From Actinocatenispora thailandica (GTDB lineage: Bacteria; Actinomycetota; Actinomycetes; Mycobacteriales; Micromonosporaceae): a stretch of DNA of 64,000 bases. The DNA is taken from NCBI RefSeq assembly GCF_016865425.1, contig NZ_AP023355.1, positions 6,260,198 to 6,324,197 on the forward strand. Direction: 5' to 3'. Each line of letters opens with the position of its first letter. Position 1 is the first letter of the stretch. Of the stretch, positions 1 to 64,000 are shown one piece after another. Under the pieces are notes generated by a model. It had not been told where the DNA came from. It saw only the letters and a list, made by a program, of their open reading frames with translations, and did not search any database. A program made the translations under genes and the position numbers.

Positions 1-1
1 C

Positions 2-148
2 CGCACCGAGCAGGCCGCGTACCGGCAGATCGAGGCGGCCGGCGGCCGGATCACCTCGGTACCCAGCCTGGCCAGCGACATGGTCCGCGACTTCACCACC
101 CCCACCGGCCGGACCACGATCGAGACGCTCGTCGCCGCGGCGCACTGA
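2..148 (+). CDS. C-terminal end of a hydrolase, possibly isochorismatase family (5' truncated)
   Basis: An open frame enters from the window edge and ends at TGA 146-148, giving 48 residues. The tail reads AAGGRITSVPSLASDMVRDF and then a short helix ending LVAAAH. A Gly-Gly-Arg turn, a strand and a helix ending near the C-terminus resemble the last segment of cysteine hydrolases of the isochorismatase/nicotinamidase group, but the catalytic part is outside the window. The family is a guess from a short tail; that this is the end of a real gene is better supported, because the codon use is normal and a tandem repeat begins straight after the stop. Confidence 0.45.
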   Translation, partial: RTEQAAYRQIEAAGGRITSVPSLASDMVRDFTTPTGRTTIETLVAAAH

Positions 149-150
149 CC

Positions 151-209
151 GGCCCCGCCACAGCACGACCCGAGCGGCCCAGCCGCAGCACGACCCGAGC
201 GGCCCCGCC
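151..209. repeat. 25-bp tandem repeat, about 2.4 copies
   Basis: Two copies of a 25-bp unit (151-175 and 176-200, two mismatches) and a partial third begin two bases after the stop codon of the upstream gene. The shared core is CAGCACGACCCGAGC. It resembles other short arrays in this window placed next to stop codons. Confidence 0.7.
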
Positions 210-250
210 GGCCCGGGGCGGCGCCGGCGGCGAGCACCGCCTGCGGAGTG

Positions 251-306
251 CATCTGGTTCGTGACAGTTCCGTCATGAACCCGGGGTGTCGACGTCGAAC
301 CAGATG
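251..306. promoter_or_regulatory. Two overlapping, mutually exclusive inverted repeats upstream of the 79-aa gene
   Basis: CATCTGGTTCG (251-261) pairs perfectly with CGAACCAGATG (296-306), an 11-bp stem. Inside it GTTCGTGAC (257-265) pairs with GTCATGAAC (272-280) with one mismatch and a 6-nt loop. The two stems share bases 257-261, so only one can form at a time. The outer arm ends about 30 nt before the start of the next gene. This could be an operator for a dimeric regulator or an RNA switch; the sequence alone does not decide. Confidence 0.45.
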
Positions 307-336
307 TCAGCCCCCCGGCCCGGAAGGTGATCGAGC

Positions 337-576
337 ATGAGCCACTCCGCGATCCACTACGGCACCCCGCACGCCGGCGACCAGGTCTGGATCTCCCCGG
401 CCGCCGGAATCCACGGCCAGGGCTCCTGGTGGGCGCTGGTCGTGTCGACCACGCCAGCGCTCATCAAGGGCGCCGTCTACCTGCGGGTGGTGCCGCTCGA
501 CGACGTGGACGGTGACGCCCGGGTACGCGAGTTCTACGCGCGCACCGAGGGCCTGCTGATCCGCCGCTGCGGGTGA
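337..576 (+). CDS. Small hypothetical protein, 79 aa
   Basis: A short gene starting at ATG with a strong upstream GGAAGGTG ribosome site about 8 nt away. The product has no signal peptide or membrane segment. It contains aromatic stretches (DQVWISPAAG, GSWWALVV) and a basic C-terminus (LIRRCG). I do not recognise the family. It is monocistronic and convergent with hemB; the overlapping inverted repeats just upstream may control it. The start is chosen by the ribosome site, which an alternative overlapping frame lacks. Confidence 0.6.
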   Translation: MSHSAIHYGTPHAGDQVWISPAAGIHGQGSWWALVVSTTPALIKGAVYLRVVPLDDVDGDARVREFYARTEGLLIRRCG

Positions 577-669
577 CCGCCGCGACCGGCCGGCCCCGAC
601 GGCGAGCCGGGCGCCCGCGAACGGTGCCCGGCGCGGCCCGACCCGCCGGAACGCGCCGCGTCCCCGCGC

Positions 670-746
670 GCGTCGGAGCCCAGCGCGAGCGTCGGAGCCC
701 AGCGCGACGCGCCGGAACCCGGCACGAGCGTCGGAGCCCGGCGCGA
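670..746. repeat. 19-bp tandem repeat, about 4 copies, between convergent genes
   Basis: A 19-bp unit (core CGTCGGAGCCCAGCGCGA) recurs at 670, 689, about 708 (degenerate) and 728, just beyond the 3' end of hemB. It is non-coding and unrelated in sequence to the other arrays in the window, but similar in unit length. Confidence 0.7.
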
Positions 747-759
747 CGCGGCGGGAGGG

Positions 760-1740
760 TCAGTACCCGGCGCGGAGCAGGCCGGCGGCCTCGACCGCCC
801 AGTACGTGAGGATCTGCTGGGCCCCGGCCCGGCGGATCGAGGTCAGCATCTCCAGGATGGTGCGATCCCGGTCGAGCCAGCCGTTCGCGAACGCCGCCTC
901 GGCCATCGCGTACTCGCCGGAAACCTGGTAGGCGGCGACGGGTACGTCGACGGCGGCGCGCACCGCGGCCACCACGTCCAGGTAGGGCAGCGCCGGCTTG
1001 ACCATCACCAGGTCGGCGCCCTCGGCGACGTCCAGCGCGACCTCGCGCAGCGCCTCCCGGCCGTTGCCCGGGTCCTGCTGGTAGGCGCGGCGGTCGCCCT
1101 GCAGGGCCGACTCCACCGCCTCCCGGAACGGGCCGAAGAACGCCGACGCGTACTTCGCCGCGTAGGCCAGGATGCCGACGTCGGTGTGCCCGGCCGCGTC
1201 CAGCGCCTCGCGCGCCACCCCGACCTGGCCATCCATCATGCCGCTGGTCCCGACCAGGTGCACCCCGGCCTCGGCCTGGCAGACCGCCATGTCCGCGTAC
1301 CGGGCGAGCGTCGCGTCGTTGTCCACCCGGCCCTGGGCGTCGAGTACCCCGCAGTGCCCGTGCGAGGTGAACTCGTCCAGGCACAGGTCGGACATCACCA
1401 CGGTGGCGTCGCCGACCTCGGCGGCCACGTCCCGGATCGCCACGTTGAGCACGCCGTTCGGGTCGGTCCCGGCGGAGCCCACTTCGTCCCGGGTCAGCGG
1501 CACGCCGTACAGCATGATGCCGCCGACCCCGGCCTCGACCGCCTCGACGACCGTCTTGCGCAGCGAGTCGCGGGTGTGCTGGAGCACGCCGGGCATCGAC
1601 GCCACCGGCTTCGGCTCGGCGATCCCCTCCCGGACGAACAGCGGCAGGATCAGGTCGGCCGGCCGCACCACCGTCTCGGCCACCAACCGGCGCATCGCCG
1701 GGGTGGTCCGCAACCGGCGCGGCCTTACGTCCGGGTACAT
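760..1740 (-). CDS. hemB: Delta-aminolevulinic acid dehydratase (porphobilinogen synthase)
   Basis: This cytosolic enzyme condenses two 5-aminolevulinate molecules into porphobilinogen, the second step of tetrapyrrole synthesis from ALA. At 326 aa it has normal length. The N-terminus ([15 protein letters not shown]) and the phrase [10 protein letters not shown] are typical. The metal-site stretch [14 protein letters not shown] keeps two cysteines, with Asp at the middle position, a pattern I recall from actinobacterial enzymes. Active-site lysines lie in [12 protein letters not shown] and [14 protein letters not shown] is preceded by AGGAG at 6 nt. It is last in the leftward rex-hemA-hemC-hemD run, 68 bp after hemD, so probably co-transcribed. 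Confidence 0.96.
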
Positions 1741-1808
1741 CAGCTTCTCCTAGAGGTCGGAAGGCGACCCGTCGGTCGGTGCTGGTACCGCCGGCCGGGG
1801 GCCGACGA

Positions 1809-3392
1809 TCAGCGGAACCGCAGCGCCGACGGGCCCTGCACCTTCGAGCCGCGGCGCTGCTTGGGCGGCATCTGGGCGAGCTTCTCCTTCAGCTCGACCG
1901 CGTACTCGGCGAGCGCCTCGACCTCGTCGGTGATCGACGCGTGCTCCGGCTGCACGTCGACCCGCAGCCCGAACTCGACGGCGGTCTCCGCGGTCTTCGG
2001 CCCGATGCAGGCGACGACCGTACGGGCGTGCGGCTTGCCGGCGATGCCGACCAGGTTGCGCACCGTGGAGGACGAGGTGAACAGGACCGCGTCGAACCCG
2101 CCGGACTTGATCGCGTCCCGGATGTCGGCCGGCGGCGGCGCCGCCCGCACCGTGCGGTAGGCGGTGACGTCGTCGACCTCCCAGCCGCGCTCGACCAGGC
2201 CGGCGGCGAGCGTCTCGGTGGCGATGTCGGCGCGCGGCAGCAGCACCCGGCCCACCGGGTCGAGCACGTCGTCGAACGGCGGGAACTCGGCGAGCAGGCC
2301 GTCGGAGGACTGCTCGCCGTCCGGCACCAGCTCGGGCTGGATGCCGAAGCTGCGGACCGCCTCGGCGGTCGCGTCGCCGATGCAGGCGATCTTGACGCCG
2401 CCGAAGTGCCGGGCGTCCAGGCCGTGCTCGGCGAACTTCTCCCACACCGCGCGCACCGCGTTGGTGGAGGTGAAGACGATCCACGCGTACCGGCCGTCGA
2501 CCAGGCCCTTGATCGCCCGCTCCATCTGCGCCGGGGTACGCGGCGGTTCGACGGCGATGGTGGGTACCTCGGACGGGATCGCGCCGTACACCCGGAGCCG
2601 GGCGGACATCGCGCCGGCCTGCTCCTTGGTGCGCGGCACCAGGACCTTCCAGCCGTACAGCGGGCGGTTCTCCCACCAGCCGAGCTTGTCGCGCTGCGGT
2701 ACGCCGCCGCCCAGGGTCAGCACCACCGGGCCGCCGAAGCCGAGCGCCGCCTCCACAAAACTGTCCACAGTGGACGACGTGGTGTACTGCGTCTCGCCGG
2801 TGCCGTCACCGGTCACCGCCACCGGAACACCGCCGTCGACGCCCGCGGCGAGCAGCCCGTCGCGTACCTGCGCGAGGCTGCCGGCGTCCACGGTCAGCGC
2901 GAGCGAGGACTGGTCGCCGGCCCCGCCGAGCGCCGCCGCCACCGCGTCGAAGTCGAGGTTGACCACGTCGTCCGCGTCCACCTCGGTCCGCACCGGGCCG
3001 GGCGGCATGCCCGCGTACGAGGCGACCGCGGAGGCGTGACTGATCCCCGGCACCACCTCGAACGGCACCGCGCTGCGCGACACCGCCTGGATCTCCTTCA
3101 CCACCGAGTCGTGCCCGTACGGGTCGCCGGCCACCAGCCGGACCGCGGACAGCCCGGACCGGGCCGCGGACAGCAGCACCTTGGCGATGTCGCCGGGCGC
3201 CCCCTCGGCGGGGCTGCGCTCCGCCCCCTCGGACAGCACGGCGGACAGCAGGACTTCGGGCACCGACCGGTCGTACACCACGTGGTCGGCTGCGGCCACC
3301 GCCTCCGCCGCACGCCGGGTGAGCAGGCCCGGGTCACCGGGACCGGCGCCCACCACGGTGATGCGGCCGACGGACTTACGCGCGCGGGTCAT
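1809..3392 (-). CDS. hemD: Bifunctional uroporphyrinogen-III C-methyltransferase / uroporphyrinogen-III synthase
   Basis: A 527-aa fusion. Residues about 10-245 are a SAM-dependent tetrapyrrole methylase (CobA-like): [19 protein letters not shown] near the start and [16 protein letters not shown] in the middle. Residues about 250-500 are the HemD synthase that cyclises hydroxymethylbilane, with segments such as [14 protein letters not shown] and [13 protein letters not shown]. The basic C-terminal tail (PPKQRRGSK) is likely disordered. Such fusions are usual in actinobacteria and link heme synthesis to the siroheme/cobalamin branch. Start ATG overlaps the hemC stop by 4 bp, so translation is probably coupled. 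The methylase half is more divergent than the synthase half, so its activity is less certain. Confidence 0.93.
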
Positions 3393-4315
3393 CGTGCACT
3401 CTCCAACAGGGAATCAGCGCCAGCGTCGAGCAGCTCGGCGGCAAGCCGCCGGCCGACCGACTCGGCGTCGGCGGGCGTTCCGGTACCGAGGCGGCGGATC
3501 GACGCACTTCCGTCGAGCGCCACCACGGCACCGCGCAGGGAAAGGACCCCGTCCGTCACCGTGGCGTACCCACCGACCGGGGCGGTGCAACCCGCCTCCA
3601 GGGTCGCGAGCAGGGTGCGCTCGGCGAGCACCGCGGCCCGGGTGTCCGGATCGTCCAGCGCACCCACCGTCGCGGCCAGTTCGGTGTCGGTGACCCGGCA
3701 CTCCACCGCCAGCGCACCCTGCGCCGGCGCGGGCAGTACCAGGTCGGGGTCGAGAAACTCGGTCACCTCGGTGAGTCGGCCGAGGCGTTGCAGGCCGGCC
3801 GCGGCCACCACCACGGCATCCAGCTCACCGGACTCCACCTTGCGGATCCGGGTGTCCACGTTGCCGCGGATCGGTACGCAGGTCAGCCCGGCGCCGAGGG
3901 CGTTGAGCTGGGCCATCCGGCGCGGCGCACCGGTACCGACGCGGGCGCCGGCCGGCAGCTTCGCGAGGCCGACACCGTCGGCGGCGACCAGCACGTCGCG
4001 CGGGTCGGCGCGCTCCGGCACCGCGGCGATCACCAGCCCGGGGGCCGGCTCCGTCGGCAGGTCCTTGTACGAGTGGACGGCGACGTCGATCTCCCCGCCG
4101 GCCAGCGCGTCGCGCAGCGCGGACACGAAGACCCCGACGCCGAGCCGCTGCACCGGCGCGGCGGACCGGTCGCCGGTGGTGACCACCTCGACCAGCTCCA
4201 CCGGGCGACCGCTCGCCGCCCGCAGCGCCTCCGCCACCTGGCCGGACTGCGCCACGGCGAGCGCGCTGCCGCGGGTACCCAGCCGTATCGGCCGGGCCGC
4301 TGAACTGCCCGTCAC
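3389..4315 (-). CDS. hemC: Hydroxymethylbilane synthase (porphobilinogen deaminase)
   Basis: The product (308 aa) polymerises four porphobilinogens into hydroxymethylbilane in the cytosol. Diagnostic features are the N-terminal [15 protein letters not shown], the substrate-loop VHSYKDLPT, and the cofactor-attachment cysteine in [13 protein letters not shown] near residue 240, where the dipyrromethane is bound. Length is standard. It starts at GTG overlapping the hemA stop by 4 bp (GTGA), and its own stop overlaps the hemD start, so the three genes are translationally coupled. Confidence 0.96.
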
Positions 4316-5733
4316 CCGATCTCTCCGTCCTCACGAACCTCGGTGCCGCTGATCGGCCTGCTCTCGGTGGGCGCCACCCGGATCGCCTCGGCCGCCGCGC
4401 CGTCCGCCACGTCCAGGTCGAACAGCTCGCGCAGGACCTCGGCGTACCGGTCCCCGCCGGGCTCCGCGGCCAGCTGCCGAACCCGGACCGTCGGCTGGTG
4501 CAACAGGCGTTGTACCACCCGATGCACGGTGCGGGCCATTTCGGCGCGCTGCGCGTCGGTCAGCTCCGGCCGGCGCTGGGCCAGCCGGCGCAGTTCGGCG
4601 GCGACCACGTCGTCCGCCCGGCCCCGCAGCGCGGCGACCGTGGGAGCCACGTTCGCGCTGCGCAGGAAGCCGAGGAAGGCGTCCAACTCGTCGGCGACGA
4701 TGCGTTCCGCGGCCGGCACCGAGCCCTCCGCCGCGAACGTGGCGGCACCGGTCGCCGCGGCGTCCGGCGCCGTCTGTTCGTCGCCTGCGCTGTCCAACGA
4801 CGAACCGAGCCGTTCGATGTCCACCACGACCACGCCGGGCAGCCCGGCCACCCCGGCTTCGACGTCCCGCGGTATCGCGAGGTCCAGCAGCAGCAACGGA
4901 TCCCCGGCCCGGCGGCCGATCGCCCCGGCGACCAGATCGACGCCGAGAACGTGACCGGTGGACGCGGTCGCGGACACCACCAGGTCGGCCGCGGCGAGCT
5001 CGTCGGCCAGGTCGGTCAGGCCGACCGACCGGCCGCCGTACCGCTCGGCGAGCCGGCGGGCCTGGCGCACACCGCGGTTGGCGACCACCAGCTCGCCCAC
5101 GCCGTACCGGGCGAGGGTGGCGGCCGACAGCGCGCCCATCGCACCGGCACCGACGACCAGCGCGCGGCGGCCGGCGAGCCACTGCTCGGCGCCGGCACCG
5201 ACGGCCCGGTCGACGCCGAGCGACAGCGCCGCGGTCAGCACGTTCTGGCCGGCCCGGTCGATGCCGGTCTCGGAGTGCACCCGCTTGCCGACCCGCAGCG
5301 CCTGCTGCAGCAGCTCGTGCAGCAGCCGGCCGGGCGCCTCGACGTCCCGGGCCACCGCGTACGCGTCGCGCAGCTGGCCGAGCGCCTGCGCCTCACCGAC
5401 CACCATCGAGTCCAGCCCGCCGGCGACCCGGAACGCGTGCCGGACCGCCTCGTCGTCGTAGTGCACGTACAGGTGGCTGGCGAGCGCGGCGACGTCGCAG
5501 CCGGCGCGGCCGGCCAGCTCGGCGCCGATGTCGGCGAGCGCGCCGTGGAACGCGGACACCGCCGCGTACACCTCCACCCGGTTGCAGGTGGACAGCACGA
5601 CGGCCTCGGCGACGTAGGGCCGGGCCAGCAGCCGGCGCAGCAGCTCCGGCAGCTCGCCCCCCGGTACCGACAGCTTCTCCAGCAGTTCGACCGGTGCGGT
5701 GCGGTGCGACAGTCCGACGACGAGCAGGTTCAC
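4312..5733 (-). CDS. hemA: Glutamyl-tRNA reductase
   Basis: This 473-aa enzyme reduces glutamyl-tRNA to glutamate-1-semialdehyde, the committed step of the C5 heme pathway. It shows [17 protein letters not shown] at the N-terminus, the catalytic cysteine in [13 protein letters not shown] (about residue 50), the NADPH-binding [12 protein letters not shown] (about 190), and a helical dimerisation tail. The length, slightly above the usual 420-440 aa, reflects an Ala-rich insertion around residues 315-345. GTG start overlaps the rex stop by 4 bp. Being second in the Rex-led operon, its transcription should respond to the NADH/NAD+ ratio. Confidence 0.96.
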
Positions 5734-6440
5734 GACCCGGTCGCCTCCCCGGCAGCGGGCGTCGCCGGTAGCGCGGTGAGCGCCTTCCGGTGCTCGTGGA
5801 ACGACAGGATCTGCATCTCCACGGCCAGGTCCACCTTCCGCACGTCCACCCCGCTCGGCACGTTGAGCACGCAGGGCGCGAAGTTCAGGATGCTGGTCAC
5901 GCCGGCACGGACCAACTGGTCGGCCACCTGTTGGGCGGCCCGCGCCGGGGTGGCGATCACGCCGATCGAGATGTCCTCGGCGGCCACCACCTCGGCCAGC
6001 TCGTCGACGTGCCGGACCACCAGGGCACCGATCCGCTCGCCGACCTGGGCCCGCTCGGCGTCGAACAGCGCCGCGATGGAGAACCCCCGGCTGGCGAACC
6101 CGCCGTACCCGGCGAGGGCGTGACCGAGGTTACCGATGCCGACCAGGGCCACCTTGCGGTGTTTGGTCAGCCCGAGGACGGCCTCGATCTGGGTGATCAG
6201 CAGCGCGACGTCGTAGCCGACGCCGCGCGTCCCGTACGACCCGAGATGGGAGAGGTCCTTGCGCAGCTTCGCCGAGTTCACCCCGGCGGCGGTGGCCAGC
6301 CCCTCGCTGGACACCGTGTCGTGCCCCTCCTGCGCGAGGCTGTGCAGGGCGCGCAGGTATTCGGGCAGGCGGGCCACGGTGGCCTCGGGCAGATCCGGGA
6401 ACACGGGGCTCGCTGAACTGTCGGTGCGCTGCTGACTCAT
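5730..6440 (-). CDS. rex: Redox-sensing transcriptional repressor Rex
   Basis: Rex binds operator DNA when NADH is low and is released by NADH. The 236-aa protein has the N-terminal winged helix (LPEATVARLPEYLRALH, then SSEGLATAAGVNSAKLRKDL) and a Rossmann domain with VALVGIGNLGHALAGYGG near residue 95, followed by the domain-swapped C-terminal helix. It heads a run in which rex, hemA, hemC and hemD overlap by 4 bp each, the arrangement known for rex-hemACD in Streptomyces. A Rex-box-like palindrome about 180 bp upstream fits autoregulation. The start is the first ATG with a Rex-like N-terminus; its ribosome site is modest. Confidence 0.95.
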   Translation of the reverse strand: MSQQRTDSSASPVFPDLPEATVARLPEYLRALHSLAQEGHDTVSSEGLATAAGVNSAKLRKDLSHLGSYGTRGVGYDVALLITQIEAVLGLTKHRKVALVGIGNLGHALAGYGGFASRGFSIAALFDAERAQVGERIGALVVRHVDELAEVVAAEDISIGVIATPARAAQQVADQLVRAGVTSILNFAPCVLNVPSGVDVRKVDLAVEMQILSFHEHRKALTALPATPAAGEATGS

Positions 6441-6611
6441 CTGACTCTCGGTTGCGATCCTCGGCGGTCCCAGCGTACGACCGACACGGCATTCGGCCGA
6501 ATCAGTCGCGGTGATACAGCGGCGCCGACGGTGACGGGCATGTCGAGCTGATCGTGCGGACCCGCTGACGCACCGCGGTCACGGTGTGGTAGGTCTCGCG
6601 CCGTTGCCGCC

Positions 6612-6641
6612 AGCGTATGCGTTTGTGAACGCACGCACAAA
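6612..6641 (-). promoter_or_regulatory. Rex operator overlapping the predicted rex-hem promoter
   Basis: TTTGTG (6622-6627) and CACAAA (6636-6641) form a perfect 6-bp inverted repeat. The core TGTGAACGCACGCACA (6624-6639) matches the known actinobacterial Rex operator consensus TGTGAACGCGTTCACA at 13 of 16 positions. On the minus strand TTGTGC (6635-6640) and TACGCT (6612-6617) are separated by 17 bp and could be the -35 and -10 of a housekeeping promoter. Bound Rex would then cover the -35 and spacer. Operator identity follows from family knowledge; the promoter is inferred. Confidence 0.75.
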
Positions 6642-6760
6642 TCGCGATCTTGACGGTTCGTCACCACACGAACACTTGTCGGCGTATCTTGGCGCCGCGA
6701 TCGGCCCGGTTTGCGACGCACGCCACCAAACCGCCCCAGCCGGGTCCGAGTGTCGTGGGC

Positions 6761-6830
6761 CACGCTCGGCAACCTCGACACCCGACGCCGGTAGCGCACG
6801 CTCGGCAACCTCGACGTCCGACGCCGGTAG
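6761..6830. repeat. Direct repeat, 34 bp with a 36-bp period, two copies
   Basis: 6761-6794 and 6797-6830 are identical at 32 of 34 positions; the shared start is CACGCTCGGCAACCTCGAC. It lies in the intergenic region upstream of the kinase gene. Function unknown; it could be a duplicated regulator site. Confidence 0.7.
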
Positions 6831-6981
6831 GGCTGGCCCCAGGGCCGGCTCGCCGGGCCACCCGATGGGAATCCCGCCGCCGCCTCTCTACCGTCATAGC
6901 CATGAGGGAGCGTCCGGGAGCTAACCACGGGCACCGCGCACCGTGGTGTCGCACGCACGTTCCGACGAAGGGGGAAGGTTC

Positions 6982-8274
6982 GTGAGCACCGCAGCGCCCG
7001 TCGCCACCGAGCACCACCGGCGTTCCACCGTGTCCCAGCTCTTCGTCGACACCGGGTACTGCCTCGCGGACTTCCCGCTGTCGGTGGCGAGCTTCGTCGT
7101 GCTGCTGACCCTGTTCTGCGCCGGCATGGGCACGTTCGTCGCCGTCGGTGGGGCGTTCGTCCTGCTCGCCGGGATGCACGTGGCGCGGGCGTTCGCCGGG
7201 CTGGAGCGTCGGCGGCTGCCCAGCGTGCTGCGCGCGCCGGTCACCGCCCCGCGGTACCGCAAGGACCACACCAAGCACACCGGGCTGCGCCGGCAGCTGG
7301 TCCCGCTGGTCGACCCGCAGTGCTGGCGCGACCTGCTGTTCGGTATCACCCGGTTCGTCACCGGAGTGACCGGGTTCGTGGTGACGATCACCTGGTGGGC
7401 GGTCGCGGTCGGCTACACGCTGAGCTTCCTCTGGGCCTACCCGGTGCTGCCCTACCTGAACGGCATCTCGGATCTGCTCGGCATGCCGCACAAGTACGGC
7501 TACGTGGTGGCGGTGGACACCGGCATCGGGCTGCTGTTCCTGATCAGCGCCCCGTTCGTGGTGCGCGGGATGGCGCTGATGAACGCCGGCCTGGCCAGCG
7601 GGCTGCTCACCCGGCACCGGGTCGACGCGCTGCAGGAGCGGGTCGAGGAGCTGACCGAGAGCCGGGAGGCGGCCCGCTCGGCCGAGGCGTCCGCGCTGCG
7701 CCGGCTGGAGCGCGACATCCACGACGGCCCGCAGCAGCGGCTGGTCCGGCTGACCATGGACCTGAGCCTGGCACAGCGGCGGCTGCGGACCGATCCGGAG
7801 CATGCCGAGCCGCTGCTCGCCGAGGCGATCCAGCAGACCCGGGAGACGCTGGACGAGCTGCGCGCGCTGTCCCGGGGGATCGCGCCGCCGATCCTCGCCG
7901 ACCGCGGGCTCGCCGCCGCGCTGGCCGCGGTGACCGGGCGCTGCACGGTACCCACCGAGCTGTCGGTGTCGCTGCCGGACCACGAGCGGTTGCCGGAAAG
8001 CGCCGAGAACACCGCATACTTCCTGGTCGCCGAGGCGCTGACGAACGTCGCGAAGCACAGCGGCGCGACGTGGTGCGAGGTGAAGGTGACCGGGGATGGC
8101 AGTCTGTTGTACGTGACGATCTCCGACAACGGCAGGGGCGGTGCGCACACCGCCAAGGGCCACGGCCTGTCCGGCCTGGCCGACCGGGTCCGCGCCGCCG
8201 ACGGCCGGTTCCACGTGGACAGCCCCGCCGGCGGCCCGACCGTACTGACCGCGGAGCTGCCATGCGCGTCGTAG
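6982..8274 (+). CDS. NarL/LuxR-type sensor histidine kinase
   Basis: A 430-aa membrane kinase. The first about 210 residues hold several hydrophobic segments (around residues 25-60, 115-155 and 170-195), matching the membrane sensor domain often found before HisKA_3 kinases. The dimerisation/phosphorylation box RDIHDGPQQRL is near residue 243, with the phosphorylated His. The ATPase domain has TNVAKHSGA (N box) and ISDNGRGG (G box). GTG 6982 is chosen because GGGGGAAGG lies 5 nt upstream; an in-frame GTG at 6943 has no such site. It overlaps its response regulator by 13 bp, so they form one operon. The signal is unknown. Confidence 0.9.
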   Translation: MSTAAPVATEHHRRSTVSQLFVDTGYCLADFPLSVASFVVLLTLFCAGMGTFVAVGGAFVLLAGMHVARAFAGLERRRLPSVLRAPVTAPRYRKDHTKHTGLRRQLVPLVDPQCWRDLLFGITRFVTGVTGFVVTITWWAVAVGYTLSFLWAYPVLPYLNGISDLLGMPHKYGYVVAVDTGIGLLFLISAPFVVRGMALMNAGLASGLLTRHRVDALQERVEELTESREAARSAEASALRRLERDIHDGPQQRLVRLTMDLSLAQRRLRTDPEHAEPLLAEAIQQTRETLDELRALSRGIAPPILADRGLAAALAAVTGRCTVPTELSVSLPDHERLPESAENTAYFLVAEALTNVAKHSGATWCEVKVTGDGSLLYVTISDNGRGGAHTAKGHGLSGLADRVRAADGRFHVDSPAGGPTVLTAELPCAS

Positions 8275-8900
8275 TCGCCGACGACTCGGTGCTGCTGCGC
8301 GAGGGCATCGTCCGGCTGGTCACCGAGGCCGGGCACGAGGTGGTGGCGGCCGTCGGCGACGGCCCGGCACTGGTCGAGGCGATCACCGAGCACCGCCCCG
8401 ACGTGTCCATCGTCGACGTGCGGATGCCACCCAGCCACACCGACGAGGGGCTCCGCGCCGCCATCGAGGCGCGCAAGAACGTGCCGGGCACCCCGATCCT
8501 GGTGCTCTCCCAGTACGTCGAGGTGTCGTACGCCGACGACCTGCTCGCCGACCGCGTCGGTGCGGTGGGCTACCTGCTGAAGGACCGGGTCGCGGACGTC
8601 GACGAGTTCCTCGACGGGCTGGTCCGCGTCGCCGGCGGCGGTACCGTGCTCGACCCCGAGGTGGTCTCCCAGCTGTTCGTGTCCCGCAAGGACCCGATCC
8701 GTACCCTCACCCCGCGCGAGCGCGACGTGCTGCAACTGATGGCCGAGGGACGGACCAACACCGCCATCGCCCGCGCCCTGGTGGTCACCGAGGGCGCGGT
8801 GGAGAAGCACATCTCGAACATCTTCGGCAAGCTGGCGCTGGCCCCGTCCGACTCCGACCACCGCCGGGTCATGGCGGTGCTGAGCTACCTGCGCAGCTGA
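8262..8900 (+). CDS. LuxR/NarL-family response regulator
   Basis: A 212-aa cytosolic DNA-binding regulator. The receiver domain starts MRVVVADDSVLLREG, has the phospho-acceptor Asp in VSIVDVRMPP (about residue 52) and the conserved Lys in YLLKDR (about 104). The C-terminal LuxR helix-turn-helix contains LTPRERDVLQLMAEGRTN and the recognition helix near TEGAVEKHISNIF. It overlaps the preceding kinase gene by 13 bp and is surely its partner. Target genes are not evident; the downstream nhaA lies 138 bp away and could be co-expressed. Confidence 0.95.
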   Translation: MRVVVADDSVLLREGIVRLVTEAGHEVVAAVGDGPALVEAITEHRPDVSIVDVRMPPSHTDEGLRAAIEARKNVPGTPILVLSQYVEVSYADDLLADRVGAVGYLLKDRVADVDEFLDGLVRVAGGGTVLDPEVVSQLFVSRKDPIRTLTPRERDVLQLMAEGRTNTAIARALVVTEGAVEKHISNIFGKLALAPSDSDHRRVMAVLSYLRS

Positions 8901-9038
8901 CCCGCACCCGCGCGGCGGACCGGGCGCTACCTGCGCGGTTGACGTCGGGCCCGGTGGTGGGCAGGTAGGGTTGGCGGCGGAGCGCCGGGAAGCCTGGTCG
9001 GCACGCCTCACCGTGCTACCCGGATCAGGAGCCAGCCG

Positions 9039-10295
9039 ATGCCCGAGCGCCTACCCGTCTCCCGGTTGATCGAGCGCGCCCGGCGGATCCGGCAACGCCG
9101 CCGCCGGGTGCAGCGCCGCACCGCGGACGCCGCGATCACCCTCGCCGGCTACCTGCGCACCGAGACGATCGGCGGCATCGTGATGCTGGCCGCCGCCATC
9201 GCCGCGCTGGCCGTCGCGAACAGCCCCGCCGCCGGGCTGTACCAGCATGTCCGGGACGCCCGGTTCGGCCCCGAGGCGCTGCACCTGTCGCTGACCACCG
9301 GCGAGTGGGCCGCCGACGGGCTGCTCACGCTGTTCTTCGTGATCGCCGGGCTGGAGCTCAAACGCGAGCTGGCCGTGGGTGAGCTACGCAACCCGCGTAC
9401 CGCGATGCTGCCGGTGTTCGGCGCGATCGGCGGGATGGTGGTGCCGGCGCTGGTCGCCCTGATCGTCGGGCACGGCACCGCCGGCATCGACCAGGCGTGG
9501 GCGGTACCGGTCGCCACCGACATCGCCTTCGCGCTGGCCGTGCTCGCGGTGACCGCCCGGACCCTCCCCGCCTCCGTCCGGGTCTTCCTGCTCACCCTCG
9601 CCGTGGTCGACGACCTCGGCGCGATCCTGCTGATCGCGGTGCTGTTCACCGCGCACCTGGCGGTCCTGCCGCTGATCGGCGCCGCCGCCAGCATCGGCGG
9701 GTACCTGCTGCTGCAACGGCTGCGGTTCCGCGGCTGGCCGGTGTACCTGGCGCTCGGTGTGCTGGCCTGGGTGCTGCTGCACACCAGCGGCATCCACGCC
9801 ACGCTGGCCGGGGTCGCGATCGGCCTCGCCACCCGGGTCCGCCGCGACCCCGGCGAGGCGCACGCCCCCGCGGAGTACGCCGAGCACCGGCTGCAGCCGA
9901 TCAGCGCCGGCGTCTGCGTGCCGATCTTCGCGTTCTTCGCCGCCGGGGTGTCGCTCTCCGGCGGCGCCCTGCCGGCGCTGGTCACCGACCGGCTCGCCTG
10001 GGCCATCGTGGCCGGTCTCGTCGTCGGCAAGGCGATCGGCGTGTTCGGCGGGGCGCTGCTCGCCATCGGGCTGCGGCTGGCCCGGCTGCCGTCCACCATG
10101 CACTGGCGTGACCTGGCCGCGGTGAGCGTCCTCGCCGGCTGCGGTTTCACCGTCAGCCTGCTCATCGCCGAGCTGGCCTTCGGCGTCGGCGAGGAAGGCG
10201 ACCGGCTCAAGACCGCCGTACTGGCCGGCTCGATCATCGCCGCGGTGCTCGCCACCTTCCTGCTCCGCCGCCGGGTCCGCGCCCACCATGGGTGA
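9039..10295 (+). CDS. nhaA: NhaA-type Na+/H+ antiporter
   Basis: This 418-aa inner-membrane antiporter exports Na+ in exchange for protons. About 11-12 hydrophobic segments are visible. Family markers include the early ETIGGIVMLAAA helix, FFVIAGLELKRELAVGEL, the TDIAFALAVLAV unwound helix, the paired aspartates in AVVDDLGAILLIAV, and the late GCGFTVSLLIAELAF helix. The N-terminal 35 residues are Arg-rich and variable (RARRIRQRRRRVQRR), longer than in the E. coli protein. The gene starts at ATG after a weak AGGAG. No neighbour implies a specific physiological role beyond pH or sodium homeostasis. Confidence 0.94.
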   Translation: MPERLPVSRLIERARRIRQRRRRVQRRTADAAITLAGYLRTETIGGIVMLAAAIAALAVANSPAAGLYQHVRDARFGPEALHLSLTTGEWAADGLLTLFFVIAGLELKRELAVGELRNPRTAMLPVFGAIGGMVVPALVALIVGHGTAGIDQAWAVPVATDIAFALAVLAVTARTLPASVRVFLLTLAVVDDLGAILLIAVLFTAHLAVLPLIGAAASIGGYLLLQRLRFRGWPVYLALGVLAWVLLHTSGIHATLAGVAIGLATRVRRDPGEAHAPAEYAEHRLQPISAGVCVPIFAFFAAGVSLSGGALPALVTDRLAWAIVAGLVVGKAIGVFGGALLAIGLRLARLPSTMHWRDLAAVSVLAGCGFTVSLLIAELAFGVGEEGDRLKTAVLAGSIIAAVLATFLLRRRVRAHHG

Positions 10296-10406
10296 CCACC
10301 GGCCGCCGCGGCGGGGCTGGCACCGTCCGGTGGGTGCCGGCGCCTACGCTGGGGCCATGTCTGGACGGTCCGGCCGTGCTTCGCGTACCGCGCCGGCGGG
10401 GCGCGC

Positions 10407-11324
10407 GTGACGCCCCCGCCGGACGAGAGCTGCGTGCTCGTCGACGGGCCGTGGACGCACCGGTTCGTCGGCGCCAACGGCAGCCGGTTCCACGTCGCCG
10501 AGTCCGGTTCCGGGCCGCTCGTCCTGTTCCTGCACGGCTTCCCGGAGACCTGGTACGGCTGGCGGCACCAGCTGACCGCCCTCGCCGACGCCGGCTACCG
10601 CGCCGTCGCCGTCGACCTGCGCGGGTACGGCGCGAGCGACAAACCGCCCCGCGGCTACGACGGGTACACGATGTCCGCCGACGTGGACGGCCTGATCCGG
10701 GCGCTCGGCGAGCGCGACGCGGTGCTGGTCGGCCACGACCTCGGCGGCCTCGTCGCCTGGATGGCCGCCGCGTTCCACCCGCAGCGGGTGCGGCGGCTGG
10801 TCGTGTGCGCCGCCGCCCATCCGCTGCGGCTGCGCACCGGGCTGTTCGCCGACCCGCGCGGCCAGCTGTCCGCCAGCCGGCACCTGCTGAAGTTCCAGGT
10901 GCCCCGGTACGAGCACGTGCTGACCCGCGACGACGCCGCGATCGCCGCGCAACTGATGACCGACTGGGCCGGCCCGTGGCGGGCCAGCGCCGAGTTCGCC
11001 GACTACCTCGCGCACTGCCGGCAAGCGATCCAGATCCCGCAGGCCGCGTTCTGCGCGCTGGAGGCGTACCGCTGGGTGTTCCGCGGCGCGCTGCGGCCGA
11101 GCGGCCGGCGCTTCGTCAAGCTGATGCAGCAGCCGATCACCAGCCCCACCCTGCACCTGCACGGCGCCGAGGACACCGGCGTGCTACCGCGCACCGCGCA
11201 GGGCTCCGGCCGGTACGTCGCCGCCCGGTACGAGTGGCGGCTGCTCGACGGTGTCGGCCACCTCATCCAGCAGGAGGTCCCCGACCTGGTCAACGCGGAG
11301 ATCCTGCGCTGGATCAAGGACTAG
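10407..11324 (+). CDS. Alpha/beta hydrolase, epoxide-hydrolase-like
   Basis: A 305-aa soluble enzyme of the alpha/beta hydrolase fold. HGFPETWYGWRHQL (about residue 44) gives the oxyanion-hole HGxP. The nucleophile elbow VGHDLGG (about 109) has Asp, as in epoxide hydrolases and dehalogenases, rather than Ser. The lid carries conserved Tyr residues. The acid is likely in HGAEDTGV (about 250) and the catalytic His in GVGHLIQQE (about 288). Epoxide hydrolysis is the best guess; the substrate is unknown. GTG start is supported by a GGCGGGG stretch. It follows nhaA by 111 bp. Confidence 0.85.
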   Translation: MTPPPDESCVLVDGPWTHRFVGANGSRFHVAESGSGPLVLFLHGFPETWYGWRHQLTALADAGYRAVAVDLRGYGASDKPPRGYDGYTMSADVDGLIRALGERDAVLVGHDLGGLVAWMAAAFHPQRVRRLVVCAAAHPLRLRTGLFADPRGQLSASRHLLKFQVPRYEHVLTRDDAAIAAQLMTDWAGPWRASAEFADYLAHCRQAIQIPQAAFCALEAYRWVFRGALRPSGRRFVKLMQQPITSPTLHLHGAEDTGVLPRTAQGSGRYVAARYEWRLLDGVGHLIQQEVPDLVNAEILRWIKD

Positions 11325-11456
11325 CCGGGCACCTCCACACGCCCAGGCGCACCCGCGGCGCCGGGTTCGCTCGGTGTTGGCGGGCCTTCGCACCCCAACC
11401 CCAGGCAGCCGCGCGCCAGGCGCCGGCGTACCCCGGCGCCCAGCGATACGAACCGG

Positions 11457-14400
11457 TCAGATCAGCGGATGCCACCGATGGTGGTCGGCGTTGAAGACGG
11501 CGAGCACCGTCGTCTCACCGTCCGGATCGATCCGGTACAACTCGGCCCCGTGCGGAAGCCGCGCCGTCGGGACCCGGTACTCCACGAGTTCCGGATCGGC
11601 GGCCGACCGCACCGCCGCCAGCACCGGCAACACCTGCGCGGACTCGACGTGCCAGCGGATCGCGTGCACCGGCTCGGGCACGACCTCGCCGGACAGGCCG
11701 GTGGCCACCCGCAGGTCCCCGGCGCGTACCGGGGCGTCGGCGGCCGGATGGATCCAGCCGCCGACCCGATCGAAGTGTCGCTCCAGGTAGAACGGCACCT
11801 GCGCGTCGGGCAGCACCTTCTGCAGCAGCGCCGGGAAGGACAGTGCCGCTACCGGCTCGGCGAGTGCCGGCTCGTCCTCGATCGCCGGCGGTACGGGCGG
11901 CCACTCCGGCGCCGGTTCGCCGTCGTCCGGCGCGTTCTCGGCGGGTCCGGCCGGCGCATCGGTCGGGGCAGCAGCAGCCTGCACGGCGGTGACCGCGGTG
12001 CCGGCACCGGGCCCGGGTGCGGCGGACGCATCGGTCGGGGCGGGGGCAGCCGGCACGGCGGTGGCCGCGGTGCCGGCACCGGGCCCGGGTGCGGCGGACG
12101 CATCCTGGGCGCCGGCGCCGGCCGCGCCGGTGTCGCCCTCGTCGCCCGGCTCGCCGTCACCGGGCGCGCTGCCGGCCGAACCGGCACCGTCCGGCGGCGC
12201 GCCATCGAAGCGAGCACCGTCCGGCACTGCACCGTCCGAACCGGCCTCGACCGGCGCGGCACCATCCGACCCGGCGCCGTCCGGCTCCGCACCATCGGAA
12301 CCGGCCTCGGCCGGCCGCGGGCCACCGGCACCAGCGCCGTTCCACGCTGCACCGCCGGAACCGGCCCCGTCCGGTGCTGCACCGTCCGAGCCGGCGCCGG
12401 CCCGCTCCCCATCGGCCGAGCCAGCGCCGTCCGGCACGGTGCCACCCGAGCCAGCGCCGACCGGGTCCGCATCACTCGGCGCGGCACGAACCAGCCCAGC
12501 GTCGACCGGGTCCACGTCACCCGGCGCGGCGCCGACCCGGCCAGCGCCGTCTGGGTCCGCATCACTCGGCGCGGGGCCAAACCGGCCGGCGCCGACCGGG
12601 TCCGCGTCACCCGGACCAGGGTCGGCCGGCACCTCGACCGTGCCCGGGGCTGCCGGCGCGGCGCCGGTCCCGGCTCCGGCCGCGCCCGAATCGGCGGCGG
12701 TCGCGGACGAACCCGTCCCGGCCACCCCCGCATCGCTCGCACCGGCGTGATGACCGTGGCCGGCGTCGGCGCCGGCCACCTCCGGCCCGGCGGGAGCCGG
12801 GGCCGCGTCCGCGGGCTGGTCGCCGGGTCCCGTCGCGGCGCCGTCCGCAGGGCCGCTCGGCGCGGCATCGGCCGTCGCCCCCGGCGGGATCCGGTCGTCG
12901 GGCCCGGCCCCGTCCGGCTGCACCGTGGCCGGCTCCTCCGATGCGCTCGCCGCGCTCGGCACCGCCGCGCTCGGCGCCGCTGGGGCTGACCCGCCGGCGG
13001 CCAGCGGGCCAGCCGCATCGTCGGCGGCCTCGTGCCGGCCGGCCTGCCGTTCGGCCGGCGGGTACCCGGTGGCGTCCGGACCGGTGGGCGCCGACCACGG
13101 GGACGCGTCGGGACGGTCCTCCGACGCAGGTTGCCCCGACACCGGCACCGGCTGCGCCGGTACCAGCGGCGGGCCCTCGGACCGCTGGGGCGGCAGGACG
13201 CCGAGGCGCTCGGCCAGGTGGGTGCGGCGGGCCCACTCGGCGAGTTCGGCGATCTGGTCACCGTCGACGGTGGCGCTCACCGGGCTGTCCGGGTTGAGCG
13301 CGAGGAACCACTCGCGGTGCGGCCAGTGCTCGACGAGCAGCACGAACGGCACCACCGCGTACGGCGCGGCGCCGATCCGCTCGCGCATCCGTTCCTGCGA
13401 GGTGAACACCGGAACCTGCGGCGTGCCGTTACGTTCGATGCTCGGCCAGGGGAAGTCGGGTTTGGTGACCGCGGTCGGCCCCGGGTTGGCCCCCTCCGGC
13501 ACCGGCACCAGCAGGTACGCGCCGAGCAGCGCGTCCATGAACGTCTTCCGGTCCCCGGTGCGGGACGCGTCCAACAGGGTCTGCTCCAGCGGGCTCGCCG
13601 GCTGGAACCCGGCCGCGCCGGCGGCGCCGTTCGAGAGCACCGGCATGGTGCCCGGTTGGTCTCCCGCGGCCGCCGGCCGGGACTGACCGGCCGCCGGCTC
13701 GGCGTGCTGCGCCGCCCCGGCCTGCTGCTGGTACCGGGCTGCCGCGTCGCCCGGCGGGTACGCCTGCTCCTGGCCGTGCTCGGCCGGCTGTGCCCCACCC
13801 TGCTGGTACGGCGGCGCGGAGGCCGGCTGCTGGTACGGCTGGGCGGAGGCCGGCTGCGGGTACGGGGGCGCGGAGGCCGGCCGGTACGGGTCGGCGCCCG
13901 GCGCCGCACCCGCCTGGCCGCCCTCCGGCGCCGTAGCTGCCTGGCCGCCACCCGGCGCCGTAGCTGCCTGGTCGGCGCCCGGCGCCGCACCGGCCTGGCC
14001 ATCGGCGGGAGCAGCGGCCACGGTCTGCCCCGGGTCCGCCGGTTGCGCCGGGTCGGTCGGTCGGGCCGGCGCCTGCTGGGTCTGCAGCGGGTCGGCCGGT
14101 TGCTGGCCGGCACCGTCCGGCTGGCCGGCACCGTCCGGCTGGGCGGCACCGTCCGGCCGGTACGCGACGGTGGGGTCGGCGGGTGCGGTGCCGCCGACGG
14201 CGAGCTGCGCACCGAGCTGGACACCGGTGAGCTGGCTGACGAACGTACCGGGCAGGTAGCCGGCGATCGGCAGCCCGAAGTCGACGGCGAGCCACCAGGA
14301 CTCGTCCGGCCACCAGGCGCAGACCTCGGCGAGCCGGCCGGTACGGAACTGGTCGGTCGGCCGGCCCATGATCGACGCCAGCGCCTGCTGGGAGCTGAAC

Positions 14401-14597
14401 GCGAGGATGTACGTGCGGCCCTCGTACCCCCAGGTCGCCCAGGTGCCCGGCTGCGCGGCACCGGTGGCGTCCGCGGCGAACGGCAGGATCAGGTCGGCGG
14501 CGCCGAGCACCTCGAAGTAGCGGTCCTGTTCCCCCCGCTGCATGGCATCGAGCAGTGCCCGCTCGACGTCGTTCGCCGGCTGCCATTCGTCGGCCAT
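11457..14597 (-). CDS. Large SseB-like protein with two SseB domains, Gly/Ala/Asp-rich repeat linker and shared C-terminal module
   Basis: A 1046-aa protein with no signal peptide. Residues about 8-135 form an SseB-like domain (VERALLDAMQRGEQDRYFEVL; WWLAVDFGLPIAGYLPG). A Gln/Ala/Pro linker follows, then a second SseB-like domain at about 325-470 (ASPLEQTLLDASRTGDRKTF; HREWFLALNPDSP). Residues about 500-895 are low complexity, with imperfect DGAGSDGAAP-type repeats. The last 120 residues are a distinct module with RLPHGAELYRIDPDGE. That module also occurs in the 295-aa protein at 18218 and inside the large toxin. SseB-like proteins often accompany actinobacterial T7SS toxin loci. ATG 14597 is preferred over GTG 14600 for spacing from GGGAGG. 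Function unknown. Confidence 0.8.
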   Translation of the reverse strand: MADEWQPANDVERALLDAMQRGEQDRYFEVLGAADLILPFAADATGAAQPGTWATWGYEGRTYILAFSSQQALASIMGRPTDQFRTGRLAEVCAWWPDESWWLAVDFGLPIAGYLPGTFVSQLTGVQLGAQLAVGGTAPADPTVAYRPDGAAQPDGAGQPDGAGQQPADPLQTQQAPARPTDPAQPADPGQTVAAAPADGQAGAAPGADQAATAPGGGQAATAPEGGQAGAAPGADPYRPASAPPYPQPASAQPYQQPASAPPYQQGGAQPAEHGQEQAYPPGDAAARYQQQAGAAQHAEPAAGQSRPAAAGDQPGTMPVLSNGAAGAAGFQPASPLEQTLLDASRTGDRKTFMDALLGAYLLVPVPEGANPGPTAVTKPDFPWPSIERNGTPQVPVFTSQERMRERIGAAPYAVVPFVLLVEHWPHREWFLALNPDSPVSATVDGDQIAELAEWARRTHLAERLGVLPPQRSEGPPLVPAQPVPVSGQPASEDRPDASPWSAPTGPDATGYPPAERQAGRHEAADDAAGPLAAGGSAPAAPSAAVPSAASASEEPATVQPDGAGPDDRIPPGATADAAPSGPADGAATGPGDQPADAAPAPAGPEVAGADAGHGHHAGASDAGVAGTGSSATAADSGAAGAGTGAAPAAPGTVEVPADPGPGDADPVGAGRFGPAPSDADPDGAGRVGAAPGDVDPVDAGLVRAAPSDADPVGAGSGGTVPDGAGSADGERAGAGSDGAAPDGAGSGGAAWNGAGAGGPRPAEAGSDGAEPDGAGSDGAAPVEAGSDGAVPDGARFDGAPPDGAGSAGSAPGDGEPGDEGDTGAAGAGAQDASAAPGPGAGTAATAVPAAPAPTDASAAPGPGAGTAVTAVQAAAAPTDAPAGPAENAPDDGEPAPEWPPVPPAIEDEPALAEPVAALSFPALLQKVLPDAQVPFYLERHFDRVGGWIHPAADAPVRAGDLRVATGLSGEVVPEPVHAIRWHVESAQVLPVLAAVRSAADPELVEYRVPTARLPHGAELYRIDPDGETTVLAVFNADHHRWHPLI

Positions 14598-14720
14598 CAC
14601 GCCTCCCTGCCGTCGTCGAGCTGCCTGCCTGCGCCGAGTGCGCCGGGGCCGGGGCCGGTCGTCGTTGCCCGGAATCGGCCAGCAGACAACGTACCGACCC
14701 GGCTCAACGGGCCGACAGCG

Positions 14721-15080
14721 TCAACTGCGTTCCTCACTCAGCTCACTGACCTCGTCACGCTTGGCCCATGCCTGGTGGACGCCGCGATCGAACTCGGTCA
14801 GGTTCAACCCGTCCGGCGGCGGCAGCTCGCCGAGGTATTCCACCCGGTACCAGGAGCCGTGCTCCCCGATGACCTGGAACGGCTGGTCCCGCCAGCGGCA
14901 CCGGACGGTCAGGTACCCGAGTTCGGCGACGTCGCCGCGCGGCACCACCCGCAGGTACCGCTGGGCGCCGATCTGCTCGAACCCGGCGGTCGGCTCCTTG
15001 GTGTACAGCCGAACCCGGTCACCGTCCGGACTGGCGTCGAACTCCTGGTCACGCCATCGCGCGTAGTACCCGTCCCGCAC
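14721..15080 (-). CDS. T7SS-island module protein, 119 aa (copy 1 of a three-member family)
   Basis: Starts RDGYYARWRDQEFDASPDG and ends near DRGVHQAWAKRDEVSELSEE. It is clearly homologous to the 120-aa protein at 17854-18216 and to the C-terminal half of the 281-aa protein at 28019-28864. All three share a repeating pattern of about six predicted beta strands, the phrases GYLTVRCRWR and V.G..G.WYRVEY, and a DRGV..AW helix. GTG 15080 is chosen because GGAGG is 6 nt away and it aligns with the paralogue; GTG 15083 is the alternative. It sits 120 bp upstream of the SseB-like gene in the same direction. I do not recognise a named family; an immunity or chaperone role is only inferred. Confidence 0.75.
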   Translation of the reverse strand: MRDGYYARWRDQEFDASPDGDRVRLYTKEPTAGFEQIGAQRYLRVVPRGDVAELGYLTVRCRWRDQPFQVIGEHGSWYRVEYLGELPPPDGLNLTEFDRGVHQAWAKRDEVSELSEERS

Positions 15081-15211
15081 CACACACCTCCTCGTCCGAC
15101 GTCGTGCGCGGCGGGGTCCAACCTACAAGAGGACGCCAAGATCGGCGCCGGTCGATTGCGTCCCGTTTCGCCCGGTACCGGTGCGTGCACCCGCCGGCTA
15201 CGCTCCTTCTT

Positions 15212-16852
15212 GTGTTGAAGGGGTACGGTTCCCGCTTCGTCCCGGTTCACCCGGTGCCGCCGGGGCCCCGCCGCGTGCCGCCGCCCCACCGGGCCGGCGC
15301 GCGACTGGTCCGGGGTTGCCTCGCCGCCGCCCTCGCCACCGCCCTGGCCGTGCTCGCCGGCCCGGCGGTCACCGCCGCACCATCGAAGCACGGCGGCAGG
15401 TCCGGCGGTTCCGGCGCGGCCGGCGACGCGCCGGCCAAGCAGCAGCCCTGCGACGTGCCCGCCCGCTACACCCTGGACAACCCGCTGTCGGACACGCCGT
15501 GGACGCTCCAGCGCATCCAACCGCAGCGGGCCTGGCCGCTCAGCCGCGGCCAGGGGGTCAAGGTCGCGGTCATCGACTCCGGCGTGTCCACCACGCCCGC
15601 GTCGCTGAAGAACGCCGTGGTCGCCGGCGGCCACGACTACCTGGCCGACGGCAACGGCACCTGCGACCAGTTCGGGCACGGCACGGTCATCGCCGGCATC
15701 ATCGCCGGCCGGGACGGCACCGGCGCCCCGTTCTACGGGGTGGCGCCGGACGCGGAGATCCTGCCGTTCCGGGTGCTGCGGGACGAGCAGCACAGCGGCA
15801 GCGACTCGGTGCCGACCAACATCGCGGACGCGATCCACCGCGCCACCGACGCCGGCGCCAAGGTGATCAACCTGTCCCTGACCACCCAGGACACCGAGGC
15901 GATGAAGTCGGCCGTCAGGTACGCGATCGAGCACGACGTGGTGCTCGTCGCGGCGGCCGGCAACGAGGGCGGGACCACCGCCGAGGGCTCGGCGTCCTAC
16001 CCCGCGGCGCTGCCGAACGTGCTCGCGGTCGGCGGCATCGACGACAAGGGCGCGCACGTCGGCAGCTCCAACACGGCGAACTTCCTGGACGTCGCGGCAC
16101 CCGGCAAGATGATCGACGGGCCGGCGCCGGCCGGCAAGGGCTTCGAGGAGTTCGCCGACGGCGGCACCAGCTTCGCCACCCCGTTCGTGGCCGGCACCGC
16201 GGCGCTGCTCCGGGCGTACGACCCGTCCCTCACCGCCGAGCAGGTGCGCAAGCGCATCATCGAGACCGCCGACCACCCGCCGCAGGGCTGGAACGAGACG
16301 GTCGGCTACGGCGTCGTCAACCCGTACCGGGCGCTCACCGCGGTGCCGAAGCCCGCCGCCGCGCCGGCCAGGCACGGCAGGCAGGCCATCGACAACCCGC
16401 AGGATCTTCGCGACCCGATGCGTACGGTGGAGGTCGTCGCCGGCATCCTCACGCCGGTGCTGCTGGTCGCCGCTTTGCTGGTGCTGATCGGCTCCCGGGT
16501 CGTCCCGCGCGGTCGGCGCCGGGCCTGGCGGTCCGGCCGGGCCACGTTCGCGTCCGACCCGGAACCAGCCCGGCCGGCCAGGGCAAGCAGCGCCAGCGAC
16601 GAGAAGGCCCTCTCGATCACCGCACCGAGTTCCCGCGCACACCCGCCGAGCGGCCCGGGCGGCAACTCCGGCGGCCCGCCGGCGGGCTTCGGCGGCCCGC
16701 CGCGCGCGATCCCCGGCCGGGCCGCTCCAGGCGGCGGTCGGTCCCTCCCCGGCTCCGGCCGGGCCGTTCCCGGCTCCGGCCGGGCCGTTCCCGGCTCCGG
16801 CCGGGCCGTTCCCGGCTCCGGCCGGGCGCTCCCCGGCGGCGGTCGCCGCTGA
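15212..16852 (+). CDS. mycP: Mycosin-like subtilisin protease (type VII secretion), copy 1
   Basis: A 546-aa membrane-anchored S8 protease. An N-terminal signal sequence (hydrophobic CLAAALATALAVLAGPAVTA) is followed by the catalytic domain with Asp in VKVAVIDSGVS, His in QFGHGTVIAGIIAG, the oxyanion region VAAAGNEGG, and Ser in GGTSFATPFVAG. A C-terminal transmembrane helix (VEVVAGILTPVLLVAALLV) precedes a cytosolic Gly/Pro tail with tandem RAVPGSG units. Mycosins stabilise the ESX membrane complex and trim substrates. It lies alone, rightward, inside the leftward accessory island. The start is uncertain: GTG 15212, 15254 and 15275 are all in frame and none has a convincing ribosome site. 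Confidence 0.88.
   Translation: MLKGYGSRFVPVHPVPPGPRRVPPPHRAGARLVRGCLAAALATALAVLAGPAVTAAPSKHGGRSGGSGAAGDAPAKQQPCDVPARYTLDNPLSDTPWTLQRIQPQRAWPLSRGQGVKVAVIDSGVSTTPASLKNAVVAGGHDYLADGNGTCDQFGHGTVIAGIIAGRDGTGAPFYGVAPDAEILPFRVLRDEQHSGSDSVPTNIADAIHRATDAGAKVINLSLTTQDTEAMKSAVRYAIEHDVVLVAAAGNEGGTTAEGSASYPAALPNVLAVGGIDDKGAHVGSSNTANFLDVAAPGKMIDGPAPAGKGFEEFADGGTSFATPFVAGTAALLRAYDPSLTAEQVRKRIIETADHPPQGWNETVGYGVVNPYRALTAVPKPAAAPARHGRQAIDNPQDLRDPMRTVEVVAGILTPVLLVAALLVLIGSRVVPRGRRRAWRSGRATFASDPEPARPARASSASDEKALSITAPSSRAHPPSGPGGNSGGPPAGFGGPPRAIPGRAAPGGGRSLPGSGRAVPGSGRAVPGSGRAVPGSGRALPGGGRR
16751..16830. repeat. 21-bp intragenic tandem repeat encoding RAVPGSG units
   Basis: Just under four copies of a 21-bp unit at 16751, 16772, 16793 and 16814 encode the heptad RAVPGSG in the C-terminal tail of the mycosin. 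The copies are nearly identical at DNA level, indicating recent slippage. Confidence 0.85.
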
Positions 16853-16926
16853 CCGGGGCCGGCACCTCCGACCGGGGCCGGCACCTCCGACCGGGGCCGG
16901 CACCTCCGACCGGGGCCGGCACCGAT
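16851..16926. repeat. 19-bp tandem repeat, four copies, starting at the mycosin stop codon
   Basis: GACCGGGGCCGGCACCTCC occurs at 16851, 16870 and 16889 without change, with a fourth copy at 16908 diverging at its end. The first copy begins on the GA of the TGA stop. The unit contains the palindromes CCGG and GGCC. It fills part of the 216-bp gap between convergent genes. Confidence 0.9.
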
Positions 16927-17068
16927 GACCGGGGACCGCGTCGCTGATCAGGGGCGTCCGCCGACAGTCGGCGTCGGTCGGGCCCGCCGGCCATCGGTGC
17001 CGATCCAGGGGCGCCGGCCATCGGCGCCGGCCGGGGATCGGCGGGCAGACGGCACGCGCCCGCCGGGA

Positions 17069-17368
17069 TCAGAACTTGTTCGAGGCCTCGTCACCCTTGC
17101 CGTAGGTGTCGGCCATCTCCGCCAGGCCGGTACCGATCTGGGTGATCTCCTTGGCCAGGCTCTTGAAGTAGTCGTCGGCCTGCTTCTTCGGATCGTCGTA
17201 CTTCTCCTCGAAGCCCTTGCCGTAGTCGTCGCCACCCCAGCACTTGCCCTCGGCGTCCAACCTGCCCTGCAGCCGCTTCCTGATGTCCGCGACGGCCTTG
17301 CCGACATCCTCGAACTCCGGAGCCGTCTTCTTCAGGTGCGGCGGGTCGACCCAGAAAGCGCTCGTCAT
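17069..17368 (-). CDS. WXG100-like secreted helical protein, 99 aa
   Basis: A small, highly charged helical protein typical of ESX substrates. The centre has KCWGGDDYGKGFEEKY, a WGG turn between two predicted helices, and the C-terminus carries YGKGD, fitting the YxxxD/E type VII export signal. The start (ATG) has a good ribosome site. The YbaB-like gene lies 11 bp upstream on the same strand, so the pair is probably co-transcribed. This is the last gene of the leftward accessory run that includes the large toxin. It may be a dedicated partner or substrate of that module rather than of the core esx pair at 32.2-32.8 kb. Confidence 0.8.
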   Translation of the reverse strand: MTSAFWVDPPHLKKTAPEFEDVGKAVADIRKRLQGRLDAEGKCWGGDDYGKGFEEKYDDPKKQADDYFKSLAKEITQIGTGLAEMADTYGKGDEASNKF

Positions 17369-17379
17369 GGTGACCTCCG

Positions 17380-17784
17380 TCAGCGTGGTGGACCGAGCCG
17401 ACCCAGATCGGTCGGATCCTCCGGGAGCAGGTTCTTCAGGTCGAGCTGCTTCTCCATGCCGCCGAGCGAGCCGACACCGCCCTCCGGCATGAACGGACGC
17501 GCCGTCTCCGTCAGCTGCTCGCGCAGATCGCCGGTGGCCGCCTGCGCCACCGCGAGGATCGTCTCCGCCAGCGTGACCGAGTCGTACGACCGGAGCACCC
17601 TGGGGTCGATCTGCAGCTCGGACAGCTCACCGCGGAACGTGACGCTGGCCCGGATCAGCCCGTCCTCGGACTCGGCGGTACCGACGACCTCGGCCATCCG
17701 TTGCTGCATCACGCCGAGGTTGTCGCGCATCGTGCGGTACTGCGCCATCAGCGAGTCGATGTGCGCCTGCCAGTCAGCCCGCAC
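17380..17784 (-). CDS. YbaB/EbfC-family protein
   Basis: A 134-aa protein with the YbaB/EbfC fold: an N-terminal helix (DWQAHIDSLMAQYRTMRDNL), a central sheet (GLIRASVTFRGELSELQIDP), and a C-terminal amphipathic helix. The family is usually described as a nucleoid-associated DNA-binding dimer. In actinobacteria divergent members are often encoded next to WXG100 genes, as here, where their role is unknown. GTG 17784 is selected over an upstream frame start because GAGGAGAGGG lies 7 nt before it and the Arg-rich extension upstream is unlike the family. Confidence 0.8.
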   Translation of the reverse strand: MRADWQAHIDSLMAQYRTMRDNLGVMQQRMAEVVGTAESEDGLIRASVTFRGELSELQIDPRVLRSYDSVTLAETILAVAQAATGDLREQLTETARPFMPEGGVGSLGGMEKQLDLKNLLPEDPTDLGRLGPPR

Positions 17785-17853
17785 CGGACACCCTCTCCTC
17801 CCGCGGCGCCGCCACCGCCGGCGCGCCGGGCTCTGCAACGGACGCCGAGACCA

Positions 17854-18216
17854 TCAGATCCTTTCCTCACGCAGCTCGGTGACCTCCGCCGCCGGCGCCC
17901 AGGCCTGGTAGACGCCGCGGTCGAACCGCTCCAGCCCGAGAGCCTCGGCGACCGGTGCGCGGCCACCCGTGTACTCCACCCGCAGCCAGTCACCGCGGTC
18001 ACCGAGCACCTTGAACGGCTCGCCGCGCCAGACGCAGCGGGTGGTCAGGTAACCGAACCGGGTCACCGCACCGAACGCCACCACCCGCCGGAACCGGCCG
18101 GGCGCCACCTCGTCGAACCCGTCGCGCACGGCGTCGGCGTAGAGGTGCAGGGCCGCGCCGTCCGGCGACGCCTCGAAGTCGGTGCCGTCGAACGTCGCGT
18201 AGTAGCCGTCCCGCAC
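17854..18216 (-). CDS. T7SS-island module protein, 120 aa (copy 2)
   Basis: Paralogue of the 119-aa protein at 14721-15080: both begin RDGYYA, share RFGYLTTRCVWRGEPFKVLG-like central strands and end in a FDRGVYQAW...VTELREE helix. GTG 18216 starts one base after the TGA of the upstream SseB-like gene, with GGGGAGGG 5 nt before it, so the two are coupled. The repeated pairing of an SseB-like protein with this module at two places suggests they act together. No catalytic motif is visible. Function unknown. Confidence 0.78.
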   Translation of the reverse strand: MRDGYYATFDGTDFEASPDGAALHLYADAVRDGFDEVAPGRFRRVVAFGAVTRFGYLTTRCVWRGEPFKVLGDRGDWLRVEYTGGRAPVAEALGLERFDRGVYQAWAPAAEVTELREERI

Positions 18217-18217
18217 G

Positions 18218-19105
18218 TCAGCCCTCCCCGCCGGCCTTGCGGTGCCACGTCCGGAGATCCGCGTCGTACACCGCGGCGAGCGACTGCGCGCCGTCGGCGG
18301 CGATCCGCCACATCTCCGCATGGTGCGGCAACCGGACACTGTCCACCTTGTACTCCGGGACGGCCAGCCGGGAGTCCGCGACATACCCGTTGCCCAGGAA
18401 CGGCGGATGCTCGATCACCCAGCCGTCCGGCATCGCGTGCACCGTCGCCTCGTCGGTCCCCCCGTACGGCACCCGGTAGAGGTCGGCGCAGTAGCCCGGC
18501 CACCGGATCACGTGCAGCTCGGCCGGCTCCGCCGGAAACGGCGAACCGGGAAACGCCAGGCCCAGATTCGCCACCAGGTCGGCCGGCGTGCGCAGCGACC
18601 GGGTGTCCTGCCAGCGATGCACGTACCCGGCCACGAAGCCGTAGCCCGCGTCGAGGTAGGCCGGCAGCATCGGCGGCGGCACCACCTTCTGCATCGCGGC
18701 CGGGGTCGGCCGCCGGGCCGGCACCGTGAAGTCACCCGAGGCGACCTGCCGCACCAGCCGCGGCGCCAGGTTCATCGCCAGCGGCAGCCCCGCGTCGACC
18801 GCGAGCCACCACCGCTCGTTCGGCCACTGCTCCGCCAGCGCGGCCAACCGCACCTTGCGGTACGACTCGAACCCGCCGCCGGTCCCGGCGGCCATCGCCC
18901 GCGCCGAGGAGTATGCCGCGACGTGGGTCCGCTCACCCAGCTCGACGGTGGCGAACGCGACCTGCCCGTTCACCACCGAGCCGGGCGCCATCGGCAGGAC
19001 CAGGTCGAGGTCGGCGAGCAGCCGCAGGTAGCTCGCCGGGTCGTCGTGTTGCAGCGCGGCGAGCATCGCGGACTCGGTCTCGTCGACCGGTTCGTACCTG
19101 ACCAC
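18218..19105 (-). CDS. SseB-like protein with toxin-shared C-terminal module, 295 aa
   Basis: Residues 1-120 form an SseB-like domain (TESAMLAALQHDDPASYLRL; ERWWLAVDAGLPLAMNL), related to both SseB domains of the 1046-aa protein. Residues about 150-290 form a second module: GYVHRW, LRTPADLVANLG, ELHVIRWPGYCADLYRVPYG, WVIEHPPFLGNGY, and VPEYKVDSVRLPHHAEMWR. The last part matches the end of the 1046-aa protein and a middle domain of the large toxin. The module could be an ADP-ribosyltransferase-like or purely binding fold; this is speculation. GTG 19105 has GAGGAGG upstream. It is cytosolic and lies in the leftward run after the toxin and immunity genes. Confidence 0.78.
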   Translation of the reverse strand: MVRYEPVDETESAMLAALQHDDPASYLRLLADLDLVLPMAPGSVVNGQVAFATVELGERTHVAAYSSARAMAAGTGGGFESYRKVRLAALAEQWPNERWWLAVDAGLPLAMNLAPRLVRQVASGDFTVPARRPTPAAMQKVVPPPMLPAYLDAGYGFVAGYVHRWQDTRSLRTPADLVANLGLAFPGSPFPAEPAELHVIRWPGYCADLYRVPYGGTDEATVHAMPDGWVIEHPPFLGNGYVADSRLAVPEYKVDSVRLPHHAEMWRIAADGAQSLAAVYDADLRTWHRKAGGEG

Positions 19106-19222
19106 CCAACCTCCTCGGCCCTACCGCAAATCTAACCGGCCCGGGCCACCGTCCCGCGGTGCCGAAGCAGCCGGGCCGGCCCGCACCGCCGGCCGCCGGC
19201 GACGCCGGTGAGCGGCACCAGC

Positions 19223-19882
19223 TCAGCGACCCAGCACCAGATCCGCCGCGCGGTCCAGCACGGCGCCGGCCACCTCCCGCGGTGCCGCGTAGTTCGCCGA
19301 TCGGATGTGCGCCAACAGGTCCGGCTCCGGCGCGATGCCGTACTCGGCGGCGAAGTAGGCCAGCGCCTCCGACCACACCCACACCCCGTCGGTACGCACG
19401 TGCAGCGGCACCGCAGCACCCCGCTCGGCGTCGAACGGGTCGGGGTCGGATCCGTTGGCCCGCAACACGACCGGCGCCCGCCGGAGGTACGCGGCGACCG
19501 CGCCACGCTCGGCCCGGGACAGCGCGGGGCGGGCGGGATCGGCGACCGGCCGGCCGTCTGGTCCGGGCCGGTCGAACACCTGCGCCAGCCGCAACCCGGT
19601 GTCACCCCGGGCCGCCGCGGCACCCCGCTCGTCCGCCGCCCGCCAGGACCGTTGCCAGCGGTCGATCACCGCCTGCGCCTGCTGCGCCGAGATCGGCACC
19701 AGTTGCTCGTCGAGGTCACCGATGTCGTCGGCGGCCAGCAGGCCGGTCGGATGCCAGCGCCCGTCCCGCTGGTACACCTCGTCGGTCGGCAGCGGTTCGG
19801 TCGCGGTGCGCCGCACCAGGCTCCGCGGCCGCTCCACCGTGTCACCGGCGTCGAGCCGCGCGAAGTACGTCACCTCAGGCAT
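19223..19882 (-). CDS. Hypothetical protein with RTDGxWVWS module, 219 aa
   Basis: The N-terminal half (VTYFARLDAGDTVERPRSLV) is unrecognised. The C-terminal half (about 130-215) has RAERGAVAAYLRRAPVVL, then VRTDGVWVWSEALAYFAAEY and IAPEPDLLAHIRS. This second half is shared with the N-terminal half of the 281-aa protein at 28019. The module recurs in T7SS-linked proteins of actinobacteria as far as I recall, with no assigned function. ATG 19882 has GGGGGTGG 6 nt upstream. It starts 30 bp after the SUKH immunity gene, so it is likely co-transcribed with the toxin module. Confidence 0.72.
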   Translation of the reverse strand: MPEVTYFARLDAGDTVERPRSLVRRTATEPLPTDEVYQRDGRWHPTGLLAADDIGDLDEQLVPISAQQAQAVIDRWQRSWRAADERGAAAARGDTGLRLAQVFDRPGPDGRPVADPARPALSRAERGAVAAYLRRAPVVLRANGSDPDPFDAERGAAVPLHVRTDGVWVWSEALAYFAAEYGIAPEPDLLAHIRSANYAAPREVAGAVLDRAADLVLGR

Positions 19883-19912
19883 GTTCCGCCACCCCCGTCG
19901 CCATCAGCACCG

Positions 19913-20950
19913 TCACGGCTGTTCCGCCGGCGGAAGGCTCGCGCCCGCGTCCGGATCGTCGACGAGCTGGGCGTGGCCGTTGTCCACCGCACTCCGGACC
20001 ACTCCCAGCAAAGGCTCTGGCACCAATCGGAGCGAGGCCCAGAAGTCCTCGAAGTCGTCTCCACAGCGATGCAGCAAGTGGCCGCAGATGTACTCGGCGT
20101 CGTAGCGCTCCGCATCGTTCCGATCGTCGTCGTCCCAGTACCAGACCGATCCGGAATCATCGCCGTGCACCTTCACGGCAATCATGCCGCCTTGGACCGG
20201 CCCAACCGCCAGGAAATCGTGGGTGAAACGATCCGAGACCCACATGTTGACAAACGAAAGCTCCTCGAACCAGCTGTTCCGAGCGATCCCGAAGAACGGC
20301 TGGTCGACGATGAAACCATGCTCCGGATGCACGCCCGGATGCCTCGGGAACCCACCGTTGGTGGCCATGACGAACCCGCGATACGAGCCGGGCAAGCGGA
20401 CGTTCAGGTGCTCCTCCACCTTGTGGACGGCCGCTTCGGACACCTCTTGCAGCGGTACCAGCGGAACGTATTCGTCGGCCGAACCCGTCGGCAGTTCCAG
20501 CCCCGTCCGATGCCGGTTCACCTCGAGGGTGGCGACCCCACCACCGTGTCGAAACGAATCATGCAGCGAGCTGGGCACCAGCGCGAGCCTGCGCGATCCC
20601 GCGAGGTGCGCCCAAACCCAACCCTCCGGCGTGTGCGGGACGGGGCCACGCCGCTCGGCCAGCGGATCAGCGGCGAGCAGCAGCAATTCGTTGGCCGCGA
20701 GCACGTCGGTGACCCTGACCTCGTCGACGGCAAGGCCCGGTGGCGGCGGCGGCATTTCCACCACGGCACGCGCGTACGGAATCCAGTCCGGAAAACCACG
20801 CAGGTCGATGTACACGCCATCCGGATACAGCGCGCGCAGCTCTGGGTTCGTGGGCTGAAACATCTGCCCAGCCAGCGAACTCACCGGGAATTCTTCACGA
20901 GGCTGAGACATGATTCCCCACAACGTGCCCGGGTCGAGGTCAATGCTCAT
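19913..20950 (-). CDS. SUKH (SMI1/KNR4) immunity protein fused to a degenerate WHH-nuclease domain
   Basis: A 345-aa cytosolic protein. Residues about 40-140 match the C-terminal nuclease domain of the toxin immediately upstream: GVYIDLRGFPDWIPYARAVV against GVYVNLHGFPDFTPYARVLV, and LVPSSLHDSFRHGGGVA against LIPTEVHEAVRHYGGVA. The nuclease WHH triplet reads WAH here, losing the central His. Residues about 165-310 are an SMI1/KNR4 (SUKH) domain: VEEHLNVRLPGSYRGFVMAT and SVWYWDDDD. SUKH proteins neutralise nuclease toxins of polymorphic systems. Possible starts are ATG 20995 (overlapping the toxin stop), 20950 and 20911; 20950 is a compromise. The text is visibly less GC-rich than its neighbours. 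Confidence 0.8.
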   Translation of the reverse strand: MSIDLDPGTLWGIMSQPREEFPVSSLAGQMFQPTNPELRALYPDGVYIDLRGFPDWIPYARAVVEMPPPPPGLAVDEVRVTDVLAANELLLLAADPLAERRGPVPHTPEGWVWAHLAGSRRLALVPSSLHDSFRHGGGVATLEVNRHRTGLELPTGSADEYVPLVPLQEVSEAAVHKVEEHLNVRLPGSYRGFVMATNGGFPRHPGVHPEHGFIVDQPFFGIARNSWFEELSFVNMWVSDRFTHDFLAVGPVQGGMIAVKVHGDDSGSVWYWDDDDRNDAERYDAEYICGHLLHRCGDDFEDFWASLRLVPEPLLGVVRSAVDNGHAQLVDDPDAGASLPPAEQP

Positions 20951-20984
20951 CGTAGTCACCACGGCACAGCTGGACCGACGTGCC

Positions 20985-22208
20985 TCAGATGCCATCGGTG
21001 TCCCCCGCCGTCCGGACGAAGTCCGGCGGAACCGCGATCGGCGTGCCGTGAATCGGACCGGTGTATGTCGCGTCGCCCTGCTGGTGATTGTCCTTGAGTT
21101 TGCTCGGCGACCACTCACCGGGCCGCGGCGTCCGTGTCAACGATTCGACGGAGCTGGGTGGCGTCGGTGGTTCCGACTCGGCGTCCGATCCAGCCGGCGC
21201 CGGCGGCTCACCACGACTGTCCGCGGGTGACGCAACGGTCCCGGTACCGGCGCTGTTCGCAGTGGCAACTCCGCCATAGTGCCGCACGGCCTCGTGCACC
21301 TCGGTAGGGATCAGGATGAGATGCCGGGCGCCTTCCAGGTGGTGCCAGGTATGCGAATCCTGTAGCGCGGCGAACAGCTCCGGATCGTTCTTGTACATCT
21401 CCTTCAGCAGATTGTCGCAGGCGGCGATGTCCTTCTCCCGCAGGGCGTCACCGCGCAGCGCAACACCGTCCGCGCCAACCGGAAGGTCCGGCGGGAGTTC
21501 GACCAACACTCGTGCGTACGGCGTGAAGTCAGGGAAGCCATGCAGATTGACGTACACACCCTTGTCCTGCATCTCGGCGGCCAGCTGCGGCTTCCCGTCC
21601 GCCGCGATCCTGTCCACCAGGTCGCCGCGGACCGTGACGAGCTGGCCGGCGTACTGACCGTTGCTGATCCTCCTGACCTTGGTTTCGTCGAGACCAACGG
21701 CCTCGGCGCCTTGCTCACGCAGATGCTGCACCTGCTCGTCCAGGTTCCTGCCCTGGCTCTGCCGCGACTGGTCGTCCTCCCCCTGCTCAGCGGATGGTTC
21801 GTTCGAGCCGGGCTCCCGCGGTGAGCCAAGCGCCGGCCGCTGATCCGCGCCCGGCAGCGAACGGCCGTCGGTGTCGGCCAGATGAGTCTGGTAGTCGGCG
21901 AGCATCCGGCGCTGCCATGCCGACAAGGTTGCCGGATCGCGGTCAGCCCAGTCCAGAACCTCCTGCACCCGCTCGGGTGTCAGCCGGTACTCGCCGCGAC
22001 GCTCCGTTCCGCCCGCGGCGTGATGCCGGGCCGCGTCGTAGAAACTGACCTTACGATCCGAGACCTTCGGCAGCTTCTGGCTCAGGTACTTGTTCGCCCG
22101 GGGCAGCGCATTCGGGTTCTGCCGGTCATTGTCGGAGAAGCGTTCCGTTGGCCATCCGTCACCGGCCGGAGGGCGCGCCGAACGTGCCCGCGCATCCGTC
22201 TCCACCAC
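20985..22208 (-). CDS. Toxin fragment 3: C-terminal WHH-type HNH/EndoVII nuclease domain
   Basis: The frame runs to the true stop. Its real start as part of the toxin is near 22560, where LTPEQYARG continues from fragment 2. The first part completes the CPD-like protease: IKLSACDAGHG, with the candidate catalytic Cys, then ARRIAEALGREVKAPTEKLW. A charged linker follows. The last domain has GVYVNLHGFPDFTPYARVLV, DSHTWHHLEGARHLILIP and TEVHEAVRHYGG, the WHH signature of HNH/EndoVII-fold nucleases that act as contact toxins. All expected His residues are present, so the domain looks catalytically intact. An independent product from the internal start is unlikely. Confidence 0.8.
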   Translation of the reverse strand: MVETDARARSARPPAGDGWPTERFSDNDRQNPNALPRANKYLSQKLPKVSDRKVSFYDAARHHAAGGTERRGEYRLTPERVQEVLDWADRDPATLSAWQRRMLADYQTHLADTDGRSLPGADQRPALGSPREPGSNEPSAEQGEDDQSRQSQGRNLDEQVQHLREQGAEAVGLDETKVRRISNGQYAGQLVTVRGDLVDRIAADGKPQLAAEMQDKGVYVNLHGFPDFTPYARVLVELPPDLPVGADGVALRGDALREKDIAACDNLLKEMYKNDPELFAALQDSHTWHHLEGARHLILIPTEVHEAVRHYGGVATANSAGTGTVASPADSRGEPPAPAGSDAESEPPTPPSSVESLTRTPRPGEWSPSKLKDNHQQGDATYTGPIHGTPIAVPPDFVRTAGDTDGI

Positions 22209-23695
22209 GCCGCCAGAACCGCGCGGTTCGCTCGGCGTACCGGTCGGGTGCTCGTCACTGGCCAGCTGGCTGCCGGTCTCGTGGCCGTCGGAGTCGAACG
22301 AGCGCCAGCGACCGTCCGGCGGGATGGTGGGGCGGCGGCCGTTGTTCGGGTCGGAGGAGGCGACGACCTCGTTGCCGTGCCGGTCGGTCCAGAGCTTCTC
22401 GGTCGGTGCCTTGACCTCGCGGCCGAGCGCCTCGGCGATGCGCCGCGCCGGCGGGTGTTCACCGTGCCCGGCGTCGCAGGCGGACAGTTTGATCCTGTTG
22501 TCCCCCAGGGTGATCCGGCCCTCGTCGGCCAGCCGCTGGATGCCCCGGGCGTACTGCTCGGGGTCAGCAGCTTGTCGCCGACCCTGAGGTAGCCGTCCCG
22601 GGTGGCATGCGAGTCGAGGTTGACGTAGCCGTCCTCCGGCCGCGCCGCGTCGGTGTACGGCCGCATCTCCGGGTCGCCGGTGAACTCGTACCCGGCCGGT
22701 GTCTCGCGGGCGTGCTCCGCCATCGCCGCGTGCGCCTCGTCGTCGGACACCTGCTGCGGCAGCTCGTCCGGCCCGTCGTCGGCCTCCGCGGCCTCGTCAC
22801 GCCCGTCCTCGTCGGGCAGCTCGTCGCCGTGGCGCCGCTCGCTGCCATCGCCGCCGCGCTGGCCGTCCTCGTCGCGCAGCTCGTCGCCGTGGCGCCGCTC
22901 GCTGCCGTCGCCGCCGCGCTGGCCGTCCTCGTCGCGCTGGCGGGGACGCCGCTCGTCGCCGTCCTGCCCGCTTCCCTGATCGCGCTGGTCGCGCTGGTCG
23001 TCGCCGTCCTGCCGGCTCCCCTGGCCGCGCTGCTCGTCGCGCTCCGGCGGCGCGTGCCGGCCGCCGACCGGTTCGACGCCGGGCGGTAGGCCGACGCCGG
23101 CCGCGCCCTCCGGTACCGGGACCTGCCGGAAGATCTCGTTCTGCTGCTCCTGCAGCCGGGCCGCCTCGGCCGGATCCCCGGTGGTGCGCTGCCGCTCGTA
23201 GATCTCGTGGGTGTCCATCTTCGCGGCGAAACTCTCCGGGGTGTGCACCTGCACCTCGAAGACCTGCCCGGTGCGCGGGTCGTGCCAGAAGCTGTTGATT
23301 CCCTTGTACTTCTCGCCGCCCCAGGTGTTCTTCGGCTCGACCCACGGCTCGTAGCCCTGCTCCGCCAGGTGGTCGAAGACCTGCTGCGCGCCCGCGCCGT
23401 ACGACTCGGCGGGCATCTCGACGGTGTAGCGGACGGTGTCCTTCATGCCGTGCGCGATCTCGGGCAGCGTGCTGTCCGGACTCTGCGCGATCTCGTCGGC
23501 GAACTTGCGCTTGAACGACTCCTCGCTCTTGCGCGAGTGCTCCTCGCCGACCAACCGGCCACCGGGTACGGACGCCGCCGTGTCCCGCAGGTCCCGGGTG
23601 ATGCCCGGCTCGTTGCTCTGCGCGTCGGCCAGGATGCCGTCGGCGTAGGCGTTCTCCGCCTCGGTCAGGCTACGACCCTCGCCCCGCCAGCCCAC
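22082..23695 (-). CDS. Toxin fragment 2: RelA/SpoT-like (p)ppNpp synthetase domain and start of CPD-like protease
   Basis: Genuine toxin coding in this frame runs from about 23850 to 22562; the remainder to 22082 is out of frame. The domain has an ATP-binding stretch SRKSEESFKRK (compare R.K...S...K of synthetases), the metal Asp in MKDTVRYTVEM, the G-loop-like KYKGINSFW and FEVQVHT, equivalent to VEIQIRT of RelA. It resembles secreted ATP nucleotide 3'-pyrophosphokinase of Streptomyces and Tas1-type (p)ppApp-making toxins, so depleting ATP in a target cell is the inferred role. An Asp/Arg/Gly repeat linker leads to NLDSHATRDGYLRVGDKLLT, the candidate protease His region. Confidence 0.78.
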   Translation of the reverse strand: MGWRGEGRSLTEAENAYADGILADAQSNEPGITRDLRDTAASVPGGRLVGEEHSRKSEESFKRKFADEIAQSPDSTLPEIAHGMKDTVRYTVEMPAESYGAGAQQVFDHLAEQGYEPWVEPKNTWGGEKYKGINSFWHDPRTGQVFEVQVHTPESFAAKMDTHEIYERQRTTGDPAEAARLQEQQNEIFRQVPVPEGAAGVGLPPGVEPVGGRHAPPERDEQRGQGSRQDGDDQRDQRDQGSGQDGDERRPRQRDEDGQRGGDGSERRHGDELRDEDGQRGGDGSERRHGDELPDEDGRDEAAEADDGPDELPQQVSDDEAHAAMAEHARETPAGYEFTGDPEMRPYTDAARPEDGYVNLDSHATRDGYLRVGDKLLTPSSTPGASSGWPTRAGSPWGTTGSNCPPATPGTVNTRRRGASPRRSAARSRHRPRSSGPTGTATRSSPPPTRTTAAAPPSRRTVAGARSTPTATRPAASWPVTSTRPVRRANRAVLAAWWRRMRGHVRRALRPVTDGQRNASPTMTGRTRMRCPGRTST

Positions 23696-26600
23696 GTCGT
23701 CCCGGTCGGCACCGTCCCCCTCGTCGCCACTTTCCCCGGCATCCGCTCGCTCGTCGCCGTCCCCGTCGCTCGGCTCGCCCGCACCGCGGTCCTCGGCATT
23801 CGACCCGTCGTCGCCGCGGTCCTCGCCGCCCGGCCCACTCTCGCCACGGCCCCGCCGCCGGGCTCGTCGTCGGCGCCCGGTCGGTCGTCGGCGCCGGCCG
23901 GTTCCTCGAAGTTCAGGGGATCGTCGTCGGCGCCCGGTCGGTCGTCGGCGCCGGTCGGTTCCTCCGAGTTCGGGGGGTCGTCGTCGGAGCGGGAGCGCAG
24001 GTCGTCACCCGGGCCGGCAGTGGGATCGGTCGGGGTGTCCGGGCCGCGTCCGGGCCCGCTGTCGTGCCACGGATCCGCGTCGTAGTCGCCGGCCCTCGAT
24101 GCGTCGAAGCGGCGGTCGGCCTGCCAGTCGCTGCCGTCGAACCGGGCGACGATCCGCTCGCTGCCGTCGGCGTTCTGCTGCCAGATCTCGGCACCCTCGG
24201 GGATCGGGATCGCGCCGCCGGGCGCGTTCGGGTCGCCGATCTTCACCTCGGGCACCGCGTACCCGTCCATCGAGCTGTTCCGGTGCTGCGGGTCGTAGAT
24301 CCCGTCGCTGTCGGTGTAGCCGGCGCCCATGAACGGCCCGTACTCCAGCTCGTCCGGCCCGGTCGTCCGGTCATCGTCGACACCCGGCGTGCCCTGCATG
24401 TCGTCCGAGAACGCCGGGACGAAGTGCTCCGGATCATCGGCCGGGAACCGCAGCGCGAAGTTGTGGTGCTGCTCCGGGCCGAAGGTGGTGCCGTCGAACG
24501 TCAGCGCGTACCCGTCGTAGTTGCGCTCCGGCGTGTTCAACTCGCGGACGTCGTCGTGCCGCGCACCGAACCCGCGCACCGAGTCGTGGTAGTCCCCGTT
24601 GTTGAGCATCGACTCCGCGGCGCCGGGGTTGAGCACCTTCTGCACGATGTCGCCCTGCTGGATCGCCGCCTCGTTGCGGATCGCGGCCATCCGGTCCTTG
24701 GTCGCCTGGTCGTACGTGTTCGGGTGCCGGCGCCGGTCCTCGTCGAAGCGCTGCCGGCGCTCCTGTGGAGTGTCGCCGGGGACCCCGTGGCGTTCCAGGA
24801 TCTGGTCGAGTTGGTCGTGGTGCGCCGGCACATCCGGCGCGCTGTCGTCGCCGTACTTCCCTTCGTACTCGGTGCCGTCCGGCAGCTCGATGCGGTGGTC
24901 CCGGTCGCTCGGGCCCGGCCCGGCGGGCTCGTCGGTGCCCTCGGCGGGCGGTGGCTGGTCCGCCGCACCGGGCGGCTCGTCTTCGCCGGGCGGGCCGGCC
25001 TCGTGGTCGGCGGACCGGGGCCGCCACTCGTCCGGCTCCCCTCCGGCGGGTTCCTCGCCGGGCGCGCGCCCCGCCGGCCGAACACTCTCGTCGCCGGGCC
25101 GGTGCCGGAGGTCCTCGCTTCCAGGCCGGGTCCGGGGATCCTCACTTCCGGGCCGGGTCCGGGGATCCTCGCTTCCGGGCCGGTGCCGGGGATCCTCGCT
25201 TCCGGGCCGGTGCTGGGGATCCTCGCTTCCGGGCTGGTGGTGTGGGCCCTCGCGGGTCGAGCGGTCGCCGCCTGGCTCGTCACCGGGCCGCGCCGGGCGG
25301 CGATCCTCGGCCGGCGGCCCGGTGGTACCGGCCGGATCGGTGGTGCCGGTGCGCTGCTCCGGCACCGGTTCCGGCCGTGGCTCCGCTCCGGGCCGTGTGG
25401 CCCCGAGCCCCGGGCCCGGCTCCGGCGGCGCCCCGGAGCCCTGCTCCGGCCGTCCGGCGGACTCGGGCCGTGGTCCCGCCGGGCCGGAACCATCCGGCCG
25501 GGCGGTCGGTTCCGCGGCGGGCGGTCGCGCGGTCGAAGCCGGGCCCGCGTCCAGCTCCGGCCGCGACGTCGAAGCGGGGCCCGCCTCGGGCCGCGACCCC
25601 GCAACAGAACCCGACTCGGGCCGCGTGATCGAAGCAGGCCCCGGCTCGGGTCGCGACCCCGAAACAGGACCCGACTCGGACCGCGAAGTCGGTTCGGTGG
25701 GCGTCGGTCCCGGGCGGGCCGCCGGCTCCGCGGTGCGCTGGCCCGGCACCCCGGGCCGCCGCTCGACCGGGTGGCTCTGCTCGCCCGAGCCGGCCGACCG
25801 CGGCGCCGGTGGTCGACCGCTGCCGGGCTCGCCCGGCAGCGGCGCACCGTCCGGGCGGCCGGACGAGCCGGGCTCGCGCGCCGCCTCCGCCGGCCCACCG
25901 CGGTACCCGTGCCCCCCGTCGCCGCCACCGCCGGATCGTGGCGCCGAGCCGCCCGTACCGCCCCGAGCGCCACCCGGCCCGCCGCCGGAACCGCCCACCC
26001 CACCGAGGCCGACGCCCGGCAGGCCACCGGCCACCGGTCCGCCGCCGGCACCGGTGCTGGCGGCCGGATCGGCCGCCCGCGGTGCCTGTTGCGGCGCGGG
26101 GGTGGGCGTCGGTGCCAGTACGGTCGGTTCGCCAGCCCCGCCGGCGTCCGCCAGCGCGGAACCACCGGTGCCGGGCCGCGCCGTACCGCCGCTCGGGCCG
26201 CCCGACCCGCCGCCGTGGCCACCGCCCAGGCCGGTCGGGCCACCGCCGGCCCCCACACCGGAGCCCGAGTCGACCGATCCGCCGGCGTCGCCGTGCGACG
26301 ACTCGCGGCCCGAGCCGGAGCCGGACGACTCGTGGTACGCCGCCTCGGCGTGCGCCGGTTCATGCTGCGCGGACTCGGCGTGAACCGGCTCGGCGTGAAC
26401 CGGCTCGGTGTGGGCCGGCTCGGTGTGGGCCGGCTCGGGGTGGGCCGGCTCGGCCCGGGTCGGCTCCGAGTACGCGGTGGGCTCGGTCCGGGCTGGCTCG
26501 GCGGAGCCGTTCAGCGCGCTGTGGATCGGGTCGTGCGGCGCGGTGTCGGTGCGCTCCACCGGCTGCTCGTTCCGGGTCGGCGCCTCCTCGGACGAGGTGC

Positions 26601-27870
26601 CCGAGCGGGGCTCCTCGGTCCGCTGCGCCCCCTCCGACCCATCGGACGGTTCCCGGGCCGGCTCCTCCGACCCGCCCGACGGCTCCCGACCCGGCCCTTC
26701 CGAGCCACCGGACGGGTCGCCGCGCGCTTCCCCGGTACCCGAACCACCCGGCTCGGCGCCGCGGTGACCGCCGGGCTCGCCCCCGCCGGAACCACTCGGC
26801 TCGCCCCCGCCCGAACCGCCCGCCTCGCCACCGCGATAGCCGCCGGACTCCGCCCCACCCGAACCGCCGGGCTCGTCGCCGCTGCCGGTACTGCCCGGCT
26901 CACCGCCGCCGGTACCGCCGGGTTCGTCGCCGAAGCCGGGTGGCGGCGGCACCTCGTCGCCGCCGCGACCGCCGCTCTCCGGCCCGCCGCGCTCACCGGG
27001 CGGGCCGCCCGGCTCGTGCTCCGACCCACCGCCCTCCTCGCCGCGGTGCCCGGCGAGGCCACCGGCCGCGCCGGAGGTACCGGCCTTGAGCAGGCTTTCC
27101 GGGTCGAGCGACTGGCCGTGCGCCGCGGCGTCGGCGATCCCGCCGGCCACACCACCGAGGGCGCCGTTGACCACCTCGCCGCCGAGGGTGTGCGCGAAGC
27201 CACCGGCGGCCTTCCCGAACCCGACGCCGGCCAGACCGCCTGCGGCGCCGGTGATCGCGCCGTCGATGACGTCGCCCTGGACCTTGCTCCAGTCGAGCGA
27301 GGTGCGGTGCCCCTCACCGATCTGCACCAGCTGGATCGCGACGTCGGTCAGGACGTTCTGGATGATGTTCATGACGATCGCCTTCAGCACCTGCTGGGCG
27401 ATCGTGCGGACGGTGATCTGGGTGGCGACCTCGGCGACCGGGATGCCGGCGGTCGAGGCGCCGAACGTCTCGATCGCGTTCGCCAGCATGATGGCGATCT
27501 GGATGGCGAGGATGATCAGTGCCGCGATGAACTGGTACTTCGCGTACTCGATCTCGGTACCGGTGCTGTCGCAGTGCTGCCCGAGGCCCTCCAGCAGCTT
27601 CGCCAGCTTCTCGATGTAGCCGTCCTCGCCGCCGGTGCCCGAGGTGTACTTCGACCAGTACTGCCCGAGGTTGTCCGCGGCCTGCCCCTGCATGCCGGCC
27701 AGCACGTGGTAGTAGGCGCTGTCGCCCTGGTCGATCAGCTCGCGGAGCTCGCCGGCGGCGGTGTTGTAGGCCTCGGCCATTCGCCACATGCCGTCTTCGT
27801 CGCCCTCGGGCCAGTCGGACCCGACCACCCACTCCAGCCACTTCAGTTCGGACGGCAGCTCCATCCCCAC
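23665..27870 (-). CDS. Toxin fragment 1: T7SS N-terminal region, membrane segments and repeat-rich linker
   Basis: GTG 27870 follows GGGAGGG by 8 nt; ATG 27864 is the alternative. Residues 1-110 are the helical N-terminus common to actinobacterial T7SS toxins (SDWPEGDEDGMWRMAEAYNT). Hydrophobic segments follow (FIAALIILAIQIAIMLANAI) and a Gly/Ala zipper (GAITGAAGGLAGVGFGK). About 650 residues of Gly/Ser/Pro/Glu repeats, including GSEDPRTRP and EPAHTEP units, form the linker. The end has a globular module (GPFMGAGYTD, YAVPEVKIG, IPEGAEIWQQNADGSERI) like the C-termini of the SseB-like proteins. After about residue 1340 the frame becomes Arg/Thr-rich nonsense, marking the first frameshift. Confidence 0.82.
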   Translation of the reverse strand: MGMELPSELKWLEWVVGSDWPEGDEDGMWRMAEAYNTAAGELRELIDQGDSAYYHVLAGMQGQAADNLGQYWSKYTSGTGGEDGYIEKLAKLLEGLGQHCDSTGTEIEYAKYQFIAALIILAIQIAIMLANAIETFGASTAGIPVAEVATQITVRTIAQQVLKAIVMNIIQNVLTDVAIQLVQIGEGHRTSLDWSKVQGDVIDGAITGAAGGLAGVGFGKAAGGFAHTLGGEVVNGALGGVAGGIADAAAHGQSLDPESLLKAGTSGAAGGLAGHRGEEGGGSEHEPGGPPGERGGPESGGRGGDEVPPPPGFGDEPGGTGGGEPGSTGSGDEPGGSGGAESGGYRGGEAGGSGGGEPSGSGGGEPGGHRGAEPGGSGTGEARGDPSGGSEGPGREPSGGSEEPAREPSDGSEGAQRTEEPRSGTSSEEAPTRNEQPVERTDTAPHDPIHSALNGSAEPARTEPTAYSEPTRAEPAHPEPAHTEPAHTEPVHAEPVHAESAQHEPAHAEAAYHESSGSGSGRESSHGDAGGSVDSGSGVGAGGGPTGLGGGHGGGSGGPSGGTARPGTGGSALADAGGAGEPTVLAPTPTPAPQQAPRAADPAASTGAGGGPVAGGLPGVGLGGVGGSGGGPGGARGGTGGSAPRSGGGGDGGHGYRGGPAEAAREPGSSGRPDGAPLPGEPGSGRPPAPRSAGSGEQSHPVERRPGVPGQRTAEPAARPGPTPTEPTSRSESGPVSGSRPEPGPASITRPESGSVAGSRPEAGPASTSRPELDAGPASTARPPAAEPTARPDGSGPAGPRPESAGRPEQGSGAPPEPGPGLGATRPGAEPRPEPVPEQRTGTTDPAGTTGPPAEDRRPARPGDEPGGDRSTREGPHHQPGSEDPQHRPGSEDPRHRPGSEDPRTRPGSEDPRTRPGSEDLRHRPGDESVRPAGRAPGEEPAGGEPDEWRPRSADHEAGPPGEDEPPGAADQPPPAEGTDEPAGPGPSDRDHRIELPDGTEYEGKYGDDSAPDVPAHHDQLDQILERHGVPGDTPQERRQRFDEDRRRHPNTYDQATKDRMAAIRNEAAIQQGDIVQKVLNPGAAESMLNNGDYHDSVRGFGARHDDVRELNTPERNYDGYALTFDGTTFGPEQHHNFALRFPADDPEHFVPAFSDDMQGTPGVDDDRTTGPDELEYGPFMGAGYTDSDGIYDPQHRNSSMDGYAVPEVKIGDPNAPGGAIPIPEGAEIWQQNADGSERIVARFDGSDWQADRRFDASRAGDYDADPWHDSGPGRGPDTPTDPTAGPGDDLRSRSDDDPPNSEEPTGADDRPGADDDPLNFEEPAGADDRPGADDEPGGGAVARVGRAARTAATTGRMPRTAVRASRATGTATSERMPGKVATRGTVPTGTTWAGGARVVA

Positions 27871-28018
27871 GACAGAGGCCCTCCCGTCCGCTCCCGACCG
27901 GCATCGGATCGCGAGCCGCGGCGGCGGGCGAAGCACGCGGCAGCCGCCACGGCACGCAGCTCGGACGATCGACGCACCGATCATGACAGAAGTGCGCAAG
28001 CGTGACGCGGCGTTCGAA

Positions 28019-28864
28019 TCAGTCGATCGCGATGCGCTCGATCCGTTGCGGGGACGGTCGATCACGCCATCCCGGACCGACCGGGTAGTGCCGGTGCTCG
28101 GCGATCACCTCGGTCACCGCGGACTCCGGCACCTCGCCGGTCCAGTCGCCCCGGTCGACCATGCGCATCGCCACCACACCCGGGTACGCGTCGTTCCCGG
28201 CCCGGACGAGGTAGCGCCCGTCCCGCTGGCCGACCACCGCGATCCGGTGCCCGCGCACCAGCACGTACGTCACCCGGCCGTACAGGTCGTCCAGCTCGGC
28301 GCGCGGGATCAGCCGGGCGTACTCGCCGCCGGGCAGGCCGGTCGGGTCGAAGCCGTCCGCGAGCGCGGTGGCATTCCTGGTGTACGCGGTCGTCGGTTCG
28401 GCCGCCCAGCTCGCCGACCGGCACACCCGGCCACGGAACACCGCCCGCGAGTACGTCAGGCCGGCCCCGACCGGCGCCGGATCGGGCGGCGTCGCGGCCA
28501 GCGCCGCGCGGACCCGCGCCACCGTCCCGGAATCTGCCGTCGGATCGCCGTGCGGGCGCGCGATCCACCGCAGGAAAGCCGGCTCCGGCGCCACCGCGTG
28601 CTCGGTCGCGTAGTACGTCAGCCGGTCCGACCAGACCCAGGTACCGTCGGTGCGCACCACCGGCCGCAGCACCGCGCCGCGGGCGGCGTCCAGCTGGTCG
28701 ACATCGCGTACCGACGAGTCGAGCACCACGGCACCCGCCGCCAGGTAGTCCGACACCCGGCGCCGATCGGCCGGGGCGAGGCGGCGGAGCCGATCCGCCC
28801 GCGGCACCCAGAACCGCGGGCCGAACACCATCGCCACCCGCGGCCACACCTCGGTCACCAGCAC
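28019..28864 (-). CDS. Two-module T7SS-island protein, 281 aa
   Basis: Residues about 30-130 match the C-terminal half of the 219-aa protein at 19223 (VVRTDGTWVWSDRLTYYATEH; VAPEPAFLRWI). Residues about 150-265 match the free-standing 119/120-aa proteins at 14721 and 17854 (the strand series leading to VTYVLVRGHRIAVVGQRDG and MVDRGDW). It is thus a natural fusion of two modules encoded separately elsewhere in the island, implying they work together. It lies 148 bp upstream of the giant toxin on the same strand. GTG 28864 is used; in-frame GTG 28858 fits the GGGGGTG stretch equally well. Function unknown. Confidence 0.72.
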   Translation of the reverse strand: MLVTEVWPRVAMVFGPRFWVPRADRLRRLAPADRRRVSDYLAAGAVVLDSSVRDVDQLDAARGAVLRPVVRTDGTWVWSDRLTYYATEHAVAPEPAFLRWIARPHGDPTADSGTVARVRAALAATPPDPAPVGAGLTYSRAVFRGRVCRSASWAAEPTTAYTRNATALADGFDPTGLPGGEYARLIPRAELDDLYGRVTYVLVRGHRIAVVGQRDGRYLVRAGNDAYPGVVAMRMVDRGDWTGEVPESAVTEVIAEHRHYPVGPGWRDRPSPQRIERIAID

Positions 28865-28972
28865 CCCCGGATCGCCCGACCTGGCGTCTCAGCTTCGCAC
28901 GGCTGGCGGCGGCCGGGCGCTGGCGCGCCCGAGCCCCACCGCGCCGGTAACGGCAGGCGGGGCCCGGGACGG

Positions 28973-30484
28973 TCAGCGACCCGGCGGGCGCGGCGGCGGG
29001 CCGCCGGCCTGCGCTCCGGGCGGCTGCGGCCACAACGGCTGCGCCGGTGTGGGACCACCGGGCCCCGGTGGTCCCGGAACCGAACCACCGACCGGCGGCG
29101 CCCCGGGCGGCGACCCCGATGGAGGCCCCGGCGCCCCGGGCGGCGGCGCCGGAGATCCGGCGATGCCGGTCGGCGTCGGGCTGGACCCGGCTGGCGGCAT
29201 CCCGCCCGGCACGGTCGGCTGCTGGTATCCGCCCGGCTGCGCCGCCCCGTACGCCCCGGGCAGGCCCGGATATCCGCCGGGCCCCGCCGCGCCCACGGGC
29301 GGACCGCCGCCGCGCCCCGATCCGTTGCCGCGACGGCGCCGACGGCCGGCGAGCACCACGATCAGCACGATGATGCCAACGACCACCAACAACCCGACGA
29401 CCGCGAACGTGATCCAACCCCGGGTACTGATGTGCGCGTGGAACGCGCCCGCGGTGCGCACCGGATGGGTCGCGGTCGAACCCGCGCTGGCGCCGCCGCC
29501 GGTACCGCCGCCGAGCGGGTTCTTCGTCACCGTGGGCACGTCCTTGGTCAGCGCGTCCACCGGCCGCACCGTGCCGTAGCCGAAGTAGTTGTCCCGGCCC
29601 GGATCACCCTGGTCCTTCGCCGTCTCGACCAGCCGGTTGATCACGTTGGCCGCGTCGAGCTTCGGGTACTTGGCCCGGATCAGCGCCACCGTGCCGGCCA
29701 CGATCGGCGCCGCCATGCTCGTCCCGTCGGCGGACTGGTACTCGGAGTTCCCGTCCGTCGACCCGGTGGACACGATGTCCACGGCCGGTGCGGCGATCAC
29801 GACCTGCTTGCCGGACACCGATCCGGACCAGAAGTTCGATGCCTTGTCGGCGCCCGAGACCGCGACGACGCCCGGGATCGCGGCCGGTGACGCGACGGCG
29901 GACATGCCCTCGCCGGTGTTCCCGGCGGCCGCCACCACGACCACGTTCTTGGACAGCGCGTAGTCGACGGCCGAGACCTCGTCGGACGGCGGCGTGTCGT
30001 ACACGCCGCCGGAGGAAATGTTGATCACCTGAGCGCCATGGTCGACGGCGTAACGGATGCCCGTCGCGATCTCCTTGTCGGAGAACTTGTCCGGCAACTC
30101 GACCGGCATGATCTTCGCGCCCGGAGCCACCCCCACCACGTGGTGCAGCCCGCCGCCGCGGGCGGCGATGACACCCGCGACACCGGTGCCGTGCGTGCTG
30201 GAGGTCGATCCCCCGCCGATGGCCGTACCCGAGACGAGCTGGCCGGACAGATCCGGGTTGCTGCCGTCGATCTTGCCGTCGATGACAGCCACCACCACAC
30301 CGCCACCCCGGGTGATGTTCTGCGCCTTGGGGATCTGCAGCGCATCCACGTACCACTGCTGCTGGCGGATCGGCGTCGCGCTCGCCGTGGCCGGCATGAG
30401 CAGGGCCAGCCCGGCGGCCGTCGCGCCGGTCAGCGCCCACCGGGCCCGGCGAGCCCAGCCACCCGTCCTCCGATCGACTCGCAT
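28973..30484 (-). CDS. mycP: Mycosin-like subtilisin protease (type VII secretion), copy 2
   Basis: A 503-aa S8 protease with N-terminal signal (WALTGATAAGLALLMPATAS), Asp in VVVAVIDGKIDGSN, His in STHGTGVAGVIAA, VVVVAAAGNTGEG, and Ser in DGTSMAAPIVAG. A transmembrane helix (WITFAVVGLLVVVGIIVLIVV) anchors it, followed by a Gly/Pro-rich cytosolic tail of about 110 residues. The catalytic Asp is followed by GKID rather than the usual SGV, a small variation. It starts 4 bp after the effector gene and ends the esx/effector operon, the classical position for an ESX mycosin, so this copy is the best candidate to serve the adjacent EccC system. Confidence 0.92.
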   Translation of the reverse strand: MRVDRRTGGWARRARWALTGATAAGLALLMPATASATPIRQQQWYVDALQIPKAQNITRGGGVVVAVIDGKIDGSNPDLSGQLVSGTAIGGGSTSSTHGTGVAGVIAARGGGLHHVVGVAPGAKIMPVELPDKFSDKEIATGIRYAVDHGAQVINISSGGVYDTPPSDEVSAVDYALSKNVVVVAAAGNTGEGMSAVASPAAIPGVVAVSGADKASNFWSGSVSGKQVVIAAPAVDIVSTGSTDGNSEYQSADGTSMAAPIVAGTVALIRAKYPKLDAANVINRLVETAKDQGDPGRDNYFGYGTVRPVDALTKDVPTVTKNPLGGGTGGGASAGSTATHPVRTAGAFHAHISTRGWITFAVVGLLVVVGIIVLIVVLAGRRRRRGNGSGRGGGPPVGAAGPGGYPGLPGAYGAAQPGGYQQPTVPGGMPPAGSSPTPTGIAGSPAPPPGAPGPPSGSPPGAPPVGGSVPGPPGPGGPTPAQPLWPQPPGAQAGGPPPRPPGR

Positions 30485-30488
30485 CGCG

Positions 30489-31652
30489 TCAACCGCCCAG
30501 CACCGACGGCGCGCTGTCGTCGTTGCCGCCCCACGGGTCCTCGTCCTCGGTCAGCCAGGTGTCCCGGCCGTCGCCGGCACCGCCGCCGTGTCCACCGTGG
30601 CCGCCGCCCAGCACGCCGCGGCCGAGTGCGCCCCGGCCCGCGCCGGCACCGCCGGCGCCGACGAAGCCGTCCGGGGACACCGGCTTGCCCACCGGGCTGC
30701 CACCGGCGCCGGTCCCGGCACCGAGCCCGCCGCCACCCACGCCGGCGCCGGTCGGGGCGCCGCCGCCGGCACCGGCGAGCCCGGAACCGGCGCCTCCGCC
30801 GCCGCCACCGTGCGAGCCGAGCCCGCCGTGGTCGGTGTTCGGGTAGGGATGGTCGTCGAGCGAGTCGTGGCTGGGCACCTTGTGTTCGGTGTTCGGCAGG
30901 TCGGGCTTCGGATGCCGGGTGTCGGGCGTCTTCGTGTCCGGCATCGTGCCCGAGCCGGTGTCCGGCATGCTGCCGGCACCCGGGCCGGTGCCGGTGCCGG
31001 TGTCGGTCCGGTCGTCGTTGTTCAGGCTCAGCTGGGTGTTGTTCGGCGACGGGCTGCCCGCCTTGATGTTCGCGTTGTCGTACTCGTTGTTCGTACCGGC
31101 GAGGATGTCCCGGGCCTGGTCCTCGGTGTCGGTGAACCACTTGGTGAACTGGTCGCTCACCCACCCGAGGACGTCGCCGGCGACGCCGCTCACCCAGTTG
31201 TCGTAGAGCTTGTCCTTCCAGTCGCCGGGAAGGGCCAGCGTGATGAGTCCGTTGGTGGCGATGGCGTTGCGGTCGATCGCCTGCTGGTGCATCCAGCTGA
31301 CGTCGTCGTACATCTCCGCCGGGATCGGCATCTGGTCCTGCAGGCTCTGCAACTGGCTGGAGCAGCTGTCGAGCAGGTTGACGACCTTGGACTTGTTGTC
31401 GGTCTCGATCTGGTGGATCTGGTCCGAGATCTTCTTGATGTTGTCCCGGTAGGCGTCGCCGGCGCTGCCCTTCCAGTCCTTCAGATCCTTGATCAGGGTG
31501 TCCAGCTCCTCCTTGACCGAGTCGGCGTTGCGGAACACGCCCTTCCACCGGTCGGAGGCCGCGGACAAGGTAGCCGGGCTGCCGTTCACGCAGGACGCCG
31601 TGACGATGTCGTCCCAGCTCATGTCGCCCGGATCGGCGGCGAGATTGCCCAT
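30489..31652 (-). CDS. ESX-secreted effector with WXG fold and C-terminal WLTEDE motif, 387 aa
   Basis: The N-terminal about 210 residues are helical with a WXG turn (KDWKGSAGDAYRDN) and further helices (WMHQQAIDRNAIATNGL). A Thr/Asp/Pro linker and a Gly-rich region follow. The C-terminus carries DTWLTEDEDPWGGNDD. Nearly the same motif ends the effector at 44282-45442, so it may be a sorting or maturation signal. ATG 31652 overlaps the previous operon gene by a stop-G-ATG junction. It lies between a small helical partner and a mycosin, as expected for an ESX substrate. No enzymatic domain is visible. Confidence 0.82.
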   Translation of the reverse strand: MGNLAADPGDMSWDDIVTASCVNGSPATLSAASDRWKGVFRNADSVKEELDTLIKDLKDWKGSAGDAYRDNIKKISDQIHQIETDNKSKVVNLLDSCSSQLQSLQDQMPIPAEMYDDVSWMHQQAIDRNAIATNGLITLALPGDWKDKLYDNWVSGVAGDVLGWVSDQFTKWFTDTEDQARDILAGTNNEYDNANIKAGSPSPNNTQLSLNNDDRTDTGTGTGPGAGSMPDTGSGTMPDTKTPDTRHPKPDLPNTEHKVPSHDSLDDHPYPNTDHGGLGSHGGGGGGAGSGLAGAGGGAPTGAGVGGGGLGAGTGAGGSPVGKPVSPDGFVGAGGAGAGRGALGRGVLGGGHGGHGGGAGDGRDTWLTEDEDPWGGNDDSAPSVLGG

Positions 31653-31653
31653 C

Positions 31654-32097
31654 TCAGTACCCCGATCCGGTCGCCGTGGACGTCGTCGTGCTCGGCGAAC
31701 CGTTCGAGCCGCCGGCATCGGCGAACGCCTTCATGATGTTCTTCGAGTTGGCGTCGTTGAGCTCTTCGGCGTCGTCGTACTTCTTGATGATCTCCTTCGT
31801 CGCCTTGATCGCGACATCGAGATTCTTCGCGACGTTGCCGTAGTCGTTGTAGATCGTCTTCAGGTACTGCTGGTGCGTCCCTGCGGACTTCACCGCGTTC
31901 TGGAACTTGCCGAACGGGACGGTGTGGTCCGCGCCCAGGCAGTCCTTGCCCTTGATGTCGAGGATTTCCTGGGTCAGCCGGTCCTGCACGTACTTCTTGA
32001 GGTCCTCCAGGATCGGCACCACGTTCTTCAGGTGGTCGGTGTCGACCTCTGCCTTCTCGGCTGCACCCGGGTGGAAGCTGTAGTCCGTGCCCATCAT
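31654..32097 (-). CDS. ESX-associated helical protein, 147 aa
   Basis: A mainly helical protein beginning TDYSFHPGAAEKAEVDTDHL and containing KYDDAEELNDANSKNIM, then a short Ser/Thr/Gly tail. The NDANSK phrase is shared with the 121-aa protein at 43917, which likewise precedes an effector gene, so the two are paired partners of their effectors. There is no signal peptide. Two tandem ATGs (32097, 32094) follow GGAAAGG; 32097 is used. It is separated from the esx pair by a terminator-like hairpin, so it is probably made at lower levels than the Esx proteins. Confidence 0.78.
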   Translation of the reverse strand: MMGTDYSFHPGAAEKAEVDTDHLKNVVPILEDLKKYVQDRLTQEILDIKGKDCLGADHTVPFGKFQNAVKSAGTHQQYLKTIYNDYGNVAKNLDVAIKATKEIIKKYDDAEELNDANSKNIMKAFADAGGSNGSPSTTTSTATGSGY

Positions 32098-32145
32098 CAA
32101 ACCTTTCCGCGGACCGGCAGGTCACGCGCCGACCTCCCGAAGAAA

Positions 32146-32178
32146 GGCGGGCCTTCGCCGCAAAGCTGAAGGCCCGCC
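32146..32178 (-). terminator. Intercistronic hairpin (partial terminator/attenuator) after the esx pair
   Basis: GGCGGGCCTTC (32146-32156) and GAAGGCCCGCC (32168-32178) form a perfect 11-bp stem with an 11-nt loop. On the minus strand it is followed by TTTCTT. It sits between the WXG100 gene and the downstream helical-protein/effector/mycosin genes, so it would let the esx pair be transcribed in excess or stabilise their mRNA 3' end. Confidence 0.75.
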
Positions 32179-32207
32179 CACATCGTCACCGCATCACCGA
32201 ACGAGCG

Positions 32208-32489
32208 TCAGCCCCACAGCTTGGAGTTGCTCATCTCGGTGTTGACGTAGTTCTCGCTGGCGATGCCGACCGCACCGCCGATCTGGTTGAGCACCTGGTT
32301 CAGGTCGGTGACGGCCTTGTCCCACTTCTGCTGGTGCTCCTGGTAGGCCTGCCGGTCGCTACCTTCCCACTCCATCCGCTGCAGACCCGAGCGGAGCGTG
32401 TCCAGCTTCTGGTCCATGCCCTGCGCGATGGACTTCATCTGCGAGTGCGCTTCCTGCAGGACGTGCGGATCGACCTTGATCATCGACAT
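32208..32489 (-). CDS. WXG100 protein (EsxB/CFP-10-like), 93 aa
   Basis: A helical hairpin of canonical length with the WXG motif as MEWEGSDRQAYQEH near residue 40. The C-terminus has NYVNTEMS, a clear YxxxE export signal recognised by EccC. It follows another WXG100 gene by 20 bp; the two should form a heterodimer and be exported together. ATG 32489 has GGAAGGG about 10 nt upstream. It lies immediately before the hairpin at 32146-32178. Confidence 0.93.
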   Translation of the reverse strand: MSMIKVDPHVLQEAHSQMKSIAQGMDQKLDTLRSGLQRMEWEGSDRQAYQEHQQKWDKAVTDLNQVLNQIGGAVGIASENYVNTEMSNSKLWG

Positions 32490-32509
32490 TGTTCGTCAGC
32501 CCTTCCCCG

Positions 32510-32830
32510 TCAGCCGTTCAGCGCCGAGTGGATCTTGTCCAGCATCTGCTGCTGTTCCTCGTCGTTGTGCTGGTGCTGCCGGCCAGACTTGTCGAGCAGG
32601 TCTGCGATGTCGTCCATCGCCTTGAGCAGCGTCTTGCTGTCCTCGCTCCACCGCTGCATCAGCTGCTGGAACGAGCCCGCCGCGGAACCCTGCCAGGCGC
32701 TGGCCAGATCCTGCTGGACGAGCGTTTCGAGCTTGGTCAGATCGCCCTGGATGTCGTCCCGGGTCGACCGGACGTCGTTGGCTGCGGTGTGCAGCGTCGC
32801 GTGGTCAACCTGCATGGGCCCGTTGCCCAT
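32510..32830 (-). CDS. WXG100 protein (EsxA/ESAT-6-like), 106 aa
   Basis: A 106-aa helical hairpin with WXG as SAWQGSAAGSFQQLM near residue 45. It has no YxxxD/E signal at the C-terminus (which is Gln/Asp-rich), so it probably relies on its partner downstream for export. ATG 32830 is preceded by GGGAGGTGG. It is the first gene after a 312-bp gap downstream of eccC and likely has its own promoter there. Confidence 0.92.
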   Translation of the reverse strand: MGNGPMQVDHATLHTAANDVRSTRDDIQGDLTKLETLVQQDLASAWQGSAAGSFQQLMQRWSEDSKTLLKAMDDIADLLDKSGRQHQHNDEEQQQMLDKIHSALNG

Positions 32831-33142
32831 GATCCACCTCCCGAACTATTGGAGGACCCCGTGTCCCGACCGACACCGCCGACCACAAAACCGGCGTAGG
32901 CGGCCTACCCAACGTAGGTAGTACGGTATCGGACGTGCGCAATGCTCCGGGAGGGGCGAGTGGTGGGCAGCCCCACCCAGATCATGCGCAGCCCGCACAG
33001 AACACCGCGGGTCTCGTCTTCCGTGACAGTTCTATCGGATTCCCGCAACTGGCCTGAATCACTGGATCAGCCCCGGCTCGGCCGCCCCGCGCCGCGCTCG
33101 CGACCCACCGGCACCGCCGGGTCGGCGCCGGTGGGCGCCCGG
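32831..33142. other. Non-coding region between eccC and the esx operon
   Basis: This 312-bp stretch probably holds the leftward esx promoter. The AT-richer part near 32885-32945 includes a small inverted repeat CCTAC/GTAGG (32904-32918) and minus-strand words such as TTGCGC and TACTAC, but their spacing is poor, so I do not assign a promoter. The part near 33000-33140 looks like the tail end of eccC's terminator region with no strong hairpin. Confidence 0.5.
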
Positions 33143-36100
33143 TCAGGCCGGCGGATCGAAGGCCACCTGGATGAGTTCGTTGCCCTCCCGCCGCCGGATC
33201 AGCGTGCCACGGCCGGGCGGCTGCGGACTCGGCCGCAGGTTGCCGAACAGGGCGCCCTCCTCGCGGTTGCCGGACATCAACAGCGCCGGACTGTCGAGTT
33301 CCTTCAACCGCTGCAACACCTGGTCGTACATGGCCCGGGCGGCGCCACCGCAACGCCGGGTGAGGATCACGTGCAGGCCGATGTCCCTGGCCTGCGGGAG
33401 GAACTCGGCGATCGGTTGCAGCGGGTTGCCGGACGGGCTCGCGACCAGGTCGTAGTCGTCGACGATGACGTACAGATCGGGGCCCTTCCACCAGCTACGG
33501 TCGCGCAGCTGCTCGGGCGTGACGTTCGGGCCGGGCAGGCGCTCCTTCATCGCGCCCACCACCGAACCCATCATCTCGCCGAACGCCTGCCCGGACGCGG
33601 CGTACCCGAGCAGGTGGTCGCCCTCGATCGTGCCCAGCATCGACCTCCGGTAGTCGGCCATGATGATGCGCGCCTGCTGCGGTGTCGTCTTCGCGACGAT
33701 CTGCTTCGCGATCATCCGCAGCATCGACGACTTGCCGCACTCGGAATCACCGAGCGCGTAGAAGTGCGGCTCGGTCGCGAAGTTGAGCGCCACCGGGGCC
33801 AGCCGGCTCTCGTCCAAGCCGATCGTGACGACGCCGGCCGGTGTCTGCGGTGCGCGCTCGATGAACTCCGCCGCCGCGAACTCCCGGGGCAGCAACCGCA
33901 CCTTCGGCGCCGGGTCCCTGGTCCAACCCTCGTCGACCCGGCGGACCAGGTCGGCCACGCCGTCGCCGAGGTTCTCGTCGGTGGCCTGCCCGTCGATGCG
34001 CGGCACCCCGGACAGGAAGTGCAGCTTCTGCGGGGACAGGCCGCGCCCCGGCGTGCGGGCCGGCACGTTCGCCGCCGCCCGGCGGTCGATCTCCGACTCG
34101 GCCGGGTCGCCCAGCTTCAGCTCGAACCTGGTCCCCAGCAGGTCGCGCATGTTGATCCGGACCTCGGCCCAGCGGGCCGCCGTGATCACCAGGTGCACTC
34201 CGAACCCCAGGCCGCGCTGGGCCAGGCTGGTCAGCCGCTGCTCGTACTCGTCGAAGTCCTCGCGCAGCGTCCCCCAGCCGTCCACCACCATGAACACGTC
34301 GCCGAACGGGTCGTCGGCGAACTCGCCGTCGGCCCGCCGTCGCCGGTACGTGGCGATCGACTCGACGCCCAGCTCGGTGAACCGTCCCTCCCGCTCGTCC
34401 AGCAGCCCGATCACCTCGGCGACGGTCCGCCGGACCGCCTCCGCCTCGCGCCGGGTCGCCACCCCGGCGACGTGCGGCAGGTCGCGCAGCCCGGTGAGTG
34501 AACCGCCACCGAAGTCCAGGCAGAAGAACTGCACCTCGCGCGGCGTGTGGGTGAGCGACATCGACGCGATCAGCGAGCGCAGCATGGTGCTCTTGCCGGA
34601 CTGCGGGCTGCCCACGATGATCACGTTGCCGCCGGCGCCGCCCAGCTCGGCCCAGAACAGGTCACGCTTCTGCTCGTACGGCTTGTCGACGACACCGACC
34701 GGGGTGGTCAGCGTGCCGAGCAGCGCCGAACCCGCCGGGCACAGGCCCCGGTTCGGGTCCACCGTCAGCTCCGGCAGCAGCTCGGACAGCGGCGGCGGCG
34801 CGGCCAGCGGCGGCAGCCAGACCTGGTGCGCCGGCTTGCCCTGGCCGGTCAGCCGCTCCGCGATCACCTCCAGCGTGGCGGTCTGCTTGCCGCCCTGCTC
34901 CGCCGGTTCCGGTTGCGCCGCCGGCTCCTCCGGCAGCTCCAGCTCGGGGGTGTGGTCGACGCTGTAGCGCACCACCTTGTTGGACACCAACGCCTTCGCG
35001 CGTTCCTTCGCCGCGCCCTGCTGGTACGGGCCGGAGACGTACGCGCCGCGGAACCGCAGCATCGTGGACGTGTCGGCCTTGAGATAGCCGTGCCCGGGCG
35101 CGTTCGGCAGCTCGTACGCGTCGGGCACGCCCAGCACGATGCGCGACTCGACCGCGGAGAAGGTACGCAGGCCGATCCGGTAGGACAGGTGGGTGTCCAG
35201 GCCCCGCAGCTTGCCCTCCTCCAACCGCTGGGACGCGAGCAGCAGGTGCACCGCGAGCGACCGGCCGAGCCGGCCGATCATCACGAACAGCTCGATGAAG
35301 TCGGGCTTCGCGGCCAGCAGCTCGGAGAACTCGTCGCAGATGATCAGCAGCGCCGGCAACGGTTCCAGCGGCTCTCCGGCCCGCCGGGCCTTCTCGTACT
35401 CGTACTGCGAGACGTAGTTGCCGGCCGCCCGGAGCAGCTCCTGGCGGCGCACCATCTCGCCGGCCAGCGCGTCCTTCATCCGGTCGACCAGCTCGATCTC
35501 GTCCTCCAGGTTGGTGATCACCGCGCTGGTGTGCGGCAGCACGTCCAGCGAGGCGAACGTCGCGCCACCCTTGAAGTCGACCAGCACCAGGTTGAGTTCC
35601 TCGGAGGAGTGGTTGATCGCCAGCGCCGAGACGATCGTGCGCAGCAGCTCGGACTTGCCGGAACCGGTCGCGCCGATGATCAGCCCGTGTGGCCCCATGC
35701 CCTCCTGCGCGGCCTCCTTGAAGTCCAGCTCGACCACGTTGCCGTCCGGGCCGCGGCCGAGCGGGATGCGCAGCCGCTCCCGGTTCGGCTTGTTCGGCCG
35801 CCAGGTGCGGTGCGGGTCCAGGGTGCCGGCGTCACCGACGCCCAGCAGGTCGGTCAGCTCGTACGCGGTGGCCAGCGCGTCCTCCGGCCCGGTCTGCGCG
35901 GACATCCGGTGCGGCGCCAGCTGCCGGCCGATCGCCTCGGCCTGCTCCCGGCTGACGTGATCCGGCCGGCCGATCGGGGTGCTCCGATCGCCGCGATAAA
36001 CCTCGGCGCGGTCCGGCCACAGGTCCAGGCAGAGCAGCCAGCGGCCGGCGTCGCGCGGCACGATGCCGTTCAGGTCGAGCACCGTGGTACCCATCAGGCC

Positions 36101-37102
36101 GGCGCCGGCCAGCTGGCAGTCCGGCGCGACCTCGCCGCCGTCCAGAATCACCAGCAGGTGCGGCACCTCCGTGATCGGTTTGGCGTCCGGCGAGTGCCGC
36201 GGGCGCGCGGCGATCTCGTCGCCGAGCAGCTCCTCCAGCTCCCGCATCGTCTCGAACACCAGCCGGGACGCGCCGGCCGCGTCGCTGCGCCGCGAGTACT
36301 GGTTGTGCGGCAGCCACTTGACCCAGTCCCAGGTGGCGAAGTTCTCCGTCGGGGTCACCACGGCAATCCGCAGGTCGTCCGGTGCGTGCAGCACCGCGGC
36401 CTGGCAGAGCAGGGAACGGGCGGCACCGAGGTCCGCCTCCCGGTCGCCGCGCAGCACGATCCGGCTGAACGCGCGGAACGACACCGCGGTCGGCAGGTTC
36501 GGCACCGTGTTGAAGGTACGGACGAAGCGGCGCAGCGCGATCGCGCTCATCGGCTCCAGGTCCTCGACCGGTTTCGTCTCCGGCGTGACGATCTTGACGG
36601 CGAGTTTCTGCGGGCCCACCGCGACCCGGACCTCACCGAAGTCGTCGTCGTTGACCCGCCGCTCCCACATCCGCCGCGACGCGGCGATCGACCACAACGC
36701 GTCCGGCTCCGGGTGCTTCCAGGTCAGCGCCGAACGCTGCGCCTCCGCCGCCCGCCGCACCCGTTTGCGTACCTGCGCGAGGTAGCGCATGTAGTCGCGC
36801 CGCTCGGCGTTCAGCTCGGCCTTCTTGTCGCCGCTGCCGCCACCGATCTGGCCGACCGCCATGCCCAGCATCGACACCCCGAACATGCCCCCGGCCAGGT
36901 AGGTCATCATGCCGCCGCCGCGGCCCGCGTACATGAAGGCCATCGCGCCGGCGCCGGCCAGCATCGGCAGGATCATCAGGATCTGGCCGATGCTGCGGGG
37001 CAGCTGCTCCGGCACCTCCGGCGGCGACTCCAGCAGGAGTTCACCACGCGGCAACTGCGGGCCGGGCCGTCGGGCCGGGCGTCGGAACACCACCGTCGTC
37101 AT
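33143..37102 (-). CDS. eccC: Type VII secretion ATPase EccC (fused EccCa/EccCb)
   Basis: A 1319-aa motor of the ESX system. Two N-terminal transmembrane helices lie around residues 40-90 ([39 protein letters not shown]). Three FtsK/SpoIIIE ATPase domains have P-loops GATGSGKSE (about 476), GSPQSGKST (about 833) and GDSECGKSS (about 1117). The first has [11 protein letters not shown] as Walker B; later ones are less canonical, as usual for EccC. It recognises the YxxxD/E signal of WXG100 pairs. ATG 37102 follows GGAGG; upstream in-frame sequence is tandem repeat, not protein. It is the only EccC in the window. Confidence 0.97.
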
Positions 37103-37457
37103 GCCGCCTCCGGGGAGGTACGTGTCGGGGGCGCGGCCGAGCGCGCCCGAGGTGCCGGGCGCTGGTCGCGCCCACGGTGCCGGGCGCAGGCCGCGCCCAC
37201 GGTGCCGGGTGCAGATTGCGCCCAAGGTGCCGGGTGCAGGCTGCGCCCAAGGTGCCGGGTGCAGGCTGCGCCCAAGGTGCTTTGTGTGCCGCTGCCTATC
37301 TTGTCGGATCGGCGCCACCCTGCCCGGCGACGCACACCGTGCCCCTGCTTGGCCCGGTCTCCTAGGAAGATCCCTACAACTTCGTCGTTTCGGCGCACTT
37401 GACCGGTCCGCGATGATGGACGGGTTCGCGGTGTCCCTCGAAGTCGAAGGAGCCAAT
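37103..37457. promoter_or_regulatory. Divergent promoter region of eccC and eccD
   Basis: The 355-bp region must drive eccC leftward and eccD rightward. It contains five 25-bp tandem repeats close to the eccC side. No clear -10/-35 pair stands out. The eccD start is set by AAGGAG at 37447-37452. Confidence 0.5.
37151..37275. repeat. Five 25-bp tandem repeats between eccC and eccD
   Basis: Exact 25-bp periodicity at 37151, 37176, 37201, 37226 and 37251. Units begin GGTGCCGGG and end GCGCCCA; the last two are identical, the first most diverged. The array sits 50 bp upstream of eccC in a divergent promoter region, so copy number might affect expression. Confidence 0.92.
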
Positions 37458-38855
37458 GTGGCCAACGCCGTCGGCAGCGGGTTGTGCCGGGTCACGATCG
37501 TCGCGCCGAAGACCCGGATCGACCTGGCACTGCCCGAAGACGTCCCGCTCGCCGACCTGCTCCCGACACTGCTGCGCTACGCCGGCGAAGACCTCGCCGA
37601 CGACGGCACCACCAAGGGCGGCTGGGTGCTGGCCCGGCTTGGCGGCATGGTGCTGGACAGCACCCGCAGCGCCGGGCAGCTCGGCATCCGCGACGGCGAG
37701 CAGCTCTACTTCACCCCGCGCAGCACGTCGGCACCGGACGCGGTGTTCGACGACGTCGTCGACGCGATCGCCACCGCCACCCAGGAACGCGGCGGGCGGT
37801 GGGGCCCGTCGTTCACCCGCCGGTTCGGCCTGGGCGCCGCGATCGGCGCGCTGGTGCTCGGGCTCGGCCTGCTGCTCACCGCCGGCCCGCCGCAGCTGCC
37901 ACCGGCGCTGGGCGGGCTCGGCATCGCGGTCGCGTTGCTGGTGACCGCGGCGATCTCGGCGCGGGCGATGGCCAACAGCCAGACCGGGTCGATGCTGGCG
38001 CTGCTCGCCGTCGCGTACGCGACGGTCGGCGGGCTGCTCGTCGCCGCCGGCGACCACGGCGCCGGCGATCTGCGAGCCGCGCACCTGCTGATCGGCGGCG
38101 GTGTGGCGGTGCTGTTCGCCGTCCTCGCCGCGGTGGCGGTCGCCGACTATGCGCACCTCTTCCTGGCCGCCGCGATCTGCACGTTCGGCCTGGTCGTCGG
38201 GGCGGCGCTGAGCCTGGTCGCCGGGATCAGCGCGGCCGGCTCGGGCGGCATCGTCGGCGCGCTCGCGCTGGTGTTCACCTCCGCGCTGCCGACGCTGTCG
38301 TTCCGGCTCGGCCGGCTGCCGATGCCGACCATCCCGTCCGGGCCGGAGGAGCTGCGCACCGACACGGAGACGGTGGACGGGGAGCGGGTGCTGTCGCAGA
38401 GCGACGCCGCCGACCGGCACCTGACCGGCCTGCTCGGTGCGACCGCGCTGCTCGGGCTCGGCGCCGAGTTCGCCGTCGCCTTCGGCGGATCCGGCTGGCC
38501 GCGGCTGATCCTGCTGGCCGTGCTGGCGCTGGTGCTGTTGGCGAGGTCGCGTTCGTTCGCCGGCGGCTGGCAGCGGTTGCCGCTGATGATCGCCGGGATG
38601 CTCGGGCTCGGTCTGACCGCGGTGGCCGGGTTCGCCGCCGCGGGGCCACTACTGCGGTTGGTCGCGGTCGTTCCCGGGGTGCTCGTCGTCGCGGTGATCA
38701 GCCTGATCTGCGGTCTCACCCTGCCGCAGGCCCGGGTGATGCCGGTGTGGACCAAGGTCGTCGACATCGTCGAGGTGCTGCTGATCGTCGCGGTGATCCC
38801 GCTGGTGCTGTGGATCTGCGGGGCGTACGCGTTCATCCGCTCCATCAAGGGCTGA
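37458..38855 (+). CDS. eccD: Type VII secretion integral membrane protein EccD
   Basis: A 465-aa protein with an N-terminal ubiquitin-like domain ([19 protein letters not shown], residues 8-90) and about 11 transmembrane helices, forming the pore-lining membrane part of the ESX complex. GTG 37458 is favoured because AAGGAG lies 5 nt upstream and the Ub-like domain then starts at once; ATG 37413/37416 would add 14-15 residues without a ribosome site. It is alone on the plus strand, divergent from eccC and convergent with the eccE operon, an unusual split of the locus. Confidence 0.94.
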
Positions 38856-38863
38856 CCCGCGGC

Positions 38864-38902
38864 GGTTCGCATCGCTCCGGCCCGCCCGGCGCGATGCGAA
38901 CC
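38864..38902. terminator. Bidirectional terminator between convergent eccD and the Pro-rich gene
   Basis: GGTTCGCATCGC (38864-38875) and GCGATGCGAACC (38891-38902) form a perfect 12-bp stem with a 15-nt loop, exactly in the 50-bp gap between the two stop codons. No U-tract on either side. Confidence 0.8.
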
Positions 38903-38905
38903 CGG

Positions 38906-40777
38906 TCAGCGTCGGGCGGCGCCGAACTGCTGGCTCTCCACGTCGGTCGGGTTGAGCCACAGGTACCGGTCGGCCTGGCCGCCGAGCACCGCCATCATGT
39001 CGTCCCGCATCACCTGGAGCAGGTTCACCGTCTCCGAGGTCAGCTGCAGCACCGACGCCGCCGCGAACGCCTCGGTCGACGCCAGCCGCTGCAGGAAGAT
39101 CATGTTCGACGCCTGCACCGACGGGAAGCCGTACGCGGTGAGCTGCCGCAGCACCGTCAACTGGGTCTGCCAGGGGCCGAGCGCCGGCGGTTGCTGGGCG
39201 CCGTGCAGGCCCACGTCGTAGAGCATCAGGGCGGGTGAGGTCGCCGTCGCGCCCACGGTGACCGGACGTTCGCCCGACATCACCGCGACCCGGTCGTCCC
39301 GGCCGGTCGCCCAGCGCCCGAAGCCCTGCCACTCGCTCGGCTGGTTCGTGAACACGACCACCCGCGCGCCCATCGCGAGCGCCCGGAACACCGTCACCCG
39401 GGCCGCCCACAACCCGCCGATCAGCGACAACCGGGTCGGCTCGTCCCGGAACATGCGCACCAGCACCGGCGCCTTGCTGCCGTCCCGGCCGAGCAGCAGC
39501 CCGCTGCTGGTCCCCGGGACCTCGATCTGTTGCAGCGCACCGCGGGACACCCCGTGCATCCCGGCGCGCAACCGCTGGAACGGGCGGAGCCGGCGCGGCC
39601 GGGCCGCCGGGCGTTGCGGCTGCGCCGGCTCGACCCCGCCGTACACGGTGCCGGAGCCGAGCGGTGGCTGCTGCTGCCCCGGCCGGACCAGGCCCGGCAT
39701 CGAGGCACCCGACACCGGCGCGCCGGACATCGGCAGGCCCGACACCGGGCTCATCTTGGGCGCTCCGCCAGCGTTGAGCGGCCCCGCCGGCCCGTTCGGC
39801 ACCGGGCGGATCCGCGCGGCCGGATCGCCGCCCATCGGTACGAGTGCGCCGCCGGAGACCGGGATCCCACTGACCGGCGGGCCACCGACCGGCGGGCCGG
39901 ACACCGAGGCCCCACCGACCGGCGGGCCGGACACCGGGGCCCCACCGACCGGCGGGCCGGACACCGGGATCCTGCTGACCGGCGACCCGGAGACAGGGAT
40001 CCCACTGACCGGAGATCCGGCCACCGGAGTCCCACCGACCGGCGGGCCGGACACCGGATGCCCGGGCTGGACCGGCCGACCAGGCTGAACCGGCCGACCG
40101 GGCTGAACCGGCCGACCAGGCTCAACCGGCCGACCGGACTGGGCGGCCGAGGGCGGCACCGGGTGGGTCGCGGCGCCGGGCCCCGGCGCACCGGGCGGGG
40201 CCGGCGGTACGGCGGCAGCCGGCGGTACGGCGGCAGCCGGCGGTACGGCGGCAGCCGGCGGTACGGCGGCAGCCGGCGCGGCCGCGGCCGACGGCTGCGG
40301 TCGCGCGCCGGCCGCCGCCCCACCTTGCGGAGGCTCGTGCCGTGGCGTCGCCGCTGGGCCGGTCACCGCCCGGGGCGGGCCGGGGGGGCCGGGCCGGGAC
40401 GGATTGCCGGGCTGAGGCGGGTGACCGGGCTCCGGCGGGTGGCCGGGCTGGGACGGTGCCCGCGGCGGCCGGGCCGAGCCGTACGTCGTACCCGAGGGAG
40501 CCCGGCCGGTCGGCTCCCCGGACGGCGGCACGCCCGGCCGGTCCGCGCCCGGCGGGGTGGCCCGGCCGTACGTGGTGGGCTGGGCCGGCGGTCCAGCGGC
40601 GGGCGGTGGCTCGGCCTGCCCGGTGCCCGGCTCGTCGACCGGGCGCCGGTAGCCGCCGCCCCGGGCGCCGTACCCGGTCGGCTGCGGGTCGGGCTCGTTC
40701 TCGTCGTCGTCGCGGGAGTGCCGGCCGCGGGGCGGCTCCGGCTCGTCCGGCCGGCGCGGGGACCCGTAGACGCTCAC
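38906..40777 (-). CDS. Pro/Gly-rich ESX-associated protein of unknown function, 623 aa
   Basis: The first about 400 residues are disordered and repetitive: AAVPPA units, PVQPGRP units and a long PVSGPPVGG-type series. The C-terminal about 220 residues are globular: RPFQRLRAGMHGVSRGALQQ, SGLLLGRDGSKAPVLVRMF, ARVTVFRALAMGARVVVFTN, and a final WLNPTDVESQQFGAARR. No transmembrane helix or Walker motif is seen. GTG 40777 overlaps the eccE stop by 4 bp, so it is coupled to eccE and probably acts at the inner face of the secretion complex. The fold of the conserved end is unknown to me. Confidence 0.82.
   Translation of the reverse strand: MSVYGSPRRPDEPEPPRGRHSRDDDENEPDPQPTGYGARGGGYRRPVDEPGTGQAEPPPAAGPPAQPTTYGRATPPGADRPGVPPSGEPTGRAPSGTTYGSARPPRAPSQPGHPPEPGHPPQPGNPSRPGPPGPPRAVTGPAATPRHEPPQGGAAAGARPQPSAAAAPAAAVPPAAAVPPAAAVPPAAAVPPAPPGAPGPGAATHPVPPSAAQSGRPVEPGRPVQPGRPVQPGRPVQPGHPVSGPPVGGTPVAGSPVSGIPVSGSPVSRIPVSGPPVGGAPVSGPPVGGASVSGPPVGGPPVSGIPVSGGALVPMGGDPAARIRPVPNGPAGPLNAGGAPKMSPVSGLPMSGAPVSGASMPGLVRPGQQQPPLGSGTVYGGVEPAQPQRPAARPRRLRPFQRLRAGMHGVSRGALQQIEVPGTSSGLLLGRDGSKAPVLVRMFRDEPTRLSLIGGLWAARVTVFRALAMGARVVVFTNQPSEWQGFGRWATGRDDRVAVMSGERPVTVGATATSPALMLYDVGLHGAQQPPALGPWQTQLTVLRQLTAYGFPSVQASNMIFLQRLASTEAFAAASVLQLTSETVNLLQVMRDDMMAVLGGQADRYLWLNPTDVESQQFGAARR
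39840..40275. repeat. Intragenic repeats in the Pro-rich protein gene
   Basis: Three blocks of near-identical DNA repeats lie side by side: a 24-30 bp series around 39860-40060 (encoding PVSGPPVGG-like units), an 18-bp series around 40070-40140 (encoding PVQPGR), and an 18-bp series around 40200-40275 (encoding PPAAAV). High DNA identity suggests ongoing slippage. Confidence 0.75.
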
Positions 40778-42015
40778 TGGGCGCCACCTCCACTCGGCGC
40801 GGTCGCGTACACCGACGGCGCCTGCTCTCCGTTGAGCCGGAACAGCTTGGCCCGGGACACCCGCGCCAAGTGCTGCAGCGCACGGCAGTTGCCGCTCAGC
40901 TGCTCGGGCTGGCCGCCGACCCGGACCAGGGTGCGGAAGTCGATGCCGTCGTCGCCGGGTGACATCGTGACCGCGACGCTGGTCAGCACCGCGGGGGTGC
41001 GGGCCAGCCGGCCGATCACGCCGCCGACGTCGCGCAGCCGGGGCCAGTCCCGCACCCAGAAGCAGGCGTGCGCCAAGCCGCCGGCCCGCCAGCTGGACCA
41101 CTCCTCGCCGATCTGGCCGACCGAACCGGGGTCGACGTATCCGGTGACCCCGCAGGACTGGGCCAGCGCGTCGCGGACACCCTCGGCGTCGAGCAGCTCG
41201 TACTCCAGGCCGGCGCCGCTGATCGCCTTGCCGAGCCGGCCGATCGCGGTGGACAGCGCCCGGTGCACACCGTCCACGCCGCCGCCGCGGGTGGCGGCGG
41301 CCTGCGACGCGGTCGTCGGGTCGAGCCGGACCGCGACCCAGCATCGCTGGTCGATCGGTTCCACGCCCATGTCGTCGGAGGCGAGCTGCCGGTACGACCG
41401 GGCGGCCGGCGCGGTGTCGTCCAGCATCGCCGCCGGGCCGGGGATGGTGTGCACGACGATCTGCAGCACCGAGACGCGCAGGCCACCCTCGTCGAGCACC
41501 CGCGCCATCGCCTCCAGCGGCAGCGACTCGGTCGGGTCGCCGCGCAGCCCGGTGCGTGGCGCGACGGCGACCACCGCGAACCATCCGGCTTCGTCCTGGC
41601 CGATGCCGATCCGGTTGCCGCGGTCCTCGACGGTGCGGATGGACAGCTCGGGCACCAGCCGGCGCAGCGCGGCGAGCCGGGCGTCGTCGGTACTCGCGCC
41701 GCGGCCGTCCTTGCGCCGCTGGTAGCGGCGGCGCAGCAGCAGCCATTCGGTCCACCAGTGCCCGCCGGCCCGGCCGAACGCCAGGAACAGCAGCACCAGC
41801 GCGAGCACGCCGGTGCCGCCGAGCCAGTAGGCGGAGTGCAGGTTGGCGGCGATGATCAACGCGGCCAGCGCGACCTCGACCAGGACGAACTGGCCGACCC
41901 GGACGCCGCCGAACCGACGCCGGCCGCCGCGCGGCGCGAACGTCACCTCGCCGAGGTTCGCGTCGTCCAGTCGGACGGCGCCCCGGGCGGGCGGTGGTGC
42001 CTGCGTCATCACCAT
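40774..42015 (-). CDS. eccE: Type VII secretion protein EccE
   Basis: A 413-aa peripheral ESX membrane component with two adjacent transmembrane helices (QFVLVEVALAALIIAANLHS; GGTGVLALVLLFLAFG) after about 35 residues, then a cytoplasmic domain (WWTEWLLLRRRYQRRKDGR; GIGQDEAGWFAVVAVAP). Size and order match EccE. Candidate starts are ATG 42024 (ribosome site too close), ATG 42015 and GTG 42012; 42015 gives about 9 nt from GGAAAGG. It is divergent from eccB and translationally coupled to the Pro-rich gene downstream. Confidence 0.88.
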   Translation of the reverse strand: MVMTQAPPPARGAVRLDDANLGEVTFAPRGGRRRFGGVRVGQFVLVEVALAALIIAANLHSAYWLGGTGVLALVLLFLAFGRAGGHWWTEWLLLRRRYQRRKDGRGASTDDARLAALRRLVPELSIRTVEDRGNRIGIGQDEAGWFAVVAVAPRTGLRGDPTESLPLEAMARVLDEGGLRVSVLQIVVHTIPGPAAMLDDTAPAARSYRQLASDDMGVEPIDQRCWVAVRLDPTTASQAAATRGGGVDGVHRALSTAIGRLGKAISGAGLEYELLDAEGVRDALAQSCGVTGYVDPGSVGQIGEEWSSWRAGGLAHACFWVRDWPRLRDVGGVIGRLARTPAVLTSVAVTMSPGDDGIDFRTLVRVGGQPEQLSGNCRALQHLARVSRAKLFRLNGEQAPSVYATAPSGGGAQ

Positions 42016-42266
42016 GGCTGGCATCCTTTCCCCGGTCCGGCTACCCGTCGTCGCCGCACCGGTCGCCCGGTGCGGCGGCCGGCACCTCGGTCGGCACTGC
42101 CCGGCTGGCCGCAGACCAACACGATTCGGCTCGACGCGCATGCACACGGTACCGGCGGGAATCTATCGTAGGGAGGCCGCAAAACCGTCAACTCTCGCGC
42201 GTGCACGCATCCCGTACGATCGGCCTCCGGTCGTGTCAAGACGTACCGGACGGCACGGGAGGGTGC

Positions 42267-43718
42267 ATGCCCACGCGGCGCGAACAGTTGCAGGGCTATC
42301 GGTTCGTCACCAGGAGGATCGTCTCGGCGATGCTGTCCGGCGAGCCGGAGAGCACTGTGCTGCCGATGCGTCGACTCGGCCTCGCCGCCTTCGCCAGCTT
42401 CATGATCGCGACCATCGTCTTCGCCGGCGTCGGGGTGTACGGCATCCTCCGGCCGGGCGGCAAGAGCGCCTGGAAGAAGGACAACACGCTGGTGATCGAG
42501 CGCGAGTCCGGGGCGCGCTACATCTACCAGGGCGGCACCCTGCATCCGGTGCTCAACTACGCGTCCGCCCGGCTGATCGTCGGTGCGACCGCGCCACAGC
42601 AGGTCTCGGCGAACTCGCTGCGGGACGTGCCGCGCGGCGCGGCCATCGGCATCGTCGGCGCGCCGGACTCGGTGCCGTCCGCGGACGCGCTGGTCGGCCT
42701 GCCGTGGATCGTGTGCAGCTCGCCGCGGTTCGCCAGCTCCACCACCAGCCTCGCCACCGAGCTGATGGTGGGCCGGGCGCTGCCCGGCGGTCATGGCATG
42801 GGCGACAAGGGATTGCTGGTGACCGAGGGCAGCACCGACGGCACCATGTACCTGCTCTGGCACGACGAGCGATACAAGATCCCGGACGACACCAGCCTCA
42901 CCTCGCTCGGTCTGACCGGCGCCGACCGGTCGGTGGTCGGTACCGCGATGATCTCCGCGGTGCCGCAGGGCCGCGACCTCGCGGTGCCGCGGATCCCGGG
43001 CAAGGGCGAGGCGGGCAAGACCGTCGACGGTACTCAGCACAAGGTCGGTGACGTGTTCCGCAGCGGCGACGTCTACTACGTGCTGATGCGCGACGGGCTG
43101 GTCTCGATCCACGAGGTGACGGCGAAACTGCTGCTGGCGGGCGCGCAGCCGACGCAGGTGCCGGCGAACGCGGTGGCCGGCGACCTGAACGCGCGCACCA
43201 CCCTGGAGCCGAAGCACTTCCCGGCCAAGGTGCCGGAGATCGAGTCGCTGTCCGGGAGCCAGCCCGCGGTGTGCGCCGGCTACCGGGGCGCGAAGAAGGG
43301 CAGCGTGACCGAGTCGGTCACGCTCCGGCTGTACGAGCAGGCGCCGAAGGCGCTGCGGCCGGATCCGAATGCCGGCAACACCACCAGCGGGCCGGCGGAC
43401 ACCGGCCCGGTCGCGGACCGCATCGTGCTGCCCGGTGGGCACGGTGCGCTGGTCCGGGAGCAGCCGCAGCCCGGTGTCACGGCCGGCACCACCGTCTTTC
43501 TGGTGACCGACGAGGGTTTCAAGTACGCGCTGGTCACATCCGGGAAGAAGAACGCGAGCGAGCTGCTCGGCTTCGGCGGCCGGAAGCCGGTGCCGGTGCC
43601 GGTCGCACTGCTCGACCTGGTGCCGACCGGGCCGGCGCTCGACCCGGACCAGGCCACCCGGTTCAACATCGTCAACGCACCGTCGCCGACCGCGAGCCCG
43701 CAGAAGCAGACGGACTGA
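42267..43718 (+). CDS. eccB: Type VII secretion protein EccB
   Basis: A 483-aa protein with the EccB hallmark N-terminus (PTRREQLQGYRFVTRRIVSA), one transmembrane helix (about residues 36-60, LGLAAFASFMIATIVFAGVG), and a large extracytoplasmic repeat domain. The two cysteines in WIVCSSPRF and AVCAGYRG are likely the conserved disulphide. EccB links the membrane complex to the cell-envelope side. ATG 42267 follows GGGAGGG by about 4 nt. The next gene begins 199 bp later on the same strand. Confidence 0.95.
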   Translation: MPTRREQLQGYRFVTRRIVSAMLSGEPESTVLPMRRLGLAAFASFMIATIVFAGVGVYGILRPGGKSAWKKDNTLVIERESGARYIYQGGTLHPVLNYASARLIVGATAPQQVSANSLRDVPRGAAIGIVGAPDSVPSADALVGLPWIVCSSPRFASSTTSLATELMVGRALPGGHGMGDKGLLVTEGSTDGTMYLLWHDERYKIPDDTSLTSLGLTGADRSVVGTAMISAVPQGRDLAVPRIPGKGEAGKTVDGTQHKVGDVFRSGDVYYVLMRDGLVSIHEVTAKLLLAGAQPTQVPANAVAGDLNARTTLEPKHFPAKVPEIESLSGSQPAVCAGYRGAKKGSVTESVTLRLYEQAPKALRPDPNAGNTTSGPADTGPVADRIVLPGGHGALVREQPQPGVTAGTTVFLVTDEGFKYALVTSGKKNASELLGFGGRKPVPVPVALLDLVPTGPALDPDQATRFNIVNAPSPTASPQKQTD

Positions 43719-43916
43719 CCGGTCCGGCGGGCACCGGCCACCGGGGCTGGCGACTGTCCGACATCGGACGAACCTCACCGCCCGGCACGGCCCGCGCAGA
43801 CCGGCACAATGATCTCGGTTCGGTTGGTACCCATCCTTTACGCTGGCTACACGGCAGTCGGGCCGGGGCTCGGCCTGCCGCCGACTCGCAGTGACCGGGT
43901 GAAACGGGGCTTCTCG

Positions 43917-44282
43917 ATGACCACCGAGTACGGCAAGACCGTTGTCGACGTCCACTCGCTGGAGGACTTCCAGACGGCGTTGGCCAACCATCACAGCGCA
44001 GCTGTCTCGATGCTCGAGACCATCGAGGCCAGGCTCTGGCACGCCAGCCCGAAGCTGGGCACCTTCAGCGACGGCAACGAAGCGGCGAGCTTCTACTCGT
44101 CGACGGCGAAGGACTACCACGACCGGGTGCAGCGGTTGAAGAGCGCGATCGAGGCGGCGCAACACGCCACCAAGACGATCCTCGCGACGTACCGGACCGC
44201 AGAGGCGCGCAACGACGCCAACTCGAAGGACATCGAGCGCACGCTCGCCCCGGTCGGTCACGCACTGAAGGAGAAGGCCTGA
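43917..44282 (+). CDS. ESX-associated helical protein, 121 aa
   Basis: Helical, no signal peptide: VVDVHSLEDFQTALANHHSA, then RLKSAIEAAQHATKTILATY and EARNDANSKDIERTL. The NDANSK segment is shared with the 147-aa protein at 31654, which also precedes a WLTEDE effector gene. Its TGA overlaps the A of the next ATG, so it is coupled to the effector. Probably a WXG-like partner of that effector. The start is chosen at ATG 43917; an upstream in-frame extension has no ribosome site. Confidence 0.75.
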   Translation: MTTEYGKTVVDVHSLEDFQTALANHHSAAVSMLETIEARLWHASPKLGTFSDGNEAASFYSSTAKDYHDRVQRLKSAIEAAQHATKTILATYRTAEARNDANSKDIERTLAPVGHALKEKA

Positions 44283-45442
44283 TGGGCACCTACCCGCCGA
44301 AGGACTGCGAGGACCTCGTCGCCAAGTACGAGAAGTTCAGCCACGAGACGCTGTACGAGGGGCTCAAGGCCGGCGACCCGAACCAGGTGGACGGCCTGCT
44401 CGCCGACTGGAAGAAGATCGTCAGCGGCGTGCACGACATGAACACCAACCTCAGCGGCGAGCTGAAGAACCTCGCGAAGGAGTGGTCCAGCAGCTCCGGC
44501 GACGAGTTCCACCGACGGATGGGCCTGATCGCACGGTTCGCGGGTGACCTCGCCACCGACATCGGCGAGTTCCACGACACCCTGCAGGACGCGAACGGTC
44601 AGCTCCGCGAGGCGAAGAAACACAACGAGGACCCGGAAGACACCGACGACAACGGTCAGGCGATGGGCGGCGCCGCGAAGGGTGCCGCGATCGGTTCGGT
44701 GGCCGGGCCGGTCGGCACCCTCGCGGGTGGCGTCATCGGCGGAATCATGGGCCACAACAAGGACGAGGAGCAGAAGAAGGCGGCCAAGAACCGGATGGTG
44801 CAGCTGATCGCGCAGCTGGCCGGCACCTACCAGGGGGCCGCCGGGCAGTGGCACGTCACCAACCCGGACAAGGATCTGCCGGGCCACGACCTGCACGACC
44901 GCAGCAAGCATCCGGGGTCGGCCGACCCGGGCAGCGGCACCACCGCCCCACCCGGCACGCACGACGACACGCAGCACGACAAGGACCACAAGGTCGACGA
45001 CAGGTACCACCGGCTGGACGACCACTCGCACGACACGCCACCGTCGACGACGCACGACCCGTCGCGGGACATCGGCGACGTGAACGGGCCCGGTGCCGGC
45101 GGATCGGTGCTGACCGGTGCGGGCGCCGGCCCCACCGGTGCCGGTTTCGGTGCCGGGCTGGGTGGCGGCACCGGCGCCGGCGCTGCCTCGTCGCCGAGTG
45201 GCGCATCGGGCGGCGGCGTCCCCGGCGGGGTGTTCGCCAACGCCGGCGGCGGTACGGCGGGGGCCACCGGAGGCCGCGGCGCGGTGCGGCCCCGCGGCGC
45301 AGCCGGCGGGCGCGGCTCCGGCGAGGGCGAAGGCGAGGAGTACAGCACCTGGCTGACCGAGGACGAGGAGGTCTGGGGCGGCGACGAGGAGGCCGCCACC
45401 GGCCTGCTCGGCGGCCGACCGCACGCCGACGACTGGCGCTGA
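44282..45442 (+). CDS. ESX effector with WXG-like domain, glycine zipper and WLTEDE motif, 386 aa
   Basis: Residues 1-115 are helical with KEWSSSSGDEFHRRM in the WXG position. Residues about 127-160 are a glycine zipper (GGAAKGAAIGSVAGPVGTLA), a potential membrane-inserting hairpin. A His/Asp-rich linker and a Gly/Ala-rich region follow. The C-terminus has STWLTEDEEVWGGDEEA, matching the effector at 30489. No enzymatic domain is visible; pore formation is possible but inferred. Coupled to the 121-aa gene by a 1-bp overlap, and followed by a strong hairpin before a convergent mycosin. Confidence 0.82.
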   Translation: MGTYPPKDCEDLVAKYEKFSHETLYEGLKAGDPNQVDGLLADWKKIVSGVHDMNTNLSGELKNLAKEWSSSSGDEFHRRMGLIARFAGDLATDIGEFHDTLQDANGQLREAKKHNEDPEDTDDNGQAMGGAAKGAAIGSVAGPVGTLAGGVIGGIMGHNKDEEQKKAAKNRMVQLIAQLAGTYQGAAGQWHVTNPDKDLPGHDLHDRSKHPGSADPGSGTTAPPGTHDDTQHDKDHKVDDRYHRLDDHSHDTPPSTTHDPSRDIGDVNGPGAGGSVLTGAGAGPTGAGFGAGLGGGTGAGAASSPSGASGGGVPGGVFANAGGGTAGATGGRGAVRPRGAAGGRGSGEGEGEEYSTWLTEDEEVWGGDEEAATGLLGGRPHADDWR

Positions 45443-45538
45443 GCCCGACCGGAGCGGCACCGGGCCGAGCAGCGCCGAGAGCGTGACCGGGCCGGGCCGA
45501 GCGAGAAACGACATCGGTGCCAGGGAACGACCGGACGA

Positions 45539-45575
45539 CATCGGGGCCCGGGAGCGGCGCTCCCGGGCCCCGATG
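45539..45575. terminator. 17-bp perfect hairpin between effector and mycosin genes
   Basis: CATCGGGGCCCGGGAGC (45539-45555) and GCTCCCGGGCCCCGATG (45559-45575) are fully complementary with a 3-nt loop. It ends 6 bp before the mycosin stop and serves both convergent genes as a terminator. No clear U-tract. Confidence 0.88.
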
Positions 45576-45581
45576 CTGTCG

Positions 45582-46883
45582 TCAGCGGCCGGGCGGCGGT
45601 GGGCCCCACTGGCCCGCCGGTACCGGCTCGTTGGGCGTGCGCTGCCACTGCGGCGGCGCCTGCTGCGGCTCGCCGTACCCGACCGGGCCGCCGCCGGGCC
45701 CGCCGGGCGGGCCGCCCGGACCGCCACCGCCACCGCCACCACCGCCGTTGTTCCCGCCACCGCCGCGACGGCGGGAGCGCAGCGTCACGATCACCACGAT
45801 CAGCACCAGGATCAACAACGCGGCGACCACGATCACCGCGATCAGCACCGCGGTGGACAGGCCGGAATCCGCGCCCTTCGAACCGCTGGCGGAGGTGGTG
45901 GCGCCGCCGCCGGCGACCAGCGGGTTGCCGTCCGCCTTCGGTACCTGCGGGGCCAGTGCGGCGGCCGCGTCGACCGCACCGAACCCGTACACCGGGTCGC
46001 GGCCCTTCGCGCCGAGGTCCTGCGCGGTGGCGATGAGCCGGTTGACCGCGTCGGCCGAGGAGATGTCCGGGTACTTGGACATGATCAGCGCGAGCACGCC
46101 GGCGACCAGGGCGCTCGCGCCGCTGGTGCCGCTGGACGTCTCGTACTCCTTGCCGGGGACGCCGGTGGGGAAGGTGATCTTCTCGGCGGGCGCGGCGAGG
46201 ACGGTGCCGTTGCCGGTGCTGGAGCCGGTCCAGGTCGAGCCGTTCCGGCCGAGGCCGGAGACGGCGACCACGCCGGGCACGTCGGCGGGCCGACCCAGCG
46301 GGGCCTTCGGGTCGTTGCCGGTGCTGGCGACGAGCACCGCGCGGTGCCGGGTCGCGTACGCGACGAGGTTCTTCTTCCACGGCGCGTCGGACGGATCGGC
46401 CTGATCGTCGACGCCGAACGACATGTTGACCACCCGCGCCCCGTGGTCGATCGCGTAGTGCACGAGCCGGGTGATCGTGTTCGGTGGCATCAGCGATGCC
46501 TGCTCGCCCTTGATCGCGTACACCGGGAGGATCTTCGCCTGCGGCGCGACACCGGGCATCCCGCCGGAACCGGCGATCAGCGCGGCCATGCTCGTACCGT
46601 GGCCGTCCCGGTCCCGGCGGCCGTCGCCGCCGCCCGGGTCGAATCCGGGCAGCACCCGGCCGGACAGCTGCGGGATCTGGTTGACGCCGCTGTCGAGGAC
46701 CGCGACCGTGACGCCCCGACCGGTACCGATCTGCTGCGCCTGCGCCAGGTGCATCGCGTCCGGGTACCAGTTGGCGGACTTCAGGTCGGGGGCGGCCGAC
46801 ACCGCACCGGGCAGGGCGGCGGCGAGCAGCGCGCCGGCCAGGGCGCCGACGGCACCCGCCCGGAATGCCGATGTTCTGCGCAC
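45582..46883 (-). CDS. mycP: Mycosin-like subtilisin protease (type VII secretion), copy 3
   Basis: A 433-aa S8 protease: signal peptide (AGAVGALAGALLAAALPGAVSA), Asp in VTVAVLDSGVN, His in DRDGHGTSMAALIAG, VLVASTGNDPK, and Ser in SGTSGASALVAG, where Gly-Ala replaces the usual Met/Phe-Ala after Ser. A transmembrane helix (TAVLIAVIVVAALLILVLIV) and a Gly/Pro cytosolic tail follow. GTG 46883 has GGGAGG about 6 nt upstream; the much longer open frame beyond it is an antisense artefact. It faces the effector gene at 44282 across a terminator, so it could process that effector. Confidence 0.92.
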   Translation of the reverse strand: MRRTSAFRAGAVGALAGALLAAALPGAVSAAPDLKSANWYPDAMHLAQAQQIGTGRGVTVAVLDSGVNQIPQLSGRVLPGFDPGGGDGRRDRDGHGTSMAALIAGSGGMPGVAPQAKILPVYAIKGEQASLMPPNTITRLVHYAIDHGARVVNMSFGVDDQADPSDAPWKKNLVAYATRHRAVLVASTGNDPKAPLGRPADVPGVVAVSGLGRNGSTWTGSSTGNGTVLAAPAEKITFPTGVPGKEYETSSGTSGASALVAGVLALIMSKYPDISSADAVNRLIATAQDLGAKGRDPVYGFGAVDAAAALAPQVPKADGNPLVAGGGATTSASGSKGADSGLSTAVLIAVIVVAALLILVLIVVIVTLRSRRRGGGGNNGGGGGGGGGPGGPPGGPGGGPVGYGEPQQAPPQWQRTPNEPVPAGQWGPPPPGR

Positions 46884-47033
46884 AGTGTCCTCCCGTTTTG
46901 ACGGATTCCGGCCCACCATAGCGACTCGGGACGGTCCCGGCGTTCCCGACCGCGGCACGGTGCGGAACGCGGCCGGGGCCCGCCGGGCGGTACGCTCCAC
47001 CGCGACCCGTCGTACCCAGGAGGCCGGCCTACC

Positions 47034-49436
47034 GTGAAGAACCAGGCGGGGAGCGGCGAGGGCGCGTCGGCCGGTGCGGGCGCGGCGCCCGACGCCGGTG
47101 CGGACCCGGCCGAGCCGCAGGAGGCGCTCGCCGGGGTCGTCGCCCGGCTGCGCGACGAGCTGGCCGGGATGCGCCGCGCGATGCGCAACCGGGCGGTCAT
47201 CGAACAGGCCAAGGGCATGCTGGTGGAGCGGCTCGGGGTGGGCCCGGACGAGGCGTTCGACCATCTGGTTCGGCTGTCCCAGCGCACCAACATCAAACTG
47301 GCCGAGGTGGCCGCTGCGCTCGTCGGCGCGACCGCACCGGCGCCGGAGACCGACCAGCCGGCCGCGTTCCTGGACGACGAACTCGACCAGTACCTCGCGC
47401 ACGCCCGCCGCCGCGCCGCCGGCCGTCCGGTCCCGGAACAGCCGCGGGCCCGGCAGCCGGAGGTCGAGGCGTTGCAGGCGCAGCACCAGCTGCTGTCCGC
47501 GCGCATCACGACCGCCCGGGAGTACCCGCAGCTCGCCGAGACCGTCGCGGAGGCCACCGTGGGCTGGCCGGCGCCGGCCGCGGTGTCGATCCTGCTGCGC
47601 GACCCGGCCGACCAGTTGCAGCCGGTCGGCGGGTACGGCGACGACGCCGCGGCGCCGCTCGCCGCCGCCGCCGGTACCGCCTTCAGCGACAGCGACACCG
47701 TCTGGGTCGCCGACACCGGCGACGCGACGATGCGCTCGGTGCTGGCCGTACCGCTGTCCGCCGGTACCGAGGTGGTCGGGGTGCTGGCGGTCGGGTGGCG
47801 GGAGCCGACCGAGCTGACCGCGCAGGCGCACCGCTACCTGGTGGCGCTGGCGGCGCCGATCGGTGGCCGGGTGGGCCGGCTGACGACCGCCGAGCTGCCC
47901 GCCACCGAGGCCGATCCGACCCGGGCGGTGCTGGACGCGGTACCCACGCCGGGGGTGCTGCTCGGGCCGGTGCGCGACGACGAGGGCCGGGTCGTCGACT
48001 TCCGCTTCGAGTACGCGAACGCCGCGGCGGCCGCGCAGCTGACCGCGCTGGCCGGGCCGGACGCGACGGACCGGACGCTGCTCGCGGTGCTGCCGGACAC
48101 CGGCAGCCGGCTGCTGCTCGGTGAGTTCGCCCGGGTGCTCGCGGACGGTGAGCCGGCCCGGCTCGGCGACGTGACCATCGACGCCGCCGCGGACGGTACC
48201 GAGAGGTCGCTGGTGGCGCGGTTCGACGCGACCCGTCTCGGGGACGGGGTGCTGTGCCTGTGGCAGCGCCGCTCGACCGCCGAGGCGCTGCACGACCAGC
48301 TGTTGCAGGCGGAGCGGATCGGCCGGCTCGGTTCGTTCCGGTGGGACCTGCGCACCGGCGCGGCGCGCTGGTCGCCGGAGATGTACCGGCTGCTCGGCCG
48401 TACCGAGGAGCAGGGCGCGTTGCCGCTGTCGGACAGCGGCGAGTACGTGCACGCCGACGACTGGTACGCGGTGCAGGAGGCGATCCGCGGCGCGCTGCTG
48501 GCCGGCCGGGCGTTCACCGTCGAGCACCGGCTGGCGGACGCGCCGGGCCGCCGGCTGCGGCTCAGCGGCGAGCCGGAGTTCGACTCCGACGGTGCGGTGT
48601 GGGCGATCCGCGGTACCGCGCAGGACGTCACCGAGGAGCGGGCGGTCGAGTCGCAGCTGCGCCGCGCCCAGGAGGCGCTGGCCGCGCAGAAGCAGCGGCT
48701 GCGGGCCGAGTCGCGGGCGGCGGAGTCGATGCGGGACGCGCTGCTGCCGACCGATCCGGAGCTGACCGCGACGCCGGGGATCTCGGTGACCGGGTTGTGC
48801 CGGTCGTCCGAGGCGACCGGCCGGGTCGCCGGCGACTGGTACGACGTGTTCGCGCTGCGGTCGGGTCCGGCGGGCGCCTCGACCTACCTGGTGGTCGGCG
48901 ACGTGGCCGGTGCCGGGCTGGCGGCGACGGTGGCGGCGGCGCGGCTGCGCAACGCGGTACGGGCGTACGCGGTGCTCGGCATGGACCCGGGCGAGCTGCT
49001 CTCGGCGCTGAACCGGATGATCGGCGAACTCGGCGCCGGCCAGCTGGCCACCCTGGTGGTGGCCCGGTACCAGCCGGCCGAGCACCGGATGCAGTGGGCC
49101 GCGGCCGGCCAGGCGGCGCCGCTGCGGTACGCGCCGGACGGTTCGGCGAGCGTGCTGACCGGCCCGCTGGGCCTGCCGGTCGGCGCCGCGCCGGACATCG
49201 CGTACCAGCAGGCGGCCGTCGACCTGCCGCCCGGCGAGCGGCTGCTGCTCTACACCGACGGCCTGGTGGTCCGGCGGGACCGCACGCTGGCGAGCGGCCT
49301 GGAGGCGCTGCTGCACGTCGGCGAGCACGTGGACCTGGGCGACCCGGCGGCGCTGGTGGACCACGTCACCGCGACGTTGGGCTCGGCGCCGGACGACGAC
49401 CTGTGCGTCGTCGTCGCCGCCCCCACCGCGGAGTGA
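47034..49436 (+). CDS. ANTAR-GAF-PAS-SpoIIE (PP2C) phosphatase
   Basis: An 800-aa soluble signalling protein. Residues about 35-95 form an ANTAR-type RNA-binding helix bundle (RNRAVIEQAKGMLVERLGV; EAFDHLVRLSQRTNIKLAE). A GAF-like domain spans about 140-290, PAS-like domains about 300-540 (GSFRWDLRTGAARWSPEMYR), a coiled coil (AQEALAAQKQRLRAE), and a SpoIIE/PP2C phosphatase about 580-800 with VAGDWYDVF and VVGDVAGAGLAATVAAARLR metal-binding regions and DDDLCVVV near the end. Substrates of this class are usually phosphorylated anti-sigma antagonists. GTG start has GGAGG upstream. Joining an ANTAR domain to a PP2C phosphatase is unusual. The gene is next to a Ser/Thr kinase. Confidence 0.88.
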   Translation: MKNQAGSGEGASAGAGAAPDAGADPAEPQEALAGVVARLRDELAGMRRAMRNRAVIEQAKGMLVERLGVGPDEAFDHLVRLSQRTNIKLAEVAAALVGATAPAPETDQPAAFLDDELDQYLAHARRRAAGRPVPEQPRARQPEVEALQAQHQLLSARITTAREYPQLAETVAEATVGWPAPAAVSILLRDPADQLQPVGGYGDDAAAPLAAAAGTAFSDSDTVWVADTGDATMRSVLAVPLSAGTEVVGVLAVGWREPTELTAQAHRYLVALAAPIGGRVGRLTTAELPATEADPTRAVLDAVPTPGVLLGPVRDDEGRVVDFRFEYANAAAAAQLTALAGPDATDRTLLAVLPDTGSRLLLGEFARVLADGEPARLGDVTIDAAADGTERSLVARFDATRLGDGVLCLWQRRSTAEALHDQLLQAERIGRLGSFRWDLRTGAARWSPEMYRLLGRTEEQGALPLSDSGEYVHADDWYAVQEAIRGALLAGRAFTVEHRLADAPGRRLRLSGEPEFDSDGAVWAIRGTAQDVTEERAVESQLRRAQEALAAQKQRLRAESRAAESMRDALLPTDPELTATPGISVTGLCRSSEATGRVAGDWYDVFALRSGPAGASTYLVVGDVAGAGLAATVAAARLRNAVRAYAVLGMDPGELLSALNRMIGELGAGQLATLVVARYQPAEHRMQWAAAGQAAPLRYAPDGSASVLTGPLGLPVGAAPDIAYQQAAVDLPPGERLLLYTDGLVVRRDRTLASGLEALLHVGEHVDLGDPAALVDHVTATLGSAPDDDLCVVVAAPTAE

Positions 49437-49655
49437 GCCGCCCCGACCGCGGAGTGCGCCGGCCGGGTCGCGAAGTGAGCCCCTCGACCACCCAGTGCGC
49501 CCCCTGCCCCGCGAGGTGAGCCCCCCGACCGCCCAGTGCGCCGCCTGGCCCGCGACGTGCGCCCGCTGGCCGCGGAGTGCGCCGCCTGGCCCGCGAGGTG
49601 AGCCCGCTGGCCGCGGAGTGCGCCGGCTGGCCCGCGGAGTGAGCCGGCGCCGGTC
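49425..49655. repeat. Degenerate 20-21 bp tandem repeat, about 11 copies
   Basis: Units of the form CCGCGGAGTGMGCCSSCTGG recur from the last codons of the phosphatase gene to about 49655, alternating AGTGCGCC and AGTGAGCC. The array fills most of the 327-bp gap before the kinase start; no separate gene is supported within it. Confidence 0.8.
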
Positions 49656-49763
49656 ATGGAGCGAGCCGGCCCAGGCTCCGGTGTGACCCGGCACACTCCC
49701 GGTTCGGGGGCCGGGGAACCGGTCAGCCGGGCCGCTTCCGGCAGACTCTGGCAGGTGCAGAGC

Positions 49764-51485
49764 GTGCGGGCGGACACCGTACTCAACGGCCGGTACCGGT
49801 TGCGCCGACGGCTCGGCGCCGGCGGCATGTCCGTGGTGTGGCAGGCGTACGACCGGGTGCTCGAGCGGCCGGTCGCGATCAAGCTGCTGACCGGCGCCAC
49901 GCCGGACACCGAGCGGGTGCGGGCCGAGGCCCGCGCCGTCGCCCGGCTGACCCACCCGCACATCGTCAACGTGTTCGACTGCGCCGAGGCGACCGGCCCG
50001 GACGGCACGGTGCTGCCGTTCGTGGTGATGGAGTACGTGCCGGGACGGTCCCTCGCGGCCCGGCTGGACGACGGCCCGCTGCCCTGGCCGGCGGCGGTGA
50101 CGGTGGCCGCCGAGGTGGCCGACGCGCTGGCCGCGGCGCACGCGCGGGGCATCGTGCACCGCGACGTCACCGCGGCGAACGTGCTGCTCGCCGAGGCCGG
50201 CGCGAAGGTCGTCGACTTCGGCATCTCGGCGGCGATCGGCGACCGGGACGCCCCGCCCGGGGAGAACAGCATCCTCGGCACGCCCGCGTACCTGTCGCCG
50301 GAGCGGCTGGCCGGGCTGCCCGTCGAGCCGTCCTCCGACGTGTACTCGCTGGGCGTGCTGCTGCACGTGTTGCTGACCGGCGAGACCCCGTTCGGCGGCG
50401 ACACCACGACCGACGCCACCCAGGCCCACTGGTACGGGCCGCCCGCGGCGTTGCCGCCGATCGCCGGCCTGCCGGCCGAGGTGGACCGGCTCCGGCGCCG
50501 CTGCCTGGCCAAGCGCGCCAAGGACCGGCCGACCGCCGCGCACCTCGCCGCCGAGTTGCACGCGCTGGCCCCGGTCGCCGAGGGAAGCGCCACGGACCTC
50601 CGCGCCCCGGCCGCCACCGCCGAGCCGCGTGCCGCCGAGGTTGTCGCACTGGCGGCCACCGCTGATCCCCGTGCCGCCGGTGTCCTCGATCCTGGGATGG
50701 CGCCGGGCGGGCCCGCCACCGACGTCGTCGACGCGGACGCGACCGTCGAGGGGCACGCCGGGGCCGCGTCGGTGGCGCCCGCCGGTCGGGCCGCCGCAGG
50801 GGAGGACGATCCGCCGGGCGTGGACCGGGCACCCGCCGCGGGCGCCCGGTACGAGCCGCGCCGCGGGCTCGGCACGGCGGGTCGCCGGGTGGCGCTGGCG
50901 GCGGCGGTGGTGCTGGTCCTGGCGGTCGCGGTCGGCGCGTCGGTGGCCGTCTGGCCGAAGGACCAGCACGGCGGCCGGACGTCGCCGGACGTCGCGCTCC
51001 CGGTCCCGGCGGCCAGTACCGGCCCGGCCACGCCGTCCGCGCGCAGCGGTACCGGCTCCGCCAGCGCCAGCCCGTCGCGCTCGGCGCGGGCGAGTGCCAG
51101 TACCGGTGCGGCGGCCTCGCCCCGGCCGTCCGGCTCGACGCGGCGGTCGGCGTCACCCGAGGGCGCGGTCGCCGGCGACTGCACCGTCGCCTGGTCGTAC
51201 CAGAGCCGGCAGGGCAACGGGTACACCGCGACCGTGCTGGTGCGCAGCCGCAGGCAGGTGCACGGCTGGACGCTGACCTTCCGGCTGCCGGCCGGCCAGC
51301 GTGTCACCGCCGGGTGGAACGGTCACTTCAGCCAGGACGGCACGACCGTCTCGGTGCGGTCCGCAGGCTGGAACGACGATCTCACCGACCAGGGTGCCCA
51401 GGTCGGCTTCACCGCGACGGTCGGCGACCGGGATGGCCCGGGCACCGGGTTCGCCCTCGACGGCAGCACCTGCCGGATCGCCTGA
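49764..51485 (+). CDS. Membrane Ser/Thr protein kinase with extracellular CBM2-like domain
   Basis: A 573-aa kinase. Residues 8-265 form the kinase domain: Gly-rich loop LGAGGMSVVW, Lys in RPVAIKLLTG, catalytic loop HRDVTAANVLL, DFG in KVVDFGIS, and GTPAYLSPERL. The loop Lys of HRDxKxxN is Thr here. An Ala-rich linker and a transmembrane helix (VALAAAVVLVLAVAVGASVAV, about 373-393) follow. The extracellular end (about 475-573) looks like a family-2 carbohydrate-binding module with a Cys pair (GDCTVAWSYQ ... STCRIA) and conserved Trp residues. It may sense polysaccharide. GTG 49764 is chosen for its GGCAGG; GTG 49755 is possible. Confidence 0.88.
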   Translation: MRADTVLNGRYRLRRRLGAGGMSVVWQAYDRVLERPVAIKLLTGATPDTERVRAEARAVARLTHPHIVNVFDCAEATGPDGTVLPFVVMEYVPGRSLAARLDDGPLPWPAAVTVAAEVADALAAAHARGIVHRDVTAANVLLAEAGAKVVDFGISAAIGDRDAPPGENSILGTPAYLSPERLAGLPVEPSSDVYSLGVLLHVLLTGETPFGGDTTTDATQAHWYGPPAALPPIAGLPAEVDRLRRRCLAKRAKDRPTAAHLAAELHALAPVAEGSATDLRAPAATAEPRAAEVVALAATADPRAAGVLDPGMAPGGPATDVVDADATVEGHAGAASVAPAGRAAAGEDDPPGVDRAPAAGARYEPRRGLGTAGRRVALAAAVVLVLAVAVGASVAVWPKDQHGGRTSPDVALPVPAASTGPATPSARSGTGSASASPSRSARASASTGAAASPRPSGSTRRSASPEGAVAGDCTVAWSYQSRQGNGYTATVLVRSRRQVHGWTLTFRLPAGQRVTAGWNGHFSQDGTTVSVRSAGWNDDLTDQGAQVGFTATVGDRDGPGTGFALDGSTCRIA

Positions 51486-51508
51486 CGGCGCCGCTGCCTG
51501 CGCCGCCG

Positions 51509-51583
51509 CCGGTGAAGGCGCCGCATTCCGGTGACGACGCAGCTAGCCGGTGACGACGCCGCTGCCGGTGACGGCGCCGCTAG
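51509..51583. repeat. 18-19 bp tandem repeat, four copies, between convergent genes
   Basis: CCGGTGACGACGCCGCTG-type units start at 51509, 51528, 51547 and 51565. They lie 24 bp after the kinase stop and just before the PAP2 gene's 3' end. Confidence 0.8.
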
Positions 51584-51606
51584 TGGTGCCGGCGGGGCGG
51601 AACAGT

Positions 51607-52365
51607 TCAGCGGCCGGTGCCGACGCGCGCCGGGTACGGCGGCCGGTCGTCCCGGCCGGACCGGTCCAGGGCGGGCAGCCAGCGGCGCAGCGGCGGCATT
51701 CGGGACAGGCCGGCGAGGAAGACGACCACGGCGGCGGTCGCGAGCGCCCCGCCGACGGTGTCGCCCGGGTAGTGCACGCCCAGATAGACCCGGGAGCCCA
51801 TCACGAGCACGGCGAAGATCGCGCCGCCGATCGCCACGCCGCGCTTCGCCGCCGGCGGTACCAGGATGACGGCGGTGACCACGATCGCCCAGGCCGCGGC
51901 GGAGTGGCCGCTGGGGAAGCTGCCGCTGCTGGCCGGCTCCAGCCACAGCTTCTTGGTCGGCCGGTGCTCGTCGATCAGCGCCTTCGCCACGAAGGTGACA
52001 CCGGCGGAGCCGACCAGCACGCCGAACACCCGCAACGCCTGGCCCCGGCGCCGGGCCAGCACCAGCACGATCGGGATGACCAGGCCGAGCACCCCCCACA
52101 GCTCCGGCGTCGCGACCAGCGTGAACAGCTTCGCGATCGGGGTGAACAGCCCGTTGCGCGCCGACGAGACGAGCCAGTCGGTGTCGGTGCCGGCGGTGGT
52201 CATCGGGCCGGTCTTGACGAACAGGCCGAGCAGCAGCAGCACGACGCCGAGGCCGACGCCGGCGCAGATCAGCCGGGCGCCGAGCGCCGCGGAGGGCCCG
52301 TAGGTGCCTGCGGCGAATTCGGTCTCTCGGGTGCGTACCGGCACCCGTACCCGTCCAGCGCTCAT
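51607..52365 (-). CDS. PAP2-family membrane phosphatase
   Basis: A 252-aa integral membrane protein with about six hydrophobic segments. The three phosphatase motifs are present: KALIDEHRP (C1, shortened form of KxxxxxxRP), PSGHSAAAW (C2) and SRVYLGVHYPGD (C3) with the catalytic His. It should dephosphorylate a lipid phosphate, for example undecaprenyl-pyrophosphate or phosphatidic acid; the exact substrate cannot be read. ATG 52365 has AAGG upstream. It is convergent with the kinase gene and follows the lipoprotein gene by 87 bp in the same direction. Confidence 0.92.
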   Translation of the reverse strand: MSAGRVRVPVRTRETEFAAGTYGPSAALGARLICAGVGLGVVLLLLGLFVKTGPMTTAGTDTDWLVSSARNGLFTPIAKLFTLVATPELWGVLGLVIPIVLVLARRRGQALRVFGVLVGSAGVTFVAKALIDEHRPTKKLWLEPASSGSFPSGHSAAAWAIVVTAVILVPPAAKRGVAIGGAIFAVLVMGSRVYLGVHYPGDTVGGALATAAVVVFLAGLSRMPPLRRWLPALDRSGRDDRPPYPARVGTGR

Positions 52366-52452
52366 CGGATGAACCTTAACCTGCGGCCGGGCGAACGTTG
52401 GCCGACGCCGGGATGTAGCGCCGTTCGGCCACCCGGTCCGCGGTTCGACGGC

Positions 52453-53196
52453 TCAGCCGGTGGTGTGGATGGCGACGTCGCCGTTGTCGGTTTCGGCGGT
52501 GAGCGCCCGCTTCGCGTCCGGCTCGTCGGTCAGCTGCGACACCACGTCCCCGTACTTCGTCTGGGTCACCACGTGATACGACGAGTCCGGCACCGTCAGC
52601 GAGATCTCGCCGTACGTCGAGCGGGCGGTCGCCCGGGTCGGCGCGGTGCGAAACTTGAGTGAAATGTCGCCATTGTCGCTGCGGGCCATCACGTCGTCCG
52701 AGCGCAACTGGTCGGCCGACACCTGGCCGTAGTCGGTGGAGACGCGGATCGGGCCGGACATCCGGGACAACCGCACGTCGCCGTGCTCGGCCGCCACGTT
52801 CAGCCCGCCGGTCAGCCCCTCCGCCGAAACCTCGCCGTAGTCGGTGGACAGCGACACCGCGAGATCCGCCGGCACCGTCACCCGGTACCGGGCGCCGCAG
52901 TTCAGGTTCACCCCGACGCACGGTGCGGTCACCCGCAGCTCGTCGCCGTGCAGCTGCCAGCTGGCCCGGTTCGCCGCCTTGCCGGTCAGCCAGCGGTCCA
53001 CCGTCACCGCGCCGGCCTTGCCCGGCACCACCGTCACGTCGTTGTCGGCCAGTACCGTCAGCGAGTCCGCGGACAGGTCGAACGACCTGACGCTGTGGGT
53101 GGTCTTCCCGGACAGGCCGACATCCATGCTGCAGCCGGTCAGCGCACCGCCCGCGAGCAGCAACGCGACCAGGGCCAACCCGTTTCGTACCCGCAC
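52453..53196 (-). CDS. Lipoprotein with DUF4097-like beta-repeat domain
   Basis: A 247-aa exported lipoprotein: signal peptide NGLALVALLLAGGALTGC with lipobox LTGC (Cys about residue 22). The mature part is a right-handed beta-helix-like ladder with recurring STDYGEVSA, EHGDVRLS, STDYGQVSA, SDNGDISL, STYGEISL, TKYGDVVS and TDNGDVAI strands, the DUF4097 pattern. Such proteins are envelope-associated with unknown function. GTG 53196 follows GGGAGG by 6 nt. Possibly co-transcribed with the PAP2 gene downstream. Confidence 0.88.
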   Translation of the reverse strand: MRVRNGLALVALLLAGGALTGCSMDVGLSGKTTHSVRSFDLSADSLTVLADNDVTVVPGKAGAVTVDRWLTGKAANRASWQLHGDELRVTAPCVGVNLNCGARYRVTVPADLAVSLSTDYGEVSAEGLTGGLNVAAEHGDVRLSRMSGPIRVSTDYGQVSADQLRSDDVMARSDNGDISLKFRTAPTRATARSTYGEISLTVPDSSYHVVTQTKYGDVVSQLTDEPDAKRALTAETDNGDVAIHTTG

Positions 53197-53280
53197 CGGA
53201 CGCCTCCCGTGTTCTGTGAAGTCGTCCCGACGCTACGGGTCGGCGCGGCCGGGCGGATCCGGGTCGCCCCCGGATCCGCA

Positions 53281-53460
53281 CCCCTAGGGCGTGTCTTCAT
53301 GGCCAGCCACCCGGCTGCGCCGGGCCCGTTCGCCCGCTCGCGGCGTTGTCGGCACGAGCGCATACGACACCGGTATGCACCCGCACCTGCGCCTTGCGAG
53401 CGAACAAAGGGACTCCGGCTCGCCCAGGCGGAGCCAAGAAGACACGCCCCTAGGGCGTGT
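53281..53460. mobile_element. MITE-like element with terminal inverted repeats, about 160 bp
   Basis: GGGCGTGTCTTC (53287-53298) is inverted as GAAGACACGCCC (53438-53449), a 12-bp terminal repeat. Both ends are flanked by CCCTAG/CCTAGG, a possible CTAG target duplication. The interior extends the complementarity (ATGGCCAGCC against GGCTCCGCC) and has nested hairpins CGCTCGC/GCGAGCG and GCATAC/GTATGC. No transposase frame fits inside. It sits between the lipoprotein and response-regulator genes and could act as a terminator or be mobilised in trans. Confidence 0.6.
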
Positions 53461-53471
53461 CAGCGGTCCGG

Positions 53472-54032
53472 TCAGCGGTCCAGGACCTCGTCGGCCTCGC
53501 CGAGGATCGACAGCGCCTGGGAAACCGCCGCGCCGTCGGTGCCGCGCAGCACGTCCGCCGCTCTGTCCATGATGGACACCAGGGACCGCTGCTCGGCCTC
53601 CCGCGCCTTCGCGGTCGCGGTCTGCTCGGCCAGCTGCTGGTTCTTCAGCCACAGCTCGACGAACACCGACACCTTGGCCCGCAGCACCCACGGGTCGAAC
53701 GGCTTGGTGATGTAGTCGACCGCACCGGCGGCATAGCCGCGGAACGCCAGGTGCGCGTCCCGGTCGACCGCGGTGAGGAAGATGATCGGCACGTGCCGGG
53801 TGCGCTCCCGCTGCTTGATGTGCCCGGCGGTCTCGAAGCCGTCCATTCCGGGCATCTGCGCGTCCAGCAGGATCACCGCGAAGTCCTCGCTGAGCAGGCG
53901 TTTCAACGCCTCCTCGCCGCTGCCCACGGCGATCGGATCGACCGGCATCCCCTGCAGGATCGCCTCCAGCGCGACCAGGTTCTCCCGCCGGTCGTCGACC
54001 ATCAGTACCCGGGCGCGTCGCGGTGCTGTCAT
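53472..54032 (-). CDS. Single-domain response regulator with C-terminal helix
   Basis: A 186-aa receiver protein: acidic pair in VLMVDDRRENLVALE, phospho-acceptor Asp in VILLDAQMPGMDGFE (about residue 57), Thr in FLTAVDRD, Lys in DYITKPFDP. After the receiver there is a coiled-coil helix (KNQQLAEQTATAKAREAEQR) and no DNA-binding or enzymatic domain. It starts 97 bp after the multi-HAMP hybrid kinase gene, which is the likely phosphodonor. ATG 54032 has GGAAGG upstream, better than the upstream in-frame GTG. Confidence 0.88.
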   Translation of the reverse strand: MTAPRRARVLMVDDRRENLVALEAILQGMPVDPIAVGSGEEALKRLLSEDFAVILLDAQMPGMDGFETAGHIKQRERTRHVPIIFLTAVDRDAHLAFRGYAAGAVDYITKPFDPWVLRAKVSVFVELWLKNQQLAEQTATAKAREAEQRSLVSIMDRAADVLRGTDGAAVSQALSILGEADEVLDR

Positions 54033-54129
54033 GTATGCGTTTCCTTCCCCATCGCACGGCCGATCCGAGCCGGTCTCCCCCGCCACCATTCTGGGCCCTC
54101 CCCGTCGGCGGAGCCAACGGGCCGGTGCG

Positions 54130-57100
54130 TCATTCTCCGCTGCCCCGGTTGGGCAGCCAGGACGCCATCAGGTCCAGCAGCTCGTCCAGGTCGACCGGCT
54201 TCGCGATGTAGTCCGACGCGCCGGCCTCCAGGCTCTTGTCCCGGTCACCGGGCATCGCCTTCGCGGTCAGGAAGACGATCGGCAGGTCGGCGAACTCGGG
54301 CTTCTGCCGGATCAGCTGCGTCGTCTCGTACCCGTCCATCTCCGGCATCATCGCGTCCATCAGGACGATGTCGACCGGCGCGTCGTCGGCCAGCTTGCGC
54401 ACCCCGTCGCTGCCGTTGTCGGAGTACAGCACCGTCATGCCGTGCATCTCCAGCGCGCTGGACAGCGCGTACACGTTGCGGATGTCGTCGTCGACGATGA
54501 GCACCCGGATGCCGGACAGGTCCGGTGCCGCGCCCCGCTCGGTCTCGGTGCCGGCGGCGGCGTCGCGCTCGACCTCGGCGGGTCGCTCCGGCGGCGGTGC
54601 CACGATCGGTACCAGCGCCTTCGCCGCCTCCTGCACCGACACCGGCTTCCACGGCTCGGACGGCCGGGACGACAGCGCCGCGGCCGTCTCGGCCGGCAGT
54701 ACCGCCGGGATCGTCAGGGTGAACGTGCTGCCGTGGCCCGGTTCGCTGCGCACCGTGATCATGCCGCCGAGCAGCTTCGCCGCCTCCCGGCTGATCGACA
54801 GGCCGAGCCCGGTACCGCCGTACTTGCGGCTGGTGGTGCCGTCGGCCTGCTGGAACGCGTCGAAGATGAGCTGCAGCTTGTCCTCCGGGATGCCGATCCC
54901 GGTGTCGGACACCGCGAACGACACGGTCTGCTCGGCGTCGTCGAGCGAGGCGACCCCGAACCGGGTGTCGGCGGGCGTCGGCTCGACCCGCAGCGACACC
55001 TGGCCGCCCGGCTCGGTGAACTTCACCGCGTTGGAGAACAGGTTGCGCAGGATCTGCTGCAGCCGCTGGGCGTCGGTGATCAGCCGGTCCGGGACCCCCT
55101 CCTCGACCGACACCGACAGCTTCAGCTTCTTCTCGTTGACCTGCGGTTGGAACGCCTGCCGCACGTACCCGGTGATCTCGTCGACGGGGACCTCGGCCGG
55201 CTGCACGTCCATCCGGCCGGCCTCGACCTTGGACAGGTCGAGGATGTCGTTGATCAGCACCAGCAGCTCCGAGCCGGAGCTGTGGATGGTGCGGGCGAAG
55301 TCGATCTGCTTGTCCGACAGGTTGCGCTCGGGGTTGTCGGCGAGCATCCGGGCCAGCAGCAGCAGGCTGTTCAGCGGGGTGCGCAGCTCGTGGCTCATGT
55401 TCGCCAGAAACTCCGACTTGTACTGCGAGGCCCGCGCGAGCTGCTGTGCCTTCTCCTCCAGGCCCAGCCGGGCCATCTCGATCTCGCGGTTCTTGACCTC
55501 GATGTTCTGCTTCTGCTCGGCGAGCGCGGTCGCCTTCTCCTCCAGTTCGAGGTTGGTGCGCTGCAGCTCGTTGGACTGGTCCTGCATCTCCCGGGCCAGC
55601 CGCTGCGACTGGGTCAGCAGCTCCTCGGTGCGCCGGTTCGCCAGGATCGTGTTCAACGCGATCGCGATCGTGGTGACCAGCCGGTCGAGGAACGTCAGGT
55701 GCAGCCCGGAGAACGTACCGAAGGAGGCGAACTCGATGACGCCGAGCGGCTCGCCCTCGAAGATCACCGGGAGTACCACCACGTCGGACGGCGGCGCGGT
55801 GCCCAGCCCGGAGCGCACCGTGAGGTAGCCCTCCGGGGTACCGGTGATCCGGATGGTGCGGCGGGACAGCACCGCCTGGCCGACCAGCCCCTCACCGGGC
55901 GCGAACACCACCTCGGTGCCGGGCGAGACGTAGCCGTACGAGGAGACCAGCCGCAGCCGGGGCACCCCGGCCTCTTCCCGGTCGTACATGAAGAACGCGC
56001 CGACCTGCGCGTTGACCAGCGGGGTCACCTCGTTCATGATCATCCGGCAGACCTCACCAATGTCCCGCTGGCCCTGCAACAGGGCGGACACCCGGGCCAG
56101 GTTGGAGTTCATCCAGTCCTGCTCGGCGTTCTTCTTGGTGGTGTCCCGGAGCGTGACGATCATCTGGTTGATGTTGTCCTTCAGCTCCGCGACCTCGCCC
56201 ATCGCGGCGACCGCGACGGTCCGGGTCAGGTCGCCGCGGGTCACCGCGGTGGACACCTCGGCGATCGCGCGCAGCTGCGTGGTCAGCGTCGACGCCAGCT
56301 GGTTGACGTTCTCGGTCAGGTCCTGCCAGGTACCGGACACGCCCTTGACGTGCGCCTGACCGCCGAGCTTGCCCTCGGTACCGACCTCGCGGGCCACCCG
56401 GGTGACCTCGTCGGCGAAGCTCGACAGCTGGTCCACCATGGTGTTCACGGTGTTCTTCAGCTGCAGGATCTCGCCCTGCGCGTCGACCGTGATCTTCTGC
56501 GACAGGTCGCCCTTGGCCACCGCGGTGGTCACCGAGGCGATGTTGCGCACCTGGGAGGTCAGGTTCGACGCCATCGAGTTGACGTTGTTCGTCAGGTCCT
56601 GCCAGGTGCCGGAGACACCGGCGACCCGGGCCTGGCCGCCCAGGTTCCCCTCGGTACCGACCTCCCGGGCGACCCGGGTGACCTCGTCGGCGAAGCTCGA
56701 CAGCTGGTCCACCATCGTGTTCACGGTCGACTTCAGTTCCAGGATCTCGCCCTGCGCGTCCACGGTGATCTTCTGCGACAGGTCACCGCGGGCGACGGCG
56801 GTGGACACCTGGGCGATGTTGCGCACCTGCGAGGTCAGGTTGCCGGCCATCGAGTTGACGTTGTCGGTCAAGTGGCGCCAGGTGCCGGACACGCCGGACA
56901 CCCGGGCCTGGCCGCCGAGCTTGCCCTCGGTGCCGACCTCGCGCGCGACCCGGGTGACCTCATCGGCGAAGCTCGACAGCTGGTCCACCATGGTGTTCAC
57001 GGTGTTCTTCAGCTGCAGGATCTCGCCCTGCGCATCGACCGTGATCTTCTGCGACAGGTCACCTTCGGCGACCGCGGTGGACACCTGCGCGATGTTGCGC

Positions 57101-58563
57101 ACCTGCGAGGTCAGGTTCGACGCCATCGAGTTGACGTTGTCGGTCAGGTCCTTCCAGGTGCCCGAGACGCCGTGCACGTCGGCCTGGCCGCCCAGGTTCC
57201 CCTCGGTGCCGACCTCCCGGGCCACCCGGGTCACCTCGTCGGCGAACGACGACAGCTGGTCGACCATGGTGTTCACGGTGTTCTTCAGTTCGAGGATCTC
57301 GCCCTGCGCGTCGACGGTGATCTTCTGCGACAGGTCACCCTTGGCCACCGCGGTGGACACTTGCGCGATGTTGCGCACCTGCGAGGTCAGGTTGCCGGCC
57401 ATCGAGTTCACGTTGTCGGTCAGGTCCCGCCAGGTGCCGGACACGCCGGACACCCGGGCCTGGCCGCCCAGCTTCCCTTCGGTACCGACCTCGCGCGCCA
57501 CCCGGGTGACTTCGTCGGCGAACGACGACAGCTGGTCGACCATCGTGTTCACGGTCGACTTCAGTTCCAGGATCTCGCCCTGCGCGTTGACGGTGATCTT
57601 CTGCGACAGGTCGCCGCGGGCGACGGCGGTGGACACCGACGCGATGTTGCGGACCTGCGCGGTGAGGTTGGCCGCCATCGAGTTGACGTTGTCGGTCAGG
57701 TCCCGCCAGGTGCCGGACGCGCCGCGCACGTCGGCCTGGCCGCCCAGCTTCCCCTCGGTACCGACCTCCCGGGCCACCCGGGTCACCTCTTCGGCGAACA
57801 CCCGGAGCGTGTCGGTGAGCGAGTTGATCGTGTCGGCCAGCTCGGCGACCTCGCCCTTCGCCCCGACGGTGATCTTGCGGGACAGGTCGCCCTGCGCGAT
57901 CGCGGTGGCCGCCTGGGAGATCGACCGGACCTGGTTGGTCAGGTTCGACGCCATCAGGTTCACCGAGTCGGTCAGGTCCCGCCAGGTGCCGGACGCGCCG
58001 CGCACGTCGGCCTGGCCGCCCAGCTTCCCCTCGGTACCGACCTCCCGGGCCACCCGGGTGACCTCGGCGGTGAACGACGACAGCTGGTCGACCATCGCGT
58101 TGACGGTCTGCCCGATGCGGGCGAACTCCCCCTTCAACGGCCGGTCGTCGATGGTCAGCTCGGACCGCTGCGACAGGTCGCCGGCGGCGACCGCCTCGAT
58201 CACCCGGGCGAACTCGCGGTTCGGCCGTACCAGGTCGTCGATGACCTCGTTGATCGAGCCGGCGGTCTCCTGCCAGCCGCCCTCCAGCGCCTCCTGGTCG
58301 AGCCGTTCGGCCAGCCGGCCCTCCCGACCGACCACCCGGCAGATCCGGCGGACCTCCCGGGTCGACCGCCGGTGCACGGCCACCACCTCGTTGAACCGGT
58401 CGGCGACGTCACCGGCCAGCCCTTCGCGGCGGGTCAACCGAACGTTGAAGTCGCCCCGGCGGAACCGGCTGAGCGCATCGGCCAACTCCACCAGGACCGC
58501 CTCGGCGGCCGTACCCTCGACCGGACCGCCGGCCGGTGAGTCCGTCCTGTCCACCGTCGTCAT
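54130..58563 (-). CDS. Soluble hybrid histidine kinase with nine tandem HAMP-like units
   Basis: A 1477-aa cytosolic kinase without transmembrane segments. Residues 20-870 are nine HAMP units; most read as [47 protein letters not shown] and [15 protein letters not shown] with about 92-residue period. A GAF domain (about 880-1010) and coiled coil follow, then HisKA with the His in [13 protein letters not shown] (about 1070), HATPase with [13 protein letters not shown] and [11 protein letters not shown], and a C-terminal receiver with [13 protein letters not shown]. The layout parallels Nik1-type osmosensing kinases of fungi. ATG 58563 has AGGAG 13 nt away. Its partner regulator lies next in the operon. 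Confidence 0.94.
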
Positions 58564-58956
58564 TGCTCGCTCACTGCTCCTCGCGGACGTCGGCCACGTC
58601 GTACGAACCCTACGGCTGGACGTGCCCACATGCACAGGCCGTAGCGACACGATCAGCGGTAGGGTTTCATCCCCCAGTCAACCGCACGGGACGGCCGACC
58701 TTTGGGGCACTAACAGCAAACAGGTACATTCTTCGCCCAGAAATTTGCAGTCTGCCACAACCGCAACGAGCCGGCCGCCGACGGTCACCGGCGCCGGCCG
58801 GCGCTCGGTATCGTGTGACGCAACCGCGGCGAGGATTCGGACAGCGCAGGGCGGATGCCCCGTCAGGCGGCACGTCGTGCCGAAAGTGCGGCGCCCGGGT
58901 GGGCGCCGGAGCGGCGGCGCCGACGCCGGTGGCGCCGGCCGGGAAGTGGGGGTGGG
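58564..58956. promoter_or_regulatory. Divergent non-coding region between hybrid kinase and SpoIIE-type phosphatase
   Basis: 393 bp containing the 5' regions of both divergent genes. An 8-bp inverted repeat AACCCTAC/GTAGGGTT occurs near 58608 and 58661, and an AT-richer stretch lies at 58700-58760. No convincing promoter hexamers were identified. Frames crossing it lack ribosome sites. Confidence 0.45.
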
Positions 58957-61065
58957 GTGACCACTGCGGTGCATCGCCGGCTCCGGCTGCCCGCCGACTA
59001 CCGGTCACCGGCGGCCGCCCGGGCCGCCGTGCGCGAGGTGCTCGTCGAATCCGGCCAGAGCGACCTGCTCGACGAGGCCCTGCTGCTCACCACGGAGCTG
59101 TCCACCAACGGCGTCGTGCACGCCGGTACCGACCTCGACGTGGACATCGCCGCCGACGAGCGGGGCGTCACCGTCACGGTCACCGACTACCGCGGTGGGC
59201 CGATCGAGACGAACCTGCTCACCCCGGACGAGACCGCCGAGCACGGCCGCGGCCTGCTGCTGGTCGACCAGTTCGCCACCTCCTGGGGCACCACCCACGA
59301 CCCGACCGGCAAGGGCGTCTGGTTCCGGCTGGAGCGCGGCGGCCCACCGGCCCGCACCCGGTACGGCCAGCCCACCCGGCCGCGCCCCGAATCACCGGAG
59401 GCCGCCGCCACCGGCCCGGCCGACGCGCTGGTCTGGCTGGTGCACGTGCCGGAGGACCTGCGACAGCGGCTGACCCTGCCGCAGCTGCTGTCCGAGCTGC
59501 TGCTGCGGCTCTGCGAGGTGATCGGCGCCGCCGGTGGCGCGGTGTACGTGGACGCCTCCGACGGCCGCGGCCAGCGGATGGTGGCCCGGCAGGGCACCGC
59601 GGGGTTGCCGGTGGTGGAGGCACCGGACGGCATCGCCGCCCCGGAAACCGAGCCGGAACCGGCCGGGTCCGCCCCGGCCGAGTCGGTCGCGCTGCCGCTG
59701 CCGCGACCGCTGTCCGGCCGGATCGAACTGCACACCGCCCCGGACGCGGCGCTCACCGAGTCGTGGCACTCGCTCGCCCAGCTGTCCGCCGAGCGGATGA
59801 CCATCGCGATCGAGAACGACCGGCTGCGCGACATGGACCGGGCCCGGCGCAGTTGGCTGACGTACCTGGCCGAGGCGAGCGAGCTGCTGGCCCAGTCGCT
59901 CGACGTGGAGCTGACCCTGGCGCTGGTCCCGCAGCTGGTCGTACCGCGGCTCGGCGAGTGGTGCGCGCTGCACGTGCTGGACGAGTACGGCGAGCTGAGC
60001 CTCGCCGCGTCCACGCACGCCGACGAGGGCGCGCTGCCGCTGCTGCGCCGGCTGCTGTCCGGCCACGACGAGGAGGAGATCTCCGACCGGCTGGCCGAGG
60101 CGGCGCACGGCGACGGTGTCGTCGCGCTGCCCCGGCCGGCGGAGGGCGTCGCGGTACCGCTGATCGCCCGCGGCGGGGTGCTCGGCACGCTGTCCGTCGG
60201 CCGCCCGCCGGACCGGCTGCACGCGCCGGACGACGTCACGATCATCTCCGACATCGCCCGCCGCGCCGCACTGGCCATCGAGAACGCCCGCATCCACGCC
60301 GAACGAGCCGACGTCTCGCAGGCGTTCCAGCGGGCGCTGCTACCGTCGGCGCTGCCGACGGCGGACGGCGTCACGTTCGCCGCCGAGTACGAGCCGGCGA
60401 GCACCGGCACCGACGTCGGCGGCGACTTCTACGACGTGCTGGAACTCGGCGCCGACCAGTGGCTGATGTGCATCGGCGACGTGTGCGGCAAGGGCGCCCA
60501 GGCCGCGGCGCTGACCGGGGTGGTCCGGGACGTGATCCGGGTGCTGGTCCGGGACGGCCGGCCGCTCGGCCGGATCGTCGAACTGCTCAACCAGACGCTG
60601 CTCGACCAGCACGACGGCTACCGGTACTGCACCCTCGCGATGGCGGTGGTGACCCGCGCCGCGGACGGCGCGCTGGAGATCGAGCTGTGCCTGTCCGGGC
60701 ACGACAAGCCGTTCCTGGTCCGGCCCGGTGCCGGCGCGGACGGCGGCGGGGCACCGGCCCCGGAGCAGGTCGGCGAGTGCGGTACCGCGGTCGGGTTGCT
60801 GCCGGAGGTGACGGTCACGCCGGTGAAGTTCCGGCTGGCGCCCGGCGATGCGCTGGTGTTCTTCACCGACGGGGTGACCGAGCGCCGCCGTGGCAGCACC
60901 CTGTTCGGCCATCAGCGGCTGCGCCGCGAGCTGCGCGGCCTGGCCGGGGCGCCGGCGGCGACCGTCGCCGGCAAGCTCACCGACGCGGTCCTGTCGTTCA
61001 CCGCCGACCCGCCGCGCGACGACATCGCCGTGCTGGTCCTGCGGAACGAACCCGCGGCGCCCTGA
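58957..61065 (+). CDS. HATPase-GAF-SpoIIE (PP2C) phosphatase
   Basis: A 702-aa soluble regulator. Residues 1-125 are an anti-sigma-type HATPase domain ([31 protein letters not shown]). Two GAF-like regions cover about 150-290 and 300-440 ([37 protein letters not shown]). The SpoIIE/PP2C phosphatase (about 455-700) has [33 protein letters not shown] and RDDIAVLVL, so the metal-binding Asp residues are present. Kinase-like and phosphatase domains in one chain suggest partner-switching control of a sigma factor. GTG 58957 is used after a G-rich ribosome site. Confidence 0.9.
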
Positions 61066-61233
61066 CCGACCGTGGCCCGGTGGGCGACGGCCCGGCGGGC
61101 GACGGCAGCCCGGGGTCGGCGAGCGCAGCCCCGGTCGGCGACCGCGGCGGCAACGGCCCGGCGGGCGGCTGCGGCGCGACGAGCGGCCCGGCGGGTGGCT
61201 GCGGCGCGACGAGCGGCCCGATGGGCACGGCGG

Positions 61234-62637
61234 TCAGTTGAGGTGGACGTCGACGGTGAAGGCGGCACCGCTGTCGCCGCCGGGCAGCCGGGCCGCGGCG
61301 GTGGCCGGTGGTTCCGGTTCGATCGGCGGGGGTGCGGTCGGGTCGTACTCGGGGTGCCGGCGCCGGGCCGACCGCGGCTCGGGCAGCCGGCCGCGCAGTC
61401 CGGGCCGCCAGCCGCGGCGCCGGCCGGCCGGCACGACGACGGCGAGGGCCAGCAGCAGCAGTACGACGGCGAGCAGGCCGACCGCCGCCCACAGCGCTGC
61501 GGTCCGCACCGGGTCGTCGGTGCCGGCGCTGCCGGCGGCGGCCGGCAGCGCCCCGTCCGCGGTGTCGGGGGTGGGGTTCGGTTCGCCAAGCACCTCGGTG
61601 ACCGCGCGGTACGGGTTGACGACGCCGTAGCCGACCTTGTCGTCGCGCCCGTCGGCCGGGTGGTCGGCGGTCGCCTCCAGCCGGGTCAGCACCTGGTCCG
61701 GGGTCAGCTCCGGCCGGTACGCGCGGATCAGCGCCGCGGTGCCGGCCACCACCGGCGCCGCGAAGCTCGTACCGTTCTCTTGGAGGTAACCCGAGCCGGT
61801 CCCGGCGGGCGCGACGATGTCCTTGCTCGGCGCGGCGAGGTCGACCCAAGCACCGGTCTCGGACTCGCCGTCGTGGGCGCCGGACGAGTCGACGCCGCCG
61901 ACGGCGATCACGTCCGGATAGGCGGCCGGGTAGGTGGGCTCGTCCTTACCGGCGTTACCGGTCGCGGCGACGAGCACCACCTGGTGCTGGTGCGCGTACG
62001 CCACCGCGGAGCGCAGCTGCGGGGTGTCGTCGGTGGTCAGCGACATGTTGACGACGCCCGCGCCGTGGTCGACCGCGTACCGGATGGCGGCGGCGATGCG
62101 CGGCGACCCGTTCTGGAACTTCTCGGTGTCCTCGGCGATCCGGATCGGCAGGATGGTCGCCTGCGGTGCCACCCCGTAGAAGCCGGAGCCGTCGACGCGC
62201 TTGGCGGCGATGATGCCGGCCACCATCGAGCCGTGGCCGTTGCAGTCGGTGTCGGCGGTGCCCTTGCCGCGGACCAGATCGGTGCCGGCCTCGACCCGGC
62301 CGGCGAGCTGCCGGTGCTGCGCGTTGACGCCGGAGTCGAGCACCGCGACCGTCACGCCGCTGCCCTGGCTGATCGGCCAGACCTGGTCGGCGGCGACCCG
62401 CTTGACCGCCCAGGGCCGGTAGTCGAGGGTGTCGCCCTGGCCGTGCGAGCACCGTGGGGCGGCACCGGCGGCGGCCGGCGCGACCAGCGCCGAACCGAGC
62501 AGCGCCCCGCAGGTCATGACCACGGCCACGGCGCGCTGCGCCACGGCCACGGCGCGCTGCCACGCGCCCGGCCGAGCGGGCCGGCGGGCCTGCCGGGAAT
62601 CCGCTGGCTCCAGAGCTGCGGGTAGCCGTCGAATCAC
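61234..62637 (-). CDS. mycP: Mycosin-like subtilisin protease (type VII secretion), copy 4
   Basis: A 467-aa S8 protease: signal region with hydrophobic VMTCGALLGSALVAPAAAGA, Asp in VTVAVLDSGVN, His in CNGHGSMVAGIIA, VLVAATGNAGKDE, and Ser in NGTSFAAPVVAG. The transmembrane helix is AALWAAVGLLAVVLLLLALAV and a short Pro-rich tail follows. It is closest in motif spacing to the mycosin at 15.2 kb (both have a Cys in the segment before the catalytic His). GTG 62637 is the likely start but its ribosome site is poor. No esx or ecc gene is adjacent. Confidence 0.9.
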   Translation of the reverse strand: MIRRLPAALEPADSRQARRPARPGAWQRAVAVAQRAVAVVMTCGALLGSALVAPAAAGAAPRCSHGQGDTLDYRPWAVKRVAADQVWPISQGSGVTVAVLDSGVNAQHRQLAGRVEAGTDLVRGKGTADTDCNGHGSMVAGIIAAKRVDGSGFYGVAPQATILPIRIAEDTEKFQNGSPRIAAAIRYAVDHGAGVVNMSLTTDDTPQLRSAVAYAHQHQVVLVAATGNAGKDEPTYPAAYPDVIAVGGVDSSGAHDGESETGAWVDLAAPSKDIVAPAGTGSGYLQENGTSFAAPVVAGTAALIRAYRPELTPDQVLTRLEATADHPADGRDDKVGYGVVNPYRAVTEVLGEPNPTPDTADGALPAAAGSAGTDDPVRTAALWAAVGLLAVVLLLLALAVVVPAGRRRGWRPGLRGRLPEPRSARRRHPEYDPTAPPPIEPEPPATAAARLPGGDSGAAFTVDVHLN

Positions 62638-62677
62638 CCGAATGATCTTAGAGGGCCGCCCCAAACGGCGGCGACGC

Positions 62678-62709
62678 CGGCGGGCCCACCGCAGCCGGTG
62701 GGCCCGCCG
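62678..62709. terminator. 14-bp hairpin between the small membrane protein and mycosin genes
   Basis: CGGCGGGCCCACCG (62678-62691) pairs with CGGTGGGCCCGCCG (62696-62709) with a 4-nt loop, 31 bp after the stop of the leftward membrane-protein gene. It is likely a terminator separating that gene from the mycosin. Confidence 0.78.
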
Positions 62710-62740
62710 CGGCGCCACCGCAGATGTCCACTATGGACAG

Positions 62741-63316
62741 TCAGGACAGGAACGGGACGTAGTCGTCGATCTTGTTCGCGAGGTGCTTCGGCAGGTCGGC
62801 GTTGAGCCAGGTGAAGGTGCCGAAGTGGTCGACCACCGCGATGCCGACGGCGGCCAGGCCGATCACGATCGACAGCACGGCCACCAGCCGGCCGCCGACG
62901 TGCGCCCGCCGCGCGCTGAACAGGCCGATCACCGACAGCAGGATGCCGAACGCGCCGACGACCGCACCGACTCGCGCCAGCACCTCGGTGACGCCGAGGG
63001 TGGCGCCGGCGACGGTGCAGATCAGGCCGATGGTGATCGGGAAGCTGGTCCGGGCCTTGCGCCGCTCGTCGTCGTTCAGGTCGAGCGCGGACGGGCTGCC
63101 CGCGGCGGGGGTGGCGAACGGGTTGGCCGGGCTGCCGCGGTCCGGCAGCCCGCCGAGCGCGGTACCGGCGAACGGGTTGTCCTCGTCCGCCGCGTCGGCG
63201 CGCCACGGCTCGGCGCCGCCCGGCCGGGGCGCGGTCTGGGTGGTGTTGCGCAATGGCAGGCGATGGGTCACCGGCTCGTCACCGGAGTTGAATCCGCCAC
63301 CGTTCGGATCGGTCAC
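62741..63316 (-). CDS. Small membrane protein, 191 aa, three transmembrane segments
   Basis: The N-terminal about 90 residues are polar and disordered, with NPFA repeats (DEDNPFAGTAL, PANPFATPA). The rest has hydrophobic helices: TIGLICTVAGATLGVTEVLA, VGAVVGAFGILLSVIGLFS and LVAVLSIVIGLAAVGIAVVD. The end (ADLPKHLANKIDDYVPFLS) is probably extracytoplasmic or cytosolic. This resembles DUF4190-like small proteins but I am not certain of the family. GTG 63316 follows GAGGAGG by 6 nt. It precedes the mycosin in the same direction but is separated by a hairpin. Confidence 0.8.
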   Translation of the reverse strand: MTDPNGGGFNSGDEPVTHRLPLRNTTQTAPRPGGAEPWRADAADEDNPFAGTALGGLPDRGSPANPFATPAAGSPSALDLNDDERRKARTSFPITIGLICTVAGATLGVTEVLARVGAVVGAFGILLSVIGLFSARRAHVGGRLVAVLSIVIGLAAVGIAVVDHFGTFTWLNADLPKHLANKIDDYVPFLS

Positions 63317-63624
63317 AACGCGCCTCCTCGGTGCGTCTTTTCGGGGGGTGTTCCCGGCGAACCAGCCGACGTGCCTGGTGGTTGGTTCGCCGAGATGCCT
63401 GGTTGTGTAACACGGATCGGTACGCTTTGGGCAGACCCGCACGCACCGCCGCCGCCGACTCGCGGTGCGCAGTCGTCACCCGCGTACCGCCATCGGCGAC
63501 TCACCGCACGCAGTGCGCGTCGAACCGGCCCGGTTCGGTGACATGAAAACCGTCACTTTGCATTTGCGTTAATTACTCGTTTTGCCGATGCCACGCAAGG
63601 TGCGGACAGTAATACGGTGGGGGC
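63317..63624. promoter_or_regulatory. Divergent non-coding region, AT-rich near 63545-63580
   Basis: 308 bp between two divergent genes. The segment TTTGCATTTGCGTTAATTAC (63557-63576) is the most AT-rich in the area and probably contains promoter elements for the rightward gene, with TAATAC at 63611-63616 a weak -10 candidate. No operator was recognised. Confidence 0.4.
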
Positions 63625-64000
63625 ATGCGGGTGGTTGTGGCTGGCGGGCACGGGAAGATCGCACTCCGACTGACGCGCCAACTGGTGGCGCGTTCCGACG
63701 CCGTGGTGAGCCTGATCCGGAATCCGGATCAGGCCGACGAGCTTCGCGAGCTGGGCGCCGAGCCGATCGTGGTGGATCTGGAGTCGGCCACGGCCGAGGA
63801 GGTGGCCGAGCAGGTCAAGTACGCCGACGCGGTGGTGTTCGCGGCCGGCGCCGGGCCGGGCAGCGGGATCGAGCGCAAGCGGACGATGGACCGGGACGGC
63901 GCGATCCTGCTGGCCGACGCGGCCCGGCTGGCCGGCGTCCAGCGCTACCTGTTGGTGTCCTCGATGGGTGCCGGCGCACCGGCCCGGCCGGGCACCGACC
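63625..64000 (+). CDS. NAD(P)-binding SDR-type protein (3' truncated by window)
   Basis: The visible 125 residues start RVVVAGGHGKIALRLTRQLV, a Rossmann GxxGxxxxxL motif, followed by VSLIRNPDQADELRELGAEP and VVDLESATAEEVAEQV, the pattern of atypical short-chain dehydrogenases of the NAD(P)H-binding (YwnB/NmrA-like) group. VFAAGAGPGSG and RYLLVSSMGAG continue the fold. ATG 63625 has GGTGGGGG upstream. The catalytic or sensor function cannot be told without the rest. Confidence 0.88.
   Translation, partial: MRVVVAGGHGKIALRLTRQLVARSDAVVSLIRNPDQADELRELGAEPIVVDLESATAEEVAEQVKYADAVVFAAGAGPGSGIERKRTMDRDGAILLADAARLAGVQRYLLVSSMGAGAPARPGTD

What the first reader, a model, noticed from the sequence alone, without database searches (positions are those of the whole stretch)
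20985..27870. Giant T7SS toxin with three C-terminal activities: RelA/SpoT-like synthetase, CPD-like protease and WHH nuclease
Restoring one base at each of two homopolymers gives a 2295-aa protein. Seen: T7SS-type N-terminus, long linker, synthetase motifs (SRKSEESFKRK, KYKGINSFW, FEVQVHT), a protease-like pair (DSHAT ... LSACDAG) and an intact WHH motif. Family knowledge: the RSH part resembles ATP 3'-pyrophosphokinases and Tas1-type toxins; WHH proteins are nuclease toxins; CPD/C80 proteases self-cleave to free effectors. Inference: the protease cuts between two warheads, one depleting ATP and one cutting nucleic acid. I know of no described T7SS toxin with this order.
Basis: partly seen in the sequence, partly recalled or inferred. 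Interest (0 to 1): 0.88.

Follow-up and report, generated by a model that had tools for sequence, protein, structure and literature searches.

The report
Two-warhead bacterial toxin, swappable tip
A soil actinomycete carries a very large secreted toxin gene that joins a fixed alarmone-making enzyme, a protease-like release domain and an exchangeable nuclease tip, with separate likely antidote genes nearby; in this genome copy the reading frame changes twice, so whether this copy works is open.

Summary
Three minus-strand frames (27870-20985) align in order with one uninterrupted 2250-aa protein of Actinocatenispora comari, as far as its C-terminal tip. Piece 1 starts with a T7SS-type WXG100_2 domain (1.6e-27). 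Piece 2 holds an exported-alarmone-synthetase (EAS) domain (2.2e-33 to PDB 8vx3; six catalytic residues kept). A His...Cys protease-like domain spans pieces 2 and 3. Piece 3 holds a WHH nuclease domain above Pfam's cut-off.

New here: the part up to the protease-like domain is a constant chassis; the tip is swapped. Synthetase-then-protease order recurs in six genera of the family. A domain of a neighbouring gene (19613-19882) recurs beside the closest synthetases in 13 of 13 loci, in 15 of 26 synthetase loci overall, and in 0 of 28 loci without one: a candidate immunity family, distinct from the SUKH gene behind the WHH tip.

The parts are known (Zhang 2012; Ahmad 2025); my searches found no report of this order. 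New variant of a known kind. Release by the protease, and any alarmone gating, are inferred.

The parts
20985..27870 (-). giant T7SS-type polymorphic toxin gene, read in three frames (not mended)
   Evidence: intact orthologue P0005
27415..27858 (-). WXG100_2 domain (T7SS-type N-terminus)
   Evidence: PF25547, 1.6e-27, P0001 aa 5-152
23977..24843 (-). middle domain of unknown function, shared with the C-terminal part of the neighbour at 18218-19105
   Evidence: phmmer 1.3e-175 to A. comari, 8.4e-06 to the neighbour; dN/dS 0.25
23821..23860 (-). interval of the first frame change
   Evidence: ends of tblastn matches
23081..23680 (-). alarmone synthetase (RSH/EAS SYNTH) domain, D R K N E Q kept
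   Evidence: PDB 8vx3 2.2e-33; profile match aa 109-308 of the open frame; dN/dS 0.16
22556..22765 (-). protease-like domain, first part, with the His at 22609
   Evidence: profile match aa 414-483 of the open frame
22559..22574 (-). interval of the second frame change, inside the protease-like domain
   Evidence: ends of tblastn matches
22263..22565 (-). protease-like domain, second part, with the Cys at 22478
   Evidence: profile match aa 78-178 of the open frame
21255..21551 (-). swapped tip: WHH / colicin-type HNH nuclease domain
   Evidence: PF14414 1.9e-10, PF12639 1.8e-10; PDB 8bd1 0.0021
19913..20950 (-). downstream gene: WHH-like domain with the first His replaced by Ala, fused to a SUKH immunity domain; candidate immunity for the tip
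   Evidence: PF14414 6.9e-12, PF09346 3e-11; matches the tip itself 8.6e-18
19223..19882 (-). 219-aa gene; N-terminal domain (19613-19882) is the candidate immunity domain for the synthetase, C-terminal half is a common neighbour of such toxins
18218..19105 (-). 295-aa conserved accessory gene
   Evidence: conserved in A. comari; shares the toxin's middle domain
17854..18384 (-). 176-aa conserved accessory gene
   Evidence: conserved in A. comari
28019..28864 (-). 281-aa gene just upstream; shares a domain with the C-terminal half of the 219-aa gene
   Evidence: 4.2e-16 between the two
28973..30484 (-). subtilisin-type (mycosin-like) protease of the T7SS locus
   Evidence: PF00082 1.3e-46
30489..31718 (-). 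409-aa protein with weak WXG/PPE-like matches
   Evidence: below cut-off matches only
33143..37495 (-). FtsK/SpoIIIE ATPase with three matched stretches (EccC-like)
   Evidence: PF01580 4.6e-80

Best explanation
It is a T7SS-type polymorphic toxin with two payloads of different rank. The constant chassis (WXG100_2 export domain, long linker, a middle domain, an alarmone synthetase of the exported EAS family, and a His-Cys protease-like domain) carries a fixed metabolic payload, the synthetase. The tip behind the protease-like domain is exchangeable: a WHH nuclease here, an unrelated tip in A. comari. Most likely course: export by the T7SS whose genes lie next door; entry into a competing bacterium; the protease-like domain cuts itself free so that the nuclease tip separates; the synthetase drains nucleotide pools by making (p)ppGpp and/or (p)ppApp while the tip attacks nucleic acid. 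The producer is protected by two different genes: a SUKH-containing protein for the tip and the N-terminal domain of the 219-aa gene for the synthetase. Shown here: gene unity, domain order, conserved catalytic residues, tip exchange, purifying selection, linkage of the candidate immunity domain to this synthetase type. Inferred: export, entry, cutting, the product made, target and immunity function. In this genome the frame changes twice, so this copy may be broken, or the assembly wrong.
For: Single uninterrupted orthologue of 2250 aa. WXG100_2 1.6e-27, with FtsK-type ATPase and subtilisin genes beside it. Synthetase 2.2e-33 to the solved EAS structure 8vx3 with D, R, K, N, E, Q. Tip: WHH and Colicin-DNase above cut-off. 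Window and A. comari tips share no similarity; 27 regions behind the protease-like domain fall into 12 unrelated groups. Synthetase followed by protease-like domain in one gene in 7 of the 10 best protease-like loci of the family, in six genera. Protease-like domain sits 201-594 aa before the end in 21 of 21 ORFs of the order-level set. Candidate synthetase immunity domain in 13 of 13 loci with the closest synthetases, 15 of 26 overall, 0 of 28 without; in 9 of the 15 it starts within about 35 bases behind the synthetase (coordinates). dN/dS 0.13-0.49 for the domains.
Against: The window copy changes frame twice. No family library recognises the protease-like domain and its model is poor (pLDDT 47). 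Two of the nine aligned protease-like domains lack the His and one more lacks both residues, so it is not always a protease. 16 of the 27 best matches of the candidate immunity domain are not near a synthetase, and it is absent beside the more distant synthetases (L045-L051, L053, L077). The dead-WHH/SUKH gene type also follows a non-WHH tip in D. vinaceum, so it is not strictly tied to WHH tips. Pfam's RelA_SpoT model does not report the window domain. No export or toxicity was tested.
Confidence: 0.66

Rival explanations
1. Alarmone-gated release: the synthetase is not (only) a payload but the key of the lock. It makes alarmone where ATP and GTP are plentiful, that is inside the target cell, and the alarmone or GTP switches on the adjoining protease-like domain, as inositol hexakisphosphate does for MARTX and clostridial cysteine protease domains.
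For: Fixed order synthetase then protease-like domain in six genera; in three lineages the synthetase has lost its catalytic residues while the domain is kept beside the protease-like domain (L043, L044, L054), as a binding domain would be. Caspase-like toxin peptidases are said to be induced by GTP and inositol hexakisphosphate (PMC3482391, passage seen).
Against: The protease-like domain occurs without a synthetase in 21 of 21 ORFs of the order-level set and synthetases occur as the very tip without it (L036, L038-L042), so neither needs the other. No ligand pocket was tested.
Confidence: 0.1
2. A decaying gene: real frame changes in this strain have killed the toxin, and the downstream immunity genes are what is still selected.
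For: Two frame changes in one gene; the second cuts through the protease-like domain.
Against: Low dN/dS on both sides of both changes; A. comari is intact; another gene in the window also seems to change frame, which fits assembly error as well as decay.
Confidence: 0.35
3. An extracellular enzyme rather than a weapon: like SaEAS of Streptomyces albidoflavus, the synthetase makes alarmones outside the cell as a signal.
For: The nearest solved relative is SaEAS, proposed to act at low substrate outside cells (PMC12691689, sections 5, 9, 10, 11 read).
Against: Here the domain sits in a T7SS-type toxin with a nuclease tip and with candidate immunity genes; the authors report no immunity gene for SaEAS but one for the T7SS-linked AaEAS.
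Confidence: 0.08
4. The N-terminal domain of the 219-aa gene is a general T7SS accessory (chaperone-like) domain, not immunity.
For: 16 of the 27 best matches are not near a synthetase; in the window it is fused to a half that is a common neighbour of such toxins.
Against: It is absent from 28 of 28 fetched loci without a synthetase, including 20 with comparable protease-like toxins, while the other half is found beside many of these; as a small separate protein it directly follows even a free-standing synthetase gene (L037).
Confidence: 0.25

Closest known systems
Exported alarmone synthetases (EAS), including T7SS-linked AaEAS of Amycolatopsis azurea (Ahmad et al. 2025, PMC12691689; abstract, sections 5, 9, 10, 11 part 1 and passages seen)
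   Same: SYNTH domain of the same family with the same catalytic residues; T7SS-type N-terminus; small downstream gene thought to be immunity
   Different: In AaEAS the synthetase is the C-terminal domain. Here it is internal, followed by a protease-like domain and a second, exchangeable tip; the candidate immunity domain is fused to another domain two genes away
Polymorphic toxins with caspase-like processing peptidase just upstream of the tip (Zhang et al. 2012, PMC3482391; passages seen)
   Same: Internal protease-like domain just before an exchangeable tip, in actinobacterial T7SS toxins; RelA/SpoT, WHH and SUKH are all in their lists
   Different: The passages I saw describe RelA/SpoT as a toxin domain of T7SS toxins, not as a constant internal payload ahead of the release domain
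MARTX and large clostridial toxins with a C80 cysteine protease domain (recalled; plus listing and abstracts)
   Same: Works like: several payloads in one polypeptide and a His-Cys autoprotease
   Different: No sequence match; no repeat-type delivery; bacterial rather than animal targets inferred; fold not established
Tas1/Apk1 T6SS alarmone-synthetase toxins (from PMC12691689 and recall)
   Same: SYNTH fold toxin
   Different: Other secretion system; (p)ppApp specificity; single payload

Membership tests
Exported alarmone synthetase (EAS / RSH SYNTH) | sequence homology to the SaEAS SYNTH domain | tested here: met
   phmmer 2.2e-33 over residues 2-204 of piece 2 to 8vx3; 8VX3 is SaEAS
Exported alarmone synthetase (EAS / RSH SYNTH) | catalytic residues D121, R124, K154, N169, E182, Q184 (SaEAS numbering) | tested here: met
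   D R K N E Q in the window and A. comari; D. vinaceum has V at the K position
Exported alarmone synthetase (EAS / RSH SYNTH) | attached export domain | tested here: met
   WXG100_2 1.6e-27 at the start of piece 1, same frame as the synthetase in A. comari
Exported alarmone synthetase (EAS / RSH SYNTH) | makes (p)ppGpp or (p)ppApp; exported | not testable with these tools
   needs enzyme assay and secretion assay
Pfam PF04607 RelA_SpoT (the classical model) | match to the model at E <= 0.001 | tested here: not met
   own genome: 2 matches, both elsewhere; piece 2: no Pfam family
C80 / CPD-type cysteine protease (clan CD) | His then Cys dyad, each at the end of a strand | tested here: inconclusive
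   His and Cys both kept in 6 of 9 aligned domains and in the window; strand positions only from a model of pLDDT 47
C80 / CPD-type cysteine protease (clan CD) | family match or fold match | tested here: inconclusive
C80 / CPD-type cysteine protease (clan CD) | ligand-induced self-cleavage | not testable with these tools
   needs biochemistry
WHH nuclease (HNH/EndoVII) | Pfam match above cut-off and intact WHH motif | tested here: met
   40.7 bits against 25.1; motif TWHH
T7SS substrate / polymorphic toxin | constant N-terminal part, exchanged C-terminal tip, downstream immunity-type genes | tested here: met
   A. comari: similar up to the protease-like domain, unrelated tip, different following genes
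T7SS substrate / polymorphic toxin | secretion by the neighbouring T7SS | not testable with these tools
   machinery genes are adjacent

The most novel reading that the evidence does not exclude
The synthetase and the protease-like domain form a cytosol-sensing release unit: alarmone (or GTP-dependent alarmone synthesis) made only inside a target cell triggers the self-cleavage that frees the exchangeable tip, so a toxin payload doubles as its own arming signal; lineages with a dead synthetase would sense the target's own alarmone.
Probability: 0.08. Interest if true: 0.87.

Novelty: new variant of a known kind. Interest (0 to 1): 0.62.

Why it matters
Polymorphic toxins are normally described as a delivery stalk plus one exchangeable tip. 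Here an enzyme payload is built into the constant part and only the second payload is swapped, with apparently separate immunity for each. A competitor that gains immunity to the tip would still face the synthetase. It also offers a candidate immunity family for exported alarmone synthetases, which was not identified for SaEAS (PMC12691689), and a natural system in which to ask what switches on a cysteine-protease-like release domain in a bacterial target, where inositol hexakisphosphate is not expected (recalled).

Tried and rejected
Separate genes: rejected, because A. comari has one open frame. Classical RelA_SpoT model: does not report the window domain. Fold of the protease-like domain: the two-row alignment gave a poor model; Foldseek and VIA-align put MARTX protease domains near the top, but with no significance. 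Fold of the candidate immunity domain: good model (pLDDT 84), no PDB match at E <= 0.001, no Pfam match, best PDB sequence match 0.018 to an unrelated lectin. Synthetase in the 21 order-level protease-like ORFs: none found. A scan of viral contigs with the protease alignment could not start. Pfam on tips: of ten regions scanned only the YwqJ-type deaminase of L125 passed its cut-off, so the 'restriction-endonuclease-like' and 'ADP-ribosyltransferase-like' labels for the A. comari and D. vinaceum tips are my reading of motifs by eye and recall. Fisher test 14/0 against 0/20 (7e-10) is not used: the classes were chosen after the fact and the loci are related; the recount replaces it. Rate of frame changes in this genome: could only be gauged in the window: 54 A. 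comari ORFs were picked by codon composition, 36 matched the window, 6 of them in more than one frame; I judge 4 of the 6 to be shadow or overlap effects, leaving the toxin and one other gene. Literature searches for the combination: (listings and abstracts), and passages or sections of two papers; no preprints and few subscription papers are held, so absence is weak.
Full report
What is there. The window lies at 6,260,198-6,324,197 of a 7.43 Mb single-contig genome. A genome of the same genus is Actinocatenispora comari NUM-2625 (contig of the same length and a 100% match), so the window comes from an Actinocatenispora, a Micromonosporaceae genus (family recalled). On the minus strand three overlapping frames run from 27870 to 20985. 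Piece 1 starts with WXG100_2 (PF25547, 1.6e-27), piece 2 has no Pfam family, piece 3 has Colicin-DNase (1.8e-10) and WHH (1.9e-10), both above cut-off.

One gene. A. comari has one uninterrupted frame of 2250 aa. Aligned to the window it gives three collinear matches in three frames, 27975-23860, 23821-22559 and 22574-22242, and nothing in the tip. Compared piece by piece, the domains evolve under constraint (dN/dS 0.13 N-terminus, 0.25 middle, 0.16 synthetase, 0.49 and 0.29 protease-like) and the linker does not (1.18). The frame changes may be real or errors; of 36 A. comari ORFs that matched the window, 6 matched in more than one frame, 4 of which I judge to be shadow or overlap effects; that leaves this gene and one near 49.4-49.7 kb.

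Synthetase. Residues 2-204 of piece 2 match PDB 8vx3 at 2.2e-33. The deposit is SaEAS, the exported alarmone synthetase of Streptomyces albidoflavus (PMC12691689). The paper names R124, E182, Q184, N169, K154 and the inactivating D121A; all six positions are kept in the window (D R K N E Q). NCBIfam places the tail of the XopAD effector model on the same stretch (7.3e-28, far under its whole-protein cut-off). Pfam RelA_SpoT does not report it. The same paper reports T7SS-linked members and a tested one, AaEAS, which makes ppGpp and inhibits E. coli, with the synthetase as its C-terminal domain. In 354 genomes of the family, 117 have a match to the window's synthetase.

Constant chassis, swapped tip. 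A. comari is alike through the protease-like domain and then different; its tip and the window's share no similarity with each other or with 25 other regions behind such domains, and the 27 regions form 12 groups. The genes behind the toxin differ too: DUF6301 and TY-Chap3 in A. comari, a WHH-like/SUKH gene in the window, and then the conserved 219-, 295- and 176-aa genes in both.

Order in relatives. I fetched 20 synthetase regions of the family. In L035 (Dactylosporangium vinaceum), L043, L044 and L054, as in A. comari, the synthetase is followed by the protease-like domain in one frame; a later region, L077, adds a sixth lineage. Of the ten loci with protease-like matches at E <= 1e-10 in the family (11 rows), 7 have the synthetase ahead (window, A. 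comari, D. vinaceum, G313, G174, G100, G342), one starts at a contig edge (G104) and two have none detected (G139, G333). Synthetase residues are kept in the window, A. comari, D. vinaceum (V for K) and, by eye for D and R, L077; they are lost in L043, L044 and L054. Elsewhere the synthetase is the tip (L036, L038-L042), stands alone (L037, L052), or recurs: three catalytically complete copies in one frame of 2496 aa in Nocardia inohanensis (L087), and two or three copies in L047, L049, L050.

Immunity. The N-terminal domain of the 219-aa gene (19613-19882) was traced by an iterated profile. In the recount over 55 records (54 places) it is in 13 of 13 loci whose synthetase scores E <= 1e-70, in 15 of 26 loci with any synthetase, and in 0 of 28 without. 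In nine (L036-L042, L052, L086) it begins within about 35 bases behind the synthetase (coordinates). The free-standing gene pair in L037 looks like a toxin and its antidote. Against this: genome-wide, of the 27 best matches of the domain only 11 lie within 10 kb of a synthetase match on the same contig (plus G334, lower in the list), and the more distant synthetases lack it. Its other half is found beside many synthetase-free toxins. It models well (pLDDT 84) without a known fold. The gene directly behind the toxin joins a WHH-like domain, whose first His is Ala in 13 of 13 distinct proteins compared, to SUKH; 74 of 354 genomes have a match and 46 rows cover at least 265 of 324 residues. SUKH is a recorded immunity family for WHH toxins (PMC3482391), so it is the candidate immunity for the tip; but D. 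vinaceum has the same gene type behind a non-WHH tip.

Reading. Best supported is a two-payload polymorphic toxin: a fixed synthetase in the chassis, a generic release domain, and an exchangeable tip. The bold reading, that alarmone made in the target arms the release domain, fits the fixed order and the dead synthetases kept beside it, but the domain also works its place in 21 ORFs without one; I give it 8%. All parts are known kinds; I found no report of the order in six literature searches, which is weak evidence of absence.

Noticed in passing
window 19913-20950: Conserved fusion of a WHH-like domain with its first His replaced by Ala (13 of 13 distinct proteins compared) to a SUKH immunity domain; widespread in the family (74 of 354 genomes). 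A dead nuclease kept with its antidote may be a decoy or scaffold.
   Followed up: partly
G002:C24, around 178067-266146 (same genus; L082 holds part): One open frame of 39,582 aa (about 119 kb) with repeated protease-like domains; frames above 10,000 aa also in G001, G003 and G021.
   Followed up: no
L087 6290-13777 (Nocardia inohanensis): WXG100_2 protein with three tandem catalytically complete synthetase domains; a region behind them gives a sub-threshold match to PF03497 (E 0.01, 16.3 bits against 25).
   Followed up: partly
L049, L050, L047: Very large open frames with two or three synthetase-like domains each, a more distant type that lacks the candidate immunity domain.
   Followed up: no
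L043, L044, L054: Synthetase domain kept next to the protease-like domain but with catalytic residues lost; L043 also has a papain-fold Gln_amidase domain.
   Followed up: partly
window about 49.4-49.7 kb: A second gene that seems to change frame against A. comari.
   Followed up: no
window 18218-19105 and 23977-24843: A domain shared between the toxin's middle and an accessory gene (8.4e-06), unknown function.
   Followed up: partly
window 45582-50969: 1795-aa frame ending in a second subtilisin-type protease domain (PF00082, 4e-41).
   Followed up: no
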